This document shows positions 1-64,000 of a DNA stretch of 64,000 nt, piece by piece. Source of the stretch: Zarea fungicola (lineage: Eukaryota; Ascomycota; Sordariomycetes; Hypocreales; Cordycipitaceae); the NCBI GenBank assembly GCA_900169235.1, contig FWCC01000252.1, forward strand, positions 1-64,000, in the 5' to 3' direction. Under the pieces are notes generated by a model. That model did no database searches, was not told where the DNA came from, and saw only the letters and a list, made by a program, of their open reading frames with translations. The position numbers were made by a program, and so were the translations under genes. Each line of letters begins with the position of its first letter. Positions within the stretch are counted from its first letter, which is position 1.

Positions 1-1804
1 ATACCGCGTCCCGTTTGCTCCGCATAAGTCAAGCTATTGACCGGCAGATTAGTAGTTGGGTCGGTGACGACCAGCGAACACCGGCTGTTGTATGTTTTCT
101 TTTTGCTAAATCCTTCTAGATGTATTATTTTGCTCTCTAGGTGTACTTTGCAGCTTCTGTCCCGGAAATTAAGGCTGCCATCTTAGTCTGGGTTCACTTG
201 CATCTGTTCATTGTTCATGTCATGTAAGCAATGCATAGTTCTCAAGGACTGCAAAGTATCCATCACTGGCAACTCCGATTGCGCTTGTGGCTTCGCCTGC
301 ATATCCGAAAATGGCATTGGCCTGCTTCTACTCTATTCTAGAAGAATTGGGTCCTCAAGTTCCTTGATGTTTGTAAGACTTTGTCATAGTCTCGCTGCAA
401 GTCCGCATCGGCACAAAGCTGCGGCCGTCGGCAAAGTACATTCAGTTTCTATTGTGATATATGATGCCAAGAGTTAAAGTTACCCATATGTAACACTCTA
501 TATGGAGTTATGGAGTACTACGTTCCGTCTTTCAGCCCTTCTACAATCCCTGTCGCTTACGGCGTTGTCCTCCCCAGTGGGGTACGCGATGCAAGCTTCT
601 GATTGTTCTAGAAAAGTTCTTCGGCCGTAAAAAGCGGTGGTTAAGACGCCCTCCAGACAGATCTGGAGCACAAGAATGTTCAAGCCTATGCTGTTAACTG
701 CCGAAATTAAAATTGTGGCCCGTAGGATCGCACTATTGATTGAAACTGGGGCCTTAATTAGCATTGTCCCACGGAACCGTTGACCTATTTCGGAAATATA
801 TAAGCAAAATCCACTACCTGCGCATCCTGGACTTTTGCACTAATAGCTCCGAAACTCCCATGGCTTGACGATTCGCTCTCGTTAATCTGATGTCCTGGAT
901 ATCAATGTTGCCGCTTGGTTCTTGTAAAAGCACTTGCTGCCAAGACGGGCATTTGCAGAGTCGTAGCCAGCTTTACACCGCACACAATTGCCAGTATGGT
1001 ACTACCTACCTGAAATTTCAGCCGCGTGTTGCAAAAGACGGCGGCACAAGTAGACCCAAGCATATGTTAAATCCGAGCGCATTCGAGCTAGTGTAGTGCT
1101 GACAGACTCACCAACTCTTGGCAAACTAGTAACTGCCACCATGCCGGGATCCCTACCACAAGGCTTCATCGCATTATTAACCGAAATACACAGGACCAGT
1201 TAAAACACTTGCTGGGATAAGCTTAAATAAACTGCTGCCTAGCGTCTTACTACACACATAGCCAAGATGCCAAGAGGTTTACTGAGTGGGCAGCTCCTTG
1301 ATTAGCGTATGAATAACCATTTTCCGACTAAATCTCCTCCGACGCAGCAGATGATCATATCTCTCGGGCGTCCTAGGTTGGCCCTAAATCCCCGCATCCT
1401 GATCCCTTGATCCGCATATTCCTGCTTGGCAACAAGGTGACTAGGTTGCTTTGAATCAAATTTACGCAGCCACTCAGCGGGCTAATTAAGCATCCATAGG
1501 GATACCCTGATGACTGCCCGAACTCTATCCATTACAAACGCCAGGTGAGATATCCCGAGCTCAAATGTCTGTTCCTGATGTCACCTGTCCCAGAAAAGTG
1601 CAGTGATCTCGGTGGTGGGGTTCTCGGGCTTGTTCAGCATAGTCTCATCCCCGATAGTCCGTGGCAAATGTGTGGTCGACAGGGCTTCTTTTGGGGTTAT
1701 ATAAAGTCACTCTCATTCTCGCATTGCAAAGTCGATGGAGAGCATCACTACCAAAAGTAAATCCATTCAACTATCAAAAGTTTTTCAATCTCAAGCAAAG
1801 CATC
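1..1804. other. Non-coding stretch
   Basis: I see no supportable gene here. Open frames are short, lack domain-like sequence and do not splice into anything coherent. The last ~110 bases are the promoter of the secreted-protein gene that follows, with a TATATAAA box at 1698-1705. Confidence 0.5.
1698..1705 (+). promoter_or_regulatory. TATA box of secreted-protein gene
   Basis: TATATAAA lies about 100 bases upstream of the ATG at 1805. The leader between them is rich in CA and AA, as is common in fungal 5' UTRs. Confidence 0.5.
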
Positions 1805-2227
1805 ATGAAGTTCTCTGCAATCCTCGTTGCCATCGCTGGAGTGCCAGCCGTCCTGGCAGACTTCCACGTCAACACCATTCAAAACATTGCCGTTACAGGT
1901 CCAAGCTCGCAGCAACGCTGGACTAGCTATGTTGCCTGTCCTTCCAACTACTGGAACTGCAAGTGCCTCGCAAACGGAGATCGCGCAGGTCCAGTTAGTG
2001 GCAAAACCTCGGATTCCTTCTTCAGTGTCCAGAAGCTCTGCGGCATGCGAAAGCTCAACTTTTATCGCAAGGGCAATAACTTTGAGATGTATGAGGATAG
2101 TGGCAATGGTCAAGTTATTGGAACTTGCTACCCCAGCCCTACTGACCAGAAGCAATGTGTTCTTGCCACTGGTAATGCTCAGATTGTTGGTGGATATGTC
2201 TGCTACTCGTACGTTTGCGGGAAATAG
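1805..2227 (+). CDS. Small secreted cysteine-containing protein
   Basis: Single-exon gene for a 140-residue protein. The start at 1805 gives a clean N-terminal signal peptide of about 18 residues (MKFSAILVAIAGVPAVLA), whereas upstream in-frame ATGs would bury it. The mature part is hydrophilic, with several cysteines, including a CKC doublet near the middle and a closing YVCGK. This size and composition fit the broad class of fungal secreted effector-like or structural proteins. I recognise no named family. It stands alone, with a TATA box about 100 bases upstream and no co-oriented neighbour nearby. Secretion is inferred only from the signal peptide. Confidence 0.8.
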   Translation: MKFSAILVAIAGVPAVLADFHVNTIQNIAVTGPSSQQRWTSYVACPSNYWNCKCLANGDRAGPVSGKTSDSFFSVQKLCGMRKLNFYRKGNNFEMYEDSGNGQVIGTCYPSPTDQKQCVLATGNAQIVGGYVCYSYVCGK

Positions 2228-3566
2228 ACTCAGGTCAGCACTACAGTTGTACGCTTGGAAGATGGATCTGTTGTCTTTTGGAGTATAATGAATCCGGGTC
2301 TCAACTGGTGGCTACTACAGCACTCTGTTAGAGTGTAACTGGTATTGCGTTCATGGCTTAGGGTTACGGGTTAGCCGCACTTTTGTTGTCTTTCTCTTCT
2401 CATACTCTACAACTAGTTAGCAATCAAGACAAGCCTCATTCTTGGCGTTCTTCCATGTTCACTCTATTACTCATTCTTGCAGAAGTGTATAGTAGGGTGT
2501 AGCCGTTTTAGCATCATTTCGCGACCAGGTGACTACATAAGTTGAGCGCTCACCAAGCCAACTGATATATACCACCCGTAATAGTCGAAATAATGAGCGT
2601 TCGTACTGACGCGATCTATCTTACTAATCACTTGAGAGAATTAGAGATTCTCGGAACAGTTCCCTTTGAGACGCAATACATTGCGCAATTTGTCCAGATA
2701 TACTGCGAGCAGCAATGTTTTCCAATCAACTGAAAAGCACAGTCATCAGTGTTTTAGAAGGCCGTATACATAACCAATTACGACAAGTGCAATGACTGTA
2801 GAAATTTACTTACCTAAAGATATGACCTCATTCAGTATAGAATGCCGACTCACTAGTTACTACAACAAATATCTATCTTTGGAAAGTCGCGCGGATCCAG
2901 CAGGTGGAGATGCCAACACCAATTGATCCGCGGCAATTTTGTGGAGGCTGACTGTGCAATTGCCAAAGCAGGAATTATAAAGTGGCCCTTGCGCATGTCT
3001 CGATTAACTGGTGGCTATTCTCCTATCATGGCTCTATTAACCTGCTGACTGGCGGGTCTTTTCTTTTTCTAGAATACATGCCCGCTTACCGCAGCCATGT
3101 TGAATCGACTATATAGGAATCTTTGCGTGTATTTCGGTAAATTGGTACTAATGAGCGGCCCAGCAAGTGTATTAAAAATGACAATGGAGATGATTTGGTC
3201 CGAATCCTTCAGATCTTTGGCGGAAAATGCAAGAAATGCCTTGTTAATCAATCCTAGCAATGTAACAATATGATACATTCGGTGCTGCTCTCTACGAGAT
3301 ATTGCTTCGTAGGCAAATTGATACGTATTAAGCCGTTAGGATTAGTTAATATTGTTTTGATTTTGTAGTCTAGCTACAAAGTTGAGTCTCTGCAATCCAT
3401 CGTATTTGCTGTCAAGCCATGTCCCTTTACACTAATTCTCAAATACAGTCGAGTCGACATCCACATCTTTCCAAATTTTTCAGCGCGTAACAGAGCTTTT
3501 TATCACTCTGACTTGCATCTAACGTAGAAGCGGGCTCACTGGAGAACGGAAAGGACGCGACTAGCC
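2228..3566. other. Non-coding stretch
   Basis: AT-rich intergenic DNA. The ORFs present are short and unlike any protein family I know, and I saw no direct repeats or transposon ends. Confidence 0.5.
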
Positions 3567-4417
3567 TCAGCTGACATTGCTCTCGAGCTGAAGACTGTCC
3601 ATGAAGGAACTCGGAATACGGAATGAAGATTTCCCAGCGACACCAATGGATACATCCGCCTCGAAAAAGACATAGTCTACGGTGTTGGGGACATGGATGT
3701 GGTATGGACCATAGCCATCCTTTGCGGTGTGAAAGGTAAACCTCGTAGTGTTGTCGAGGATTCCAAAGTCTGCGATCATAGCATCAATGTTGACCACATT
3801 GTCCGCATTAGCGAGCTATTATGTCTGTTAGATTGTCTCTTGTTTTCCCTTCTTGTCGTTGATTTTTCCCATCCTCCCTGGACGGCTAGTGGGCGCTACT
3901 TACCTCCTGCGGGGTGAAAACAACACTGATATCAAAAGACACGTCATTTATGAACTTTGCGCCATCAGGAGAAATCTGAAAGTAAAAGGAAGAAGACTTG
4001 GAAAAGGCCACGTTCGACCCTGAGGTGGCCCTCTTTTGGTCGAAAACGTGGGCAGCGTCATTCTTCTTGGCGTTGCAAGCCGCAGTCGCGGTGGTGTTGT
4101 ACACGGCCATGGGGCAGCAGGCATTATCTTCAGGAAGAGTACCCTATGGCATTGTCAGATTTTCTGCCACTCTTGTAGAAGAGTTTGAGCTATAATCTTA
4201 CGTGGTAGTCACCTCCGAAGTAGGGCAGCTGGCCTACACCGCAGCCCTTGTCGTTAGAGACTTGAATGTCGTCAAACTATAGGTCCAAGAGTATCAGTTA
4301 TTTGGTATCTGTGTAAAGGCGACCTTCCAAACCCACATTGAGGGTAAGGGTCTTGGCGCATGCTGTAGCAGCCAAGAGAGTAGCCGAAGCCAGAGTGCGA
4401 CCGGTTATGGCGACCAT
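3567..4417 (-). CDS. Secreted protein of unknown function, four exons
   Basis: Reconstructed by splicing on the minus strand: exons 4417-4337, 4276-4202, 4143-3904 and 3815-3567, all phase 0. The donors are GTGGGT, GTAAGA and GTAAGT. The product is about 214 residues and begins with a hydrophobic signal-like segment (MVAITGRTLASATLLAATAC). The body has two neighbouring cysteines in a NACCPM context and long beta-rich stretches such as FYFQISPDG and RFTFHTAKDGYGPYHIHV. I do not recognise the family; a small extracellular beta-sandwich protein is possible. The first donor is the least certain splice site, because an alternative six residues later would also work. No enzymatic motif is visible. 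Confidence 0.65.
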
Positions 4418-5247
4418 TGTAGCAATGATGTGATGATGATGATTCCTTGTTGAGTCTGATGACAGCCAGCGGCAGAACGACAACGCGCCACGGGCCATTT
4501 ATACTTTAAGCCCCCAACAGCCTTCAATTCCCTGTAGCATTCCGCGTGAATTGCCGGCGCTGCTGACACTAGCTGATCCAGAGTGCTTACATCGGCGACA
4601 TCTATCAAGCCGACTATGGAGCTACTCGGGCTATACCCACAACCTACCAGTCATGTTTAACACCAAAATGATGGGAAGCTTAATACTAGTTCATGAGATT
4701 TTGGGAGCTAAAAGCCCAGGGGTAGCGTAAGTGAACACAGCAACAGCTCCTGAGCGGCATAGCTACCCCGCGTACAGTTCCCCATGCAGCCAAATCTCCT
4801 CGTTGATTCCAGATGCAGATAAGGATCCGTGAATTATCATCTGGGGCTGGCCCATGGAACCGAGGTGAGCGTCCGGCGCTCCACGGCATTGCACCAATCA
4901 ATGTGAGCTAGCTGGAGAATTTAATATGAGAGGACACTGAAACCCCAAATTATCAGAGTAGTACTTTATTCAATCGACGCTTCGTAAGCAGTGTGGCTGC
5001 CGTCCAATCTGGGAGGGGAGTTGAGGAGCCTCCTGAAAGGAGGACGGGGACAAAGTTGAGAAATAGCCATACTTAAAAGGACGAATTGAATTTCTCGTAA
5101 ACTCCCGCAAGTTCCAACGTTGGTCCTTGTTGATGCATTAACTGAGAAGCAGAATTCGGGGTGGCCGAGGTTACCCCACTGCCAAGGTCAAGCAATGGAG
5201 CAAAATAGCCTCAAATCAAACTCATCCATCTACACGCAACCGCAGCG
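4418..5247. other. Intergenic region
   Basis: Divergent promoter region between the secreted-protein gene on the minus strand and the amine oxidase on the plus strand. I see no gene or recognisable repeat. Confidence 0.5.
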
Positions 5248-6807
5248 ATGGGTTCAAAACAAAACGCCCATGTGGCTATAGTTGGTGCCGGTCTAGCCGG
5301 ACTCCGATGCGCCGACATTCTAATCCAGCATGGGTTCGCAGTGTCGATCTTTGAAGGCCGCGACAGGGTGGGCGGTCGCGTGCACCAGACGCAGCTCAGC
5401 AACGGCCACTGGGTCGACTTGGGGCCGAACTGGATCCACGGCACGACCGGCAACATCATGCTGGACCTGGCCAATGAAACGGGAACCGCGGTTGCCGATA
5501 TCGATCAGATCCCATCCGCGTTTGATGAAACGGGGGCCAGAATGACCACGGCCGACAGCATCAAGTACGCCACCATCATGTGGGAGATGCTGGAGGAGGC
5601 CTTTGAACATGCTGAAAAGGCAGGAGCCGAGATTGATTCGAAGCTGAGCCTCTTTGACTTTTTCAAGGAAAAGGTGCCGCTTCGGATACCGGATGGTGAA
5701 TCGGATGCGGAGACGAAGCGCAAGACTTTATTCCAATTTTGTGAGACTTGGGGCGCCATCATTGGCTCGCCGGTTACGCGACAGAGTCTCCGGTTCCTAT
5801 GGTTGGAGGAGTGTATTGATGATGGTGAGATAAAAATTTAGTCAAACTGGAAAATGAGACTTTTTCACTAAGCCTGAACAGAAAATCTGTATTGCGCGGG
5901 GACATATAAGCGCATCCTGGAGCATATCGCAAAGCCGGTCGTGGATACGGCACAGATTTCCTTCAACACCACTGTCCAAGGCGTCACTTACAAGTCAGAT
6001 GCAAATGATAAAGTGATTATTCGCCTTCAGGATGGCTCCACTCACGAGTTTGACGAAGTGGTCGTCACGACGCCTCTTGGGTGGCTGCAGAAGAACAAGC
6101 ATCACGCGTTTGAGCCACCGCTGCCCACCGCACTCATGGAATCCATCGATGCCATCAGCTACGGTTGTCTCGAAAAGGTGAGTACTTTTTTCTCTGGATA
6201 ATCAAACCACTGGCAGTTGACACATTGGCAGGTCTACATTAGCTTTGCGGAAGCATTTTGGAGACCCAAAGAGGGTCAGTCTGACGTTGAGACGGGTTTC
6301 ATTCAGTGGCTCTCGCCAAATTACGACTTGCAATTAAATCCCAGGCAATGGCTGCAGGAAGCCGTAGCACTCTCGGGTCTCCCTGGCAAGGACGCCCACC
6401 CAACACTCTTGTTCTACACCTACGGCGAACAGTCCCAGTGGTTTACGGCTGAGCTTGCCAAGCGTGCATCAAAGGAAGAAAAAACACGATTCATCACCGA
6501 TTTCTTCCAGCCTTATTTTTCACGGCTGCCCAACTATGCAGCCGACTCGGATGACTGCCGGCCCATTGATTGCGTGGCGACGGAGTGGCTGAATGACGAC
6601 TTGGCTGGCAATGGAAGCTACGGAAACTTTCAAGTCGGGTTGGAAAACGGCGACAAAGACATTGAGAGAATGCGAGAGGGCTTACCGGACCAGGGTCTTT
6701 GGTTTGCGGGAGAGCATACGGCGCCATTGGTGGCGCTGGGTACAAGCACGGGGGCGTACTGGAGCGGTGAGGCGGTTGGTGAGAGAATAATAGAGAAATA
6801 TGAATGA
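5248..6807 (+). CDS. Flavin-containing amine (polyamine-type) oxidase
   Basis: Three exons, 5248-5824, 5882-6177 and 6232-6807, give about 482 residues, the usual size for FAD-dependent monoamine/polyamine oxidases. The N-terminus has the Rossmann dinucleotide-binding motif VAIVGAGLAGL (residues about 9-19), followed by the acidic ribose-binding region FEGRDRVGGRV and the family signature DLGPNWIHG. The C-terminus has the second FAD contact, WFAGEHTAPL...GAYWSGEAVGERI. Such enzymes oxidise primary or secondary amines to imines, releasing hydrogen peroxide. The substrate (spermine, spermidine or another amine) cannot be read from sequence. I see no peroxisomal tripeptide at the C-terminus and no signal peptide, so it is probably cytosolic. 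Intron 1 joins a split Glu codon and restores the NLYCAGTYKRIL segment. Confidence 0.9.
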
Positions 6808-7473
6808 TGCGTTGGTTCCTTGATCAACAGTTTAAATAGAAACAATGTTTCTTTGTTTACTTTCTGTCTTGTCTGTGCGATTCAATCAACACCACGATCG
6901 GGGGGGAGACCTTTTGCACCAGCCCGATAATGTAGCTGTTGCAACACTGTAGCAGGTCCAGGAGCCATTGTGAGACGGACAAACCTATTCAAACCGAGGA
7001 GATGTAGTCAAGGCACATCAGTACGCAGCTCCCTCAATAAACCCTCATATTACTGACGTAATGCTGGCTCTTTGCTTCATAATATCTCGAGTAATACTTC
7101 TTCGGGCTTCCACATCGGGTATACTGGCCCACTTGTCCAGATTCCCGACCCGATAGCTCATACTAACTGCCACGGGAATCCGGCGGATACCCGATCGGCG
7201 CCGCCTAGCCCGTAGATTTCGTCATTCCAGTACGAAAATGCAGCAACTAACGGGAATGTCTATTCTTTAATGATTACCAATTGAGATATTCTGGAAATTT
7301 TGTGCCAGCCACCTATGCCGATTGGCCGTTGCGGAAACTGCATGCGCTAACCATATAAACCGTGGCTTGAGCCAAAGGATAAGACTCTCGAGTTCCATCA
7401 GCCCACCATCTCATCATCGTTCAACAAGATATCAAACTCAACACCAATAAGGAAGCAGTACTATATTAGAGAA
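6808..7473. other. Intergenic region
   Basis: Tail of the amine oxidase and promoter of the MDR oxidoreductase, with a TATA-like ATATAAA at about 7353-7359. Nothing else is identified. Confidence 0.4.
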
Positions 7474-8454
7474 ATGGCGACGACCATGCGTGCAGTCCAA
7501 GTGCTCGGGGAGCCATCGTCGCCGACCCTTACCTACTCCACCGCATTTCCCATTCCAGAAGCGACCGGAGACACGGTACTCATTCGAGTCTCTGCCGCTG
7601 GCATCACGGCGGACGAGCTCTCATGGCCTGAACTGTACAAGTCGAACCGCATTCCCGGCCATGATCTCGCCGGCACCATTGTGGCGCTCGGGCCCGACTA
7701 CAAAGGCACCCTCCAGGTCGGCGACGACGTATTTTCCATGATCCGCCCCTCCACGCAAGCCGGCGCCCAAGCCGACTACGTGCCCGTCACGGGCAGCGAG
7801 GTGGCGCTGAAACCCAGCCGTATTTCAATGACCGAGGCGGCGGCCCTCCCGATCCCGGTCCTGACGGCATGGGAAGCGCTGCATGAGCATGCGACAATAG
7901 CAAAGGGGAGCAGGGTCCTGGTCACGGGCGCTTCGGGCGCTGTGGGCATCATGCTGGTGCAGATGGCGAGCAAGCTACTCGGCGCAGAGGTGGTTGCCCT
8001 CGCGTCCCCTCGGAACCACGAGCACCTCCGGACGCTCGGCGCGGGCCACTGCGTCGACTACAACAGTCCCGGGTGGGAGACGTCCTTTGGGAGCGTGGAC
8101 GCCGTCCTCGACACGGTCGGCAGCGAGGTGTACCGGAAGAGCTGGCGGAGTCTCCGAGCGGGCGGCACCGTGGTCACGGTGGCGGATCCGCCGCCCGCGT
8201 GGGCGTTTGATAAGAGCGGCGCGGTGCCGGAGGAGCTCGGGGACAATCCGGATGCAAAGTATAAATACTTTGTCGTCACGGCGAGCGGGGAGAGCCTGGC
8301 CAGGGTGGGCAGGCTTCTGGATGAGGGCACGCTGAAGCCGCTCCCGGTCGTGGAGTTTGAGGCAGAGAGGGCGCTGGAGGGGTGGCAGTATGCGAAAACG
8401 CGTGGGAGAGATGGAAAGGTGGTGATTAGCTTTTCTAGATGGAGTGAGAGCTGA
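7474..8454 (+). CDS. MDR-superfamily NADP-dependent oxidoreductase
   Basis: Intronless 326-residue protein of the medium-chain dehydrogenase/reductase, quinone-oxidoreductase-like branch. An N-terminal GroES-like fold (GHDLAGTIVALG, about residues 67-78) is followed by a nucleotide-binding Rossmann segment (SRVLVTGASGAVGIMLVQMA, about 144-163) and the C-terminal GRDGKVVISF. The cysteine ligands of zinc alcohol dehydrogenases are absent, so it is probably zinc-independent and NADPH-using. It would reduce a quinone, enone or aldehyde; the substrate is unknown. It is GC-rich compared with the flanking DNA, as expected for a coding exon. It stands alone and is not obviously part of a cluster. Confidence 0.88.
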   Translation: MATTMRAVQVLGEPSSPTLTYSTAFPIPEATGDTVLIRVSAAGITADELSWPELYKSNRIPGHDLAGTIVALGPDYKGTLQVGDDVFSMIRPSTQAGAQADYVPVTGSEVALKPSRISMTEAAALPIPVLTAWEALHEHATIAKGSRVLVTGASGAVGIMLVQMASKLLGAEVVALASPRNHEHLRTLGAGHCVDYNSPGWETSFGSVDAVLDTVGSEVYRKSWRSLRAGGTVVTVADPPPAWAFDKSGAVPEELGDNPDAKYKYFVVTASGESLARVGRLLDEGTLKPLPVVEFEAERALEGWQYAKTRGRDGKVVISFSRWSES

Positions 8455-8502
8455 TTGTGGCCCATGTCATGTACTTTTTGTTCTTTCAGCCCCGTCTTAA
8501 TC

Positions 8503-8595
8503 ATGGGAACGCAGAAGAGGCGCTTCAAAAAGGCGCTCAAAAAGGCCGCCGCCAAAGGCCGCTCCGAAAAGCCGCTCCAGCGGTCACTGACATAG
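8503..8595 (+). other. Short basic open frame
   Basis: A 30-codon frame just downstream of the MDR gene encodes a strongly cationic peptide (KRRFKKALKKAAAKGRSEKP core). A polypyrimidine-CAG sequence just upstream resembles a 3' splice acceptor, so this could be a last exon, a small peptide gene or chance. It is too short to decide. Confidence 0.15.
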
Positions 8596-9082
8596 TGTCG
8601 TGGACTGTAGATGGTTTTTTTTTTCTTTTAAGTTTTTGAAAAGAATTTTGGCCAAGGCTTCTAGAACAGCCGATATCGCTTTCTTCATGAAGAAACCACG
8701 ACAGTGGATACGGTTTGAATCGAGTCTATAAAATTTACAAAATCCTGTAAAATAGACTCTGGCTAGCACAGGCGATACCGGGTTATCAAAAAAGCGATTA
8801 TTACTATGAACGGTTTGTAAATTGATATGGCGTTTGTGAGAATCGATCAACGCATGCCTGCAATCAACAACATAGCGTCTGACGGTAAGCACTATCGCTC
8901 ACTATCCCAATTTCATTACTGAGGCACAGCCGCACAGGTGCTTTTAATCAGCTAGCTAGAGGCCCTAACTGTCGAGCTTGCTCGCCAATCTGGCCATTTG
9001 ATCGTTAGTGAAACCAAGATGAAGGAAGAGCTAAAGTTATATGGTGTGCACGTTGCTCGACAGATCTCTCCCTGCGGAGCTG
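8596..9082. other. Non-coding stretch
   Basis: AT-rich with several homopolymer runs. No convincing coding frame is present, although a 102-codon minus-strand frame crosses it without family resemblance. Confidence 0.4.
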
Positions 9083-9951
9083 TTAGAGGATGGTGTAGTG
9101 CTGAACGTGAAAAGCCAAACTCACACAATGCTCTTTGATGCTTTGGAACCCGAGGTGGCGGGCCCTTTTGGTGCATTCCTCACAAGGGTGTAACATACAA
9201 TAGCCCTTGTTTATGCCTACTTTCATGGGGCCGAAGAATCCCACCTTATCGATGTGGCATTGTCTATAGCCACAAGGACCAGAGTCGACATAGCAGAGCA
9301 CACCTCTATCGTATGATGCGCTGCAGGCTAGCTGTTCTTTGGGTAAATGGATATAGGTGGTGAGTAGTCTGTAATTTTATAATCATTGAAACGAAATTTT
9401 GAGTGACTTACATTATGCGGCGGACGAATGCAGCCACTCGCTGTCACGATGCACTCAGCTGGCTGCAGCACTTGTTAGGGTTCTAGAAGTCACATGAAGG
9501 CTAGTTTGGTAATGTACACATTTGTCCTACAGTTTTGAAGAAGAAGAAAAATTGTCTTAGTATAATTGCCCATGGTATTGAGCTGTAGCCCTTGTGGTGT
9601 AGATTTTTGCTACTCACTTGAATGGGAGGCCCTCTTTGCTCCTAGCAAATTTCGCGTGGGTCAGGGTCATTTCCACGTAAACCATCTTTACCTTGTTTTA
9701 GCAAAGACTCTTGTACTTACACACACGATAGTGCACTCGGCGCCCTGCGGTGGACATGTTAGCTATAACCGACAGGGTTGATGCCCTAGTCGTCATATAC
9801 GGACCTTGACCTACAGAGAGCGACCACCGTTAGTCCTTTACTTTGAGAAGGGTTGCGGAGGACCAGCTAGACATACCAGTTTAGCAGGTGGGCCAACTGG
9901 GTTTTCCTCTGCCAGTGTGGCGGCGAGGACAATTGCGACAGCCAGCTTCAT
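9083..9951 (-). CDS. Cysteine-rich secreted protein with tiny exons
   Basis: Reconstructed on the minus strand. Exon 1 (9951-9877) encodes MKLAVAIVLAATLAEENPVG and five more residues, a probable signal peptide. Further phase-0 exons are proposed at 9744-9721 (8 codons), 9641-9618 (8 codons), 9526-9518 (3 codons) and 9462-9412 (17 codons), with a last exon at 9331-9083. A six-base exon at 9810-9805 is also possible. Most donors are canonical (GTATGT, GTAAGT, GTGAGT, GTAAGT). The product is about 143 residues, rich in cysteine, with motifs such as CYVDSGPCGYRQC and CMLHPCEEC. The family is unknown; it could be a secreted effector-like or defence-type peptide. The first, 17-codon and last exons are the most secure, and the very short ones are provisional. 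Confidence 0.5.
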
Positions 9952-10969
9952 GCTAATGTCTGAGGCGGATTGCTAATCAGTATGAGGAATGGATGGCAGT
10001 GTATGTTTGAAAAAGAGGTTGTTCACGTCATTTGTAGGTTGCCGGTTGATCAAGGGGGGTGGCCGTGGTCACATTCCATACCAGTACGGACTTGCACACT
10101 ATGGAGCGCAATTTAGAGTGAAGAAAGGAGTGTGAAACATTGGAGGGAGATACGACCTAGATGCGAGACCTTGCTTAGCATCCCTTCGGATTGTGACGGG
10201 GGAGGCAGATGCAACGATGCTCATTCCGCTACAGAAATCTAGCAATAGGCCTCAATGCTATAGTTAGCACCAATGTGGAGGGTAATTTCTTTTTAATTGT
10301 AGTGCGAATACCGAAATGACTGCTCGTTATACAACATGTAACAACTGTCTATAACTGNNTAACTTGTAACTTCGTTACACAACACTAGTTAGTATAGGGT
10401 AGTCATTAAAGAATCGAATTCCCGTCCTAGACAGAGTCGTGGTTGTTTGAGAACTTTGACATTTAGTCAGTGTATTTGTCATTTTAGTAAATTTTAATGT
10501 AAATTTTAGCTCCGCACCACCTCATCTCGGCTGCGGTGAAAATCGGCTCCTTGGGCACTCTGCCTATTGAAGAGATTTGCGTGGGTAACTTGGAATCAAG
10601 CCATGCGTTGACTCCGTTCATTTAGCTGGACGAGGTTTTTTTTTTTTTTTTTTTGTTAGAAAAGCGAGATTATGGCTTATTTCTTGGCTATTTTCTCCCT
10701 TTTCACTTGGCTTTCTAATCCTCACTATCAAATTCATTTGGTCATTCTTGCTAGCGCTGTAAATATGGCTTGTCGTGAGCGCCACGCGTCATTACGTTGA
10801 AGCTGTAAAACGCGCGTAATTTGCTCAGCTGAGCCCGCCTTGACGGATTATTTTAACCGGTACTCTCTTTTATTTGTTACAGACCTAAACTTGGCAGTCC
10901 AAATAGAACACCTCACTGTTATTTATTGCCAACCGGGATAGGTGTATAAGGTGCAACCTCCGGCATGCA
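9952..10969. other. Non-coding stretch with assembly gap
   Basis: AT-rich DNA with two undetermined bases at 10358-10359 and a long T tract near 10636-10654. No gene is seen. The last part serves as the promoter of the DJ-1/PfpI-like gene. Confidence 0.5.
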
Positions 10970-11971
10970 ATGGCCAGAGCAATTCTAGCCTTGCCCAAGC
11001 TCAGGGCCGGCCGCGTGCGACGGCTAGTTGCTCTCATTGCAGACAATGCAGGGACCGAAACGACGGACTTGGTGATTCCGTATGGCATCCTGAAAGAGTC
11101 TGGTGTCGCCGACGTTGTGATTGTGTCAACGCGGCCAGGTCTTGTCAAGTTGATACCGGCCCTTCAAATCGAGGCGGACATGAAAATGGCAGAATATGAT
11201 GAGGCAGACGCGAGTGCGGACATGATTATTGTGCCGGCCATCAAGGATCAGAAGAACCCAGTGGTGTTGGCATGGCTCCGCAAACAGGTAGAGAAGGGAG
11301 CTAGCATTGGTACAATATGCGATGGCGCGTGGGTTGCTGCGCGGGCTGGCGTCTTGGACAATAAGGCAGCGACGACGCATTGGTTCAGCTTTGGGAAGAT
11401 GGTGCGGGCGTTTCCCAAGACTCGATGGCTCCGCAGTCGGCGCTATGTGATTGACGGCAGCATTCTGAGCACCGCTGGCGTGAGCGCGTCAATCCCGGCA
11501 TCGATTGCTCTCGTGGAGGCCATCGCTGACCATGCAGCGGCAGAGGCTGTGGCGGGACGACTCGGAGTTGAGGAATGGGGCACTGTACATGATGATTCGG
11601 GGTTTAGGCTCACTGTCCCACGCGTTTTGCGACTTGTGGCAAACTCTGTAGCATTTTGGAGTCATGAGACTGATGAAATACCGATTGAGCAAGGCTTTCA
11701 GGAAATGAAATTGGCTCTTGTTGCCGATGCATGGTCGCGCACATATTGCAGCCAGGCCATGGCCACAAGCGAGAGCTCTGCTCCTACAAGGTTATGCCAC
11801 GGCTTGGTGCTTATCCCTGATGGTAAAAGCAAGCCCGGTCGCTTGATATTGAAGCCACAAACTCTGGTTGGGAGAGTACTGGATGAGACGCTGTTGGAGA
11901 TATCTACTCGATACGGAGGTATGACGGCGGATATTGTAGCACTGCAGCTAGAATATCCTGTAAAGAAATAG
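10970..11971 (+). CDS. DJ-1/PfpI (GATase1-like) family protein
   Basis: Intronless 333-residue protein. The first 200 residues look like a class I glutamine-amidotransferase-like DJ-1/PfpI domain: VALIADNAGTETTDLVIPYGIL at the start, then ADMIIVPA, and the nucleophile-elbow cysteine in SIGTICDGAW (about Cys117), followed by AARAGVL and a TTHW segment. The C-terminal ~130 residues extend beyond the minimal domain and have no recognised motif. DJ-1-like proteins include chaperones, glyoxalases and isonitrile hydratases, so the reaction is not assignable. There are no neighbours with a related function. Confidence 0.75.
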   Translation: MARAILALPKLRAGRVRRLVALIADNAGTETTDLVIPYGILKESGVADVVIVSTRPGLVKLIPALQIEADMKMAEYDEADASADMIIVPAIKDQKNPVVLAWLRKQVEKGASIGTICDGAWVAARAGVLDNKAATTHWFSFGKMVRAFPKTRWLRSRRYVIDGSILSTAGVSASIPASIALVEAIADHAAAEAVAGRLGVEEWGTVHDDSGFRLTVPRVLRLVANSVAFWSHETDEIPIEQGFQEMKLALVADAWSRTYCSQAMATSESSAPTRLCHGLVLIPDGKSKPGRLILKPQTLVGRVLDETLLEISTRYGGMTADIVALQLEYPVKK

Positions 11972-13035
11972 CGAGAATGCTTCAACAGCCATTATAGTTT
12001 TGGGACTGCGTGCCATGGGAACAAAGGCAGCCAAAAAGGTTGGGAAAAGAGTAAGAAACGGGAGATATTTTGCAAGCAACCGCCGGTTGATGGTTTTTGG
12101 GGTCAGTAGCAAATCATGGAGGATTTGTTTACAAGGAAATAAACAAAGCAGTCCTACACCGAACGAATAAACCCTATAAATTGAATAAGGTGCAGGCATG
12201 CAGGGGTGTATCATTGTATGCAGGTCAAGGCATCCAAGCCACACTGGACCCTGCACCACCAGCCACTTACTCACTGTCCATCCACTTACTCACTGTCCAT
12301 CCACTTACTCACTGTCCAGCCACCTACTCACTGTCCACTGCACTGACCACTGTACCAGGGTACCTAGAACCCACTAGAGAGCCAGCTGCACCATGACAGC
12401 TTGGGGCCTGCTGGCAGCTGTTTAGGTCAAGTGATGACACCAACAGGGGTCCTATTTGGCCTAAACAGTCACGAGCACAGTGGCTCCTCTCTGGCCCTCT
12501 GGTACCGAGTACGAGGCCAGACGTCAACAGTCACCAAAATGACCCATGCTGGCCCTAAATTATCCCCTGTAGGCTTGTTTCTAGCAGTACTCCGTACGCT
12601 GCACCCGTATCCGAACACCAGCCACAATGTCTGTCACTGTGGCTGCTAGCTCCCTCTCGCTACAGCAACATCATGAGGCGAAGCGGCCCGGCGCGGTGCC
12701 CTCTCGTCATCCCGCCATCTGCCTGACCTGACCTGACCTGTCTGACGCTCTCCCACATCGCCTCTCAACCAACTTCACGACTACCTGGCAAAAGCTGCCT
12801 CAACTTCATCAACCCTTCCTTCATACATCTTGCTATCCGCAATTATCCTCGCCATCCATGTCCAGCCTCTCGCACACGCCATGATCTTGGTTCCCCGCAT
12901 CTACATGGCCGTTTGATGGGCCTGTCGTGAACAGCTTCTCCCGACACCTTTACCTCCTCTCCCAGACAGATCGAACAACGACACCAGCGTCCTTGGGTGG
13001 CTTGACTTGCCCCGATTCACGTCAGAACACACACC
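11972..13035. other. Intergenic region and ATG2 promoter
   Basis: No gene is seen. It contains a short minisatellite at 12263-12338 and a pyrimidine-rich leader before the ATG2 start. Confidence 0.5.
12263..12338 (+). repeat. 19-bp minisatellite, four copies
   Basis: Four tandem copies of a 19-base unit CCACTTACTCACTGTCCAT. The last two differ by one to three bases. It lies about 700 bases upstream of the ATG2 start. Confidence 0.85.
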
Positions 13036-16000
13036 ATGGCGGCCCTATTCCAGTCCTTCACCAGCTCCAGCATGCCCAAGCGGCTGCTGCGCTATGCCTT
13101 GTCACGCCTCGAGCTCCTCGACTCTGACGCCCTGAATCTCGACAATCTGGATCTCGCTCTCGGAAGGAATACCGTCTTTGAGTTTCGTGATGTTGGCGTC
13201 AAACTAGACGTTTGTTCCCTTGACCCTCCATCTCTCCCCAGCAGCCACTGACAATTGCCATAGAAACTGCAAATCCTGCTGAGTCTTCCGCCCGCATTTA
13301 CACTACAAAAGTCCAAAGTCCTTCTTCTGCGAGTCACCATACCCATGGACTTTTACAGCAGTCCCATCATGGTCCACGTGGACGGTGTCGACATTCAACT
13401 CAGAGTCCTCCCACTCGATCGAGCATCATCCACCCAGACATCCACAACAAACGACCACACAGTCCCCAACGCCGTCGACCTCGCACAGTCTTTCCTCGAA
13501 ACAGAATCTCCCACCGAACGCCGGAAACTGCAAGAAGCCCTCGACGCCGAAACCCACGATCTCGGAGCCTCGGTATCCATGAGCAGCGACGATGGTAGCG
13601 AGGAAGCCTACCCCACGGGCACCGGACAGGCCCTCACTCTGCCCTTGTTCCTCGCCGACTTTATTCAAGGCATCATGGACCGCATGCAAGTCAAAATCAA
13701 CGGTGTCAACTTTCAACTACACATGGAGACACCCACAGAACTCGGATCAAACCACCTCGAGCCCATCTCGTTTCAAATATCACTCGATACCGTCGCCATC
13801 GAAGGAGTCACCTCGCCTGCGCCTGCCGCCAGCGACACCTCCGCCATTGTGCCAAAGGAGGGTAAACGTCATATTTCTATTGAAAATATCCGCGCATTTC
13901 TCATATCAGAGGCCAACGTTTTTCCAAGCCTGTCCCGCTCTCCCACCATGATGTCGCCCTCGACCACCTCTTCACCCTTCATGACCCGAAACCCACCATC
14001 CCGTGAGCCCTCAGACCTCGCAAACTCCATGGCTCAGTCACAGTACTCTGTTCAGTCAGACCTCGCAAACTCCATGGTTCAATCACAGCAATCTGTTCAG
14101 TCAGACCACAGCTTCAGGGACCATCTCATGAGGAGCCACCAACCCCAACAAGACGCCAGCTCCCCGCTTGCCGACAGCGAGGATGCCCTTGCCATCCCAT
14201 ACGACTTGGAGGCCACCGACGACGCCAGCCCCGCAACCCCCCGCGCCTCCATATACCACGACTTTGGAGCCTCTGTCCATTCTGACAGCGATGAAGAGCC
14301 CGCCTTTTCCGCTGCCACCTCCCGAATCATGGCCGAATCCCAATTATCAAATTCCATGACGCCCTCCGTCTTTATGCGCCAATTGCCCTTTCGACCCTCG
14401 AGTATCGCCTCATCAGCCGTCGCCTCCGTCTCTAGCCCGCAGCCAGCTGGCCCGTCACGAGAAGAAGACTTGGGGCAGCCCGTTGGATATCGCTCACAAA
14501 TGGACAACGTGGAGCAGCCCGCTGGACATCACCTACAAATAGAAGACTTGGAGCATTCCCGCTTGTACACTCATGAAGAGGCAGAGAGCATGTACATGAG
14601 CGCCTTTTCCCAGGATTTTCAAGACGCCCAAGATCCAGCCGGATTGGACATGCTGGTACAGCCACAGCCAAGAACGGAAAAGCAGTCCGAAGAGAGCCCG
14701 GCTCCTCCACCACTGGCATCGGAGGCTGAGTCTGAGCATGAGCCTGAACGTAAGCGCGAGAATGAACATGAGCATGGCCATGAGGATGAGGATGAGCGTG
14801 AGCATGAGCATGGCCATGAGGATGAGGATGAGCGTGAGCATGAGCGTGATCGCAAACAGGAGCCTGAGCAGGAGCCTGAGCCTGAGCCTGTGGCTGAATT
14901 CGAAATTGAGACGCTAGTAGACTTGGAGCTAATACCAGAAGAGCTGCAACACAAGTCACAAATATTTCCATCTGTGCCTGGCGCCTGGGGTGAAGATTCA
15001 GTTTCCATAACGCCAACCATTCCTCAAACATCCTCCACCACTGCTGATACACATGCTCACCCAAAGCCAACAGAATACACCCCGATTCAGTCGTCAGCCA
15101 AGGAACTGGACACGGAAGACGATGAAAACATACCAGACGACGCACCGACACCAAAAGGCCCAACAAAGGTTGTCAAGAAAATTTTGGAATTCAATAAATT
15201 GTCCGTCCATGTTCCATCTCTGCACAAAAAAGTCCAGGTCCACGTAGCCGGCGATCAGTCCATCAACATGCTCTCCGCCTCGACAAGCCATTCCGTCTAC
15301 CCGCAGACCCCCGGCGCCTTTTCTGTCCATGCCCTTCCCCAGCATGCCAAACAGGACAGGCCGACATCCCCAGACGATGATGTTTTAGACATCGTGCTGT
15401 CGCCAATGACGGTAAATTTCGACGCTTCAATAGCATTTCTCATCTACATGATTACCAAAAAGCTGCTCAGCTCTCTGCAAGGCGATGGGCCGCCAGCACC
15501 GACCCCTGTACCAGAAAAACCAGACAAAGCCAGCCAACAGCCACCAGTCAAATTTGTCCTTGAGCAGCTCTCTCTCAACTTTCTAAACCACCTTACTGGT
15601 GTTGCAGACACGGCAGACAGATTTTTGCACCCGTCATTGTTTGACTTTAGAGAAGAGGTTTTGCTCAACCTGCGCTTAGACAACCTGTCGATGCTGCGAC
15701 GCCAGGGTCCCACAGCCGCATCCAAACTCGCCAGCGGGGCATCATGCGAGACAAAAGTCGAACTCGAAAGGTTTCGTTTTGGCTACGCGGATGGCAACAT
15801 TGTCTCCTTTGACGCTGGCAAGCCTATGAGTACTTCAATACGTGACACCTTCTTGTCCGCTGGAAACGATGTCGCGATCAAGATTCTGCAATCAGAAGAT
15901 GGCATTCGCACAGAAGTGGAAACTTTGCCTCTAGTCTTCCAACTGGAGCTTCAACGGCTTGATGAAACATTTGGTTGGTTTGGTGGCTTGAGCGGCTTCC

Positions 16001-19000
16001 TGAACATGGGCGCCTCCATAACCTCCAGCCCGCCCGCCGTAAAGACCACACCACCAGCTTCCCAGCCAAAGCCCCGCGGCGTACGATTTGACACACCCAT
16101 CAACCCCGAAGACAAGTCAGTCGCCTCTTCTAATAAGCTCAATGTTCGAATCGGTGGTACCTACGTTGAAATTCTTGGAAAGGAGTGCAGCATCTCGTCG
16201 GAGAGCAACGCATTCAAGATTATCAGCCGAGAAGAAGGCATTGGCATTGCATGCAGCTTAATCCGTGTCTCAGGACCTTATCTCGCTGCATCCATGGCAG
16301 AACCCGCCGTCAGTACCGAGATTAGTGGTGTTCGACTCGAGTTCCTCACAGCCCCGAACAATTCTGATCTTGAAAAGCTCTTGGAACTCATCATTCCATC
16401 CAAGGTCAAGTACGATCACAACACCGACGAAATAATGGTCGATACCTTGCTCAAGCAGCGGAGAAAAGGCTCAGTTCTTAGAGCAGCAGTTGATGCTGTA
16501 AATATTCGCGTCAAAAACATCAGCCAACTCTCCGTGCTGCCGAATCTCGCTGAAGAACTTGCCAAGCTCTCAACTGTGGCAAAATATCTTCCCGAGGATG
16601 ATCGACCCGGTCTTCTTACGCTCTCTCGGATACAACGCGTCACCGGTAGTATTGATATTGGCGGCGCCCTAGGCAATTTCTCTGGCGAGGTCAGAGATCT
16701 CGAAGTCGGGCACATTACACTTCCATCCCTCGTTGCGCTGTCGGCCGCTGGAGTTTCGGTCACTAGGAACAAATCAGAGGAGCTGGTGACATGTACCCCA
16801 TTTACCCCGACACAAGAGATGCCGAGCCGCGGCTCCGTATTTATGGTCAGGATTATTGGCGACGAGATTGAACCCACCATCAAATTGAAGCTCCGCCATC
16901 TTGTTATTGAGTACCGCGTGCATACAATCATGGAATTGCTTGGTCTCGGCGAGGATGCCACCCCTCAGGATTTTGAAGATTCGCTCGCTGCTTCAGTAGC
17001 CAATCTGGGCGATCAGACTCATACTGCATTGTCTCGGCAGCCACAATCACCCAGCCATCCACCCAAAGCCCTGAAGCCGACAAAACTCGACGTCGCCTTT
17101 GTTGACTGCTTGGTGGGGTTGAATCCGCTAGGCCTGACGTCAAAACTGGCCATTGCCCTCACTGATGCCCATCTGGACGTCACTTTGCCACGAGACGAGC
17201 AGATGAAGGCTACGTTTAGCATTAACAAAACGTCACTTCTCTTGATTGACGATGTATCTGCTGCAGTTGATGATCCCGTCCACGCAAAGAGCCGTCGCCA
17301 GGTGTCACCTACGGTTTCTGCCCTAGTGACGGACATGTGCGCCCAGGGGTATGTCGATATTTGCTACATATCCTCAGCCATGGTAGTAGTAAACGTGGCG
17401 CCTGGAGATGACGGAGAACAACAAGTTGTTGTTGAGCTTCGAGACGATCTGCTTGTGCTCGAGACATGTGCCGACTCTACACAAACACTAATTACACTCG
17501 CAAATGCATTGAAGCCGCCCACACCGCCAAGCAAGGAGAACAAATATAGAACAAAGGTTATGCCCGTGCAGGACCTTTTGGCATCCATCTCTGCTGAAGC
17601 CTTTGGACGATCTGAAGGCGAGTACGACTTTGACCAGGATTTTGCCGGCGCGCAGGAGATGGCCGGTAGCGTATCGGACGGTGGTGGCAGCGACAGTTCA
17701 CTCCGCATCGACTCACAATATTATGGTGGCGGATCTGCTGGCGAAGAAATTTTTGATGCCACCAAGAGCATGCTATCTGAGGGCACTCGTATGGAAGACA
17801 CCACCGAAGGCGTCTTGCTTACCGGTGTCGAGCCGTTTACAAGTCAAGGCTCAGTCGATAGCGAAGAGCTCGAGGTTCATGACAACTTTTATGGCAGCGA
17901 TACCAATGGACAACAAGTGGCCAAGGTCTGGAACTCTTCCCGGAATACGTATGACAGCGCCCCGTCCACACTTGTCAAGCGGAGCCCTGTGAAAGTCTCA
18001 GTACGCGACGTCCACGTCATCTGGAACTTGTTTGATGGATACGACTGGCAGCACACGCGTGATACCATCAGCAAGGCTGTGCACGAGGTAGAAAACAGGG
18101 CGTTTGAGCGCCAATCACGTACCACGAGCGCGCAGATCCAGGAAGAGGAGTTTGATGACGGGGAAGCCATTGGTGATTTTTTGTTCAACTCGATCTATAT
18201 TGGTATTCCGGCAAACCGCGATCCCCAGGACCTTTCTCGCGCAATTAATGAGGGTCTGAATGATGCAGCCACCGAAACGGAGTCTGTCGCAACGACGGCA
18301 TTTACGACAACGACGGGTCGCGGCACCCGGCGACAGCACCCCAGGTCCAAGAGATTGCGGTTGAGCAGAAGCAAGCACCACAAGATTACCTTTGAACTCT
18401 CGGGTGTCAACGCAGACTTGGTAGTCTACCCACCTGGCTCTGGCGAGACGCAAAGCAGTATCGATGTCCGGATACAAAATCTCGACATTTTCGATCATGT
18501 CCCCACGTCGACGTGGCGTAAATTTGCCACCTATGACCGGGACAAAGGCGAGCGGGAGATGGGCACCAGCATGGCACACATTGAGATTCTGAACGTGAAG
18601 CCGATTCCCGAACTCGGAGCGGCGGAAATAGTGCTTCGGGCTACGGTTCTTCCCCTGCGGCTGCACGTCGACCAGGATGCGCTCGATTTCATCACGCGAT
18701 TCTTTGAATTCAAGGACGACAGTGTGCCGGTGCACGCCTCTCCCAGCGATGTACCTTTTGTTCAGCGAGCCGAGATTAACAATGTAGAAGTGAAGCTGGA
18801 CTTTAAGCCTAAGCGCGTGGACTATGCGGGCTTGCGATCCGGGCATACGACGGAGTTTATGAACTTTATTACGCTGGAAGAGTCCCGCATGGTGCTCCGC
18901 CACGTCATCATCTATGGCGTTTCTGGGTTTGATCGACTGGGCAAGACACTCAACGACATTTGGATGCCGGACGTTCGGACAAATCAACTTCCTGGTGTCA

Positions 19001-19642
19001 TTGCTGGATTGGCACCTGTGCGATCACTCGTCAACATTGGCAGTGGATTCAAAGACCTTGTTGAGATTCCCATTCGTGAGTATCAAAAGGATGGGCGTGT
19101 CATTCGAAGCATCTCCAAGGGCGCAGTCGCCTTTGCGCGCACGACGGGCACGGAGATTGTGAAGCTGGGAGCCAAGCTCGCTGTGGGCACCCAGTACGCG
19201 CTTCTTGGAGCAGAAGAAATGCTCACGGAGAAGCGAGCGGACGAGAGTGTCTGGGACGATGATGAACTCGACGAGGAAGAGAAGAAGCAGATTTCCCTTT
19301 ATGCCGACCAGCCGACCGGAGTGATTCAAGGTATCCGCGGAGGCTACCGCTCACTGGCGCGTGATGTGAACCTGGCACGAGACGCCATTATTGCAGTACC
19401 AGGCGAAGTCATGGAGAATGCGTCGGCGGCCGGAGTAGCCAAGGTGGTGTTGAAGCGGGCACCAACCATCATCTTCCGACCGGCCGTTGGCGTGACCAGG
19501 GTGATTGGGCAGACGCTGATGGGGGCCACGAATGCCATGGATCCCGATAACAGGAGGAGAATTGACGAGGTATGCTTTTATTTTCTGTGCTTGTTTGTAT
19601 TGATTTACTTGCTAACATGGTCTGTAGAAATACAAGCACTAA
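13036..19642 (+). CDS. ATG2: Autophagy-related protein 2 (ATG2)
   Basis: Three exons, 13036-13209, 13264-19569 and 19628-19642, encode about 2164 residues, normal for fungal ATG2. ATG2 is the rod-shaped bridge-like lipid-transfer protein that links the ER to the growing phagophore and works with ATG9 and the PROPPIN ATG18. The N-terminus is chorein-like ([20 protein letters not shown]... then the [12 protein letters not shown] strand region). The C-terminal region holds the conserved [20 protein letters not shown] segment, typical of fungal ATG2, and ends in KYKH after the last intron. Residues about 545-600 form a Glu/His/Asp-rich tract with an internal repeat, and about 245-275 contain a duplicated DLANSM block; both are probably disordered. 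This is a single-copy core gene, so it anchors the window to the conserved genome. Confidence 0.95.
14756..14892 (+). repeat. Acidic low-complexity repeat inside ATG2
   Basis: In-frame imperfect repeats of a GAGCATGGCCATGAGGATGA-like unit encode alternating Glu/His/Asp runs and then Glu-Pro repeats. The tract lies in the hydrophilic middle of ATG2 and is likely length-variable. Confidence 0.8.
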
Positions 19643-19686
19643 ATGTGACGCCAATGTGACGCCAATGTGACGCCAATGTGACGCCA
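19643..19686 (+). repeat. 11-bp tandem repeat after the ATG2 stop
   Basis: Four exact tandem copies of ATGTGACGCCA begin immediately after the ATG2 stop codon, in the 3' UTR. The microexon end and repeat are contiguous. Confidence 0.9.
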
Positions 19687-21310
19687 ATGTGCGACGCTAT
19701 TCCAGACAACCTTGGGATGCCGTTTCTTTTTTAGAGACAAAAGACTGTGAAGCATAATACATGTTGGCAAGCGATGTTTATTACACTGTTTGATTTCACC
19801 GGTGTTTTTTTTTGTAAAGATTTCCAGAATGATAATGTGGAGTTTTTTTGTATTCATGTTGGCGTTTTAGTTGACGTGTTCATGTCTTTATATATGGCCG
19901 TCGTTTATATCTGTTTATTTGATAGATTGACGCATTGGAATGGAGGTAAGCATCTACACAATGGGGTTTTAAGCGTAGACTAGATTAGACACAGAATGAC
20001 TAGAATGAATAATTGACCACACTTGGACCCCTGCACGTAGTTTTGTTGGAGAGCACAGACTTGTCAGCAACCTAGATGATTGGATGCCTGGGATAATTGA
20101 CCAATGGCTAGTTCATGCTTGACATTTTTACCATGACCTTGCCCTCTTATTACTAATAAGTGCCTGATGCCGAGTTGCAGACTAGAATCCGCAGACTGAA
20201 AAAAAAACATGCCTTGCATAAATTAGCAAGGTTGACGACAGACCCTTGCCACACCCCTGCAACAAAAGTACCAGGCTAGTAGGGGCTCCTATTCAAGATA
20301 AATCACTCTATAAATTACTAAAAGAAGCCCTAGTTTTGTTTTAATTTATAGTATTTCCGGTCTATAAAAAAGTTCTGCGATGGAGTTTGTAGACTGGCCT
20401 GTGGTGGTACACAAAGATTCTCCACAAGACGGTCTATATGACCTTTGTCCCTGGTCATCCAGTCTGCGGATTGCATTCTGCAACTCGGCACCGGGGCATT
20501 TGTATGGGTGTCCTGCCGCGGAGAAGGTTTTGTTGAGCAAGCTCCCTTGTACGCGTGGCAGGCTGCCAAAGCTGTGTGGCGTGATTAGTTGCTCCATCGT
20601 GCCGCAACAGTACAGGCGCTTATTTCACTCGACTCATTGAACGCCATTATGCTACGATACTTGCAGCGTTTGAGTCATGGTGATAATTTGGCATCCCAAC
20701 TTGGCAGGCTGAATGACTCGTACCAGATTAGTCGCCGGTTGCTTCTTTCAGATGAGTACCCGGTTAGCTTTCCAGATGGGTGCTGGTCATTATCCACTTG
20801 ATTTACAGAACCCCCAGTGCTCGAGACGGATAATCACCGATTTCGTAACCCTCTATTGGTGCTCCAAAGAGCGGATACCAAGGCATAATGTGGCGTGATT
20901 AGGAATCATCACTCGACATGGCCCCCATGTAAAAGCCGCAGTGCGAACAGCGTTCGTCGAGGAAATCCCACCTCGACCCCTCTTTGAATGCGCGGAAATC
21001 TCACTGCGTCAAGCACTTTTGACTGTCATGAATCGCTACCCGCATTGTCCACCCTCACCATGGACTTCTGCACAGCTAAATGGCACTCTGGTTTGGTCTG
21101 GGTAAAGAAAATGAAAATGAAAATTAGGATTTTGTAGTTTCGTTGGACGTTGTATCGATATAATAGATATGCAAGCGCTGGCACTTGACCTTTGCAACTC
21201 ATGCGACGCGACAGATCCAACTCTCATCTAGACTAATTACGGCCTTTGTATCGCAATTTTTACTGTTATACCTACGTATAAACGCAATACGTACTGGGGG
21301 AAAGAAAATC
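19687..21310. other. Intergenic stretch with an inverted repeat
   Basis: No gene is supported. A pair of imperfect 30-base inverted copies lies at 20169-20198 and 20460-20489. Frames around the second copy are open for 80-90 codons but have no family resemblance. Confidence 0.45.
20169..20489. repeat. Imperfect 30-bp inverted repeat pair
   Basis: The arm at 20169-20198 (starting GCCGAGTTGCAGA) is nearly the reverse complement of the arm at 20460-20489, differing at about four central bases. The arms are 261 bases apart. Confidence 0.75.
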
Positions 21311-22384
21311 ATGTCGACCACAGACAACTTGGACGCTCAAGCAAACTCCTTGGCAGCCAACGTCCCTCTGTGCGCCACGAGCCCTGCCAGCAACAGTCCC
21401 AGTCTTGGCGCAAAGCATGACATGCGAATCAGCTCAGTTAGCGGTACCGGCCATACTGATGGTGTTCTGGATAGCCCTCCACCGTCAGCTATACACGCTT
21501 CAGCAGCACATTGCTGGAAGAAGCGGAAAGCCAATTGCTCTGAACTGCACCCCAGCGTCTCATGGTAAATAAAAAGAACACTTAATTAATGTACTTTTGC
21601 TTACTAGATTTTCTTTTTTTCTGCACATGTAGCGGCCCGGCAACCTCTCAACCGGATGATGATGAATTCGTTCGCAGGCTTCATCATTTTCCTAAGCGGG
21701 ATATATACATGCCCATACCGCAGCTTGAATTTGACTTTCGTATTGCTGTAAAGCTCGACTCAAAAGTAACGAGACCGCCGAATAGCAGTAAAGAGCTTAT
21801 TACTACGACGAGCGGTAAATGGTCCGGCTCCTTTGGCAAAGGTTGTGTTTTGGTATGCTCTCCTACGTTATACTACATCACTCATCAGTATATATTACCA
21901 AAACTAATTGCGGCAAATGGTTAGGCCGGTGGGTATGATCTGGCGCAAGCGCGTGGTCTGCGGCCGATCCGCATCCTAGAAGCCTCGTTTATTCTTCTCA
22001 CGGCTGACACAACCCCTGCTACGTACGTTGATCGTCCTGGGCTGATTCCTTTTTCTTCGTTGCCTTTTTTTTTTGCTAATGGCTATCAATAGCTTCGAAG
22101 TACGAACTCGGGGCGCTCTCTCTGGCGCAAGCCATGTGTTGGATACTCTACTGAGCCCTTTGGGTGGGAGAAATGTAGACCCCCGCGCGTACAGTTTTCG
22201 GATGTTTTGCACGCTCACGACACAAGATCACCGATATATTGAGCATCTCAATGCTGGGCTCTGGGTTGCTAGCGGGATCTGGAAGGAAGATGACATGATT
22301 ATTGAGTATGAAAACCTGCAATTGTTCCTGAACTTTCTTTTTTCTTGGCCGTGTCAAGAGAACTGTGCCTGGCTATGTAGCTGA
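21311..22384 (+). CDS. DUF3237-like protein, four exons
   Basis: Spliced model: 21311-21564, 21633-21852, 21925-22022 and 22093-22384, about 287 residues. The donors are GTAAAT, GTATGC and GTACGT, and frames join exactly. The first ~90 residues are Ser/Ala-rich and probably disordered. The rest resembles the small beta-barrel DUF3237 family: PQLEFDFRIAVKLDS, a GKWSGSFGKG turn, an AGGYDLAQ segment, ASFILLTADTTPATFEVRTRG, then RAYSFRMFCTLTTQDHRYI and NAGLWVASGIW near the end. The biochemical role of DUF3237 is not established. The extra C-terminal residues after EYENLQLF are unusual and may reflect an unspliced final intron. No cluster-1 promoter motif was seen upstream, so I leave it outside cluster 1. 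Confidence 0.55.
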
Positions 22385-22496
22385 CTGTTTTGTAGTGCTT
22401 TCCGCGTCATGTGAAGACTCAAACTGCTGGCCTGCCTTCTTCTCTTTTACCAGCTTAGAACATGCCAGGTGGCTATATTGGGCCGATTTGGAATAA

Positions 22497-22700
22497 CTCA
22501 TTGTTGGTAACCCTAAGCTTTTCACAGCCACTGCCTGTCCCGAGGACAGCATCTTTCCTATAGAGGATAGCTTTATAGCCTTGAGTCATGGTAGTGTCAA
22601 AGAGGCGGGATTCCTGGAAAATCCTGCTCATGCTGGAAACCCCGGCGCTGACGACATTATTTACGACTGGCTCGACAACCTCTTGCAGAACAGGAAATGA
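22497..22700 (+). pseudogene. Orphan exon-like coding fragment
   Basis: An open stretch of about 67 codons with no ATG ends in a stop at 22698-22700. Its sequence looks protein-like (CPEDSIFPIEDSFIALSHGS and DDIIYDWLDNLLQNRK) and is preceded by a TTTTCACAG acceptor-like site. It may be the last exon of the preceding gene or a relic of a lost gene. I cannot name the family. Confidence 0.25.
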
Positions 22701-22929
22701 GAGCCACTCATCTATATAAGCTTAGCTGACTCCATATATAGCGGGCATTTTAGCAATATGCTTGCTCCTTTAGATCGGCTCAAATAGCTATTTTCTACAG
22801 TCTTCTTATCACCATCGACATGTGCGGTAATGCGTCTGAATTTTCTGCGGTTGCCTGGCAATATATGCGCCATTGGAGGCAATTGCTCTTGGAACCTATG
22901 TGTCTGTACTGTGAAAGGATGACTAAATC

Positions 22930-23961
22930 CTAGCTTTGATTATAGTTAATCCTGACCAATAACTTCCCTGTAGTCTTTTGTTGCTCCAAGTTATCCTGCG
23001 CTTGCCCAAGCTCCTCTAACCGGTATACTTGATCGACATTCGCATGAACCGCTCCTGACTGTACAAGCTCCATTAGCTCTGTCGACCGCTGCACAAATTC
23101 GGCCTCTTCAGCCAGATAATTCGCCAACGTGGGCCGAACAAGCTTGACATTCTTCTTGCTCAGCTCCAAAATACGAAAGCCGTCCACCACACCGCTACTG
23201 TTACCATACGACACCAGCGTGCCCTTGCGGCGCGTACAGGCCAGGTCCGCCATAAACGTAGCCTTGCCGACGCCACTGAAGACGGCATGACAGCCTTTGC
23301 CCTCGGTGAGGTCCATAACTTGCTCCTCAACACTCTCCTCCCTGTACAAGATGACGTGGTCGCAGCCGTGCCCCCTCGCCACGGCTGCCTTTTCCCGCGT
23401 CGAGACTGTTCCGATCGCGGTCGCGCCGAGGTGCTTGCACATTTGCACCAGGAGACCACCTGTGCCGCCCGCAGCGGCCTGCACGAGGACCGTCTCCCCG
23501 GCGCGGACGTCGTAGGCGTCGCGCACCAGAGTCCACGCCGTGAGGCCCTGGAGCATGAGGGCTGCGCCGTGCTCGGTTGAGATGGCAGGCGGGAGCTTCA
23601 TCATGCTGCCGCCTGATGTCGGTACCGAAATGTACTCTGCCATTGTACCCTGGGCAAAGACGGCGACGCGGTCACCGACGGAGAGGCCACAGGAAGAGGG
23701 AACCGCGCTACCGGCCTGTACGATGATGCCTGCACCTTCACGGCCGGCGATAAAGGGCCGCGGGTGGACGGGGTAGACGCCTGTTCGCTGGTACACGTCT
23801 ACGAAGTTGATGCCGGCGTATTCCACCCGCACAAGGACATGGGAATCGCTGACGGAGGGGACAGGAATGTCGCATTCCAGGCGGAGAACAGATGAATCGC
23901 CGGGTTCATAAATTCGGACCCCTTTCATTGACGTCGGTATGTTGGGAGCTATGGACTTCAT
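22930..23961 (-). CDS. Zeta-crystallin/quinone-oxidoreductase-like MDR reductase
   Basis: Intronless 343-residue MDR protein. The GroES-like part has the quinone-reductase signature region YAGINFVDVYQRTGVYP and GREGAGIIVQAG. The nucleotide-binding part has VLVQAAAGGTGGLLVQMCKHLGA with the AAAGGTGGLL loop typical of NADPH:quinone reductases. It ends in TTGKLLVRI. No zinc ligands are visible. Family members reduce alpha,beta-unsaturated carbonyls or quinones with NADPH. It is divergent from the cluster regulator, and the shared intergenic region carries two CGG-N6-CCG sites plus a CGG-N5-CCG site. That places it in cluster 1, where it could supply the otherwise missing enoate reduction to 2-oxoadipate. 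That role is inference; the MDR assignment is firm. Confidence 0.9.
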   Translation of the reverse strand: MKSIAPNIPTSMKGVRIYEPGDSSVLRLECDIPVPSVSDSHVLVRVEYAGINFVDVYQRTGVYPVHPRPFIAGREGAGIIVQAGSAVPSSCGLSVGDRVAVFAQGTMAEYISVPTSGGSMMKLPPAISTEHGAALMLQGLTAWTLVRDAYDVRAGETVLVQAAAGGTGGLLVQMCKHLGATAIGTVSTREKAAVARGHGCDHVILYREESVEEQVMDLTEGKGCHAVFSGVGKATFMADLACTRRKGTLVSYGNSSGVVDGFRILELSKKNVKLVRPTLANYLAEEAEFVQRSTELMELVQSGAVHANVDQVYRLEELGQAQDNLEQQKTTGKLLVRINYNQS

Positions 23962-24244
23962 TTTTTTGGTCGCAGCCGGACAGTGTAAAGTGTCCCCTGA
24001 TGGTCGTGGCCGTGTTAGTGGATTGTCGGTGTTGGAGGCCCAGAGATGTATAGAAACGAACAGGTAGGAAAGTCAAACAGCGGGTAGTAGTATGATGCTT
24101 CTGTTGCAAACCAAAAACGGAAGAAATTTTTGTGTGTGCGTCTAGTTTTCTGGTTCTATTAAGAAGCTACATAAGCTGCAGTTCTCTGTTGGCTGGATGC
24201 ATAATAAACCAACTGGTTGCCCAGATTCGTCGACGCACGATTTT

Positions 24245-24286
24245 CGGACGGCTCCGAATGATGTCCGGAACTTCCGGATCGCTCCG
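24245..24286. promoter_or_regulatory. Three CGG/CCG inverted-repeat sites
   Basis: Within 42 bases lie CGGACGGCTCCG (24245-24256), a CGG-N5-CCG palindrome TCCGGAACTTCCGGA (24264-24278) and CGGATCGCTCCG (24275-24286). Two match CGGA-N4-TCCG exactly. They sit between the divergent MDR and Zn2Cys6 regulator genes and suggest autoregulation. Confidence 0.6.
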
Positions 24287-25076
24287 TAGCCCATGTAAAG
24301 GATATCAAAATCGATGTTCCCGAGCCGCAACAGGCAAAAAAGAAGGATTGGTGGGCTTGCGTAGCCGTCTGTCCTCTTTAGGCAACCTGAATTACTATCG
24401 CTAATGCGAAGCTCAGCCGTCAGCAGCGTATTTGCGCGCTGCAAGGACAAGAAATAGTCTACGAAGCTGTCAAAGAGTCAGCAGAGACGATTATTATTAT
24501 TTACAATACCTGCTTGTTAACCATTCAGTAGTTTCTAGTTCTTCGCTAATATAGTTGACAATATATGCCAAGGAGGCCAGGAAATATCCAGAATGAAGCC
24601 AATGTCGGCCTCCCACTTACAAGTCGAATAGCGCATCCCGCACAACAACCGGACCTACATTACAACATCTATACTATCTCATGCAGCAATAAGAATTTCG
24701 GCATCAAGTTTCATTTGGGCAGTTACTTTATATTTTATTAGTTTGATTTGACTTGATCTATCGAGACAATGGTGGCAGAATGATGCCTATGAGTGGGCAA
24801 TGGGGCTCAGTTATTAAATAGAAATTATTTTGGTTCTTACTCGTTTCACTAACCCCCAATAACGCCCCCATACCCCCGCTATGTTCCCCGCAAATGCAAT
24901 GGACGCTTATGCCAACTAGTTGACTGGCTTCTCCAGCTCCATAGCAGCTGTGGTTCTCACTTGTTGCATGGTACCACCGTTGGTACAAAGCCTCGCATTC
25001 GTAGAAGCTAATACCTGGGACGGTTCGCAGTTATCGCCTCCCATATCACGAGAAATATACTAGGATATCGTGGGTT

Positions 25077-27300
25077 ATGCAGGAGCGGCACAAAGTATGG
25101 CGAGCCTGCCAGCCATGTCGCCGCAAAAAGGTCAAATGCGATGGTGCGCAGCCGTGTTCCAGTTGCAATCGCACGCCGCTTGACTGCGCTTATGCAGATC
25201 CGGGAGACACTGTGAGAGTTCGTGATCCCGAGTAAGTCAAAGAGAATAGCTGGCTGCCGCAGTACGGTATCATGCTGAAAGGACTGGGACAGATATGTCA
25301 AGAGCTTGGAGAGCAGGCTGCACTCAATGCAGGTGCTGCTAAACCAAAACGAGAACAGAGCAGAGCAACCTCCAGCCACAGAACTGCAATACGACTCAGA
25401 TTTAAGCGCCCAAGCCAGTGGAGCGAGGAACCAGTCCCTAGATGACAGGTCTGGCACTGCAGCTGTTTCTGATAACCATGTATTCCAATCGCCTTTGCAA
25501 CCAGTCGACCGTGGCGCAAGTTTGCCAAGGAGCTGGGACTTGAGTCCCAATCAAGACCCAAATCATCAACTACCTCAGCAGCCAGCCCACAGCAATAGAG
25601 TCGATGGGGCAATTGATGTTGCTATACTCTCGGAGGAGGTGCGGTCTAGGCTCATCGAGCACTTTTATCAAGCCATCTTCCCAATCTTCCCAATTATTCC
25701 AAAATCATCCTTTACAAGGCAGCTCGAACAGTGTCAAGGGCAAGGGTTGACGGCATGTGCATTCCGTACAGTATATTACATGCTTTTAGCAGTGTCTGCA
25801 TCTGTCCTACCTGAAGTTGATGCTTTCTCTGGGCCGCTGGCGGCGAACGGATACAAGCCTTTTGACCTTGCCAAGGCACTTTACGCTTATGCCACCACTA
25901 CCCCGTCGGGATTCGATGGCGAGGAAGACAAAGCGAACATGAACGACGTCATCGCTCAAGGCCTCCGAAGCCTCTACCTCGTGGAGGAGGGCGAGGCAAC
26001 AAAGGCTTGGATAACAGCAGGCCACGCCATTAGGCAATACCAGGGCCTTGAGGCAAACCACTTTAGCGCAACTGACCTACAGCAGGGGGGCATTCGTCGC
26101 GCTCATCGCAACCTCTGGTGGTGTCTTTATATTCTAGACCGGTCCCTCTCCACTGCTCTTGGTAAACCGCTAGCCTTTGATGATGACGATTGTGACAGTA
26201 GCTTGTCCGACCTTCGCGACGGAACCTTGGCTGCCTCGGGTAACGATGACGCCGCGAGCCCGTGGTTCTCTGTTGTCGCTGATTTTCATGTTACCATGGC
26301 CAAAATATACACTTCTATACGGTCTATGCGCAAGGAAAACTCGCAAAACGGTGGTGGTAGCGATGAAAAAAAGGAAGCCTCAAGGCAACGTATTCGCCAG
26401 TATGACGCCGAGCTCCAAAAGTACTACATAACGCAGGTAATGCCAAAAATGCAAGGCAGTAATCAGCCAATCGCTCTGCAGACCATTGCCGTCTCGTCAT
26501 ACTACATTGGACTCGTCCTCCTTTATCGGACCTCGATTGAGAACTTCTCAGTCGATGAGCCTGATGCATTTTTGCGCTGCGCAAAGGCCGCGGTGGAATG
26601 CATCCGCGTCTCACCAGTCGTCATTGCCAACGTGCCCACCAGCCACTTTCTGGTCCAACAATGCAGGGCGATATACGCCAGCATGAAGGTTATCCTGCAC
26701 TGCATGCGCATGGCCCGCAACCCGGCCTTCACAGAGACTGCCTGGGGGATTGTGGAACAGGGCCTGGCCATGCTGCAGCGGACGAAGCTCAAATGGCCAG
26801 AGATCAAAAAGTACCAAGAGTCAGCCCTTGCCGACATGCAGAGCACGCAGCTCCAGCTTCAAAGGCACGCTGCCTTTTTTAAGGTATTTGATAATTTCGG
26901 AGCGGATGATAATCAAGAAATGTCGTTGCAGAGACCACCTGTGCTAGATCTGGGAAGCGCAGCTTCGACACCTATGCAAGACCAGCCTAGGGAACCGGAT
27001 AGCGTGCGGCGAGAGCCAGAGCCACAATTAGAGAATCAAACCTCAAGTTATGATGATCACGTCTCAAAAAAGAGACGAATAAATGAGTCTGAGAGACGTG
27101 AAAGCAGTACAACGGCTCTAACTCCTGAATCGCCAGTTACAGCTCCTTTCACAGAACCATGGCCGTTGGCCAATGATTTTCTTCTTGACTTCTCATCATT
27201 GTCGGACGCGACTCATCCGCCTACTCTGTTACATGATGATTCTTCATTTCTATCATCAATTGACTCTCTACTACAGCCGTCAGAAAAATGGCCGCCTTGA
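25077..27300 (+). CDS. Zn2Cys6 transcription factor of cluster 1
   Basis: Two exons, 25077-25231 and 25293-27300, give about 720 residues. Exon 1 encodes the complete binuclear zinc cluster: Cys11-x2-Cys14-x6-Cys21-x5-Cys27-x2-Cys30-x6-Cys37. A short coiled-coil-like linker (YVKSLESRLHSMQVLL) starts exon 2. The middle region (about residues 170-420) is a fungal_trans middle-homology domain with FYQAIFPIFPIIPKSSF, RRAHRNLWWCLYILDRSLSTALG and the acidic FDDDDCD. The Ser/Thr- and acid-rich C-terminus ends in LDFSSLSDA-like activation sequence. This architecture binds CGG triplets in pairs. CGG-N6-CCG sites occur in its own promoter and in each promoter of the neighbouring catabolic genes, so it is the likely pathway activator. 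Confidence 0.92.
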
Positions 27301-27459
27301 GAAGTTGATTTATCTATCACGCTTTGATCAGTTCGTTGTTGCGGAAAGTCGGCAGAGAATGAAGTGTCAAATTGAGTAGAGAGTACGAATAAATCACAGA
27401 AATCCCGCACTAGTTCCTATATAATATAATATCCCATCGATCCCTTGATTTCAATGCTT

Positions 27460-28202
27460 TTACAAGTTTTCGGTGAGATGAGGAGGAGCTACCACCCCAC
27501 ACACAGCGCACCGGCGCATGCCTTCGTTCTCCATCCACTTGTCAATTTCTTCCTTGAGCTGTGTTTCTATATCTCCACAGTAAAACGCCTTCTCTCTAAT
27601 AATTATAGACTTGCTGCCATGGACAGGTTTGTTTGCACAGTACCACCTCAGACGATCCACAGACGTGGAAGGACGCTTTGTTTCCATGACGAGGCCGATG
27701 GTATCTTTGAAGCGAATCGGAGAGTGGGGGACGTTACCTGTTTAACAACGAACCTGTTAATAGCTTATTAGGCTGACAAGGGGGGCGTCAATGGAACACT
27801 TCTACCTGGGAGAAGAAACGATGATCCCTCTGCAATGATGATGTCCCGAATTGTATCATTTTCCACTATGCGAAGAATCATGTCACCTTTTATCTGGAAG
27901 AACCATTCCTACGGAGCAATGGGTGGTTAGTAGATCTATTTAACAAATCAAATTGGATACTATACCTCGGTTTCATTGACTTCGGTCTCGTCAGCGAGTC
28001 TGCATTATCAGAGGCAAGACGACTTACTGTGGAAATCATTTCTTTTGTTCGGGCCGCCGACGGCCATTAACAGAAAGTCCTTCCCAGAATGTATGCAGAG
28101 GTTGTTTACAGGAGGCTGAAGTTTCCCTGAGTTTGCTTTCAACCATGCATTTAGAAAAGTAGGCTCTGGGATAAGAGTTGCGTTTTCAGTTGTGGTGCCC
28201 AT
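27460..28202 (-). CDS. BNA1: 3-hydroxyanthranilate 3,4-dioxygenase
   Basis: Four exons on the minus strand: 28202-28028, 27979-27966 (14 bases), 27908-27806 and 27737-27460, about 189 residues, normal for the family. The enzyme opens the ring of 3-hydroxyanthranilate with O2 to give 2-amino-3-carboxymuconate semialdehyde. Visible cupin landmarks are PPVNNLCIHSGKDFLLMAVG, GPNKRNDFHINETEEWFFQ (Fe ligands His and Glu), KGDMILRI, FLLPGNVPHSP (the third ligand His) and ETKRPSTSVDRLRWYC. Of the two CxxC metal-binding pairs known in bacterial/yeast enzymes, the first is incomplete (CANK) while the second (CAVC) remains. The tiny exon 2 uses an AAG acceptor, chosen because it restores the conserved HINETEEWF. 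Being clustered, this may be a catabolic paralogue of the NAD-pathway gene. It is divergent from the amidohydrolase. Confidence 0.88.
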
Positions 28203-28379
28203 CTTGCTTGGAGTGTTGTTTATGTCTGTGTAAATTTTATTTCTCCATGTATAGCATGAAACTGTATATCAAAATACAATTTTGCAATTGAAAATGCCTA
28301 CTTTTAGTCTCATTTTTGTCCACTTGTGAGAGAAAGGAGGGTCTTCTCGTGGCCGGACCTCAGCGTCACATGGCCGATG

Positions 28380-28391
28380 CGGATCGATCCG
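28380..28391. promoter_or_regulatory. CGG-N6-CCG site, perfect palindrome
   Basis: CGGATCGATCCG lies between the divergent dioxygenase (starts 28202, minus) and amidohydrolase (starts 28565, plus). It is the most symmetric of the six cluster-1 sites. Confidence 0.6.
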
Positions 28392-28564
28392 GTGTCAAGG
28401 AGAGGACTCGGGCGCATCCGATATGCCCGCGTAAGAATGCCGTATGCTAATCTCCTGTCAATGTGTTTCGTGTATTAAAGTATTTATGTTTACGAGATGA
28501 AGTTTTTCCCAGTAATTTCATCAGTGTTTTAACGGTGCGTCAGAGCGACATACAAGCAATAGAA

Positions 28565-29817
28565 ATGTCTCAATTAAGCACCATGGGCTATCAAACTGTA
28601 TTGGATACGGGTGGAAGCTGCTGCAGAAGCCCAGTCAACCAGCAGGGGCCGGTCAAACACATGAAAAGCCCGTCGGGAAAGTCCTTAAGAATCGACATGC
28701 ACACACATATTATGCCGCCATCGCTCCCAGACTTTTCTGACGCAGGAGAAACCGCCGAGGAATGGCTCAACATTCGGTCGCACGAAAGCACTGGAGAAGA
28801 CAAGTCGGTTGCTGGGCGAGTGGATATGTACGTCGGAGACCGCTTCTTCCGCACAGTAGAATCCAACCTACACGATCCAGCCATTCGCATCCGAGAGATG
28901 GATGAGTCCAATATTGACGTGCAGGTTCTAAGCACAGTCCCAATTCTTTTCGCATATGACAAACCTGCAGGTCCGGCCTCAAAGTTGGCTAGTTACCTCA
29001 ATGATCACATTGCGTCGGTCTGCAAGCAGCATCCTACACGATTTCTGGGTTTGGCGACGGTAGCTCTACAAGACGTTGATGGGGCCATCAAAGAACTTTG
29101 GCGCGCGAAAACGGTACTTGGTCTTCTTGGCGTCGAGATTGCGACCGAAATTCACGGGAAACGGTTGGACAGTCCTGATTTTGAACCATTTTGGTCAGCA
29201 TGCGAGGAATTGGATGCACCAATCTTCGTACATCCTTTGGGGTATGAGTACGAAGCCGAAAATAAAAACCGGTTTGGTTGTTATTGGTCTGCCTGGCTTG
29301 TGGGCATGTAAGTTCACTATCGCTCTTGACGTCGTTTATTTCCCAGATACTAAGTACTCTTCGCAGGCCCTGTGAGACTGCACTTGCATTACACGCAATT
29401 CTCTCCTCAGGTTTACTGGTGCGCCATCCAAAGTTGCGGTTCTGCTTTGCGCATGCCGGTGGCTCATACATTCCGCTGTTGGGACGAATACAGCATGGGT
29501 TTGATTGCAGACCCGATTTGGTTGCGCACAAAGCAGAGGGACTATCTCCAACCGAGTTTCTCTCTTCCAGGCAGAACAATATATGGATTGATGGTCTTGT
29601 TCATGATCCTGATCTTTTACAGTATCTGTGCAAGAAGATTGGCTCAAACAGAGTGCTCATGGGTAGCGATTACCCTTTTCCTTTGGGTGAGATGCCTACT
29701 CCGGGAAATCTGATTGCGCATAATGAACAGCTAGCAAGGTCTTTTTCGGAAGAGGAGCGCAATCAGATGCTTGGAGGCAATGTACTTGAGTTTTTAGGTA
29801 TAGACAGTGTCTTATAG
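28565..29817 (+). CDS. ACMS-decarboxylase-like amidohydrolase
   Basis: Two exons, 28565-29307 and 29367-29817, encode about 397 residues of the amidohydrolase_2 superfamily. It resembles 2-amino-3-carboxymuconate-6-semialdehyde decarboxylase, which removes CO2 from the ring-opened product of 3-hydroxyanthranilate dioxygenase and so diverts flux from quinolinate/NAD. Metal-site landmarks are DMHTHIMPP (His46, His48), DAPIFVHPLG, CFAHAGGSYIPLLGRIQHG and the late Asp in LMGSDYPFPLG. An in-frame ATG lies 34 codons upstream, but the chosen start is closer to the family's beginning; about 40 residues still precede the domain. Its divergence from the dioxygenase across one CGG-N6-CCG site supports the assignment. 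Related decarboxylases on other aromatic acids cannot be excluded from sequence alone. Confidence 0.85.
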
Positions 29818-30029
29818 ATAAACAGAAAAGCTTTGAAAAATGACTGCACACAAGTGGACACGGAATAAACATCTTAGAGACGCCATTCCTTAGCTGGCAC
29901 TGGAAAGGCTTTGTAATAGAACGGGGTTTCAAAATCCTAATTCATTTGCCATGCTGCAAAGTCTGTTAGACTCAAAGACTTTTTGGTAACTAGGCCGTCT
30001 CGTATTCTGCCCTGCTCTCGCCACCGAAT

Positions 30030-30041
30030 CGGAGGCATCCG
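30030..30041. promoter_or_regulatory. CGG-N6-CCG site upstream of the ALDH
   Basis: CGGAGGCATCCG, extended by flanking T and A into TCGGAGGCATCCGA, lies about 150 bases upstream of the aldehyde dehydrogenase start and matches the cluster consensus CGGA-N4-TCCG. Confidence 0.6.
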
Positions 30042-30191
30042 AGAGCAGCATAATCCAGGCCGGCCCCACCGCATTGCCAATAAATGATGGCATACGCATG
30101 AGAATTCGGTGTTACAACTGATCAGATGCGATAGATTGACTTCGAGGGCATATACAATAAGACGACAGCTTACTAGAGCATTGCGGAAATC

Positions 30192-31905
30192 ATGGACACA
30201 AGCTCAACACTGCTCAGCCATACGACGCAGGCCGAGGCTGCAAAGTACTTGGCTAGTCAGCCAGGAAATCGTATCAGCCTTCAAAACTTCATCAACGGTG
30301 AATACAGAACTCATAGTATTCCCGAGAGCTGGATTCACTCGCACAACCCACATTCTGCACAAATTGTCGCAAATGTACCCCGCAGCTCGCATGACGACGT
30401 CGACGCTGCCATTGACTCTGCGCAATCCGCTTTCCCTGCATGGTCCGAGACCTCTCGTGAACACCGGTCAGGAATTTTGTTGAATATAGCTGCCATGATT
30501 GAACAGCACAAAGAAGCATTCGCCATCTGGGAAAGCCTGGACCAGGGCAAGCCTCTGGCCAGGGCGAGAGTCGAAGTTGACAGGGCAATTTCTAATTTTC
30601 GGTCTGGCTACCTCTGCATTGACTTGTTCTTGCATGCTCACCAACTTTTAAAGCATATAATGCTGACTCAGTGTGATGAATAGCTACTTTGCGACGTACA
30701 TCTTGCATATCCAAGGTGCCGTACGCTACGTGGATTCTCAATCCGTCATGACATATGAGCATCGTTCGCCGGCGGGAATCTTTGCACTCATTACCCCCTG
30801 GAATATGCCACTATATCTCCTGACGTGGAAAATTGCTCCATGTCTTGCCTTTGGCTGTGTGGCGGTAGCAAAGCCGAGCGAAGTAACGAGCATAACTGCA
30901 TTTAGTAAGTTGAGTTGTTGCGACCCTGCCAGTACTTGCTTCACCGAGCCTTCTCATGAATTTCTCGAAAAAGAAATTCAAAAAGAAGAATGAAAAAGAA
31001 GACTAGCATGGCTCACATTTACTACAGTGCTTGGGCAAATCTTTCGACGAGCTGGCGTTCCCTCCGGCGTCGTGAACCTGGTGTTTGGTGATGGGCAGGG
31101 AGTCGGCTCAGCTCTGGTTTCTTCTCCCCGCATTGCAGGTGTTTCGTTCACAGGCAGCGTAGCGACTGGTGTTTGTATTCGCAGAGACACTGCTGCACAA
31201 ATTGGGAAGCACTTATCCCTTGAACTCGGTGGCAAGAATCCCACCCTGATATTTGATGATGTTGATCTTGGGAAGGTCGTCCCTCTGGCAGCCCAAGCGG
31301 CCTTTGAGAATACTGGACAAATTTGCCTCTGTGGCTCACGCATTTACGTACAACAAAATTTGTACAATGAGTTTGTGCGACAATTTACAGAATTTGTCGC
31401 AGAGACATATCAGTGTGGCAAAACAGTCGGCCCAGTTGTCTCCGAGGCTCATTATCACAAAATTCGCAGCTACCTTGATCTTGCACGTCAAGAGGCGGCA
31501 ACCTTTTCCATGGGAGAGGTACCGCAAGAGGAGCCAGATAAAGGGTATTGGATAAAGCCAACTATTCTAACGAATGTGAAGCAGAGCAGCGCCATTATCC
31601 AAGAGGAAATATTTGGACCGGTTGTTACCATCTCCGTATTTGATACGGAAGAGGAGGCTATAGCCCTAGCCAACGATAATTCTAATGGGCTTTCAAGCGT
31701 GCTAATGACTACGGATGGCTCTCGCATGCGTCGCGTCGGAGAGCGTCTGCAGGCCGGTTTGGTGTGGGTGAACTGCTGGCTGGTCAGAGACTTTGGTTCA
31801 GGTTTTGGTGGTGTAAAGGAATCCGGAATGGGCCGGGAAGGAGGGGATCATAGCCGGGACGTGTTCACTAACTTGCATACCATTCACCTGCCAGCAAAAT
31901 GGTAA
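30192..31905 (+). CDS. Aldehyde dehydrogenase, 2-aminomuconate-semialdehyde type
   Basis: Three exons, 30192-30601, 30684-30904 and 31028-31905, give about 502 residues, the typical ALDH length. Landmarks are [19 protein letters not shown] and KPSEVT (NAD binding), [10 protein letters not shown], the general-base Glu in [10 protein letters not shown] (about Glu276), the catalytic Cys in [11 protein letters not shown] (about Cys310), EEIFGPVV, and [14 protein letters not shown]. The enzyme oxidises an aldehyde with NAD+. Its position next to the ACMSD-like and RidA genes argues for 2-aminomuconate 6-semialdehyde oxidation to 2-aminomuconate, and the INGEYRTH start and the GMGREGG end resemble that subgroup. 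Substrate assignment is context-based. The first donor (GTCTGG) is weak but keeps frame and restores the expected RYFA segment. Confidence 0.88.
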
Positions 31906-31928
31906 CAAAAGCTGATATGATGCTGTAC

Positions 31929-31983
31929 CGGATGCTCCGTGAGGACGGAAGGTGGAGCGTTCCTGCCGGCTCGGAAGCCTCCG
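31929..31983. promoter_or_regulatory. CGG/CCG sites upstream of the RidA gene
   Basis: CGGAAGCCTCCG (31972-31983) matches CGGA-N4-TCCG. A CGG-N5-CCG variant, CGGATGCTCCG, lies at 31929-31939. Both fall in the short gap between the ALDH stop and the RidA-like start. Confidence 0.6.
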
Positions 31984-32126
31984 GGCGGCGTGGGGGCAAT
32001 CGGGAATAGATAGCAGCTTATCCTACTCAGCTACTTTTCCCAATAACTACCCAAAGTATTCAATTTCCTATGCTGTTCTTTTCAGTATCTGGATTTCTGT
32101 ATCAGAGCTAAAACCATACGCACGAA

Positions 32127-32615
32127 ATGGCCAATACTAAGCAACAGAACAGCATAGCCTATTTCCGCCCGGCAACGCAGGCTCAAGGGCTCGCCAATTA
32201 TCCTCATGCTCGAATGATCCCAGCCGGCCCCGGATCATATACAATCTATGTTTCTGGCACTTCATCTCGCCGCGGCGATGGGACGTTTGTAGGGGCGGAA
32301 GCGACAGAAAACAGCGACGGCTCGTCAACTCTCCGCCTCGATGTGCAGAAACAAACCGAAGCAGTGCTCTTCAACATTGATGCGATACTTCAAGGCATTA
32401 CTGACGGAAAGGCCAACATTCACAACGTAGTTGACGCTACAGTATTCCTTACCAACATTAGCGGAGACTACAACGGAATGAATGCGGCCTGGAATAGTGT
32501 CTGGCCAGACAGAGCAACCGCGCCAGCGAGGACAACGGTCGAGGTGCGCAAGTTGCCACGGGATGAGATTTTGGTTGAAATAAAGTGTACCGCATATATA
32601 TCTCATTATGCATGA
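32127..32615 (+). CDS. RidA-family protein, 2-aminomuconate-deaminase-like
   Basis: Intronless 162-residue protein of the RidA/YjgF/Rid superfamily. Landmarks are RPATQAQGLANYPHARMIPAG, YVSGTSSRRGDGT, KQTEAVLFNIDAILQ, VVDATVFLTNISGDYNGMNAAW, and the family signature APARTTVEVRKLPRDEILVEI with the conserved Arg. RidA proteins hydrolyse enamines/imines. The bacterial 2-aminomuconate deaminases of nitrobenzene and aminophenol meta-cleavage pathways belong to this fold, share this somewhat longer N-terminus, and release ammonia to give 4-oxalocrotonate. Its position right after the ALDH, with a CGG-N6-CCG site in front, supports that reaction here. Confidence 0.88.
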   Translation: MANTKQQNSIAYFRPATQAQGLANYPHARMIPAGPGSYTIYVSGTSSRRGDGTFVGAEATENSDGSSTLRLDVQKQTEAVLFNIDAILQGITDGKANIHNVVDATVFLTNISGDYNGMNAAWNSVWPDRATAPARTTVEVRKLPRDEILVEIKCTAYISHYA

Positions 32616-32962
32616 GGTCATGCTGAGCTGAGCCTATTTTGTCAAGTTGAAGGCGTGTAACCCGGGAGGACCTTTGCTACGGTTTGGAGGTTATTAATTG
32701 AACAATACAACAAGTTCCAATCGCACGAAATCTAATCTAGGTGGCATGATCCGTTTCTATTCCACAGCAGCAACTCGTAACGTGTGGCTTTACGAATCAT
32801 GTTCTTCTTACTGAGCAATAGAAAGCATCCGCTCTGCTATAAACAGTGATTCTCTAGGTGGCATGCTAAGTATATGCACCAATACAGTATTCGATAAATT
32901 GAAACAAGGTTATCAATGTGACCGAGAAAACGTCCCTTGTTTATTACTTATCATTTGCTCAA

Positions 32963-34535
32963 CTAATTTTGTCGGTGCGTTCTAATGGCATGGGAAGCTA
33001 CAAAATGGATGGCAACGATTGGAAGTAAGGAGGTTACAGCAACAATTCCTACCATTAAGCCTGCTGCTCGCCCCAGACCCAACTTGGAGAACATGAGCGG
33101 AAAGTAGAAAGGGCCAGTCTGTAACACGAAATTAGTGAGCTGTTCCATACAACATCTCTTGAGTGCGACTTACGAATCCGTAAACCTGGCGGCACATGCT
33201 GATGAAGACACCTGCGTCGGTTGATCTTTCCCCACTGCTTTCTATCGCAAAAGTTGAGAGGATAGTAGTTTGCATCTGATTCCCAAAACTGGCAATAGCA
33301 GCACCTATGCATAGAGTCACGTTCCATGAGGTAGCTTTCTGAAGTTGGAACCCCCAAACTAACATTCCAACAGTAAAGGTGAGGTAGCCAGCATAGAAGA
33401 ACCAGAGTCGATCAGCCGGGTAACCATGCCCCCTGGACTCACGGCGCCGCCGAGATAACCAGTCCGAAGCTGGCCCGCCAAACTGCTCTCCTAGTAAGCA
33501 GCCTATAATTATGGCAATATATTGCAAGCCAATCTGCTGTGCATCAAAGTGAAACCTCTGGCCGTAGCTAATGGGCAATTCGACGATCAGGGCAATGTTT
33601 CCATAGCAGAAGAATATGGATTGGGCCAAAGTGGTTACTAGCACGCGGGGATACCAGATCAACGATAATGGAGCCAAAAAGTCGTGAGCCTGGATTCGCT
33701 TGGAGCTAATTCGTCGCGGGATCATTTTGCGCAGACGTCTTGTCACCTCTCCTCCACTGGATGCATTGTAGATTGTTTCGTCGCCAAGTGCAAGATATGC
33801 CAACAACTGGCAGAAGTTGATGATTCCAAAAATCCAAAAGATCCATTCGACACCGGCATGTCTGACGACGAAGCCCATGAGGAACGGGCCTGTAGGGGTT
33901 CCAACCACGATCATCAAGGTCCACCAGCCAATCTTCTTCCCACGCTCACCTGGATCGCACAGCTCGGTTACTACGCCACTGCCGATTCCACTTGGGGGAG
34001 ATATGAGAATGGCTGTCAACACGCGCGTGGCCATCTGACTGCCAAAAGTGGTGCAACGGGCACCACCAATATTGCAAGCCATACTCCCAAGGACCGAAAG
34101 CAGACACACAGGGAATCGACCGTAAACATTAGTGATTGGTCGCCAGAACAGAGGACCGAGTCCGAGAGCCAATATCTAAAGCATCACATGATTAGCGATT
34201 GGAGAGTACGGCGAGCCCGAGTCGCTTACCTGAAACGACGTGAGATAGCTAGCAGTTGGCACCGAAACATTGTAACTCTCTGCAAGCTGATCAAAAGCAG
34301 GGATTATTCCGGCAGCCATAAAGGTGCTCATCATAGAGTGGAATGCAATCATGATGATCTGAGCATTCTTCTTCCATAGCGGCCAGTTCCGCGGATTACT
34401 CGGCGACGTATCGGGGCTTTTCGATGCATCGCTCTTCGGGACAGTTCGTTCTACCTCATCTAGGGACGGTACATCAATGTGCTCCATTTTAAGTGATGTG
34501 TCCAAAGCGGATTTTTTTGTCATGACCATATCCAT
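32963..34535 (-). CDS. MFS transporter of cluster 1
   Basis: Three exons on the minus strand, 34535-34230, 34175-33174 and 33118-32963, all phase 0, give about 487 residues. An N-terminal cytosolic tail (with SNPRNWPLWKK, typical of fungal MFS proteins) is followed by about 12 hydrophobic segments. The loop NVYGRFPVCLLSVLG corresponds to the MFS motif between TM2 and TM3, and a charged central loop with RRLRKMIPRR separates the halves. It probably moves an aromatic or organic acid across the plasma membrane; import of the pathway substrate is the simplest reading, but direction and substrate are unknown. It is divergent from the HglS-like gene, with a CGG-N6-CCG site between them. Confidence 0.88.
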
Positions 34536-34672
34536 GATTAAACTGTATGCATGTTTGATTTGTCCAAGACAGAGGCTTTTGAGACTGTAGGCTACATATG
34601 GTTATATATGGTTCTTTGGATATACTTATTCGTAGCTACACCAAAACGACGGTACTCCGTTTAGTGCATTTG

Positions 34673-34684
34673 CGGACCGTTCCG
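34673..34684. promoter_or_regulatory. CGG-N6-CCG site between transporter and HglS-like gene
   Basis: CGGACCGTTCCG matches CGGA-N4-TCCG. A CGG-N4-CCG variant lies just upstream at 34650-34659. The site is 138 bases from the transporter start and about 550 bases from the dioxygenase/decarboxylase start. Confidence 0.6.
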
Positions 34685-35238
34685 GCGGTTTGCCTTCAAG
34701 TACTCTGCCCGCCCAACAGCAGGGCAAGGAGCCATCTTCGGACCCTACCGCGATGCTGGGTATTTCTTTTTTTAAAATAAACTACCAACATTAACAATAT
34801 TAACAATCAATTACTCAGATAGGTTATAAATTTGCCTACATCATGATGTATTTGAGAAATTCACGGGAAAGACAATACCAATGCCTTCAAGATCTCAGTT
34901 CCGTAGTTGCTTTGTGCTGATGCTTCCAGGAGGTTCCTACAGTCTACTTATTTTTACATCCCACGTATTTGTAGCTCTTCTTTGCAACTTTACCCGTGGA
35001 TAAGAAAATTCACTAGTCCATGGAGAGTTGATGCGGTCACATTTGCCAAGTCAGCGGAACCTTCGGAGTAGACCGAGCCCCTGACAAACCTCTCGTACTG
35101 TGGCCACTCATATCTCGCTAGTTAGTGCTTCTTATACAAGTAATCTGTCAATCTGGGTTTAATTTACCAATACTTCTCCAAAGTAGTTCCCGGTAATTCT
35201 TTTGCAATACATCTTTCATTACTTACGAACGCACAATC

Positions 35239-36675
35239 ATGGCTGACCCGGCTTCAAAATCCATGCTGCAATATGTAGCCAGCTCGCACCTTCGCAGTGA
35301 ATTTGCTGCCTCTATGTCACAAATGTATAAGATGGAGGTTCCTCTATATGCCGATTTAATCGAAATTGTTCAAACGATTAATGCAGATCTGCTTGCCTCG
35401 CAGAGCCTAACTACCTTGCAACGACTAAGTGCGGAGAGACATGGCGCCATCCGCCTCGGTACACCCCAGGAACTTTATACTGTTGGTCGCATCTTTAAGA
35501 TTTTAGATATGCACGCTGTTGGGTATTACGACTTATCTGTTGCTGGACTCCCTATGCATGCCACGGCGTTTCGGCCAACGAGTGAGTCGGGTCTGGAGGA
35601 GAACTCATTCCGCGTCTTTACAACACTTGTCCGCCCCGAGCTGCTTGCCCCTAAAGCCCGTGAACTCTCACAAGCTCTCCTTGAACGACGCCAAATATTC
35701 TCTGCTGCGCTTATGGATATCCTTAATATCGCCAACTCTCAGTCAGATCGATTAACCAAGGTCCAGGCAGCCATCTTCATCCGCGAGGCACTGCATACCT
35801 TTAGCTGGCAGCCTATGGCCTCATCTACCCTTAAGGAATATGAAATTCTAAGAGAAGAGCATCCAATTCTGGCTGATATTGCCTGCTTTAAGACTGCGCA
35901 CATTAACCACCTGACGCCGCGGACGCTAGATATTTCACTAGCACAGGAGGCAATGGTCAGGCGCGGCATGCAAGCGAAGGATCGTATTGAAGGCCCTCCG
36001 CCAAGGTCATGTCCCATCCTCCTCCGACAAACAAGTTTCATGGCTCTCAGAGAGCCAATTGGCTTCCTCGCCGATAGCCACAACAGCAGCAGCTCAATGG
36101 TGGTGCCCTCCATTGTGCCCTCCACGCACACGGCTCGGTTTGGCGAGATTGAGCAACGCGGAGCGGCACTCACGCAGGCCGGTCGCAATTTATACGACGC
36201 ATTGTTGTCCAAGAGTGTAGAGCTGTCAAATGGTCTCGGTCCGCACGAGGCGGATATATGTACAGCGCAAGTCTTTACGGCTTTCCCAGATACGTGGGAA
36301 TCTCTGCGAGCGCAGAACCTGATCTTCTGTCGATATAAATTGTTAAAGAAGCCGCCACAGCGGCCGGTATTTGCAGAGACCTATAAAGATTTTCTCAGCC
36401 AGCTAATTGCAGAGGGTTACGTGGAGGCATCGCCAATCACATACGAGGACTTTTTACCATTCTCCGCTGCTGGTATTTTCCGGTCCAATCTTAAAGAGAC
36501 GAAGTCTAGGGGGTATTTAGGCCTAAATGGTCCAAAGCCCGATCAGGCAGGCCTGGAGAGAGCATTGGGTGTCTCCCTGCTCGACGCCGATTCATGGTAT
36601 GAGGATATGCAGACGGCTAGTCTCTGTGCTCTTGGGAACGACCTTGGGCTATCTGTTAAATGTCCGACTTGGTAA
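35239..36675 (+). CDS. 2-oxoadipate dioxygenase/decarboxylase (HglS/YdcJ, DUF1338)
   Basis: Intronless 478-residue protein that follows the DUF1338 family end to end. Landmarks are MYKMEVPLYADLIEIV, SAERHGAIRLG (His68), MHAVGYYDLSVAGLPMHATAFRP, FKTAHINHLTPRTLDI (His224), EGPPPRSCPILLRQTSF, HTARFGEIEQRGAALT (Glu303/305), and ITYEDFLPFSAAGIFRSNL. Pseudomonas HglS uses two His and one Glu as Fe(II) ligands at nearly the same positions. It converts 2-oxoadipate with O2 to D-2-hydroxyglutarate and two CO2 in lysine degradation. Here it closes cluster 1, where 2-oxoadipate is the expected end of the aminomuconate branch. The family call is strong; the physiological substrate is inferred from the family and context. 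Confidence 0.92.
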   Translation: MADPASKSMLQYVASSHLRSEFAASMSQMYKMEVPLYADLIEIVQTINADLLASQSLTTLQRLSAERHGAIRLGTPQELYTVGRIFKILDMHAVGYYDLSVAGLPMHATAFRPTSESGLEENSFRVFTTLVRPELLAPKARELSQALLERRQIFSAALMDILNIANSQSDRLTKVQAAIFIREALHTFSWQPMASSTLKEYEILREEHPILADIACFKTAHINHLTPRTLDISLAQEAMVRRGMQAKDRIEGPPPRSCPILLRQTSFMALREPIGFLADSHNSSSSMVVPSIVPSTHTARFGEIEQRGAALTQAGRNLYDALLSKSVELSNGLGPHEADICTAQVFTAFPDTWESLRAQNLIFCRYKLLKKPPQRPVFAETYKDFLSQLIAEGYVEASPITYEDFLPFSAAGIFRSNLKETKSRGYLGLNGPKPDQAGLERALGVSLLDADSWYEDMQTASLCALGNDLGLSVKCPTW

Positions 36676-37086
36676 TTTATATTCGAACCGGACGTTTCCT
36701 TTGATGAATAAATGTGATTAATTAATAGAAACTTTTAGTCGATCGATTGATTGAAAATGTATCGTTACTGGCTTTAAAGAGCCGACGTGCGACAAAGGAT
36801 ATGTCCTGCCGTGCCGAACAACATGCCGAGTGCTCGCTTTGGGACCCAAGCAGCAGAAGAATTGCAGCAGGAGTAGAACTGACACAGAAGTATAATTGAA
36901 GCAGCAGTGCAACTAGCCACGGTGCCCTTGTTTATTCTATTTGGATAATTATATACATTTTCTAGAGTGCAATAATATGACTTGCCCTCTCTTTTCGTCA
37001 ACTAGCAATCGGATTTAAAATCTATACCAAACGCCTCTAATTTATTTTTTCCGCAAATATGCCTCACAGGATTCCATACGACTTGG
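36676..37086. other. Intergenic region
   Basis: Convergent 3' ends of the HglS-like and GT8 genes. AT-rich; no gene seen. Confidence 0.4.
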
Positions 37087-38127
37087 TCACAAGCCATCTG
37101 TTATTCCGCGGAGCTTTTCAGCTGCTTTCCTTCTTTCATTGGCGTCGATCCACCAGCGATGCATCTCGTCGGTGCCAGTCCAGCGACCCTCGTCGTCAAT
37201 CTCGTCCCAGGGTTTGGGGTGCAGAATGTAGTGCACATTCTTGACCTGGTCGTCGCGCCATATCGCGGCGTGGACATCCTCCCTGCGCATCGTCTTGAGG
37301 GCGTTGTATATATAAGGGAGAGCGACCCAGCGATCGCGCCAGAGCTCGGAGACAACCTCCTGGTCGGGAAAGTACATGTTGTGGCCATCGCGCTCAATCT
37401 TTTCGACGATTTGCTGGTACAAGGTGGCCGAGGGCCGGAGGACGGCGAGACCACCGTTCATCATGGCGACGGTGCGGCCGCGGGGGTCGGCACCCTCGCG
37501 CTGGGCGAGGTCAGGGTCAGCGGCCTGCGAGGTAAAGGCGCAGTTGTCGCGGATCCATGTGGCCGGGTAGTGGGCTTTCTTGAGAGGGTTGCAGGCGCAG
37601 ACGTGGGAGGCGGCAAAGACGCGCTGGGATGTCGAGGCGGTGCCAGTCGCGCTGAGGGCCGGGTCGTCGAGGGGCAGGTCCATGAGCTCGTCCATGTTGC
37701 GGAGGACGAGCATGTCGGAGTCGAGCTGGACTATGCGGTCGTACTCGGCGAGGGAAAAGGTGGCGAGCTTGGTAAATGTCTCGAGGAAGCGAGGGTCGGC
37801 GGAGAAGTCGAGGGCGGTACCGGAGGAGGGCGTGAGGTGGTTGACATGCTGGACGGGGATGTTGCGGGCGGCGAGGGCGGCGAGGCCGGCCGGGGGGAAG
37901 CTGTCGGTGTAGAGGGCGAGAAGGGGGTAGGCGGATTTGACGTCGAGGAGGGACTGGTGGAGGGTGAGGAGGCCCGGGAGGTAGTTGAGGTTGGTGATGA
38001 GGGTTGCCCAGACTGTGGCAGGATATTAGTTGGCGAAGCGGGCAAGACGCGGGGGAGGGGTAATGAAGGCAGACGAACCTTTGGGAGAGTCGGCAGCTCG
38101 TTTGCGTGGCGGAGGTGGCTCTGTCAT
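37087..38127 (-). CDS. GT8-family glycosyltransferase (glycogenin-like fold)
   Basis: Two exons on the minus strand, 38127-38079 and 38012-37087, give about 324 residues. After a short proline-rich start the protein reads VWATLITNLNYLPGLLTLHQSL, then YDRIVQLDSDMLVLRNMDEL with the metal-binding DxD (DSD), a PLKKAHYPATWIRDNCAF segment, MMNGGLAVLRPS, and HYILHPKPWDE. This is the order seen in family 8 glycosyltransferases such as glycogenin and galactinol synthase. It would transfer a sugar from a UDP-sugar; donor and acceptor are unknown. There is no transmembrane anchor or signal peptide, so it is probably cytosolic. It lies between the two clusters with no obvious link to either. The opposite strand is spuriously open because of GC-rich codon use. 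Confidence 0.88.
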
Positions 38128-39141
38128 GGCGTCAATGGCAATGGAGGAGTATAGTAGAGTATCGAAATTGACTTGGATTGTTTATTGAGCGTGGTTGTGC
38201 ATCCATCTCGGCCGTTGATTTTTTTTTTTCTCCTTCTTGATAGTGGCCTTGCATCATTGCCGGCGAGCCGGGCATAGCGGGGGCCGGTAAGCGCCGACAC
38301 CGCCGACACTGCCGTGCATCCGGCTGAAGCTGGTGGCCAGACGGTGCGCTACAACTATGTACAGTAGTGCTGTAAAGTGCTGCAAGAGTGCCGTAGAGTG
38401 CTGTACTGGCTGCGCTAAATCGCCCTCCAGCGCTTCCCCACAGCACTGTTTTAGGGGGGCCGACAGGACAAAACACTAAGCAAAAGGCAGCTCACTTGTC
38501 TCTTCATTCTGCACCACACACTAATGTTTTCTTTTTCTATTATAAAAAAAAAATAGCCCGGCTTCACTAATTAAACGGGCAATTCTCCATCATTTTCTTT
38601 TTTTACCTGCCCATTTTCTCTTCTTGGAGACCGTGGCATCGTGGCTGCATCAAGCGTGCTGTCTCGCTAACAACACCGCTGTAATAATGGCCCTACAGCG
38701 CTTTGCCTCTGCTATAGGGATGCTTGTAGCTGAGGTCCGCCGTGTCTTTGCGCTCTGTACAAAACAGGTCTCTTTGCCTCTACCCGTACTCGAGTAGAGA
38801 CAGCTGTTTCGCGTATATTAAAAGCAGAATCATGTATGTATATTTACTAACTTCCTTCTTGCCGCTTCAATTCTTACATACTGCTGCAAAATGCTTCCAA
38901 GGCCACTGCCGCCTTCTGCTACCGTGCCTCTTATAGCACTGTTGGCGGCCTGTATACAGTGGCTGTGGCGCTCTCGCAGAACCAGCCTCACTTATAGCCA
39001 CATTACAACCAAAGGGCACATTATCAACTCCCCATTTGCGCTGGAATTTCATGCCATCATCATCATGTCTATGCCTGGGGCCTTGCTACCGGTGATGCAT
39101 CATAATTGAGCTTGTGGATGTGTTACGGGCACTCCCACTCC
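38128..39141. other. Intergenic region
   Basis: Contains T and A homopolymers and a short imperfect AGTGCTGTA-type repetition near 38365-38403. No gene is supported. Confidence 0.4.
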
Positions 39142-40014
39142 TCACATGGACAGCCTCAGCTTCAGCTTCTCGCCCCCAACAATCTCCTCTCGCCGAGACA
39201 CCAGCTCCTCCATGTCCCAATTAACACTCACAAATCGTCCTCCAAGCCATTCCCGTCTCTCTGCCGTCAGCCACGTCACGGTATCCGCCGCCAGTGCCAG
39301 AGAGTCCACCAGCATCGAATGCGTGTGCTTCGGCATCCCCAGCCCCATCTCCGTCAGAATGTTGCCCGGGTGCACCGCAATCGCCACGAGACCCTGCTCC
39401 TTGTATTCAAAGCTCAGAGCCTCGGTGAGCCGGATCATGGCCGCTTTGGACCCGCCGTATGCCGATGCGCCGAATCGTGTATACAGGCCGCCCCGCGAGG
39501 CAATGTTGATAATCGTCCGCGTCGTGCTCTGCAGCACCATGGGCAGGAACGCGTGCACAGCCAGATATGTCCCCTTGAGATTCACCTCCCATGTCCTCCA
39601 CCAGTCCTGCCTGTCTGTGTCTCCGACAGCCTTTGCTTCCTCGAGGCGGCCCGCATTGTTCACGAGAATGTCAATCGCCGACACGTGCTCCCGGACTTGC
39701 TGGACCGCGGCGTCCATCTGCTCCTCTGAGCTGACATCGAGCGAAAGAGCAATTGCCTTGGTGGGTATCTTGGTCTCGGCAGAAACCGACTGCACGTCCT
39801 CCAGCAGGCTGTCGAGGCTGGATCGTGCAGCTAGAATGAGAGTCCCTGCCCCCGCTCGCGCAAAGGCCAGAGCTGTCTGCCGGCCAATCCCCTTGGATGC
39901 TCCGGTAATCAACACTGTCTTCCCCCGGTGATGGGACTGCGCAATATATCGATACGTATCGTGATGAACGGTACTAGTAAAATGGTCCAAGTATGCGTAG
40001 CTGCCCGAAGCCAT
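39142..40014 (-). CDS. Short-chain dehydrogenase/reductase
   Basis: Intronless 290-residue classical SDR. The cofactor motif TGASKGIG lies at about residues 37-44, the NNAG motif at 120-123, and the catalytic Ser174, Tyr187 and Lys191 in a SAYGGSK context. A PGNILTEMG-like loop follows the active site. It would oxidise or reduce a hydroxyl/keto group using NAD(P)(H). The substrate is unknown. It is oriented the same way as the epoxide-hydrolase-like and FAD-monooxygenase genes further right, so it could be the left edge of cluster 2, but no shared regulatory site was identified. Confidence 0.9.
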   Translation of the reverse strand: MASGSYAYLDHFTSTVHHDTYRYIAQSHHRGKTVLITGASKGIGRQTALAFARAGAGTLILAARSSLDSLLEDVQSVSAETKIPTKAIALSLDVSSEEQMDAAVQQVREHVSAIDILVNNAGRLEEAKAVGDTDRQDWWRTWEVNLKGTYLAVHAFLPMVLQSTTRTIINIASRGGLYTRFGASAYGGSKAAMIRLTEALSFEYKEQGLVAIAVHPGNILTEMGLGMPKHTHSMLVDSLALAADTVTWLTAERREWLGGRFVSVNWDMEELVSRREEIVGGEKLKLRLSM

Positions 40015-40238
40015 GTCTGTTCATGTATTCCCGTACTGAAACTTGATTGATGTTGTTATTTTTCCCGGCCTCCAAACCTGCGGGCCAGCTAGCTGGTAAC
40101 ATTGGTCATACACATATATATATGCGTATTCAATACGACACACGACAAAAAGCATTCACGTGAAGTGGATGCATATATTCCTGAGGCCACAACACTCCTC
40201 TACCAGTCCCACTAACAAAGATTTAATTAACCTCATAT

Positions 40239-40598
40239 TTAAAGGTTTTTAAATAGCGGCAGACTGAAAACGACTTTGCCTTTTCCATTCTCAGTCATCG
40301 TGGTTGTCATTGCCTGTGCTGGTGTAGGCTGGTCCAGCCCGTTGCCCATTTTGGCTTGCCGGACAGAACCCCTCGAGTACCCCTCGAGTGCCCAGTCAAT
40401 CAATGACCATTGACCCTGGCGGCTGGCCTGCAAGTCGATTTGCGCAATGGGGCGATCGAGGGGCTCGCCGCATGGGACTGCCGGACTCGCCACCCCTGCG
40501 TGGGCATCATTATTGCGGGCTCCATCGGCCGAGAAACCATTATACAAGGAAGAAAATTGACCATGAATACGAAAGCGGCGTGCAAGGGAAACTGACAA
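40239..40598 (-). pseudogene. Possible 3' relic of an MDR dehydrogenase
   Basis: The C-terminal part of this frame (WALEGYSRGSVRQAKMGNG, then ENGKGKVVFSL) resembles the end of medium-chain alcohol dehydrogenases. The upstream portion of such an enzyme is missing or scrambled in all minus-strand frames up to 40813. The resemblance is short, so it may be coincidence. Confidence 0.2.
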
Positions 40599-40813
40599 CC
40601 TACGGTATTCTGCGACGCGATGGAAGACTGGTAAGCTACCGTTTTGGCCTCGCTACTGGCACACTACCGAAATGTAGATTTGCGGCGAGAAGGGCAGGCA
40701 CAGCGACAAAGCAGACAAAATCGAGCATATACGATGGATATTGCAACAAAGCAACAACAGCATTAAACGGCATTCTCTTCTTAATTCCGGGAGCCATGGG
40801 CAAGCTCCTCTCA

Positions 40814-41872
40814 TCATGGTTCCGATGCCTTGAGGTCACTTGGCCACCAGTCCGGCAGACTCTGGACGATCCATCTAACAAGCTCCGAAGACAACAATGC
40901 AGGCTTCTCTAGTGGTAGGAAATGACCAGAATCGATCGTGGCCTCTGTAATAGTACTGCATTTTTCCCTCATTTCCTCAGCCAATGACGAAGTAATTGTC
41001 TCACAAACGAGATCATTTGTGGCATGTATAAATAAAACAGGCATGTCAAGCCGGCCGCTGTTGGCAGACATTTCTGTATTATATTTCTGGTTCTCCTCAT
41101 GATGCATATACCATGAGTTGCCCGGGAAAAATCCCGTCTTTTCCATTGCAGAAGCAACTTCCTCGAATAGTGCTGATGTCGTGCAGATGTCATCAGGAAG
41201 GGCATTCGCAGGAGGCGGCCTGTCGAGTCCTCCAAACCACCCACCGTCCTTGAGAACAGTGCTTGTACGTGCTGGCTTGGTTCTGTCCACCGCCCTTGGT
41301 ATTTGGAATAGAGCCTTCAAGAATCCACGAATGTCCCGCTCCATCCAGTCGGTGGCCTGCTGAAACGATTCCTCATAATACTTTTGATAGCTCCACTGCC
41401 CATACGGATAGTCGGCTTCCGGGTAGATGTCCCGATTGACTGTGCGAGTCAATTCCTCCAAGCCGAGCTCAAGGGAACGGTATGGGACGCAAATACCTGC
41501 CACGGCTCGGCACACTTGTGGGTGGGTATTTGCCAGCGTCCACAGCGTGCCGCAACCCCAGTCATGGCCAATCCATACTGCAGATTTATGCCCCGTATCG
41601 GCAAGAACGGCAAGCATACCTTTGACTATCGCTTCCTGGGTATAATCGGCGTGGTCCTTTGCTGCTGTAGATTGTCCATAGCCGGGCATGTCAGGTGCCA
41701 CAACGCGGAATCCAAGTGAAGCCAATGCGATTAGCTGGTGTTGCCAAGTTTTGCCTATACCGGGCCAACCGTGCATGAAGACTATCAACGGTCCAGTGGC
41801 AGGTCCAGCTGCTACATAGTAGATTGTTTTGCCGTCTCCGTAGGAGACTTCTTTTTGGTCTAGAGGGAGCAT
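40814..41872 (-). CDS. Epoxide-hydrolase-like alpha/beta hydrolase
   Basis: Intronless 352-residue alpha/beta hydrolase. The oxyanion motif HGWPG starts at about residue 34, the nucleophile Asp104 sits in GHDWG, and the base His is in DSGHFLPLEKP near residue 320. A cap-domain insert contains YPYGQWSYQKYYEE and a Tyr pair suited to epoxide activation. These features match soluble epoxide hydrolases, and haloalkane or fluoroacetate dehalogenases are the nearest alternatives. There is no signal peptide. It could tailor an epoxide made by the nearby FAD monooxygenase or the P450 of cluster 2; that is only suggested by proximity. Confidence 0.87.
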   Translation of the reverse strand: MLPLDQKEVSYGDGKTIYYVAAGPATGPLIVFMHGWPGIGKTWQHQLIALASLGFRVVAPDMPGYGQSTAAKDHADYTQEAIVKGMLAVLADTGHKSAVWIGHDWGCGTLWTLANTHPQVCRAVAGICVPYRSLELGLEELTRTVNRDIYPEADYPYGQWSYQKYYEESFQQATDWMERDIRGFLKALFQIPRAVDRTKPARTSTVLKDGGWFGGLDRPPPANALPDDICTTSALFEEVASAMEKTGFFPGNSWYMHHEENQKYNTEMSANSGRLDMPVLFIHATNDLVCETITSSLAEEMREKCSTITEATIDSGHFLPLEKPALLSSELVRWIVQSLPDWWPSDLKASEP

Positions 41873-42384
41873 ACTTCAGTGCTGCTTTGAAGGCGTAACG
41901 GTAGAGAGGAATGCTGGGATTGGGTCATGAATGGCAATGTGGCCACGCTCATTATATAGCTTCATGGCCAAACTCAGTACGCCATGAATGTTCTAATACT
42001 AAGGAAATGGCCGTAAGGTATCATCGCGTCGGTTGGTAATACGCCGTGGTGGGACACCAACATTATTCATCCTTGAGGCCAGTCCCATACTAACCTTGCC
42101 AGCAATGCCTCGGGCGGAGGTAGCGATCAAAGGCATCCCTATTTCCATGCCATGGACGCCTTGATTCCAATAAGCCTACGACTCAGGACCCTCCCACGGC
42201 CGCAACTAGGTTAGCGCGTAAGCACTTGTCCGTCTGGCATCAAAATGTACGGACTAGCAATTACCGTTACCACTTACGAGGAACGGCACTTTGACGCTCT
42301 GGAAGGCACCAATTTAAAACTACCTGGATCGGCAATTTCACTTTGCATCAATTAATCAATTCTTTACACGGGAAAGGATAAAGG
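41873..42384. other. Intergenic region
   Basis: Promoter of the hydrolase and 3' end of the monooxygenase. No gene or repeat seen. Confidence 0.4.
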
Positions 42385-43780
42385 CTATTTCTTTTCCTTG
42401 GAAACTGTCGGTAAGCCATGGCGCCATTGTACTACTCCCATAAACGGCTCATCGGCGGGCACGTAGCTAAGTACCTGCGCTTCACTCACTCGCTTAGCGA
42501 CAACCCAGTTGATGATGATGTAATTCGTCATTCGCAGGGGCATTATGTATCGAGCCAGAATGAAGAGCGCAGTAGTCATCCAAGCCTGTGAGCGAGTGGC
42601 ACGGGCACAATCAGTAGCCTCCTTTAAAGCAACTTTGCTCCTCTCTTCTTGGTAGCTCTCAAACACTTTGGTAAAATCCACAGTCTTCATTTCCTCTTTT
42701 TGATCTGCCGACACCACACTCTGTAACTTGTTACATAGCGAGACAACATCCTGGATGCCGGATTGGAAGCCGAGCCCAGCATTAGGCGTATACTTGTGAC
42801 AAGCATCACCAGCCAGAACAATGCGCCCCCAGCTCCAATGTTTCGCGGTTCCCTCCTCCAGGTTCGCCATTCCCGATGTTATTCTCTTGGAGAAAACATC
42901 CCTGACCTTCAGGCCTTCTGCGATGGTGAAATCAGCGAATGATTCAGCAACCGCCAGGATATCGCTCTCATTGTAATACACGCGCTTTTTTGTTGGCTGT
43001 GGTAGCTTCTCAAATAAGAATATCCATCCTCTTTCGCGGCCGGTGAGGTACATCGCAGAACGATCTCGATGTTGTGTATCAAAGGCGTCTCCAGATTCGG
43101 TTGGCTTCGGGAAGCTACACCACATGCACCGGTACGCTGACTCAAATAGCTCCTCGGCATCCCAGTCCAGATCCTTGTTGGATTCGGTTGCTAGCTTGCG
43201 CATCCAGTGTCTTGCAACGCTATGTACACCATCCGCTCCAAGCAAGATGGAACCCGTATACGTCGTATCATCTGTACAACGCACTCGAACGCCTTCGTCA
43301 CCAGAAAAGATTTCCGCAACCTTTTTATTGTAGAGTATGGAGCTCTTAGACTTTTCCGGCAAAGTATGGTACAGAGCTTGCACAAGCTCAGAGCGATGAA
43401 AAGCCACCGGTCCAGTGCCGTGGCTAAGTCCGGTTAGCAACAAAAACATATGATAAATTTCCTCAAGGCATAGCGAAACACTCTTACTTGCGTCGAATAT
43501 CATGAAATGTGCTATTCGCAAAGTTGAATCCATCTATTGTGAAGCTCTTCCTCCTGTCTAGCTCACCGCCAATATCCATGATTGTGCTTAGGATTCCCAG
43601 TTGATGCATCACACGCAGACTACCTGCGCCGAGCACCAAGCTGGCACCATCGTCAGTATCAACGGTACTGCGTTTCTCCAGAATAATGAAATCGATTCCA
43701 GCATGATGAAGCGCGTGGGCGGCTGTTAGTCCGACTGGACCACCGCCAATGATGATGACCAGAAGATCCTTGCGAGGCAT
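42385..43780 (-). CDS. FAD-dependent monooxygenase (PHBH/salicylate-hydroxylase type)
   Basis: Two exons on the minus strand, 43780-43488 and 43423-42385, give about 443 residues. Landmarks are the GGGPVGL dinucleotide fold at about residues 12-18, an EKR ribose site, the HRSEL motif after the intron, SILLGADGVHSVAR (the GD-type motif), and GRIVLAGDACHKYTPNAGLGFQSGIQD (FAD/phosphate binding). A C-terminal hydrophobic stretch follows (ALFILARYIMPLRMTNYIIIN). Such enzymes hydroxylate or epoxidise aromatic and prenylated substrates in fungal secondary metabolism. The start at 43780 places the flavin motif close to the N-terminus; an ATG 21 codons upstream is less likely. It may belong to cluster 2. 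Confidence 0.88.
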
Positions 43781-45463
43781 AGTAATTAATGTTGGAGTCT
43801 GTCGAGAAGTGACTACGGCGTCATCTCTTATTACCACGGCCAACTTGCTAGTTTCTCAAATTTATCAACACTTAGGTTTGGAAGCGACTTGGTCGTGCTT
43901 TAATGCAATTGGCACGGGAATTTTACGCCCCTAATTGTCTATAGCTTGCTACGAAGCGGGTTGCTTACACCATTCTTTGCCCCTTTGAGCTTTGATATGG
44001 AATATGTGAGCAGCCACGCTCTAGCGCAATTCGTAACTATCAACTACCAAGTAAATTATTCAACGGCGACATATCCACATCTCGTGGGTACGAATAACCC
44101 AACTGGTAATAGTGCGGCTAAAATTAGAAAACAGCTAAAGCCGAATAAACCCAACGCTGTTAAAAACCCACCTACATAGGTATCTTAGAGGGAGGGTCAT
44201 GTTTCACTCAATGCAGTGTCTTGTAGTTGGTCAGCTTGGCCTGCCAAGTCGGACGCTATTGGATGAAGTACCTATCGTAATCCTGCAACTGCCGCGCAAA
44301 TCTGCCATGTGTACCTAACGGAGGTGGTGGATCTATTTGATCAGAAATGCCACCTTGGAGGAATTCTAATTACGAAAACAGTTTATTTTCATGACTAGAT
44401 AAGATAAAACAAACATTATTAATTATCAGCAGCTACCCTTGGGGAGCATAAATCGCCACCTTGAATAAAGCAGCCGCATTTGTTGCGATAGCTGACGTTA
44501 CGGGTCGTATGCTCGGCTCAGGCGCAACAGACTTGGAGGAGTGTACAAACAGAGAATTTTCCGTGGAAGCCGTATTCAAGAAACCACTTGCTAAAGCATC
44601 AGGCAATTTGTCTTCGTGAAATCGTACTGATGCGTAGGAACCGTTTTGTGTGTTTCCGTTGGCTTCGTGCAGCTCTTTTTTACTGCAGCAATACGCAAAC
44701 CCTTATCTGCTGGCTGACCTCAAAAACCCGTAGGCGTTAAGAGAATAGCTGCTTATTGACGTTTTTTTTTAAATATATTTTACGCAATAATTCTCTAAAT
44801 CCCCCGACGGTTGATTCTACCTTCCCCGCTAAGAAGCCTAAAAAGGCTTATCTTCCAAGCCCTCAAGGTTTTGTCTTCTTACTTGCCAAGTTCCATCGGT
44901 TTCTCTAAATAAAGAAAGAATGACATGGCAGTTGACTTGGAATTTTCGCTGAAATGTCACTACTTCTCGTGGTTGTGGGAGAAACGGCTGCGTATTTAGG
45001 TTGCTTGGCGCTATGGAAACAAAGTATACGTATGAAAACCTTTCTTGAACTTGGCTCTATAACTGCTTCACGCTCGTTAGTTGGACTTAATTTCAGTTTG
45101 CATAATTACATCACTCATTCTATACTTAACATGCGCTAGCCCAGCTGAACTAGCCACTACACGTGGTGCATAGTTGAAAATAGCTTCGTCCTACACTGTC
45201 ATTCCTGAATCTTGACTGAAGTTATCTCCTCAACTCATTACAATCCCCACCACTATTTATCATTTACGCATAAAGCCTATTTAGCTAGTTGACCACGGCA
45301 AGTAATATTCTTTATCCATGTCGGTAACCTGGACAGGGTGGGGTGGGTGTAAGCGCTAATTTTCGCAAGTGCATTGTAGAGTTTAATCTCCTCGGACTTT
45401 TCTCGTTCTAAATGATGATACAGCCGAGACCTATCACTGAGCACTCAATGAGAAACGTCGGAT
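43781..45463. other. Long intergenic stretch
   Basis: AT-rich with short ORFs only. I see no conserved domain, tandem repeat or transposon terminal repeat. Confidence 0.45.
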
Positions 45464-46402
45464 ATGCCTGTGCCGCCATATTCCTTTTCTCCAAATCTCC
45501 GTTTTCATGACGAGTCTGATGGCTTCATGTACGACAGATGGCGAGGCACTGGACTCGTCGATGACGCCTACTTTGCAGCGAGGAATGACGCGGCGCCGCT
45601 GGTCGTCGCTGCCCAGACTGGGGATCTCGACGCTGTTCGCACACTATTAGCTACAGGGAGCGCAAATATGGAGGATAGTGGTCTAGAAGGCGAAACAGCG
45701 CTTCACATGGCGGCAGCGCTTGGCTATCTAGGCATTGTGCAGAGCCTTCTTGAAGCCGGGGCGACGGTGGATGCGCTAGACGAAGAGGAATCCACCCCGT
45801 TAACACATTGCATACGATTTTGCCCAGATGCGGAGGCATGTCAAGTTGCGCTCGCTCTTCTTGCGGCTGGAGCAAACCCAATACACATGGTTACTATTGA
45901 CCTGGCCAAGTACTCTCCGCTCTGGTTTGCCATAATCGAGAACAAGGAAGAATTAGTACGCTTACTTGAGCCTCTAACACCTCCTACCCTCGATACATAT
46001 CCTGCCGCAAGCAAAACCTCACCAAATCATATTGTGGACGGGGCGATCCAGGGTGCGGACAAGCATGGTGATACGTCGGTTTTGCTATTCCTGACTGAGA
46101 CTCGCATTTCGTTCACCATTTGGGATACTACAAAAGCTACAAGGGACGCCACTTTCTCACTTGTCATGAATGCCCTCCCTGAAGTGTCACGAGAGGAGGT
46201 CACCAAAAATGCTGTGCGGCTGCTCTGGACAGCGATGTCTCGGGACCCACGTCAAATATATAAATATTTGAAGCGGTTGGTGGTACAATATGGCGTTGAT
46301 ATCAATGACTCTGGTATTCAAGAGGTCCTCGCCCGGTGTCGCTCCATTCCAAGTCTGAGAGGAGTAGACACTCTGGGGCTAGATACGCCGATGCCAATCT
46401 GA
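45464..46402 (+). CDS. Ankyrin-repeat protein
   Basis: Intronless 312-residue protein with about three ankyrin repeats between residues 42 and 175: APLVVAAQTGDLDAVRTLLA, GETALHMAAALGYLGIVQSLLEAG, a degenerate STPLTHCIRFCPDAEACQVALALLAAGA, and a final SPLWFAIIENKEELVRLLEP. The C-terminal half has no recognised domain. Ankyrin repeats bind proteins; no partner can be named. It lies between the FAD monooxygenase and the aminotransferase and may simply be a passenger of the region. Confidence 0.8.
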   Translation: MPVPPYSFSPNLRFHDESDGFMYDRWRGTGLVDDAYFAARNDAAPLVVAAQTGDLDAVRTLLATGSANMEDSGLEGETALHMAAALGYLGIVQSLLEAGATVDALDEEESTPLTHCIRFCPDAEACQVALALLAAGANPIHMVTIDLAKYSPLWFAIIENKEELVRLLEPLTPPTLDTYPAASKTSPNHIVDGAIQGADKHGDTSVLLFLTETRISFTIWDTTKATRDATFSLVMNALPEVSREEVTKNAVRLLWTAMSRDPRQIYKYLKRLVVQYGVDINDSGIQEVLARCRSIPSLRGVDTLGLDTPMPI

Positions 46403-46460
46403 GGTGCTGTTGGATAACGCGTTTCGTGGGTACTAAACTTGTTTTATCTCTACTGGCTCT

Positions 46461-47671
46461 CTACTGCCTCGCCTCGGGACATTTTACCAAGTCATCTTCC
46501 GTAGCAGAAAAACGCCACCCAAACTCGTCGTCCAAATCTAATCTCTGTATCCCCCTGATGCGCTCCAGCAGCTTCTGAAATACCGGCCCGCCCACGTCAT
46601 CTGCATCAGCAGCATAGGATATTGTTTCCGCTCCTTCGGCCGTACTGACTTTTGGACTGTCTGGAAGGTTTCCGCGGCCGACTGGGCGAGTGATGGATCG
46701 GATAGGCACCAGACTAAAATAGGTCCCAGCTGCCATAACCTCATCAAACTCTGGAAGCTCGGAATAATTAATTGGTCGCCGCTCTGTTTTCCAGCCAAAG
46801 CTCTTTGCAATGTCCAGAATTGTGTTGCTCGTGACACTCTCAATAATGCACTTTGAGTCTGGGACCACCAATGTGGTATCATCCTGACCCGAAGAAAATA
46901 CTCCAATAAAACCAGCCGTGCTAAATTCATCAATTTCTTCATGTTTGGCACTGTCCATGTGCAGGATCATGCCGTAACCCTGGCCTTTGGCAGTCGCATT
47001 CCATTGCCACACTGGCGCATAGTTTCCTCCGAGTTTGGCGTGGCCGGTGCCGTTGGGTGCTGCACGGTCAAATTCATCCACAATAACCGTCTTGATTGGT
47101 GCCTTGCTTGGTATACCACCGACAGGAACTACAAAGACGCAAAAGGTGTAGTCATCTGGAGCCCACATCATCAGATGGGGACTCGAGCCGTACAGCAGAG
47201 GGCGTACATAAGCGCAGCCACCGGACTCGTAAGGTGGAATAAAGGCGGCATTGTACGCAACTGCGGATTTGCACGCCTGAATAAACATGTCTTCTGGGAT
47301 TGGGGGGATGGAGACTACCTTCGCGGAGTGTTGCATCCGTCGAGCGTGAACGTCCGGCCGGAAGACTGAAATTGCACCGTTATCTCGCCCACGGTACGCT
47401 TTAAGGCCTTCAAGGGCCTGCTGTCCATAGTTCAACCCTGGTGCCATGCCGTGCACTCGCATGTAATTATCGGATACGAAGCGAAGCGGGGACCAGCATC
47501 CTGTAGCCCTTGAATATGTCGACTCGACGTGGCCATTGACTTTGTAGTCAGATATTTAGTTTATGATGCGGCCAGGTAATTGTAGGGTAACTTTGCCTTA
47601 CCTTCTAGAAATTCTATGCCAAAGGCATTCCAGTCAACATTGGTGGAAGGAGGAGGTGGATAGCTAGACAT
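46461..47671 (-). CDS. Branched-chain-amino-acid-aminotransferase-like enzyme
   Basis: Two exons on the minus strand, 47671-47602 and 47539-46461, encode about 382 residues of fold-type IV PLP enzymes. Landmarks are GLNYGQQALEGLKAYRG, FRPDVHARRM, the PLP-linking Lys192 in NGTGHAKLGGNYAP, and EVMAAGTYFSLVPIRSI near the cofactor phosphate. Family members transaminate branched-chain 2-oxo acids, and divergent copies in fungal peptide clusters make unusual amino acids. There is no mitochondrial presequence, unlike one of the housekeeping BCATs. Its position near a methyltransferase, an NRPS and an amidinotransferase suggests it prepares a non-proteinogenic amino acid, which is inference. Confidence 0.87.
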
Positions 47672-48585
47672 TGTGGTGAAGGCTAGAATTGCAATAATCC
47701 TAGAAGTTTTAATCAAACGCCTTTTGCAAAATCTAGGTGAGGTATGGTACTTCGTAGTAGATTGTGAGGTATGTGAATCAAGATAATCAGGTACGACTTA
47801 TTCTTGCACTCGCAGAATACGGCGGTGGCTGAGAGTCAGCCGTTTCACACATGTCGGCACTGCCACACTTCAATCTAATGTCCCGGCATGAGTGGTCGTG
47901 TTACACAATTAATCAATTAGCTACGGGGCATTTTTAGTTCCAGCTATGCTTGATTTTGTCCGACATGGCGCTCTACGCTACTCAATGACGGCACACCACC
48001 ACCATACAATTTGCGCGCGAGAGAGTGCTGATGTCCAAAACAGACGGGAGTGTCCTCATTCTACAATCTAGAAGATATTTTACTTTTGGCGTCAAATTTT
48101 CGAAAGAAAGCCGTCCATCTGCCTAAGCGGTTCATCAGCAATATCGCCGTCTAGCATGTCAGAAGCACCAAAAATTGCAGTGCTTGGCCCAACATTTCAT
48201 AACAGGGGCTATTAAGTTGGCATAAGTGTTTATTTCATACGATGCGACGCGACGCGAGACACATGTATTAATACACCGACAGGCATTCGGCATGTATTAA
48301 ATGTTGCCGCACACGTTCTTGGTGACCTTGTGATGTTGTGGCTGAGGTAGTGAGTGCCGTCAGGACAGAGTGACAGCGCCCGACAGCATCGGCAAATAAT
48401 AAGTAAATAATACACACGACATGCAGCTCTATCGCGAGAATTTTAAGCCATTTTCCTTTTCAGGCCATGGAATGGAGCACGCCAGCTATATAAGCGGCAC
48501 TTCCATCTGAGTATAATTGGGCTTGTCTCTGGCCAGCTGTCATATGCATTGCCAGCTTCTGCGTTTTTCACTCACTACTTCACTC
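47672..48585. other. Divergent promoter region
   Basis: Lies between the aminotransferase and methyltransferase genes. It contains a TATATAA box at 48487-48493 for the latter; nothing else is identified. Confidence 0.4.
48487..48493 (+). promoter_or_regulatory. TATA box of the methyltransferase gene
   Basis: TATATAA lies 99 bases upstream of the chosen ATG at 48586. Confidence 0.45.
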
Positions 48586-49614
48586 ATGAGCTCACAAACC
48601 CCTGATAAAAAGGCAGTTGCCAAAATTTACAACTCAGCGCTTGCAGCCCCATCTATTGGCGCTGCCTGGGAAATCGGGCTGTTTGATGAGCTGCGACAGA
48701 AGTCTCGCCTCAATCCAGATGACTTTGCCAAAGCAAAAGATCTCGACGTTGCCTCAATCCAGGGCATGGTGATAGCACTGGCCAGCGTGGACGTCTTGAA
48801 AATTGAAGGGAATGAGATTGTCGCAGGAAGCCTTTTCGACGAGACGTACCATGCAAAGTCGCTCTTCCACTGGATTACCCTTGGCTCTGGTGATGTTTTC
48901 ACGCGCATGCAATACCATATCCAGAATAAACACCGCAAAGGCGACTACTATACTCGCGATCCCGCTGCGATTTCCTATGCATGTCGAGACATCAACGAGC
49001 AGTATATTGACTCGACATCGTGGGCCGCGATTGAAGGCGTTGACTTTAAGTTTTCTACCGTCGTCGATCTTGGATGCGGGAGTGGAGGCCGCTTGATGCA
49101 GATCTTGCAGCGTCACCCAGACGTAAATGGCATTGGTGTGGACATTGCTGTCCCGTCCATGAAGGTCGCCGAGGAGGAAACTATAGAAAAGGGCCTGGCA
49201 AGTCGGCTATCATTTAGTGAGGGTGATGTCCTGAAGCTCAGCTACAAAGAAGAATATGCCAAGGTCGACTTGATTACCAGTTTCATGATGGGCCATGACT
49301 TTTGGCCTCTTGAAAACTGCGTCGCTACGCTGCAGCGGTTACGCGAGGCTTTCCCCAACGCCCGCCGCTTTTTCCTTGGCGACGCTACTAGGTTCGTCAT
49401 GCACGGTGGCGACCCTAAATACGGCATCACGGAGGCGAACATACCCGTGTTTAATCTCGGATTTGAATTTATACATGCACTCATGGGTGTCACTATTCCG
49501 TCGATGGATGATTGGGACAAAGCATTCGCACGCAGTGGATGGCGACTGGTAAAGAAGCATCTGACAGATGTTGCCCCTCCACTTTGGGTCATTTTTGAGC
49601 TGGAACATGCCTAG
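48586..49614 (+). CDS. SAM-dependent methyltransferase
   Basis: Intronless, 342 residues from the ATG at 48586; another in-frame ATG at 48544 would add 14 residues. The helical N-terminal dimerisation-like region (KIYNSALAAPSIGAAWEIGLFDEL, then a winged-helix-like DPDDFAKAKDLDV region) is followed by the Rossmann methyltransferase fold. SAM motif I is VVDLGCGSGGRLMQIL, the acidic loop is GIGVDIA, and SFMMGHDFWPLE takes the place of motif IV. The overall layout resembles O-methyltransferase-like enzymes and also bacterial 2-ketoarginine C-methyltransferases. I cannot separate these by eye. Context (an aminotransferase on one side, an amidinotransferase in the same cluster) makes the second possibility interesting. 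Confidence 0.82.
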   Translation: MSSQTPDKKAVAKIYNSALAAPSIGAAWEIGLFDELRQKSRLNPDDFAKAKDLDVASIQGMVIALASVDVLKIEGNEIVAGSLFDETYHAKSLFHWITLGSGDVFTRMQYHIQNKHRKGDYYTRDPAAISYACRDINEQYIDSTSWAAIEGVDFKFSTVVDLGCGSGGRLMQILQRHPDVNGIGVDIAVPSMKVAEEETIEKGLASRLSFSEGDVLKLSYKEEYAKVDLITSFMMGHDFWPLENCVATLQRLREAFPNARRFFLGDATRFVMHGGDPKYGITEANIPVFNLGFEFIHALMGVTIPSMDDWDKAFARSGWRLVKKHLTDVAPPLWVIFELEHA

Positions 49615-50515
49615 ATATGCCCAAAAACGAATAGCTCTTTTGTTGTGAGGGGAGAGTTTGCGCCGCTGGCCTGCATGTGCAGGGGAACAGATACTGGCTG
49701 CACTGACTGAAAATACGAGAAGGCTACATAACTCTTCGCTCTCATAAAATTATAGACAGTGTATCTCCGCGTTGGCGTGCCGGTTTCTGCTTAATTAACA
49801 CATCTTCCATACCGCTAGTGATGTCGGCAGCGTGCAAGTGACGTGAATGCAGAAATTGATGCATGTGTATCACTACCGCCCAATCGGCACTACCAGTGGC
49901 GCAAGTAATAATGCAGGGAAACGGGCAATTTCGAATAGGCCGATCATACGTTCGCGCAATGCTCGGTAGATTTAAATACTGTCGTAGTCAGTTGCCAGTC
50001 GATTATTGAGCGAGTAGAAAGTGCTAACGTTAGAGTGGAATTGAGCGTATGAGTAACGGGATATTAATGAACAACTTTAGCATGGCTTGAGTAGATTTAG
50101 TAACTTGCCTTCGCATCCTGCTGCTGAGTCAATGTTGAGCATGACATGTCTGGCGTAACTGTGCACATACGCTCGGCACTTGGGACAAGATTAAGAGAAC
50201 ATTACCATGTCCACATGTATAAATAAGAAGTGCAGAGTTTCGGGTACTTCCATGACAGATGTGCTCATCGTGATAGCCTAATGCATAAGTTTTACTGTCG
50301 TCAACTCCCCACCACTTGATGATTACACCGTGTGTATTTACGGCCGAGGCAACACTCCTTCACTACAGCAGAAGATTGAGCGGCATGGTTTAAAATTAGA
50401 ATTACTAAAATATTTCTTGTGGTGATTATTATCCATGCCCCTGGCATAATCTGTCAATCAACAATCTATGGTATTTGAAGAGCCGCTGCCGCTAGATCAA
50501 TGTGGATTGCACCAG
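49615..50515. other. Intergenic region
   Basis: Convergent 3' ends of the methyltransferase and the transporter. AT-rich; no gene seen. Confidence 0.4.
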
Positions 50516-52127
50516 TCATAGCTGCGTCAATGTTCTTGTGTATTCAGATGATTCTCTCCAACGCGATCCATATCGAAAAATTATCAACGGGATTAAAGCG
50601 AGAATAAGGCTTATACCAGCAAGCAGAGTAAACCCCCAGCCATACGCAAAATGCTCGACAACAGTCGTTGAGACCAGTGGCAAGAAGGCGCCAGCCAAGC
50701 AACGCGTGATGATGACACCAGTGAGAGCCGAAGCAGAATAAAAGCCGTATGCATCTACCACATATGACATTAATGGAAGGATGCTGAGCATAAAGGACAT
50801 GCATATGCAAATGACGGATGTGAGCAACAGGCCTAGCGGCAGCTCGTAGTGCGCACACCAACCGTAGAGAGCGACGGATGGAGGCATCAGAAAAGCACCA
50901 AAAATCGCCATTGGCAGTCGATATTCCGGAAGGCCGACTCCGCTGTTTCTTTTACCAAGTTTGATGTACATTCTGTCCAGTGACAGGTTACAAATCAAAA
51001 AACCGATGAGGGAACCAAAGCCTAGACAAAAGCGGTTAAAATCACACCAGTCAACCTCAGAAACTTGCGCTGTACTTACTTGTTGCAAGGAATGCAGTTC
51101 CTATAGCGGCAGGAGACATTTCATAAGTTGTACGGAGAATGACCGGGAGCGTTACAATGACGACATAGTAGTACGCAAACGTTATGGCTCCAAATAGAGA
51201 TAGGCTGGCCAAGATAACGGAGCTAAAAAGCATCAAGATCGGTCTCGACATTGAAGTCCAAAGACCGGCGAGGGTGTGGTGGCTCCCTGTGTCTGTTTCG
51301 CTGGATTTTCTCCCAACCGTTGTGGCAACTCCCTTTTGGCCCAGCCTGGCCATTTGCTTTCGCAGAATGCAGGGCTTGTAAGTCTCCCGAAAATACAAGA
51401 GGAAGATGAGTTCACACAGGCAGGCTAGTCCGACACTTGTCCACAGAACCGCACGCCAACCGAGAGTCTCTGCAACTGCTCCACCAAAAACTGGCCCAAT
51501 AGCACCACCGACGATTGGCGCGAACAGTATCAAACTCATGGCAGTGCCACGTTGGTCTGGGGGTAGTAAGTCACCGACAATAGCAGGGTTCAAGACGTTT
51601 GTGCCGACTGCCATGCCAGTGAGGGCACGGGCCGCAATGAGTGTCTCTGTGCTCTCGGAAAGCGCCGCGAGAAGCGTGGCAAGGATGAAGCATACGTTGG
51701 CAATGTTCATCAGGGGGTATCGTCCGAAAACTTCTGAAAGTGGTGCGATAAGAATCGGGCCGGTGGCCTCACCCAGTTCCCAGATTGTTACCATTAGCAC
51801 AATCGCGGACGTTCTCTCGTCGTTGCCGTCTAGGTCTTCGACAATGCGGCTCGCCATGGGAACGACTGAGGTACAGGCAAATGAACTAATGCTGGTTAGC
51901 GATTTGTCGCAGCTTCAACGGGAGTAATCATGCTGCACGTACATAGTGCATGCGGTAAAGGCCAGGAGCGCCATAATTGACCACTTGAATAACCACGACC
52001 AATTAAGGGGGTCATTTGCCTCAAAGGCCGCAGCAACGTCAGCCGCATGAGCCTGCTGCCGACCGTCTCGCTCGCATCTGGCCTGCGAGAGCAGTGGCGT
52101 CGTTTCTTCGATTGCAGATGGCTCCAT
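50516..52127 (-). CDS. DHA1-type MFS transporter of cluster 2
   Basis: Three exons on the minus strand, 52127-51943, 51891-51080 and 51021-50516, give about 500 residues with about 12 membrane spans. The cytosolic N-tail ends in ANDPLNWSWLFKW, a hallmark of fungal multidrug DHA1 carriers. Motif-A-like LSEVFGRYPLMN lies between TM2 and TM3, and the motif-C-like FAPIVGGAIGPVFGG in TM5 marks antiporters. The central loop is basic. It probably exports the cluster product or protects the cell from it. Splice sites are canonical (GTACGT, GTAAGT), and all joins preserve the frame. Confidence 0.9.
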
Positions 52128-54191
52128 GGAAGAACCGGTGAAAAAGTATAGAGGCCGGCGTGCTGGGTGGTTAGGCGTGGAAAGGCCTCCTTGGGGGTTA
52201 TGTATCCCAGAGGCTTCGATTTCTGCCTCAGCTCCATGGTTATTAACTTTATTGTCGAGTAATTGCCTCCGTAAGTCGGCTCCACCCTTAAGATCAATAA
52301 AGACTCCGACCCACTCAGAAGTAAGTATTATTGGATGAATTAGCCCAGCGCTGAGACATCACGTCTTTCAACGGTGAGCCGCTATCGCGATCCTGATCAG
52401 GTGGACCACCAGTGGGGTGATCGAGAAAGCATCAGCAATCGAGAGATCTCCTAGATACCACCATGTTAAACAGTACAGGCATTAGAGAGACAAACAATGG
52501 CAGATACTAAATAATTGCTGCGTCACGGGTTGAATCTGAAAGAATGGCGTCTGTGGCTGATTTGCCGCCTCTCGATCCGTGCACTCGGCCGCCTGCAGCT
52601 TTCATAAGCAGATTGCCCAAATCGATGCATTGCTGCTTAAATGGACATAAATTTAGTCGATTGAAAAAAGAAATTGGCATGAGCTATACATGCGGCTATG
52701 TTAAGGCAACGCATAGTTGAAATTGACCCGAGTTATCAAGAAATACTAGCTAATAAAGCGAAACTGCGTATTTACTATAGTCGTATAGGGTGGCAACATG
52801 GCCTCGTGCAGTTTGCTTTGTCTTACCAATGAAAAACATCACGCGGTGCGCCGCACTCCTGTCTCGGAGTCGAGGTCGGCACTGATGAGGGGTCGCGAGG
52901 ATTCTTGCCAAGAAGCCTCCTCACTCTCATGCATGACGCCTAGGTGAGCAATTTCGCCTCCAACCCCAGCGGCGACGTCGCCCGTTCGCATTTTGGAGAA
53001 GTGGAGGTACAAAAGACTGCAGATCCCACCAGCCAGCCACCCGTTCAAAGGCCACAAGTCATGCACGTTGCAAGCATCATGCAGAGGCTGCCGAGTCTTG
53101 ACGCCCTGTGCTTCGTGTTTGTTACCAGTAACAAGGCCATTTTGTCTCGGCGTGGCATGCAGACGCAGTGCAGCTGAGTGGGCAGGTATATGGACAAGGG
53201 ATCCATTCGCTGTGCTAATAAAAGTGGCTGTACGACAGGCCCGACCGTATGTATTAGCTTGGTCGATCTGGCAATAAAGTTCTCTTTTTTCGGGATTTTT
53301 GATCGCCGATAATATTCGTGCACGAGTACTAGGGTTTCCGAAGGACTAGCGCTCTGTCTCTGTACAAATAAAGTCAAGTACGTCTCGCTTGAACTAACAA
53401 TCAAGTTAGTTCGGTGGTTTATTAAACCTGGTCAAAAGGATAGCCCCGCGATCTGCAAGACTATAGCAGCTTGCAACATCGTTCCTTTTCAGTGGCTGGC
53501 TGAACGGCGGAGCGGAAGGAAGGGGCTCTGGGTGCGATTTTGCCTCCACTTGATTAACTAGTGAAGCGGCATCTGGCAAGCTGCTTCCGATTTGCTTTAC
53601 GCCGCTGTAGCTAAGGTGACCCCTGTCAACTTGAACACCATTTAGCGTGGCTGAACCAAACCAAGCCATCTTGTGAAACTTATGCAGCCAGCAAATTGAA
53701 CATGAGTATGCCAATAGCCCATTGCAACTTGAATTCCAAGTTCCGTTCGACATGATCTTGCCAAACTCTCTTATCCAAATACTATTTAGGCTCTCATTAA
53801 TGTACCTGGCCATTTCTGCCCACACATGACGCCCCTGGCCAGCAGGAAAAGCACTGTGCGTGCGTTCAGTTTGTTTGGGGCGGGGTTGTAAATGGTGCAC
53901 ATATGTACGCACATGCATGCAGAGACAAGTCACCGTGCCTACAGTAACCTGTGGATATCAATCAACTGCTGAATCTGCAATACTCGGTAAAGTTTCTGGC
54001 GTCCTGTGCCCTGGTGGCAAATAATTTCCACGGCGCAGCATGCCAACTTCTGATTCGACTTTTCAACGCCAGCCAATCCAAGCTCTTTTTTATTTCCTTT
54101 TCCCCCCCTTCCAAGGCCTTGATGCTACATCCCCTCTGTTCATTTTGCGCACTACCTTTCCGGAGCAGATGCGAGGACTCCCCACGACCGC
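52128..54191. other. Long intergenic stretch
   Basis: No gene is supported. A 175-codon minus-strand frame at 53406-53933 has no family resemblance and no splice context. Confidence 0.45.
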
Positions 54192-54824
54192 ATGATGGAT
54201 TTCCCATGTTCGTGTAATGAGCCAGGGAGGCAAGTTTTCGAGGCCATGACTAGCTTTGCTGGCCGCAATTGTGCACGGCTTGATGAGATTCTCCAACTGC
54301 ACCAGAGAATTCATCTTCTAGGGCCGGGAATACGGGAATGCCTTACCTGCTCTACAAATGACGAAGTGATGCTAGGCTTGCTGGATGGGCTTGCTACGCT
54401 TCGCGTGCTTTACCAAGCAGCTAGCGTCAGGCACTCAGCAGGGGAGGCGGGAGACGGAATAGGCTGCGGGACACACCAGACAGCCGGATGTCCCGCGTCG
54501 GACTGTCCCGCGAGGCAAAGAGAAACACCGTCTGAAGGGGAAGTCCCATCTGATATGCACTCCACTTATTACAACACTGCCGCACTTGCAATGCCATCTG
54601 TCGTTCTCGGGCGGGTCGAACTCACCACTGCGGAGGCAAATCTAGTTGCCATTATCCTGATCAAGCAAGGCTTGCGACAGACTGGCTCGCATATCCGAGA
54701 TTTGCAACACCACTTGACGAAATGTTTGACGGCTAAAAAGATTAAAGACAAAAATTATGACATTTACAAGCGACGAACTGGAGAAATACTGAGCGGCATC
54801 TATTCCTCACTGGCATGCATCTAG
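54192..54824 (+). CDS. Regulator-like protein lacking a zinc cluster
   Basis: Intronless 210-residue protein that resembles the C-terminal (non-DNA-binding) domain of secondary-metabolism Zn2Cys6 regulators. It has a CSCNEPGRQVFEAM start, then ARLDEILQLHQRIHLLGPGI and CLTCSTNDEVMLGLLDGLAT with an alternating Cys and Leu pattern, and VVLGRVELTTAEANLVAIIL with a terminal helical region. The same domain layout is visible in the complete regulator 380 bases downstream. No CX2CX6C cluster is encoded upstream in any plus-strand frame back to about 53.9 kb. It could be a truncated paralogue acting as a dominant modulator, or a decaying copy. The assignment rests on pattern similarity, not on an alignment. 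Confidence 0.55.
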   Translation: MMDFPCSCNEPGRQVFEAMTSFAGRNCARLDEILQLHQRIHLLGPGIRECLTCSTNDEVMLGLLDGLATLRVLYQAASVRHSAGEAGDGIGCGTHQTAGCPASDCPARQRETPSEGEVPSDMHSTYYNTAALAMPSVVLGRVELTTAEANLVAIILIKQGLRQTGSHIRDLQHHLTKCLTAKKIKDKNYDIYKRRTGEILSGIYSSLACI

Positions 54825-55203
54825 GTGGAGTCGGCAGCAATTGTCCTTTTCAACATGGCAGGAGGAATGAGACGACAACAGCGGCACAATAATATAAAAG
54901 GCTGCGCCTGCAGCTAGCTTCTGCAAATTAGCTTGCCCAGGCCATTGATCACATCATGACGCCTGCAGCCAAAGTCGTTGTGGAACTACTGTGCAGTGAT
55001 AGTCACCCAGCTCGCATGGTGGGCGCTGGGCTGCAGGAGCGTCGCTACGGCTGCAAACTCTTATAGTAATGCCATTTCGCGCCACTTTGTCCTTTAACTT
55101 CCCCTCACAAGCCTGTTGAAGCTGTTCTCTTTAACAATCCAACTATAATTTTTCTTTTCCTTTTCACAACATTCCCCGTATCAACCCTCTGTCTGCATTC
55201 CAA
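54825..55203. other. Promoter of the cluster-2 regulator
   Basis: Short intergenic region with a pyrimidine-rich leader just before the ATG at 55204. No gene seen. Confidence 0.4.
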
Positions 55204-56655
55204 ATGTCAGCAATCACAGACCGCATACGAAATTGCTGTGATCAGTGTGCCCAATCTAAAATAAAGTGTGACAGCAAGCGACCGGGTTGTGCCAACTGCA
55301 GTCGCCGCGATCGATCGTGTACATATAGTTATGTACGCCAATCCGGTCGCCCGCGCCATAATAGACCTGGTCAAGGAAATGCGGCAAATAACCCAAAGTC
55401 TAGCGATAGATCGGGGAAACTTCCCAAAACCATTCCCGCGGGTCGCCATAGGCGTGCATCAACCACGGCAACATCGTCGTCGCCGACAAGTGGTCATGAT
55501 GCTGCAAGCCTATCCAAGCAGCAGACTTACAACCCAGTGCAGTCTGAATACGGAGAAGAATTGCACTATGCCTGCCATGATCGCAGCGACAATCTTTTCG
55601 AGTGCAACATGGCTCTTGAGGGTATGAATGTGGAGTATTCGGACTCGCTGGTCCTTGGCGACATGCACCACTCAATATCAGCTGATTACTTGGCTGGTGC
55701 GGTAACCGACCCCGAGATGACGCTGGAGTTTGATTTTACAGCTCAGAGCCAGACACATGAGGTTGATTCCGTGTCTCAGGAGCAATCTCTGACTCTAGTT
55801 GACACTAGTCCAGAGTCTATTCATGTTTCTGTCGACAGTATCCAGCTCACACAAGGCCTGGATGGTCTCATCGACGATTCTGTTATTAGCAAAATTGTCG
55901 ATGGCATGATAAACTTGCCACAAAAAGGAACATGCATTGCCTGCGTTGCCAAGCTACGGGACCATTGCTTTCATTCGTGCACCAACGACGAGACACAGGA
56001 CTTGTGCAGATGCCCAACGATGCTGAACAAGCTCTATCTTGTGGTCATGGATCCCAAGCTATCCCAATCCTGCAAATTGCTCCCTCTAGATCTGATTTTA
56101 TTTCTTGAGCAAGCCTTACACAACACCGTGGAAGCGATTAAAGACTGTGCAATATGCGGTGATTCCACACTGTCCTCCGCCAATGGCATTACGCTCTGCA
56201 TTGCAGCAAACTGGATTGTCAACAGCATCCAGACTGCGCTTGAAAGCGAAATGGCCATGTTTACCAGCAACAAATCAGCCCTTTCCTTGTGGAGCAACCC
56301 GAAGCGCCACGCCCCAGCTGTGAACACATCGGGTGGCCTGCCCTACATCAACAATCTCCAAACGTCAGACCCACCACCACCATCCCTGGATATACGCAAC
56401 TCTCTTCGGATAGGCACCTGGAATGCATCTAGCAACGAATGGATGCTGTGTGTGTCCGAGATTCTAGTGAGTCGAATCAAACGAATGCAGCGCACACTCT
56501 CTCTGGTTGAGAATGCCAACGCTGCATCCGACCCTGTCAGCGCAACCACGACAGATAGAATAAAATTAGACATGGCCAAAGATGTACAAGCCAAGTCGAA
56601 AATGCTATTGGGAATGGTAAAAATCTGGGTTTCTGAGTGTAGCATGGGGCAATAA
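55204..56655 (+). CDS. Zn2Cys6 transcription factor of cluster 2 (AflR-like layout)
   Basis: Intronless 483-residue regulator. The N-terminal binuclear zinc cluster is Cys12-x2-Cys15-x6-Cys22-x6-Cys29-x2-Cys32-x6-Cys39, followed by an Arg/Gly/Pro-rich linker (SGRPRHNRPGQG). The C-terminal half carries the Cys/Leu-patterned domain typical of secondary-metabolism regulators of the AflR type (CIACVAKLRDHCFHSC, LLPLDLILFLEQALHNTVEA, ...). It lacks a fungal_trans domain. Position in the middle of the NRPS, transporter and methyltransferase genes marks it as the probable pathway-specific activator. Its target sites were not identified. A 15-bp-stem hairpin lies just after its stop codon. Confidence 0.9.
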   Translation: MSAITDRIRNCCDQCAQSKIKCDSKRPGCANCSRRDRSCTYSYVRQSGRPRHNRPGQGNAANNPKSSDRSGKLPKTIPAGRHRRASTTATSSSPTSGHDAASLSKQQTYNPVQSEYGEELHYACHDRSDNLFECNMALEGMNVEYSDSLVLGDMHHSISADYLAGAVTDPEMTLEFDFTAQSQTHEVDSVSQEQSLTLVDTSPESIHVSVDSIQLTQGLDGLIDDSVISKIVDGMINLPQKGTCIACVAKLRDHCFHSCTNDETQDLCRCPTMLNKLYLVVMDPKLSQSCKLLPLDLILFLEQALHNTVEAIKDCAICGDSTLSSANGITLCIAANWIVNSIQTALESEMAMFTSNKSALSLWSNPKRHAPAVNTSGGLPYINNLQTSDPPPPSLDIRNSLRIGTWNASSNEWMLCVSEILVSRIKRMQRTLSLVENANAASDPVSATTTDRIKLDMAKDVQAKSKMLLGMVKIWVSECSMGQ

Positions 56656-56660
56656 GACCT

Positions 56661-56704
56661 AATTGCAGCAGTGTCTGGGTTTCTAGGCTGACACTGCTGC
56701 AATT
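56661..56704. repeat. Perfect 15-bp-stem hairpin after the regulator gene
   Basis: AATTGCAGCAGTGTC (56661-56675) is followed by a 14-base loop and its exact reverse complement (56690-56704). A T tract follows at about 56720-56735. It lies between the convergent regulator and NRPS genes. Confidence 0.85.
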
Positions 56705-56860
56705 CGATGCAACTCGGGGTTTTTTTTTTTTTTTTATGTTTTCACTAGTTAGCTGCCAGAGTGCGATAAACTGCTGTGGATATCAGAGAAATAGTTTATA
56801 GCGGCGAATCTGTAGCATGAAATTATCATGCTGATTGAATGTATACTGGCATGGAACCCG

Positions 56861-59800
56861 TCATTCGCTCTCCGCGGCTGCGACAGGCAAACGCTGCGCC
56901 ATCTCATGTACTTCAAGAAGAAATACGTCTCGTACCGTTATGGCGAAGTTATGCCTCCTTGCTTCCAGAACGACCTTCATTGCCGAAATGGAGTCTCCGC
57001 CAATGTCAAAAAAGCGATCGTGGCGGCCTATTGTATGTGGCTCAATGACAAGAGTGTTACCCCAAATCTGCCGTATTATTTTCTCCGATTCGGAAAGCTC
57101 ACCATTCGCGGATTCCGAAATCTCATGCCGCGGAACCTGCTGTAGCATCTGAGACAGCGCTTTGCGATCAATCTTGCAATTATTATTTAGTGGCATGTGG
57201 TCCAAAACTTTGATCGCTCGAGGTACCATGTACAGCGGCAGCCTTTCACTAAGCATCTCGCGAAGTTCTACCTCGGCTCTCTCACTTGTCGTTATTCTTC
57301 TTGGTTTGCTGCACAGTTTATCGGGTGCTGTGTTTTCTGTGCTGTTTTCTCCAAAACTGAACAAATATCTTGGATTGTCAGAGTCTGGAAGTTGTCTGTG
57401 GAAAATGGCTGATAAATTACCAGCCTGCGAACCCTGTAAGACCCAACTGATCTGTACGTTGCAGTCGCCATTACCAGCTACATCAAGCAGATCGCCAACT
57501 GAAAGGAATTTGATTTGGTGTGAGGCGTGGTGGTTCGCTAAATATACGCGTGGGGATACGTGTTTCTCCTTGGCATCCTGCAGGAGTTGCAGCAAAATCT
57601 TGCCATCCGCCACTCTTCTGTAGGGAATGTTCGTAATTGGAAGTAGACTCTCATCCGAGTGCTCCTTCAGGAGATTGGTCAAAGATTGGCTATCCATTCC
57701 AAGATTTTCGAAATCAATCCATTTTTCTGGCTTTATTTGCTGCACCAGTGGCTTGGGAGTTGACGACTGGATGTGAAGAATGGCGGAGTACCGTAGCGCT
57801 CCCAGCTCCCTCTCAGAGCGACTGTCATCGGGTACTATCTCGACATGGTCGATGTCATGTCCCATCTTTTGAATCAAACCAGTAAAGAACTCTGGGTTGA
57901 TGAGCAGTTGACTTTTATCCAGCGGAACGGCAGCTAATTCCTCTAGATCTCCCTGGCTAATACTGTCTCCATACAGTCTGGTTGCCCCTTCAACAAGTGA
58001 TTCCCGGTATAAAATGTTGGATCTGACATCTCCAAATACTATTGTTCTGATGCTTTGTAGTTTAAGTGCTTCTTTGACGACGTTCAAGAGGTACGCCTGG
58101 CTGGGGAAGAATTGGGTGACAGAATTTAATACCAGCAGGCCGGAAGATATTGTCGCGCAGTAAGGTCCAAGTTTTGAAGGTATTGTAGTCAATAGGGTGA
58201 TTCTGTCATCAAGTGGTGTCGTAGCATCAACTATCTTGCTGATGAACTGGAGTTCTTCTGGCATTTTTTCACATGCATCTGCTGGCAAGCAGAACAACGC
58301 GAACTCAGGACCCGGGAGAGATTCGAAACGTTGTGCTGAGTTTTCTCTATACATTGGATTCAGAATACTGGCCAACCACCTGCTAGTTTCTTCTAGCTCC
58401 TGGTCGCTGCAATCGCGCAGACGTATGTCGTCAATTGATCGTTTCTCCAATCCTTTGGTAACATGCCCATTCGTCGGTAGATGGTCCCTCGCGAGTCGTC
58501 TCTCCCAACCCTCAACTGAAGCCTCTTCCCTAAAGGCAGATTGATCTTTGTGGAGCGTAACGAATGCTGAAATCCATTTGTTGCCATTCTGCTCGTCCTG
58601 TTGAACAACTGCGATGGCGTCTTTTACTCCAGCATGTTTTCGTAATCCCTCCTCTATTTCACCCAGCTCGATCCTTTGACCACGAATTTTCACCTGAGAG
58701 TCCTTCCGTCCCACAAAGCTCAAACCGCCGTCCTCACGGTAACGTACTAGATCACCAGTTTTATACAGCCGGCCATGTCGGCCACTATAGCCAGATACGC
58801 CTGCTAAGAGCCATTCAGGGTCCTCAATAAACGCCTCCGCAGTTTTCTCTTCATCTTTCAAATATCCCAGCCCAACAAGTGGACCCTCCAGCAAAAGCTC
58901 ACCTACAGCACCAATTGGGATCAGGGACTGATAATTCTCAGGATCGACCAGCCAGGTTACAAGACCAGACCCTTTCCCCAGATGGATTGCATCTTCAGGT
59001 GTCTTCGCATCCCCGTTGACTGTGGTGGTCGGTGTACATTCACACGGCCCATAGAAGGTAACTATCCTGACTTTATTCCACCAGCGACCCACATCACCTA
59101 CTTTTATAGCTTCTCCGCCAAGGATGAGAGTCTCAAGACAAGGTACAACATCGATCGATAGGAGCGCCGCCACAGACGGAGTAAGGTCGAGAGTGTTGGC
59201 ATTAAGAGAGACGATGCTCTCAATCAGATTGTCTTTCCGGTCTTCGTCGCTTGGGACACAGATGCAACCACCGGCGGCAAGCGTGGTAAAGAAGATCCCA
59301 ATAGAAGCATCGAAGCTGTATGACGAGAAGTCGTAAAATCTCGTTTTGGTTGAGAACCCCATGTCGTGTTGTTGGTGGTGTAGTGCAGAGGCGATGTTGG
59401 CGTGTGATATGAGAGCCCCCTTTGGCTCTCCTGTACTGCCTGATGTGAAGGCGATATAGGCTGCTGAATCGTGGCTGGGCATCGTGATTGGTAGTTTGAC
59501 TGAGCGCTCAGCACAGGTGAACAGAGTCGAAGATACCGTGATGGTTTGTGGTGCTAGCCGTGAGCTGAGCTCAATCATTGTCGTCGATGACAGCACAATA
59601 CTTGCCTCTACTTGTTTGACAACTGACTGAAGGCGAAACTCTGGCTGATACGGGTCAAGGAGCACAAATGTCCCGCCAGCTTTTAGCACGCCGAGCATTG
59701 CCACAGAAGTCCACATCGACTTTTCGAAGCACAATGGAACAATTCGACCCGTGGTGGTGCCAAGTCCCAGCTGAACAAGCCGGCTGGCCAGCTCCGTAGC

Positions 59801-59971
59801 GAAGCGACCCAGCTCATCATAAGTCAGTTTTCCGTCCCAAGCACAGATCGCGGGTGCATGCAGTTGAATGTCTATCCGCTCTTCAATGATCCCATGTGCG
59901 CATCTTTCGACTAAATCAGGCACACGATGATTCCAATGCCATATTTGAAACAGATCGTGATCTGACGCCAT
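56861..59971 (-). CDS. Single-module NRPS: interrupted A domain with degenerate N-methyltransferase, then carrier domain
   Basis: Intronless 1036-residue protein. The adenylation domain shows the core motif IAFTSGSTGEPKG (about residues 173-185), FDASIG, FYGPCE, YKTGD and VKIRGQRIELGEIE (to about 440). Its last part (LPLYMVP, NNNCKIDRKAL with Lys933) is displaced to about 911-940 by an insert. The insert contains the C-terminal half of an NRPS N-methyltransferase (LLVLNSVTQFFPSQAYLL, TIVFGDVRS, RYSAILHI) but no SAM-binding GxGxG. A carrier domain follows, with FFDIGGDSI (Ser994). Condensation, thioesterase and reductase domains are absent, so the protein can activate and tether one amino acid only. 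A hand-aligned specificity code is about D-A-G-D-I-G-F-P-T-K, which I cannot match to a substrate. The SAM motif may be truly lost. Confidence 0.9.
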   Translation of the reverse strand: MASDHDLFQIWHWNHRVPDLVERCAHGIIEERIDIQLHAPAICAWDGKLTYDELGRFATELASRLVQLGLGTTTGRIVPLCFEKSMWTSVAMLGVLKAGGTFVLLDPYQPEFRLQSVVKQVEASIVLSSTTMIELSSRLAPQTITVSSTLFTCAERSVKLPITMPSHDSAAYIAFTSGSTGEPKGALISHANIASALHHQQHDMGFSTKTRFYDFSSYSFDASIGIFFTTLAAGGCICVPSDEDRKDNLIESIVSLNANTLDLTPSVAALLSIDVVPCLETLILGGEAIKVGDVGRWWNKVRIVTFYGPCECTPTTTVNGDAKTPEDAIHLGKGSGLVTWLVDPENYQSLIPIGAVGELLLEGPLVGLGYLKDEEKTAEAFIEDPEWLLAGVSGYSGRHGRLYKTGDLVRYREDGGLSFVGRKDSQVKIRGQRIELGEIEEGLRKHAGVKDAIAVVQQDEQNGNKWISAFVTLHKDQSAFREEASVEGWERRLARDHLPTNGHVTKGLEKRSIDDIRLRDCSDQELEETSRWLASILNPMYRENSAQRFESLPGPEFALFCLPADACEKMPEELQFISKIVDATTPLDDRITLLTTIPSKLGPYCATISSGLLVLNSVTQFFPSQAYLLNVVKEALKLQSIRTIVFGDVRSNILYRESLVEGATRLYGDSISQGDLEELAAVPLDKSQLLINPEFFTGLIQKMGHDIDHVEIVPDDSRSERELGALRYSAILHIQSSTPKPLVQQIKPEKWIDFENLGMDSQSLTNLLKEHSDESLLPITNIPYRRVADGKILLQLLQDAKEKHVSPRVYLANHHASHQIKFLSVGDLLDVAGNGDCNVQISWVLQGSQAGNLSAIFHRQLPDSDNPRYLFSFGENSTENTAPDKLCSKPRRITTSERAEVELREMLSERLPLYMVPRAIKVLDHMPLNNNCKIDRKALSQMLQQVPRHEISESANGELSESEKIIRQIWGNTLVIEPHTIGRHDRFFDIGGDSISAMKVVLEARRHNFAITVRDVFLLEVHEMAQRLPVAAAESE

Positions 59972-61317
59972 TATCTTTCGTAGTAGTCTGGTAAATGGTT
60001 AAGAGCCAACAAAGTCTTCAAAGATTGTATGCGTCTTCCCATTAGTTAAAGATGGGGGGGTAAGGTAGTAGTTAAATTCTACGCTAACTAAAAGACAAGT
60101 GAGTAAATTTAGCTTATCGGAAATATTAATCCCACCGGAGATTTTGAGTGTACGATAATATCGGACGATTAAAGATACATGAGGGCCGCTGCTGACCAAG
60201 TTACAAGGTTCTCGCGTTCCGTAGTTGGCATGCGCCGCTAAAGTCCTCCGGCTCCAGGCCGGCCACCGGCGCATTCTCTTCGTGTCTCAAATTGATAAGA
60301 GAAGCAATATATTCCCTACTGGTGGGGTTTACCACGCCGACTTCTATTTTGAATTACGAAAAGAAATACCCTTTCGCGTAGTTTTGTATCTGAGCTTGGC
60401 CTCCCTCATGTGAAACCATAGCAATTAGTGCAGAGGTCCTTGGTGTATATTGAGAACTACGGTGTGAATCTTCTGTATCTTACACTCTGCTTTTAACACT
60501 ACATAACCTTGCAAAGGCTGCCTAGTTGAGTTCCTCATAGCTCAAAAGTCAACAGCTCGACAATCATTTTTCCAGAAAATAATGGTAGGAAAGATGATCA
60601 GAGAACCGACCGGCTGTGGAGTGTGGCCGTTGCTTGTAGGAAGTAGTGCAAGGCTCTGGTGGTGCTACTATTACATGGTTTCATGTACTATACATTCCAT
60701 ATTCTAGAACAGCACATTTCCTTGCTAAATGATGTTCGTTAGCTCTGCGGCGATATTATCGAGGTTGGCAGGTGATGCCATCCAAGAGAGCCGTCCCTGT
60801 TCACGGCCCAACGCCGCCGCCAAAGCCGTTATAGAATCTGCCGTGTTATGCACTAAAATCCCAAGAGAAATCAGGGTAGTACTGGATTCAGCCTTTCATC
60901 ATTCCCAGTTGCCCTCAATGCAACTGTTATCCCTACACGGATGATTACGCCCTGGAAATGCCCCGACCCCACAGTCACGGGCTATTATTTGATTCAAAGA
61001 ACCCGTAGCTACCCGCCGGCCTATTAAAATATCGTTCCGTTTCTCAAGCCGACTTTTCTTTAGTTGTGGGCATAGGGAAAACGTGGTTTCAGAAAGTCCT
61101 CCATATGCTTCCTGTGCAGGGCAATACTACCTGACTACATTGGACGCGTGCATAGTGGCCGGTTTTGCCGCTGCCTTTTATTTCATTTTGTACTCCTGCA
61201 CAGCGATTTTAATGAATGTAGGTTCAATTTGAAATCATTTGTTAAAGCGCTTCCTCTTTATGTCAAAATAGGCAAATACTATTGAAAACTCTAGGGCTCA
61301 GCCTCACTATACTTCGC
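59972..61317. other. Intergenic stretch
   Basis: NRPS promoter region and downstream DNA of the amidinotransferase. Only short frames; no gene, repeat or transposon end seen. Confidence 0.45.
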
Positions 61318-62385
61318 TCACCCTTCTCTAACCAGATCAACAGTAGCGCAATGGAATGATCCACCGATACTGTTGACATGGGAAAAAGGGACCAAGATGG
61401 GTTCCATTCCCAAAGTCCTAAGCCAGTCGGCAAATTCCGTATCGTTCGCCTCCACAAGCACACGTTTCTCATCAATGCTAAGTGCATTCAGTAGCAGCCA
61501 TGGACTGCACATGTACATTGGCGGGCTTGGAGGCTCGCGTGCAGTAGGCACAAGGGGGCAAGCAATCAGTTCCCAGTCACGGAATACCTCGTGACTTCTG
61601 AGTTCCTGTTCGGAAACTCGTTCTGGCTGATAAACCATGAGCCCGTTGCGCAGGGGCAGTAAAGTCGCGTCAATGTGCATAGCATGCTCGTCTGTTGTGT
61701 TGAGGATTTCCACGGTGTAGCCCTCCGGAACGACGGCCCGTAGATATTCAACTCCCCTGCGATTGGTGACATGGCTGAGTTGGCCGATGATGACTTTTCC
61801 GAAACGCATAAAGTCGGCAGTATCAAATGCTGGTCGTGAATTGTTAATCGCCCAGTGCGAGTCTCCCGCCTTGCCATTCGTCAGGGACTTCACAGCCTTG
61901 CCGTGGTACAAGGTATCTTCGCCAGTAATCAACGGTGCCCGGCAGATAGTGGCTCCCGAGTTGCTGTTGCCCAACTCGGACAAAATATCAGAGTAGGCCA
62001 AGGTAAGCTCGTGCCGACGGCAACGCCAGGCGAACGGTGCTTCAATGAGTGTGGACCCCACTGACATGAGTCCATCGCGAGGCATGGCGCCAGTGTAGCC
62101 ACCAACCTTGAGCCAGTTGACTTTATTGGGACGGTATACGCGAATACCCTCATTTTGCAAAAGTTCGGCCAAGTTATCTAGTTCTTCTTGGGCTTTGGCC
62201 AGAATTTTTGGCGGAAAAGGAGTCAGTGGCTTGAAGTGTACTAGATGCTCGGACGGCATTGTCGCTGCCATCATATGTTGTGGCTCTGAGGGAAAGGCAG
62301 AGTCTTCTGCTCTGCCAACAATCACGGATCGAAGCGGCGACCACTCATTTTCGGCCGAGACCAAAGGAATCGTGTTTGACGACAT
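61318..62385 (-). CDS. Glycine-amidinotransferase-like enzyme
   Basis: Intronless 355-residue protein of the arginine:glycine / arginine:inosamine-phosphate amidinotransferase family. It opens with NEWSPLRSVIVGRAEDSAFP. Active-site landmarks are PAFDTADFMRFGK (Asp), DEHAMHIDATLLPL (His) and the catalytic Cys346 in GGSFHCATVDLVREG at the C-terminus. These enzymes move the amidino group of arginine onto a primary amine, leaving ornithine and a guanidino compound. There is no mitochondrial presequence of the animal type at the chosen start. Its acceptor here is unknown. Position beside the NRPS and P450 makes a guanidino-bearing metabolite likely. The start at 62385 was chosen because the frame upstream has no other ATG. 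Confidence 0.9.
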   Translation of the reverse strand: MSSNTIPLVSAENEWSPLRSVIVGRAEDSAFPSEPQHMMAATMPSEHLVHFKPLTPFPPKILAKAQEELDNLAELLQNEGIRVYRPNKVNWLKVGGYTGAMPRDGLMSVGSTLIEAPFAWRCRRHELTLAYSDILSELGNSNSGATICRAPLITGEDTLYHGKAVKSLTNGKAGDSHWAINNSRPAFDTADFMRFGKVIIGQLSHVTNRRGVEYLRAVVPEGYTVEILNTTDEHAMHIDATLLPLRNGLMVYQPERVSEQELRSHEVFRDWELIACPLVPTAREPPSPPMYMCSPWLLLNALSIDEKRVLVEANDTEFADWLRTLGMEPILVPFSHVNSIGGSFHCATVDLVREG

Positions 62386-63244
62386 GGCAGAGTATGACCA
62401 GAGTCGTTTGCAGTGCGTGAGAAAGAACAATAATTAATGAGTAATAAAACGGCCGGCGTGATGAACCATGCAAGGTAGGTTCATCTTTATATCAACTGTA
62501 GAGATGTGGTGGGGTTACTGTACAATCCAATCCACGCCCCTAAATCTATACTGTCGGCCACGACGCCCGTGAACATTATCACGTCATTTCTTTCCGTGAA
62601 CTATTAAGCTTTGGGTAAAGCTTGGCTTAAAAAAATGATTAGTTCGAATTGACAGCTCATCTGCAAGTCACTGCTGCATCCTGCGCGCGGTTGATAAAGT
62701 CGGGAAGATTTCCAAGGCTCCGTTATAGTAAGCTACAAAGTCGGCTTGAATTTCACGGGCAGAACCACTCGAGTAGCAAACTACGTTCTAGACATTTAAT
62801 TCCGGAGCCCAAGAAGGTTATGGATTTTTCTTTTTAAAAAAATTGCTACGTATCTGTCTTCCAGGCGCTCAATAGTGGTTTGCAGTACATAGTGCAACGA
62901 AGTAAATACTGCACAAAATCAGGAACCAGCGAGCCCGCAAGCACGCGAAATGCACCCTGTAGAATGTGCCGAGCACGTAGTACGGGCAGAAATTGTCCGA
63001 CGGAAGCTGATCATTTTAAGTGAAAACAATATTTCCCGACAACTAATATGGCATATAAACATATCTGTTCGTCAAGTCGCGTCGACGTATATCAGGCTAA
63101 TGAAGGAGGTGTATCGATTACTGCTCGTCAAGCCGTCTAACCAAGCCGCCATACAGGGACAAGTTAGAGAAACGTTACGTGAGAATACAATTTCATTCTC
63201 TAATCTTCGACAGCCTTGATACTTTAATTTCATCTTGGCTTAAA
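62386..63244. other. Divergent promoter region
   Basis: Lies between the amidinotransferase and the P450. Only short frames; nothing recognised. Confidence 0.4.
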
Positions 63245-64000
63245 ATGTACGAGTCTCTTGTTGCTGCTTTCTTCGGCAGCGCTGCGGCCTTTCTGCTGTG
63301 GAAATACTTCATTTACCCACTGTTCTTGTCACCGCTTGCGTCTGTTCCTGCTGTCCACCCAATAGCGCGCATATCTACCCTATGGATTGATTGGCAACGA
63401 CTCCGAGGCAGAGACTTCCAAAGCATCTCGGAAGCATTTCAATCCAAGGGAGATTATGTGGTGGTTTCACCGCGAGAGATTGCTGTGAATGATATGGATG
63501 CAGTAAACTCCGTCTGGGGAATCGGCGCGACCGACTTTGACAAGCACCCGTCGTATGATTACTGGGCGACACAAGGGTACGGAAATAAATTACCCTGTTT
63601 ACGATTATCAAAGGCGAAACTAACAATTCAGATCTTTGAACACATTTACATCAGTACTTGGCCCTGACCATCGTCGCCGCCACAAGCGTATTCGGGGCGT
63701 ACATAACAGATCATTCATCGGCTCGTCAATCCACATTCGTGAAATAATGAGAAATCTCATGATAAATAAGGTATATCCAGTTATTGAGAATGTCGCTGCG
63801 TCCTCGAAACAGTCGATAAATCTACTACCACTCACTCTCTCCATGATCCTTGACTGCACTTCGGCATTTGCTTTTGGCGCTCCACTCGCCCTGGATTTTG
63901 TCACGGATGTGAAGGCAAGAGAAAAATGGTGGGATTTATTTTTAGTCGCATTTCCAATTGATCAGTCCTTATTTTGGCTTCGTGAGCATCCCATTGTCAC
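63245..64000 (+). CDS. Cytochrome P450, 5' part (truncated by the window)
   Basis: Exons 63245-63576 and 63632 onward, open to the window end, give about 234 residues of the N-terminal half. An N-terminal membrane anchor (LVAAFFGSAAAFLLWKYFIY) is followed by a proline-containing hinge, DYVVVSPREIAVNDMDAVNS, DFDKHPSYDYW and, after the intron, VLGPDHRRRHKRIRGVHNRSF, the typical C-helix region with a WxxxR-like position replaced by HRRRHKR. The oxygen-binding I-helix and heme Cys lie beyond the edge. It is an ER-bound monooxygenase, probably a late tailoring step of cluster 2. The first exon could also start 22 codons upstream, but that leaves the anchor internal. Confidence 0.85.

Follow-up and report, generated by a model that had tools for sequence, protein, structure and literature searches.

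How far can a single fungal locus carry the breakdown of 3-hydroxyanthranilate? On Zarea fungicola contig FWCC01000252.1, eight genes occupy 22930..36675 (22.9-36.7 kb of the contig) of the window, the 64,000-nucleotide stretch that we analysed, and the original prediction read them as one route from 3-hydroxyanthranilate to 2-hydroxyglutarate. We found all eight genes where predicted, their exon models clean (introns GT..AG, reading frames intact), and homology searches with each protein, through profile and structure matches, bore out the predicted families and the order of the chemistry:

22930..23961, minus strand: MDR reductase, single exon, 343 aa (assigned from family, ACMSD co-location and clade)
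25077..27300, plus strand: Zn2Cys6 transcription factor (exons 25077-25231, 25293-27300)
27460..28202, minus strand: 3-hydroxyanthranilate 3,4-dioxygenase, 3HAO (exons 28202-28028, 27979-27966, 27908-27806, 27737-27460)
28565..29817, plus strand: ACMSD (exons 28565-29307, 29367-29817)
30192..31905, plus strand: aldehyde dehydrogenase (ALDH), 2-aminomuconate semialdehyde dehydrogenase (AMSDH)-like (exons 30192-30601, 30684-30904, 31028-31905)
32127..32615, plus strand: RidA-family protein, 2-aminomuconate deaminase-like, single exon
32963..34535, minus strand: MFS transporter, 487 aa (exons 34535-34230, 34175-33174, 33118-32963)
35239..36675, plus strand: HGLS (DUF1338), 2-oxoadipate dioxygenase/decarboxylase-like, single exon, 478 aa

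Four core enzymes resemble those of 3-hydroxyanthranilate catabolism

The 3HAO profile (PF06052) scored above cut-off in three stretches of the window, and the best solved structure was 1zvf, which we take to be the yeast enzyme. The segments DFHINETEEWF and NVPHSPIR line up with 1zvf and retain what are presumably the Fe ligands and the substrate Arg, while in this alignment the C-terminal metal site lacks a counterpart for one of its Cys residues. The two ACMSD exons matched Amidohydro_2 (4.5e-20 and 3.7e-12), with best structures 4ofc/2wm1, presumably human ACMSD. Scores of 252 bits against human ACMSD and 86 bits against 2,3-dihydroxybenzoate decarboxylase place the predicted protein nearer true ACMSD than other amidohydrolase-2 decarboxylases, and the residues that we take to be metal ligands (HTH near the start, H223, H277 and D349) are retained. 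For the ALDH (family score 5e-93), aminoaldehyde/betaine-aldehyde dehydrogenases, presumably from plants, scored slightly above the AMSDH structures 7bzv and 4i1w. However, alignment to 7bzv revealed the substrate-binding Arg pair that separates AMSDH from betaine-aldehyde dehydrogenase, in EVDR and NCWLVRDF contexts where the plant enzymes shown differ; we assume that these Arg residues have their AMSDH roles. The RidA-family protein (2e-18) had the 2-aminomuconate deaminase 6izh as its best structure (1.3e-17; next-best 2.8e-9), so by similarity it is closest to that putative function and not to a generic RidA.

Genome searches recovered one ACMSD of the cluster type (four further matches were 25-36% identical), one RidA match, two 3HAO genes and three HGLS genes. 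Because the sole true-type ACMSD, the sole RidA match, the second 3HAO and one of the three HGLS genes all lie here, the grouping exceeds chance. 3HAO, ACMSD, AMSDH-like and RidA deaminase-like genes are adjacent, the arrangement that marks the fungal cluster. In the proposed pathway, 3HAO would cleave the ring of 3-hydroxyanthranilate, ACMSD would decarboxylate the product ahead of its cyclisation to quinolinate, the ALDH would oxidise 2-aminomuconate semialdehyde to 2-aminomuconate, and the RidA protein would deaminate this to 2-oxo-3-hexenedioate.

A paired CGG element occurs in every promoter of the cluster

The regulator matched Fungal_trans (1.5e-7), and an N-terminal CX2CX6CX5CX2CX6C pattern was seen by eye. 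CGG-N6-CCG sites are typical of Zn2Cys6 regulators, and nine of them were found across the five cluster promoter regions (5/5):

24245..24286: two sites ahead of MDR, at about -284 and -314 relative to the ATG
28380..28420: two sites in the divergent 3HAO/ACMSD promoter
30030..30041: one site upstream of ALDH (-151)
31972..31983: one site upstream of RidA (-144)
34673..35075: three sites (34673, 34739, 35064) in the divergent MFS/HGLS promoter

The expected number was 0.8 sites from the overall rate in the window and 0.30 from shuffled sequence, and no shuffle matched all five promoters (0/2000). CGG-N6-CCG ranked first among 1024 half-site models, and in 1/200 shuffles at least one of these models was enriched 9-fold or more in all five promoters; about 50 kb outside the cluster held 8 sites. 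We infer from this pattern that the cluster forms a Zn2Cys6 regulon with paired CGG half-sites in every promoter, presumably bound by its own regulator, which would control the whole 3-hydroxyanthranilate regulon.

The stricter form CGGRN4TCCG was also observed about 131 bp upstream of the ATG of an IDO gene on another contig (C175) and inside a formamidase-like ORF (C341). Counting either strand, the control and pathway loci (145 kb) gave four matches, about the number due to chance, so such sites at other kynurenine-pathway loci are only a lead.

The promoter element bears on an alternative in which the true product is quinolinate or picolinate, serving as a chelator or in NAD control, and the later genes play an accessory part. 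The second 3HAO gene, adjoining ACMSD, could divert flux, and picolinate can arise non-enzymatically from 2-aminomuconate semialdehyde (PMC7842363), but the AMSDH-like ALDH and RidA genes have the same element and would remove the picolinate precursor, which leaves this explanation highly improbable.

An MDR reductase recurs beside ACMSD in other Ascomycota

The MDR protein matched ADH_zinc_N (2e-21), is annotated elsewhere as a quinone oxidoreductase and had as its best solved structure the quinone oxidoreductase 3qwa, which we take to be yeast Zta1; 2-haloacrylate reductase 1wly was listed among its structural relatives. Synteny across genomes, proposed as a check by the original prediction, was seen for this gene in several other fungi and for HGLS in neither of the two genomes that allowed a comparison. 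Of 119 ACMSD matches listed outside the window, seven had an MDR on apparently the same contig, identity being inferred from equal contig size (7/7) and also the same organism name (5/7). Locus tags of the pair are 2 apart in Neoarthrinium moseri (JX265_002280/2282) and 4 apart in Penicillium mononematosum (N7519_009419/9423), and five further contigs seem common to both genes. Contigs of 9,882 and 43,780 bases occur in both match lists, and of the shared contigs whose tags are uninformative, three are large (0.45-4.4 Mb). Separate contigs carry the listed MDR and ACMSD in Cryphonectria parasitica, Discula destructiva and Xylogone PMI_703; the same was seen in Cytospora mali, Exophiala oligosperma and Meristemomyces frigidus, for which strains may differ.

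In a tree, all seven co-located MDRs and the window MDR fell in one 40-row clade (support 100/100) that leaves out the genome's own QOR-like paralogues (C57 and C161, 45 and 41% identical to the window MDR). Eighteen positions carry clade-specific residues, e.g. Ser229, Arg244 and Arg292. On the strength of its co-location with ACMSD and of the promoter sites, we reject the MDR as a chance neighbour. We propose it as a candidate 2-aminomuconate/2-oxo-3-hexenedioate (4-oxalocrotonate) reductase, which with NAD(P)H would reduce the C=C of 2-oxo-3-hexenedioate to give 2-oxoadipate; it may alternatively act directly on 2-aminomuconate, the order of the RidA and MDR steps being a proposal.

Autoxidation of 3-hydroxyanthranilate is established chemistry, and the main rival casts the MDR as an ordinary quinone oxidoreductase that reduces the resulting quinone-imines, with 2-oxo-3-hexenedioate handled by enzymes elsewhere. 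Its QOR/Zta1-like family fits this role, and detoxification would also account for the co-location with ACMSD. However, HGLS has the same promoter element, and in the available text of PMC7286885 P. putida HglS accepted 2-oxoadipate alone of the 2-oxoacids assayed; some enzyme must produce 2-oxoadipate. The name of 1wly further suggests a family able to reduce enoic acids, and the genome gave no match to 4-oxalocrotonate decarboxylase TIGR03218, a bacterial family for which the search could overlook a distant homologue in fungi. A bacterial-style ending through that decarboxylase was set aside on this result, and we consider the quinone-imine explanation unlikely.

A duplicated HGLS gene may supply the final step

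HGLS (PF07063; 2e-136) had HglS 6w1g as its best solved structure, and the alignment retains the His-His-Glu triad and the 2-oxoadipate-binding Arg (Arg74) named in the available text of PMC7286885. Val402 of HglS is Phe in the cluster protein and in a second copy from the same genome (C308). Against the NCBIfam equivalog NF049974 the protein scored 485.9 bits, below a 550-bit cut-off made for prokaryotic genomes. The cluster and C308 copies are 75% identical and are sisters in the tree (support 100/100), the named members of the surrounding group being Cordycipitaceae. HGLS does not adjoin ACMSD in two other comparable genomes (locus tags 359 and 722 apart), and among the listed contigs without names only the window's was common to HGLS and either ACMSD or MDR. 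The predicted place of HGLS in the cluster has some support from the shared promoter element, but the gene looks like a lineage-specific duplicate, not a general cluster member.

These observations invite the alternative that HGLS, perhaps with the MFS gene, came to lie here by chance, as a dispersed copy of the C308 gene that landed beside an otherwise complete core+MDR cluster. That account fits the position of HGLS outside the cluster in both other genomes compared, its 75% identity to C308 and the promoter itself, where site 34673 alone has the strict form (555 bp from the HGLS ATG and closer to MFS, which it suits better). Against it, the 703-bp MFS/HGLS promoter holds 3 CGG-N6-CCG sites where the rate beyond the cluster predicts about 0.1, the HGLS substrate exactly fits the pathway, and the lineage-specific copy arrived at this very locus. 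The shared element and the duplication lower the probability of a chance neighbour, which we regard as improbable. Together with MDR co-location, they support membership in the cluster, for HGLS less strongly than for the MDR, and make the predicted 2-oxoadipate/2-hydroxyglutarate ending plausible.

A proposed regulon from 3-hydroxyanthranilate to D-2-hydroxyglutarate

We consider it probable, from these sequence comparisons, that the locus is one regulon for degrading 3-hydroxyanthranilate completely, by way of D-2-hydroxyglutarate, with the MDR as 2-aminomuconate/2-oxo-3-hexenedioate reductase. HGLS would convert 2-oxoadipate and O2 to D-2-hydroxyglutarate and CO2, and a 2-hydroxyglutarate dehydrogenase encoded elsewhere would give 2-oxoglutarate; the MFS protein (8e-26, profile match) would serve as the transporter, its substrate and direction both inferred. 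The cluster contains no kynureninase or IDO, as predicted, yet three kynureninase genes were found in the genome and an IDO lies within about 3 kb of every one of them, which makes tryptophan a ready supply of substrate.

2-Oxoadipate is also an intermediate of fungal lysine biosynthesis, and tryptophan carbon might be salvaged into lysine with HGLS as an overflow valve, two other HGLS genes being available for catabolism. The eight genes include no aminotransferase, however, and HGLS would consume 2-oxoadipate irreversibly, which makes salvage very unlikely. To the broader proposal, that the MDR clade is both the missing orphan-reductase gene of tryptophan catabolism and a general member of the fungal cluster, with a duplicated HGLS recruited in this lineage to the same regulon, we give about even weight. 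On that proposal the single locus would take a tryptophan-derived aromatic to 2-hydroxyglutarate without CoA and so join tryptophan and lysine breakdown.

Comparison with known systems

The animal kynurenine-to-glutarate route likewise uses 3HAO, ACMSD and AMSDH, then reduction to 2-oxoadipate, which in animals goes to glutaryl-CoA, whereas in Zarea HGLS would give 2-hydroxyglutarate. The available parts of PMC12899273 and PMC13151070 name no gene for the reductase step, and none was found in open-licence PMC papers; the recurrently co-located MDR is a candidate for this step, drawn geneless in the parts of reviews available. The MDR is of the same family as yeast Zta1 and QOR quinone oxidoreductases but lies in a separate Pezizomycotina clade, the paralogues C57 and C161 being closer to QOR.

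The ACMSD route had been presented as animal chemistry, which proved too narrow: of 582 confirmed ACMSD loci from bacteria and archaea, the best 80, taken with at most 10 kb of flank and often with less, included 3HAO in 33/80, ALDH in 19/80 and RidA in 14/80, and in a Microbulbifer locus (L104) a TPP enzyme and an SDR adjoin the core. The same 80 loci, many of them short stretches, gave HGLS in 0/80 and one MDR match (1/80, 28% identity), and prokaryotic clusters as backing for the MDR/HGLS ending were not supported there.

In family, metal triad and 2-oxoadipate-binding Arg, the cluster HGLS agrees with HglS of D-lysine catabolism as given in the available text of PMC7286885, but it adjoins a ring-cleavage pathway and differs at Val402; it was apparently recruited into a catabolic cluster through duplication.

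Martins et al. 2021 (PMC7842363) described the fungal 3-hydroxyanthranilate catabolic cluster, in which 3HAO, ACMSD and AMSDH are grouped with a putative 2-aminomuconate deaminase of the RidA family in several Ascomycota (Aspergillus, Fusarium, Metarhizium, Penicillium), and left the fate beyond 2-oxo-3-hexenedioate open. The Zarea locus has the same four-enzyme core, so the claim that no fungal cluster of this composition had been described fails for the core and the composition is only partly new; section 8 and the Fig. 5 legend of that paper present the cluster without mention of an MDR reductase, HGLS or a Zn2Cys6 regulator. The MDR/HGLS ending is the addition, and where the published fungal pathway ends at 2-oxo-3-hexenedioate, these two genes give it a concrete, testable continuation.

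Locus layout and enzyme families

The window contig belongs to a 43.1 Mb assembly of 456 contigs. On it the eight cluster genes run in the order MDR(-), Zn2Cys6 regulator(+), 3HAO(-), ACMSD(+), ALDH(+), RidA(+), MFS(-) and HGLS(+), with exon models whose introns are GT..AG and whose reading frames are free of problems. They are flanked by:

13,264-19,656, open frame, ATG2 (autophagy), left border of the cluster
21,586-22,384, + strand, DUF3237 fragments, gene or remnant, left of MDR
from 37,090, glycosyltransferase family-8 gene, right border of the cluster

Farther right (39,145-49,611) lie an SDR, an alpha/beta hydrolase, an FAD_binding_3 hydroxylase, a class IV aminotransferase and a methyltransferase, possibly a separate secondary-metabolism region.

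Homology searches of each protein upheld the family calls of the original prediction for HGLS, ACMSD (252 bits against human ACMSD, 86 bits against the nearest other decarboxylase), 3HAO (best match the yeast enzyme 1zvf) and RidA (2-aminomuconate deaminase 6izh best by a wide margin). ALDH scores were ambiguous, yet the AMSDH Arg contexts were present, and MDR fell in the QOR/Zta1-like family. Across the genome we found one ACMSD and one RidA protein of the cluster kind, as well as two 3HAOs and three HGLS proteins; the second 3HAO, on contig C117, is 49% identical to that of the cluster over 135 residues. The cluster 3HAO (27,460-28,202) reads RWYCANK against RWYCSHC in 1zvf, with one C-terminal metal-site Cys missing.

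MDR probably recurs near ACMSD in other fungi

For each protein we compared the best 120 matches, each protein cluster being represented by its longest contig together with the organism and, where present, the locus tag; a common contig for ACMSD and MDR was inferred from equal size. Among the 119 listed non-window ACMSD matches, at least seven shared a contig size with a listed MDR match. The pairs were tight by tag in Neoarthrinium moseri (002282 and 002280) and Penicillium mononematosum (009423 and 009419), close on contigs of 9,882 and 43,780 bases if equal size means the same contig, and on the same scaffold only in Pleurostoma (452 kb), Xylariales PMI_506 (867 kb) and Capronia coronata (4.4 Mb). 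Accidental equal sizes are rare, because the same comparison of HGLS with the ACMSD or MDR lists gave, among contigs without an organism name, none in common except the window's own. Counting against co-location, the listed MDR and ACMSD matches lie on separate contigs in Cryphonectria, Discula and Xylogone; they are also separate in Cytospora mali, Exophiala oligosperma and Meristemomyces, where the two matches may come from different strains.

In a 48-row tree, the window MDR and the MDRs of all seven pairs formed a single 40-row clade (100/100), outside which fell the genome's own QOR-like paralogues, entered as partial frames. The nearest MDR among the matches listed was from Lecanicillium (75%). 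A bold reading is that this MDR clade may encode the reductase that acts on 2-aminomuconate/oxalocrotonate, a step that PMC12899273 draws (Fig. 4 legend) as 'oxalocrotonate reductase' with no gene assigned.

HGLS is a lineage-specific duplicate

Aligned with P. putida HglS, for which key residues are given in PMC7286885, the window HGLS retains both the His-His-Glu triad and Arg74, and Val402 is replaced by Phe. In a 41-row tree its sister was the copy that its own genome carries on contig C308 (100/100; the C308 protein sequence is row P0002). Both sit in a group of 14 rows, of which those with a name are from Cordyceps, Akanthomyces, Lecanicillium, Beauveria and Aphanocladium; the window HGLS is therefore a lineage-specific duplicate, with the longer branch (0.29 vs 0.084). 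HGLS and ACMSD shared a listed contig in only two other genomes, 359 and 722 tags apart, so HGLS is no general part of the cluster.

A second HGLS paralogue (41% identity) lies on contig C161 (44,000-73,900; loci L016-L018). Its neighbours are a DAO-type FAD oxidoreductase, a fungal-type regulator, an ALDH, a PALP enzyme and two aminotransferases, with an MDR ~20 kb on, and the region resembles a catabolic cluster of the pipecolate/lysine type with HGLS as its last step. Lysine catabolism of fungi is described as hardly characterised in PMC7286885.

A shared promoter element

Of 19 copies of the element CGG-N6-CCG in the window, 9 lie inside the five promoter regions of the cluster, which total 2.8 kb and hold at least one copy apiece. 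It ranked first of 1024 inverted half-site models (64 triplets x spacers 0-15), with 9 found where the window rate predicts 0.8. When the promoters were dinucleotide-shuffled 2000 times, it averaged 0.30 (maximum 4) and never hit all five (0/2000); in 1/200 shuffles, some one of the 1024 models was enriched at least 9-fold across all five promoters.

The strict form CGGRN4TCCG, picked after the sites were seen, has 7 matches on the forward strand of the 64 kb, all in cluster promoters; reading the other strand adds one, at 54,499. Forward across the 43.1 Mb genome it has 727 matches vs 1520 for the reversed pattern. The start codons of MDR, 3HAO, ACMSD, ALDH, RidA and MFS have strict sites ~138 to 314 bp upstream, and the site nearest to HGLS is of the looser form (35,064; -164). 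On another contig, CGGGCAAATCCG (C175:426,935) also fits the strict form and precedes the IDO with the highest score by ~131 bp; one such hit is within chance.

Substrate supply and downstream steps

Each of the three kynureninases in the genome lies at most ~3 kb from an IDO:

C192:68.9-72.4 kb, IDO-kynureninase pair
C301:392.6-397.0 kb, IDO-kynureninase pair
C341:16.7-21.3 kb, IDO-kynureninase pair

Tryptophan can therefore supply the cluster's substrate. Near the C192 and C341 pairs is an ORF that by eye resembles kynurenine formamidase. The genome search gave no match for 4-oxalocrotonate decarboxylase. FAD-oxidase_C proteins, a family that includes D-2-hydroxyglutarate dehydrogenases, occur at five places (six matches).

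Origin and comparison with known systems

In a 52-row tree, the window ACMSD (28,565-29,817) grouped on a long branch with Penicillium, Aspergillus sydowii, Pochonia and Arthrobotrys, and no named Cordyceps-group fungi were among the 120 ACMSD matches listed. This placement may reflect horizontal transfer or loss in relatives.

The original prediction that no such fungal cluster had been described holds for the ending only: a 3-hydroxyanthranilate core cluster was named in Ascomycota, and its upregulation reported, in 2021 (PMC7842363). FAMeDB (PMC13094099) counts 3-hydroxyanthranilate among eight fungal ring-opening intermediates, and the words HGLS, DUF1338 and 2-oxoadipate are absent from its main text. 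The cluster is thus of a known kind, with an ending for which we found no printed description as far as open-licence PMC papers reach.

Among prokaryotic ACMSD loci (best 80 of 582 confirmed), the core partners recur as here (3HAO 33/80, ALDH 19/80, RidA 14/80); unlike here, HGLS accompanied none (0/80) and MDR one (1/80; 28% identity). At a Microbulbifer locus (L104, 5,071-14,534; six ORFs scanned), 3HAO, ACMSD, ALDH and RidA stand with a kynureninase, an FAD_binding_3 hydroxylase, a TPP-dependent enzyme and an SDR, the last two perhaps forming another ending of the pathway.
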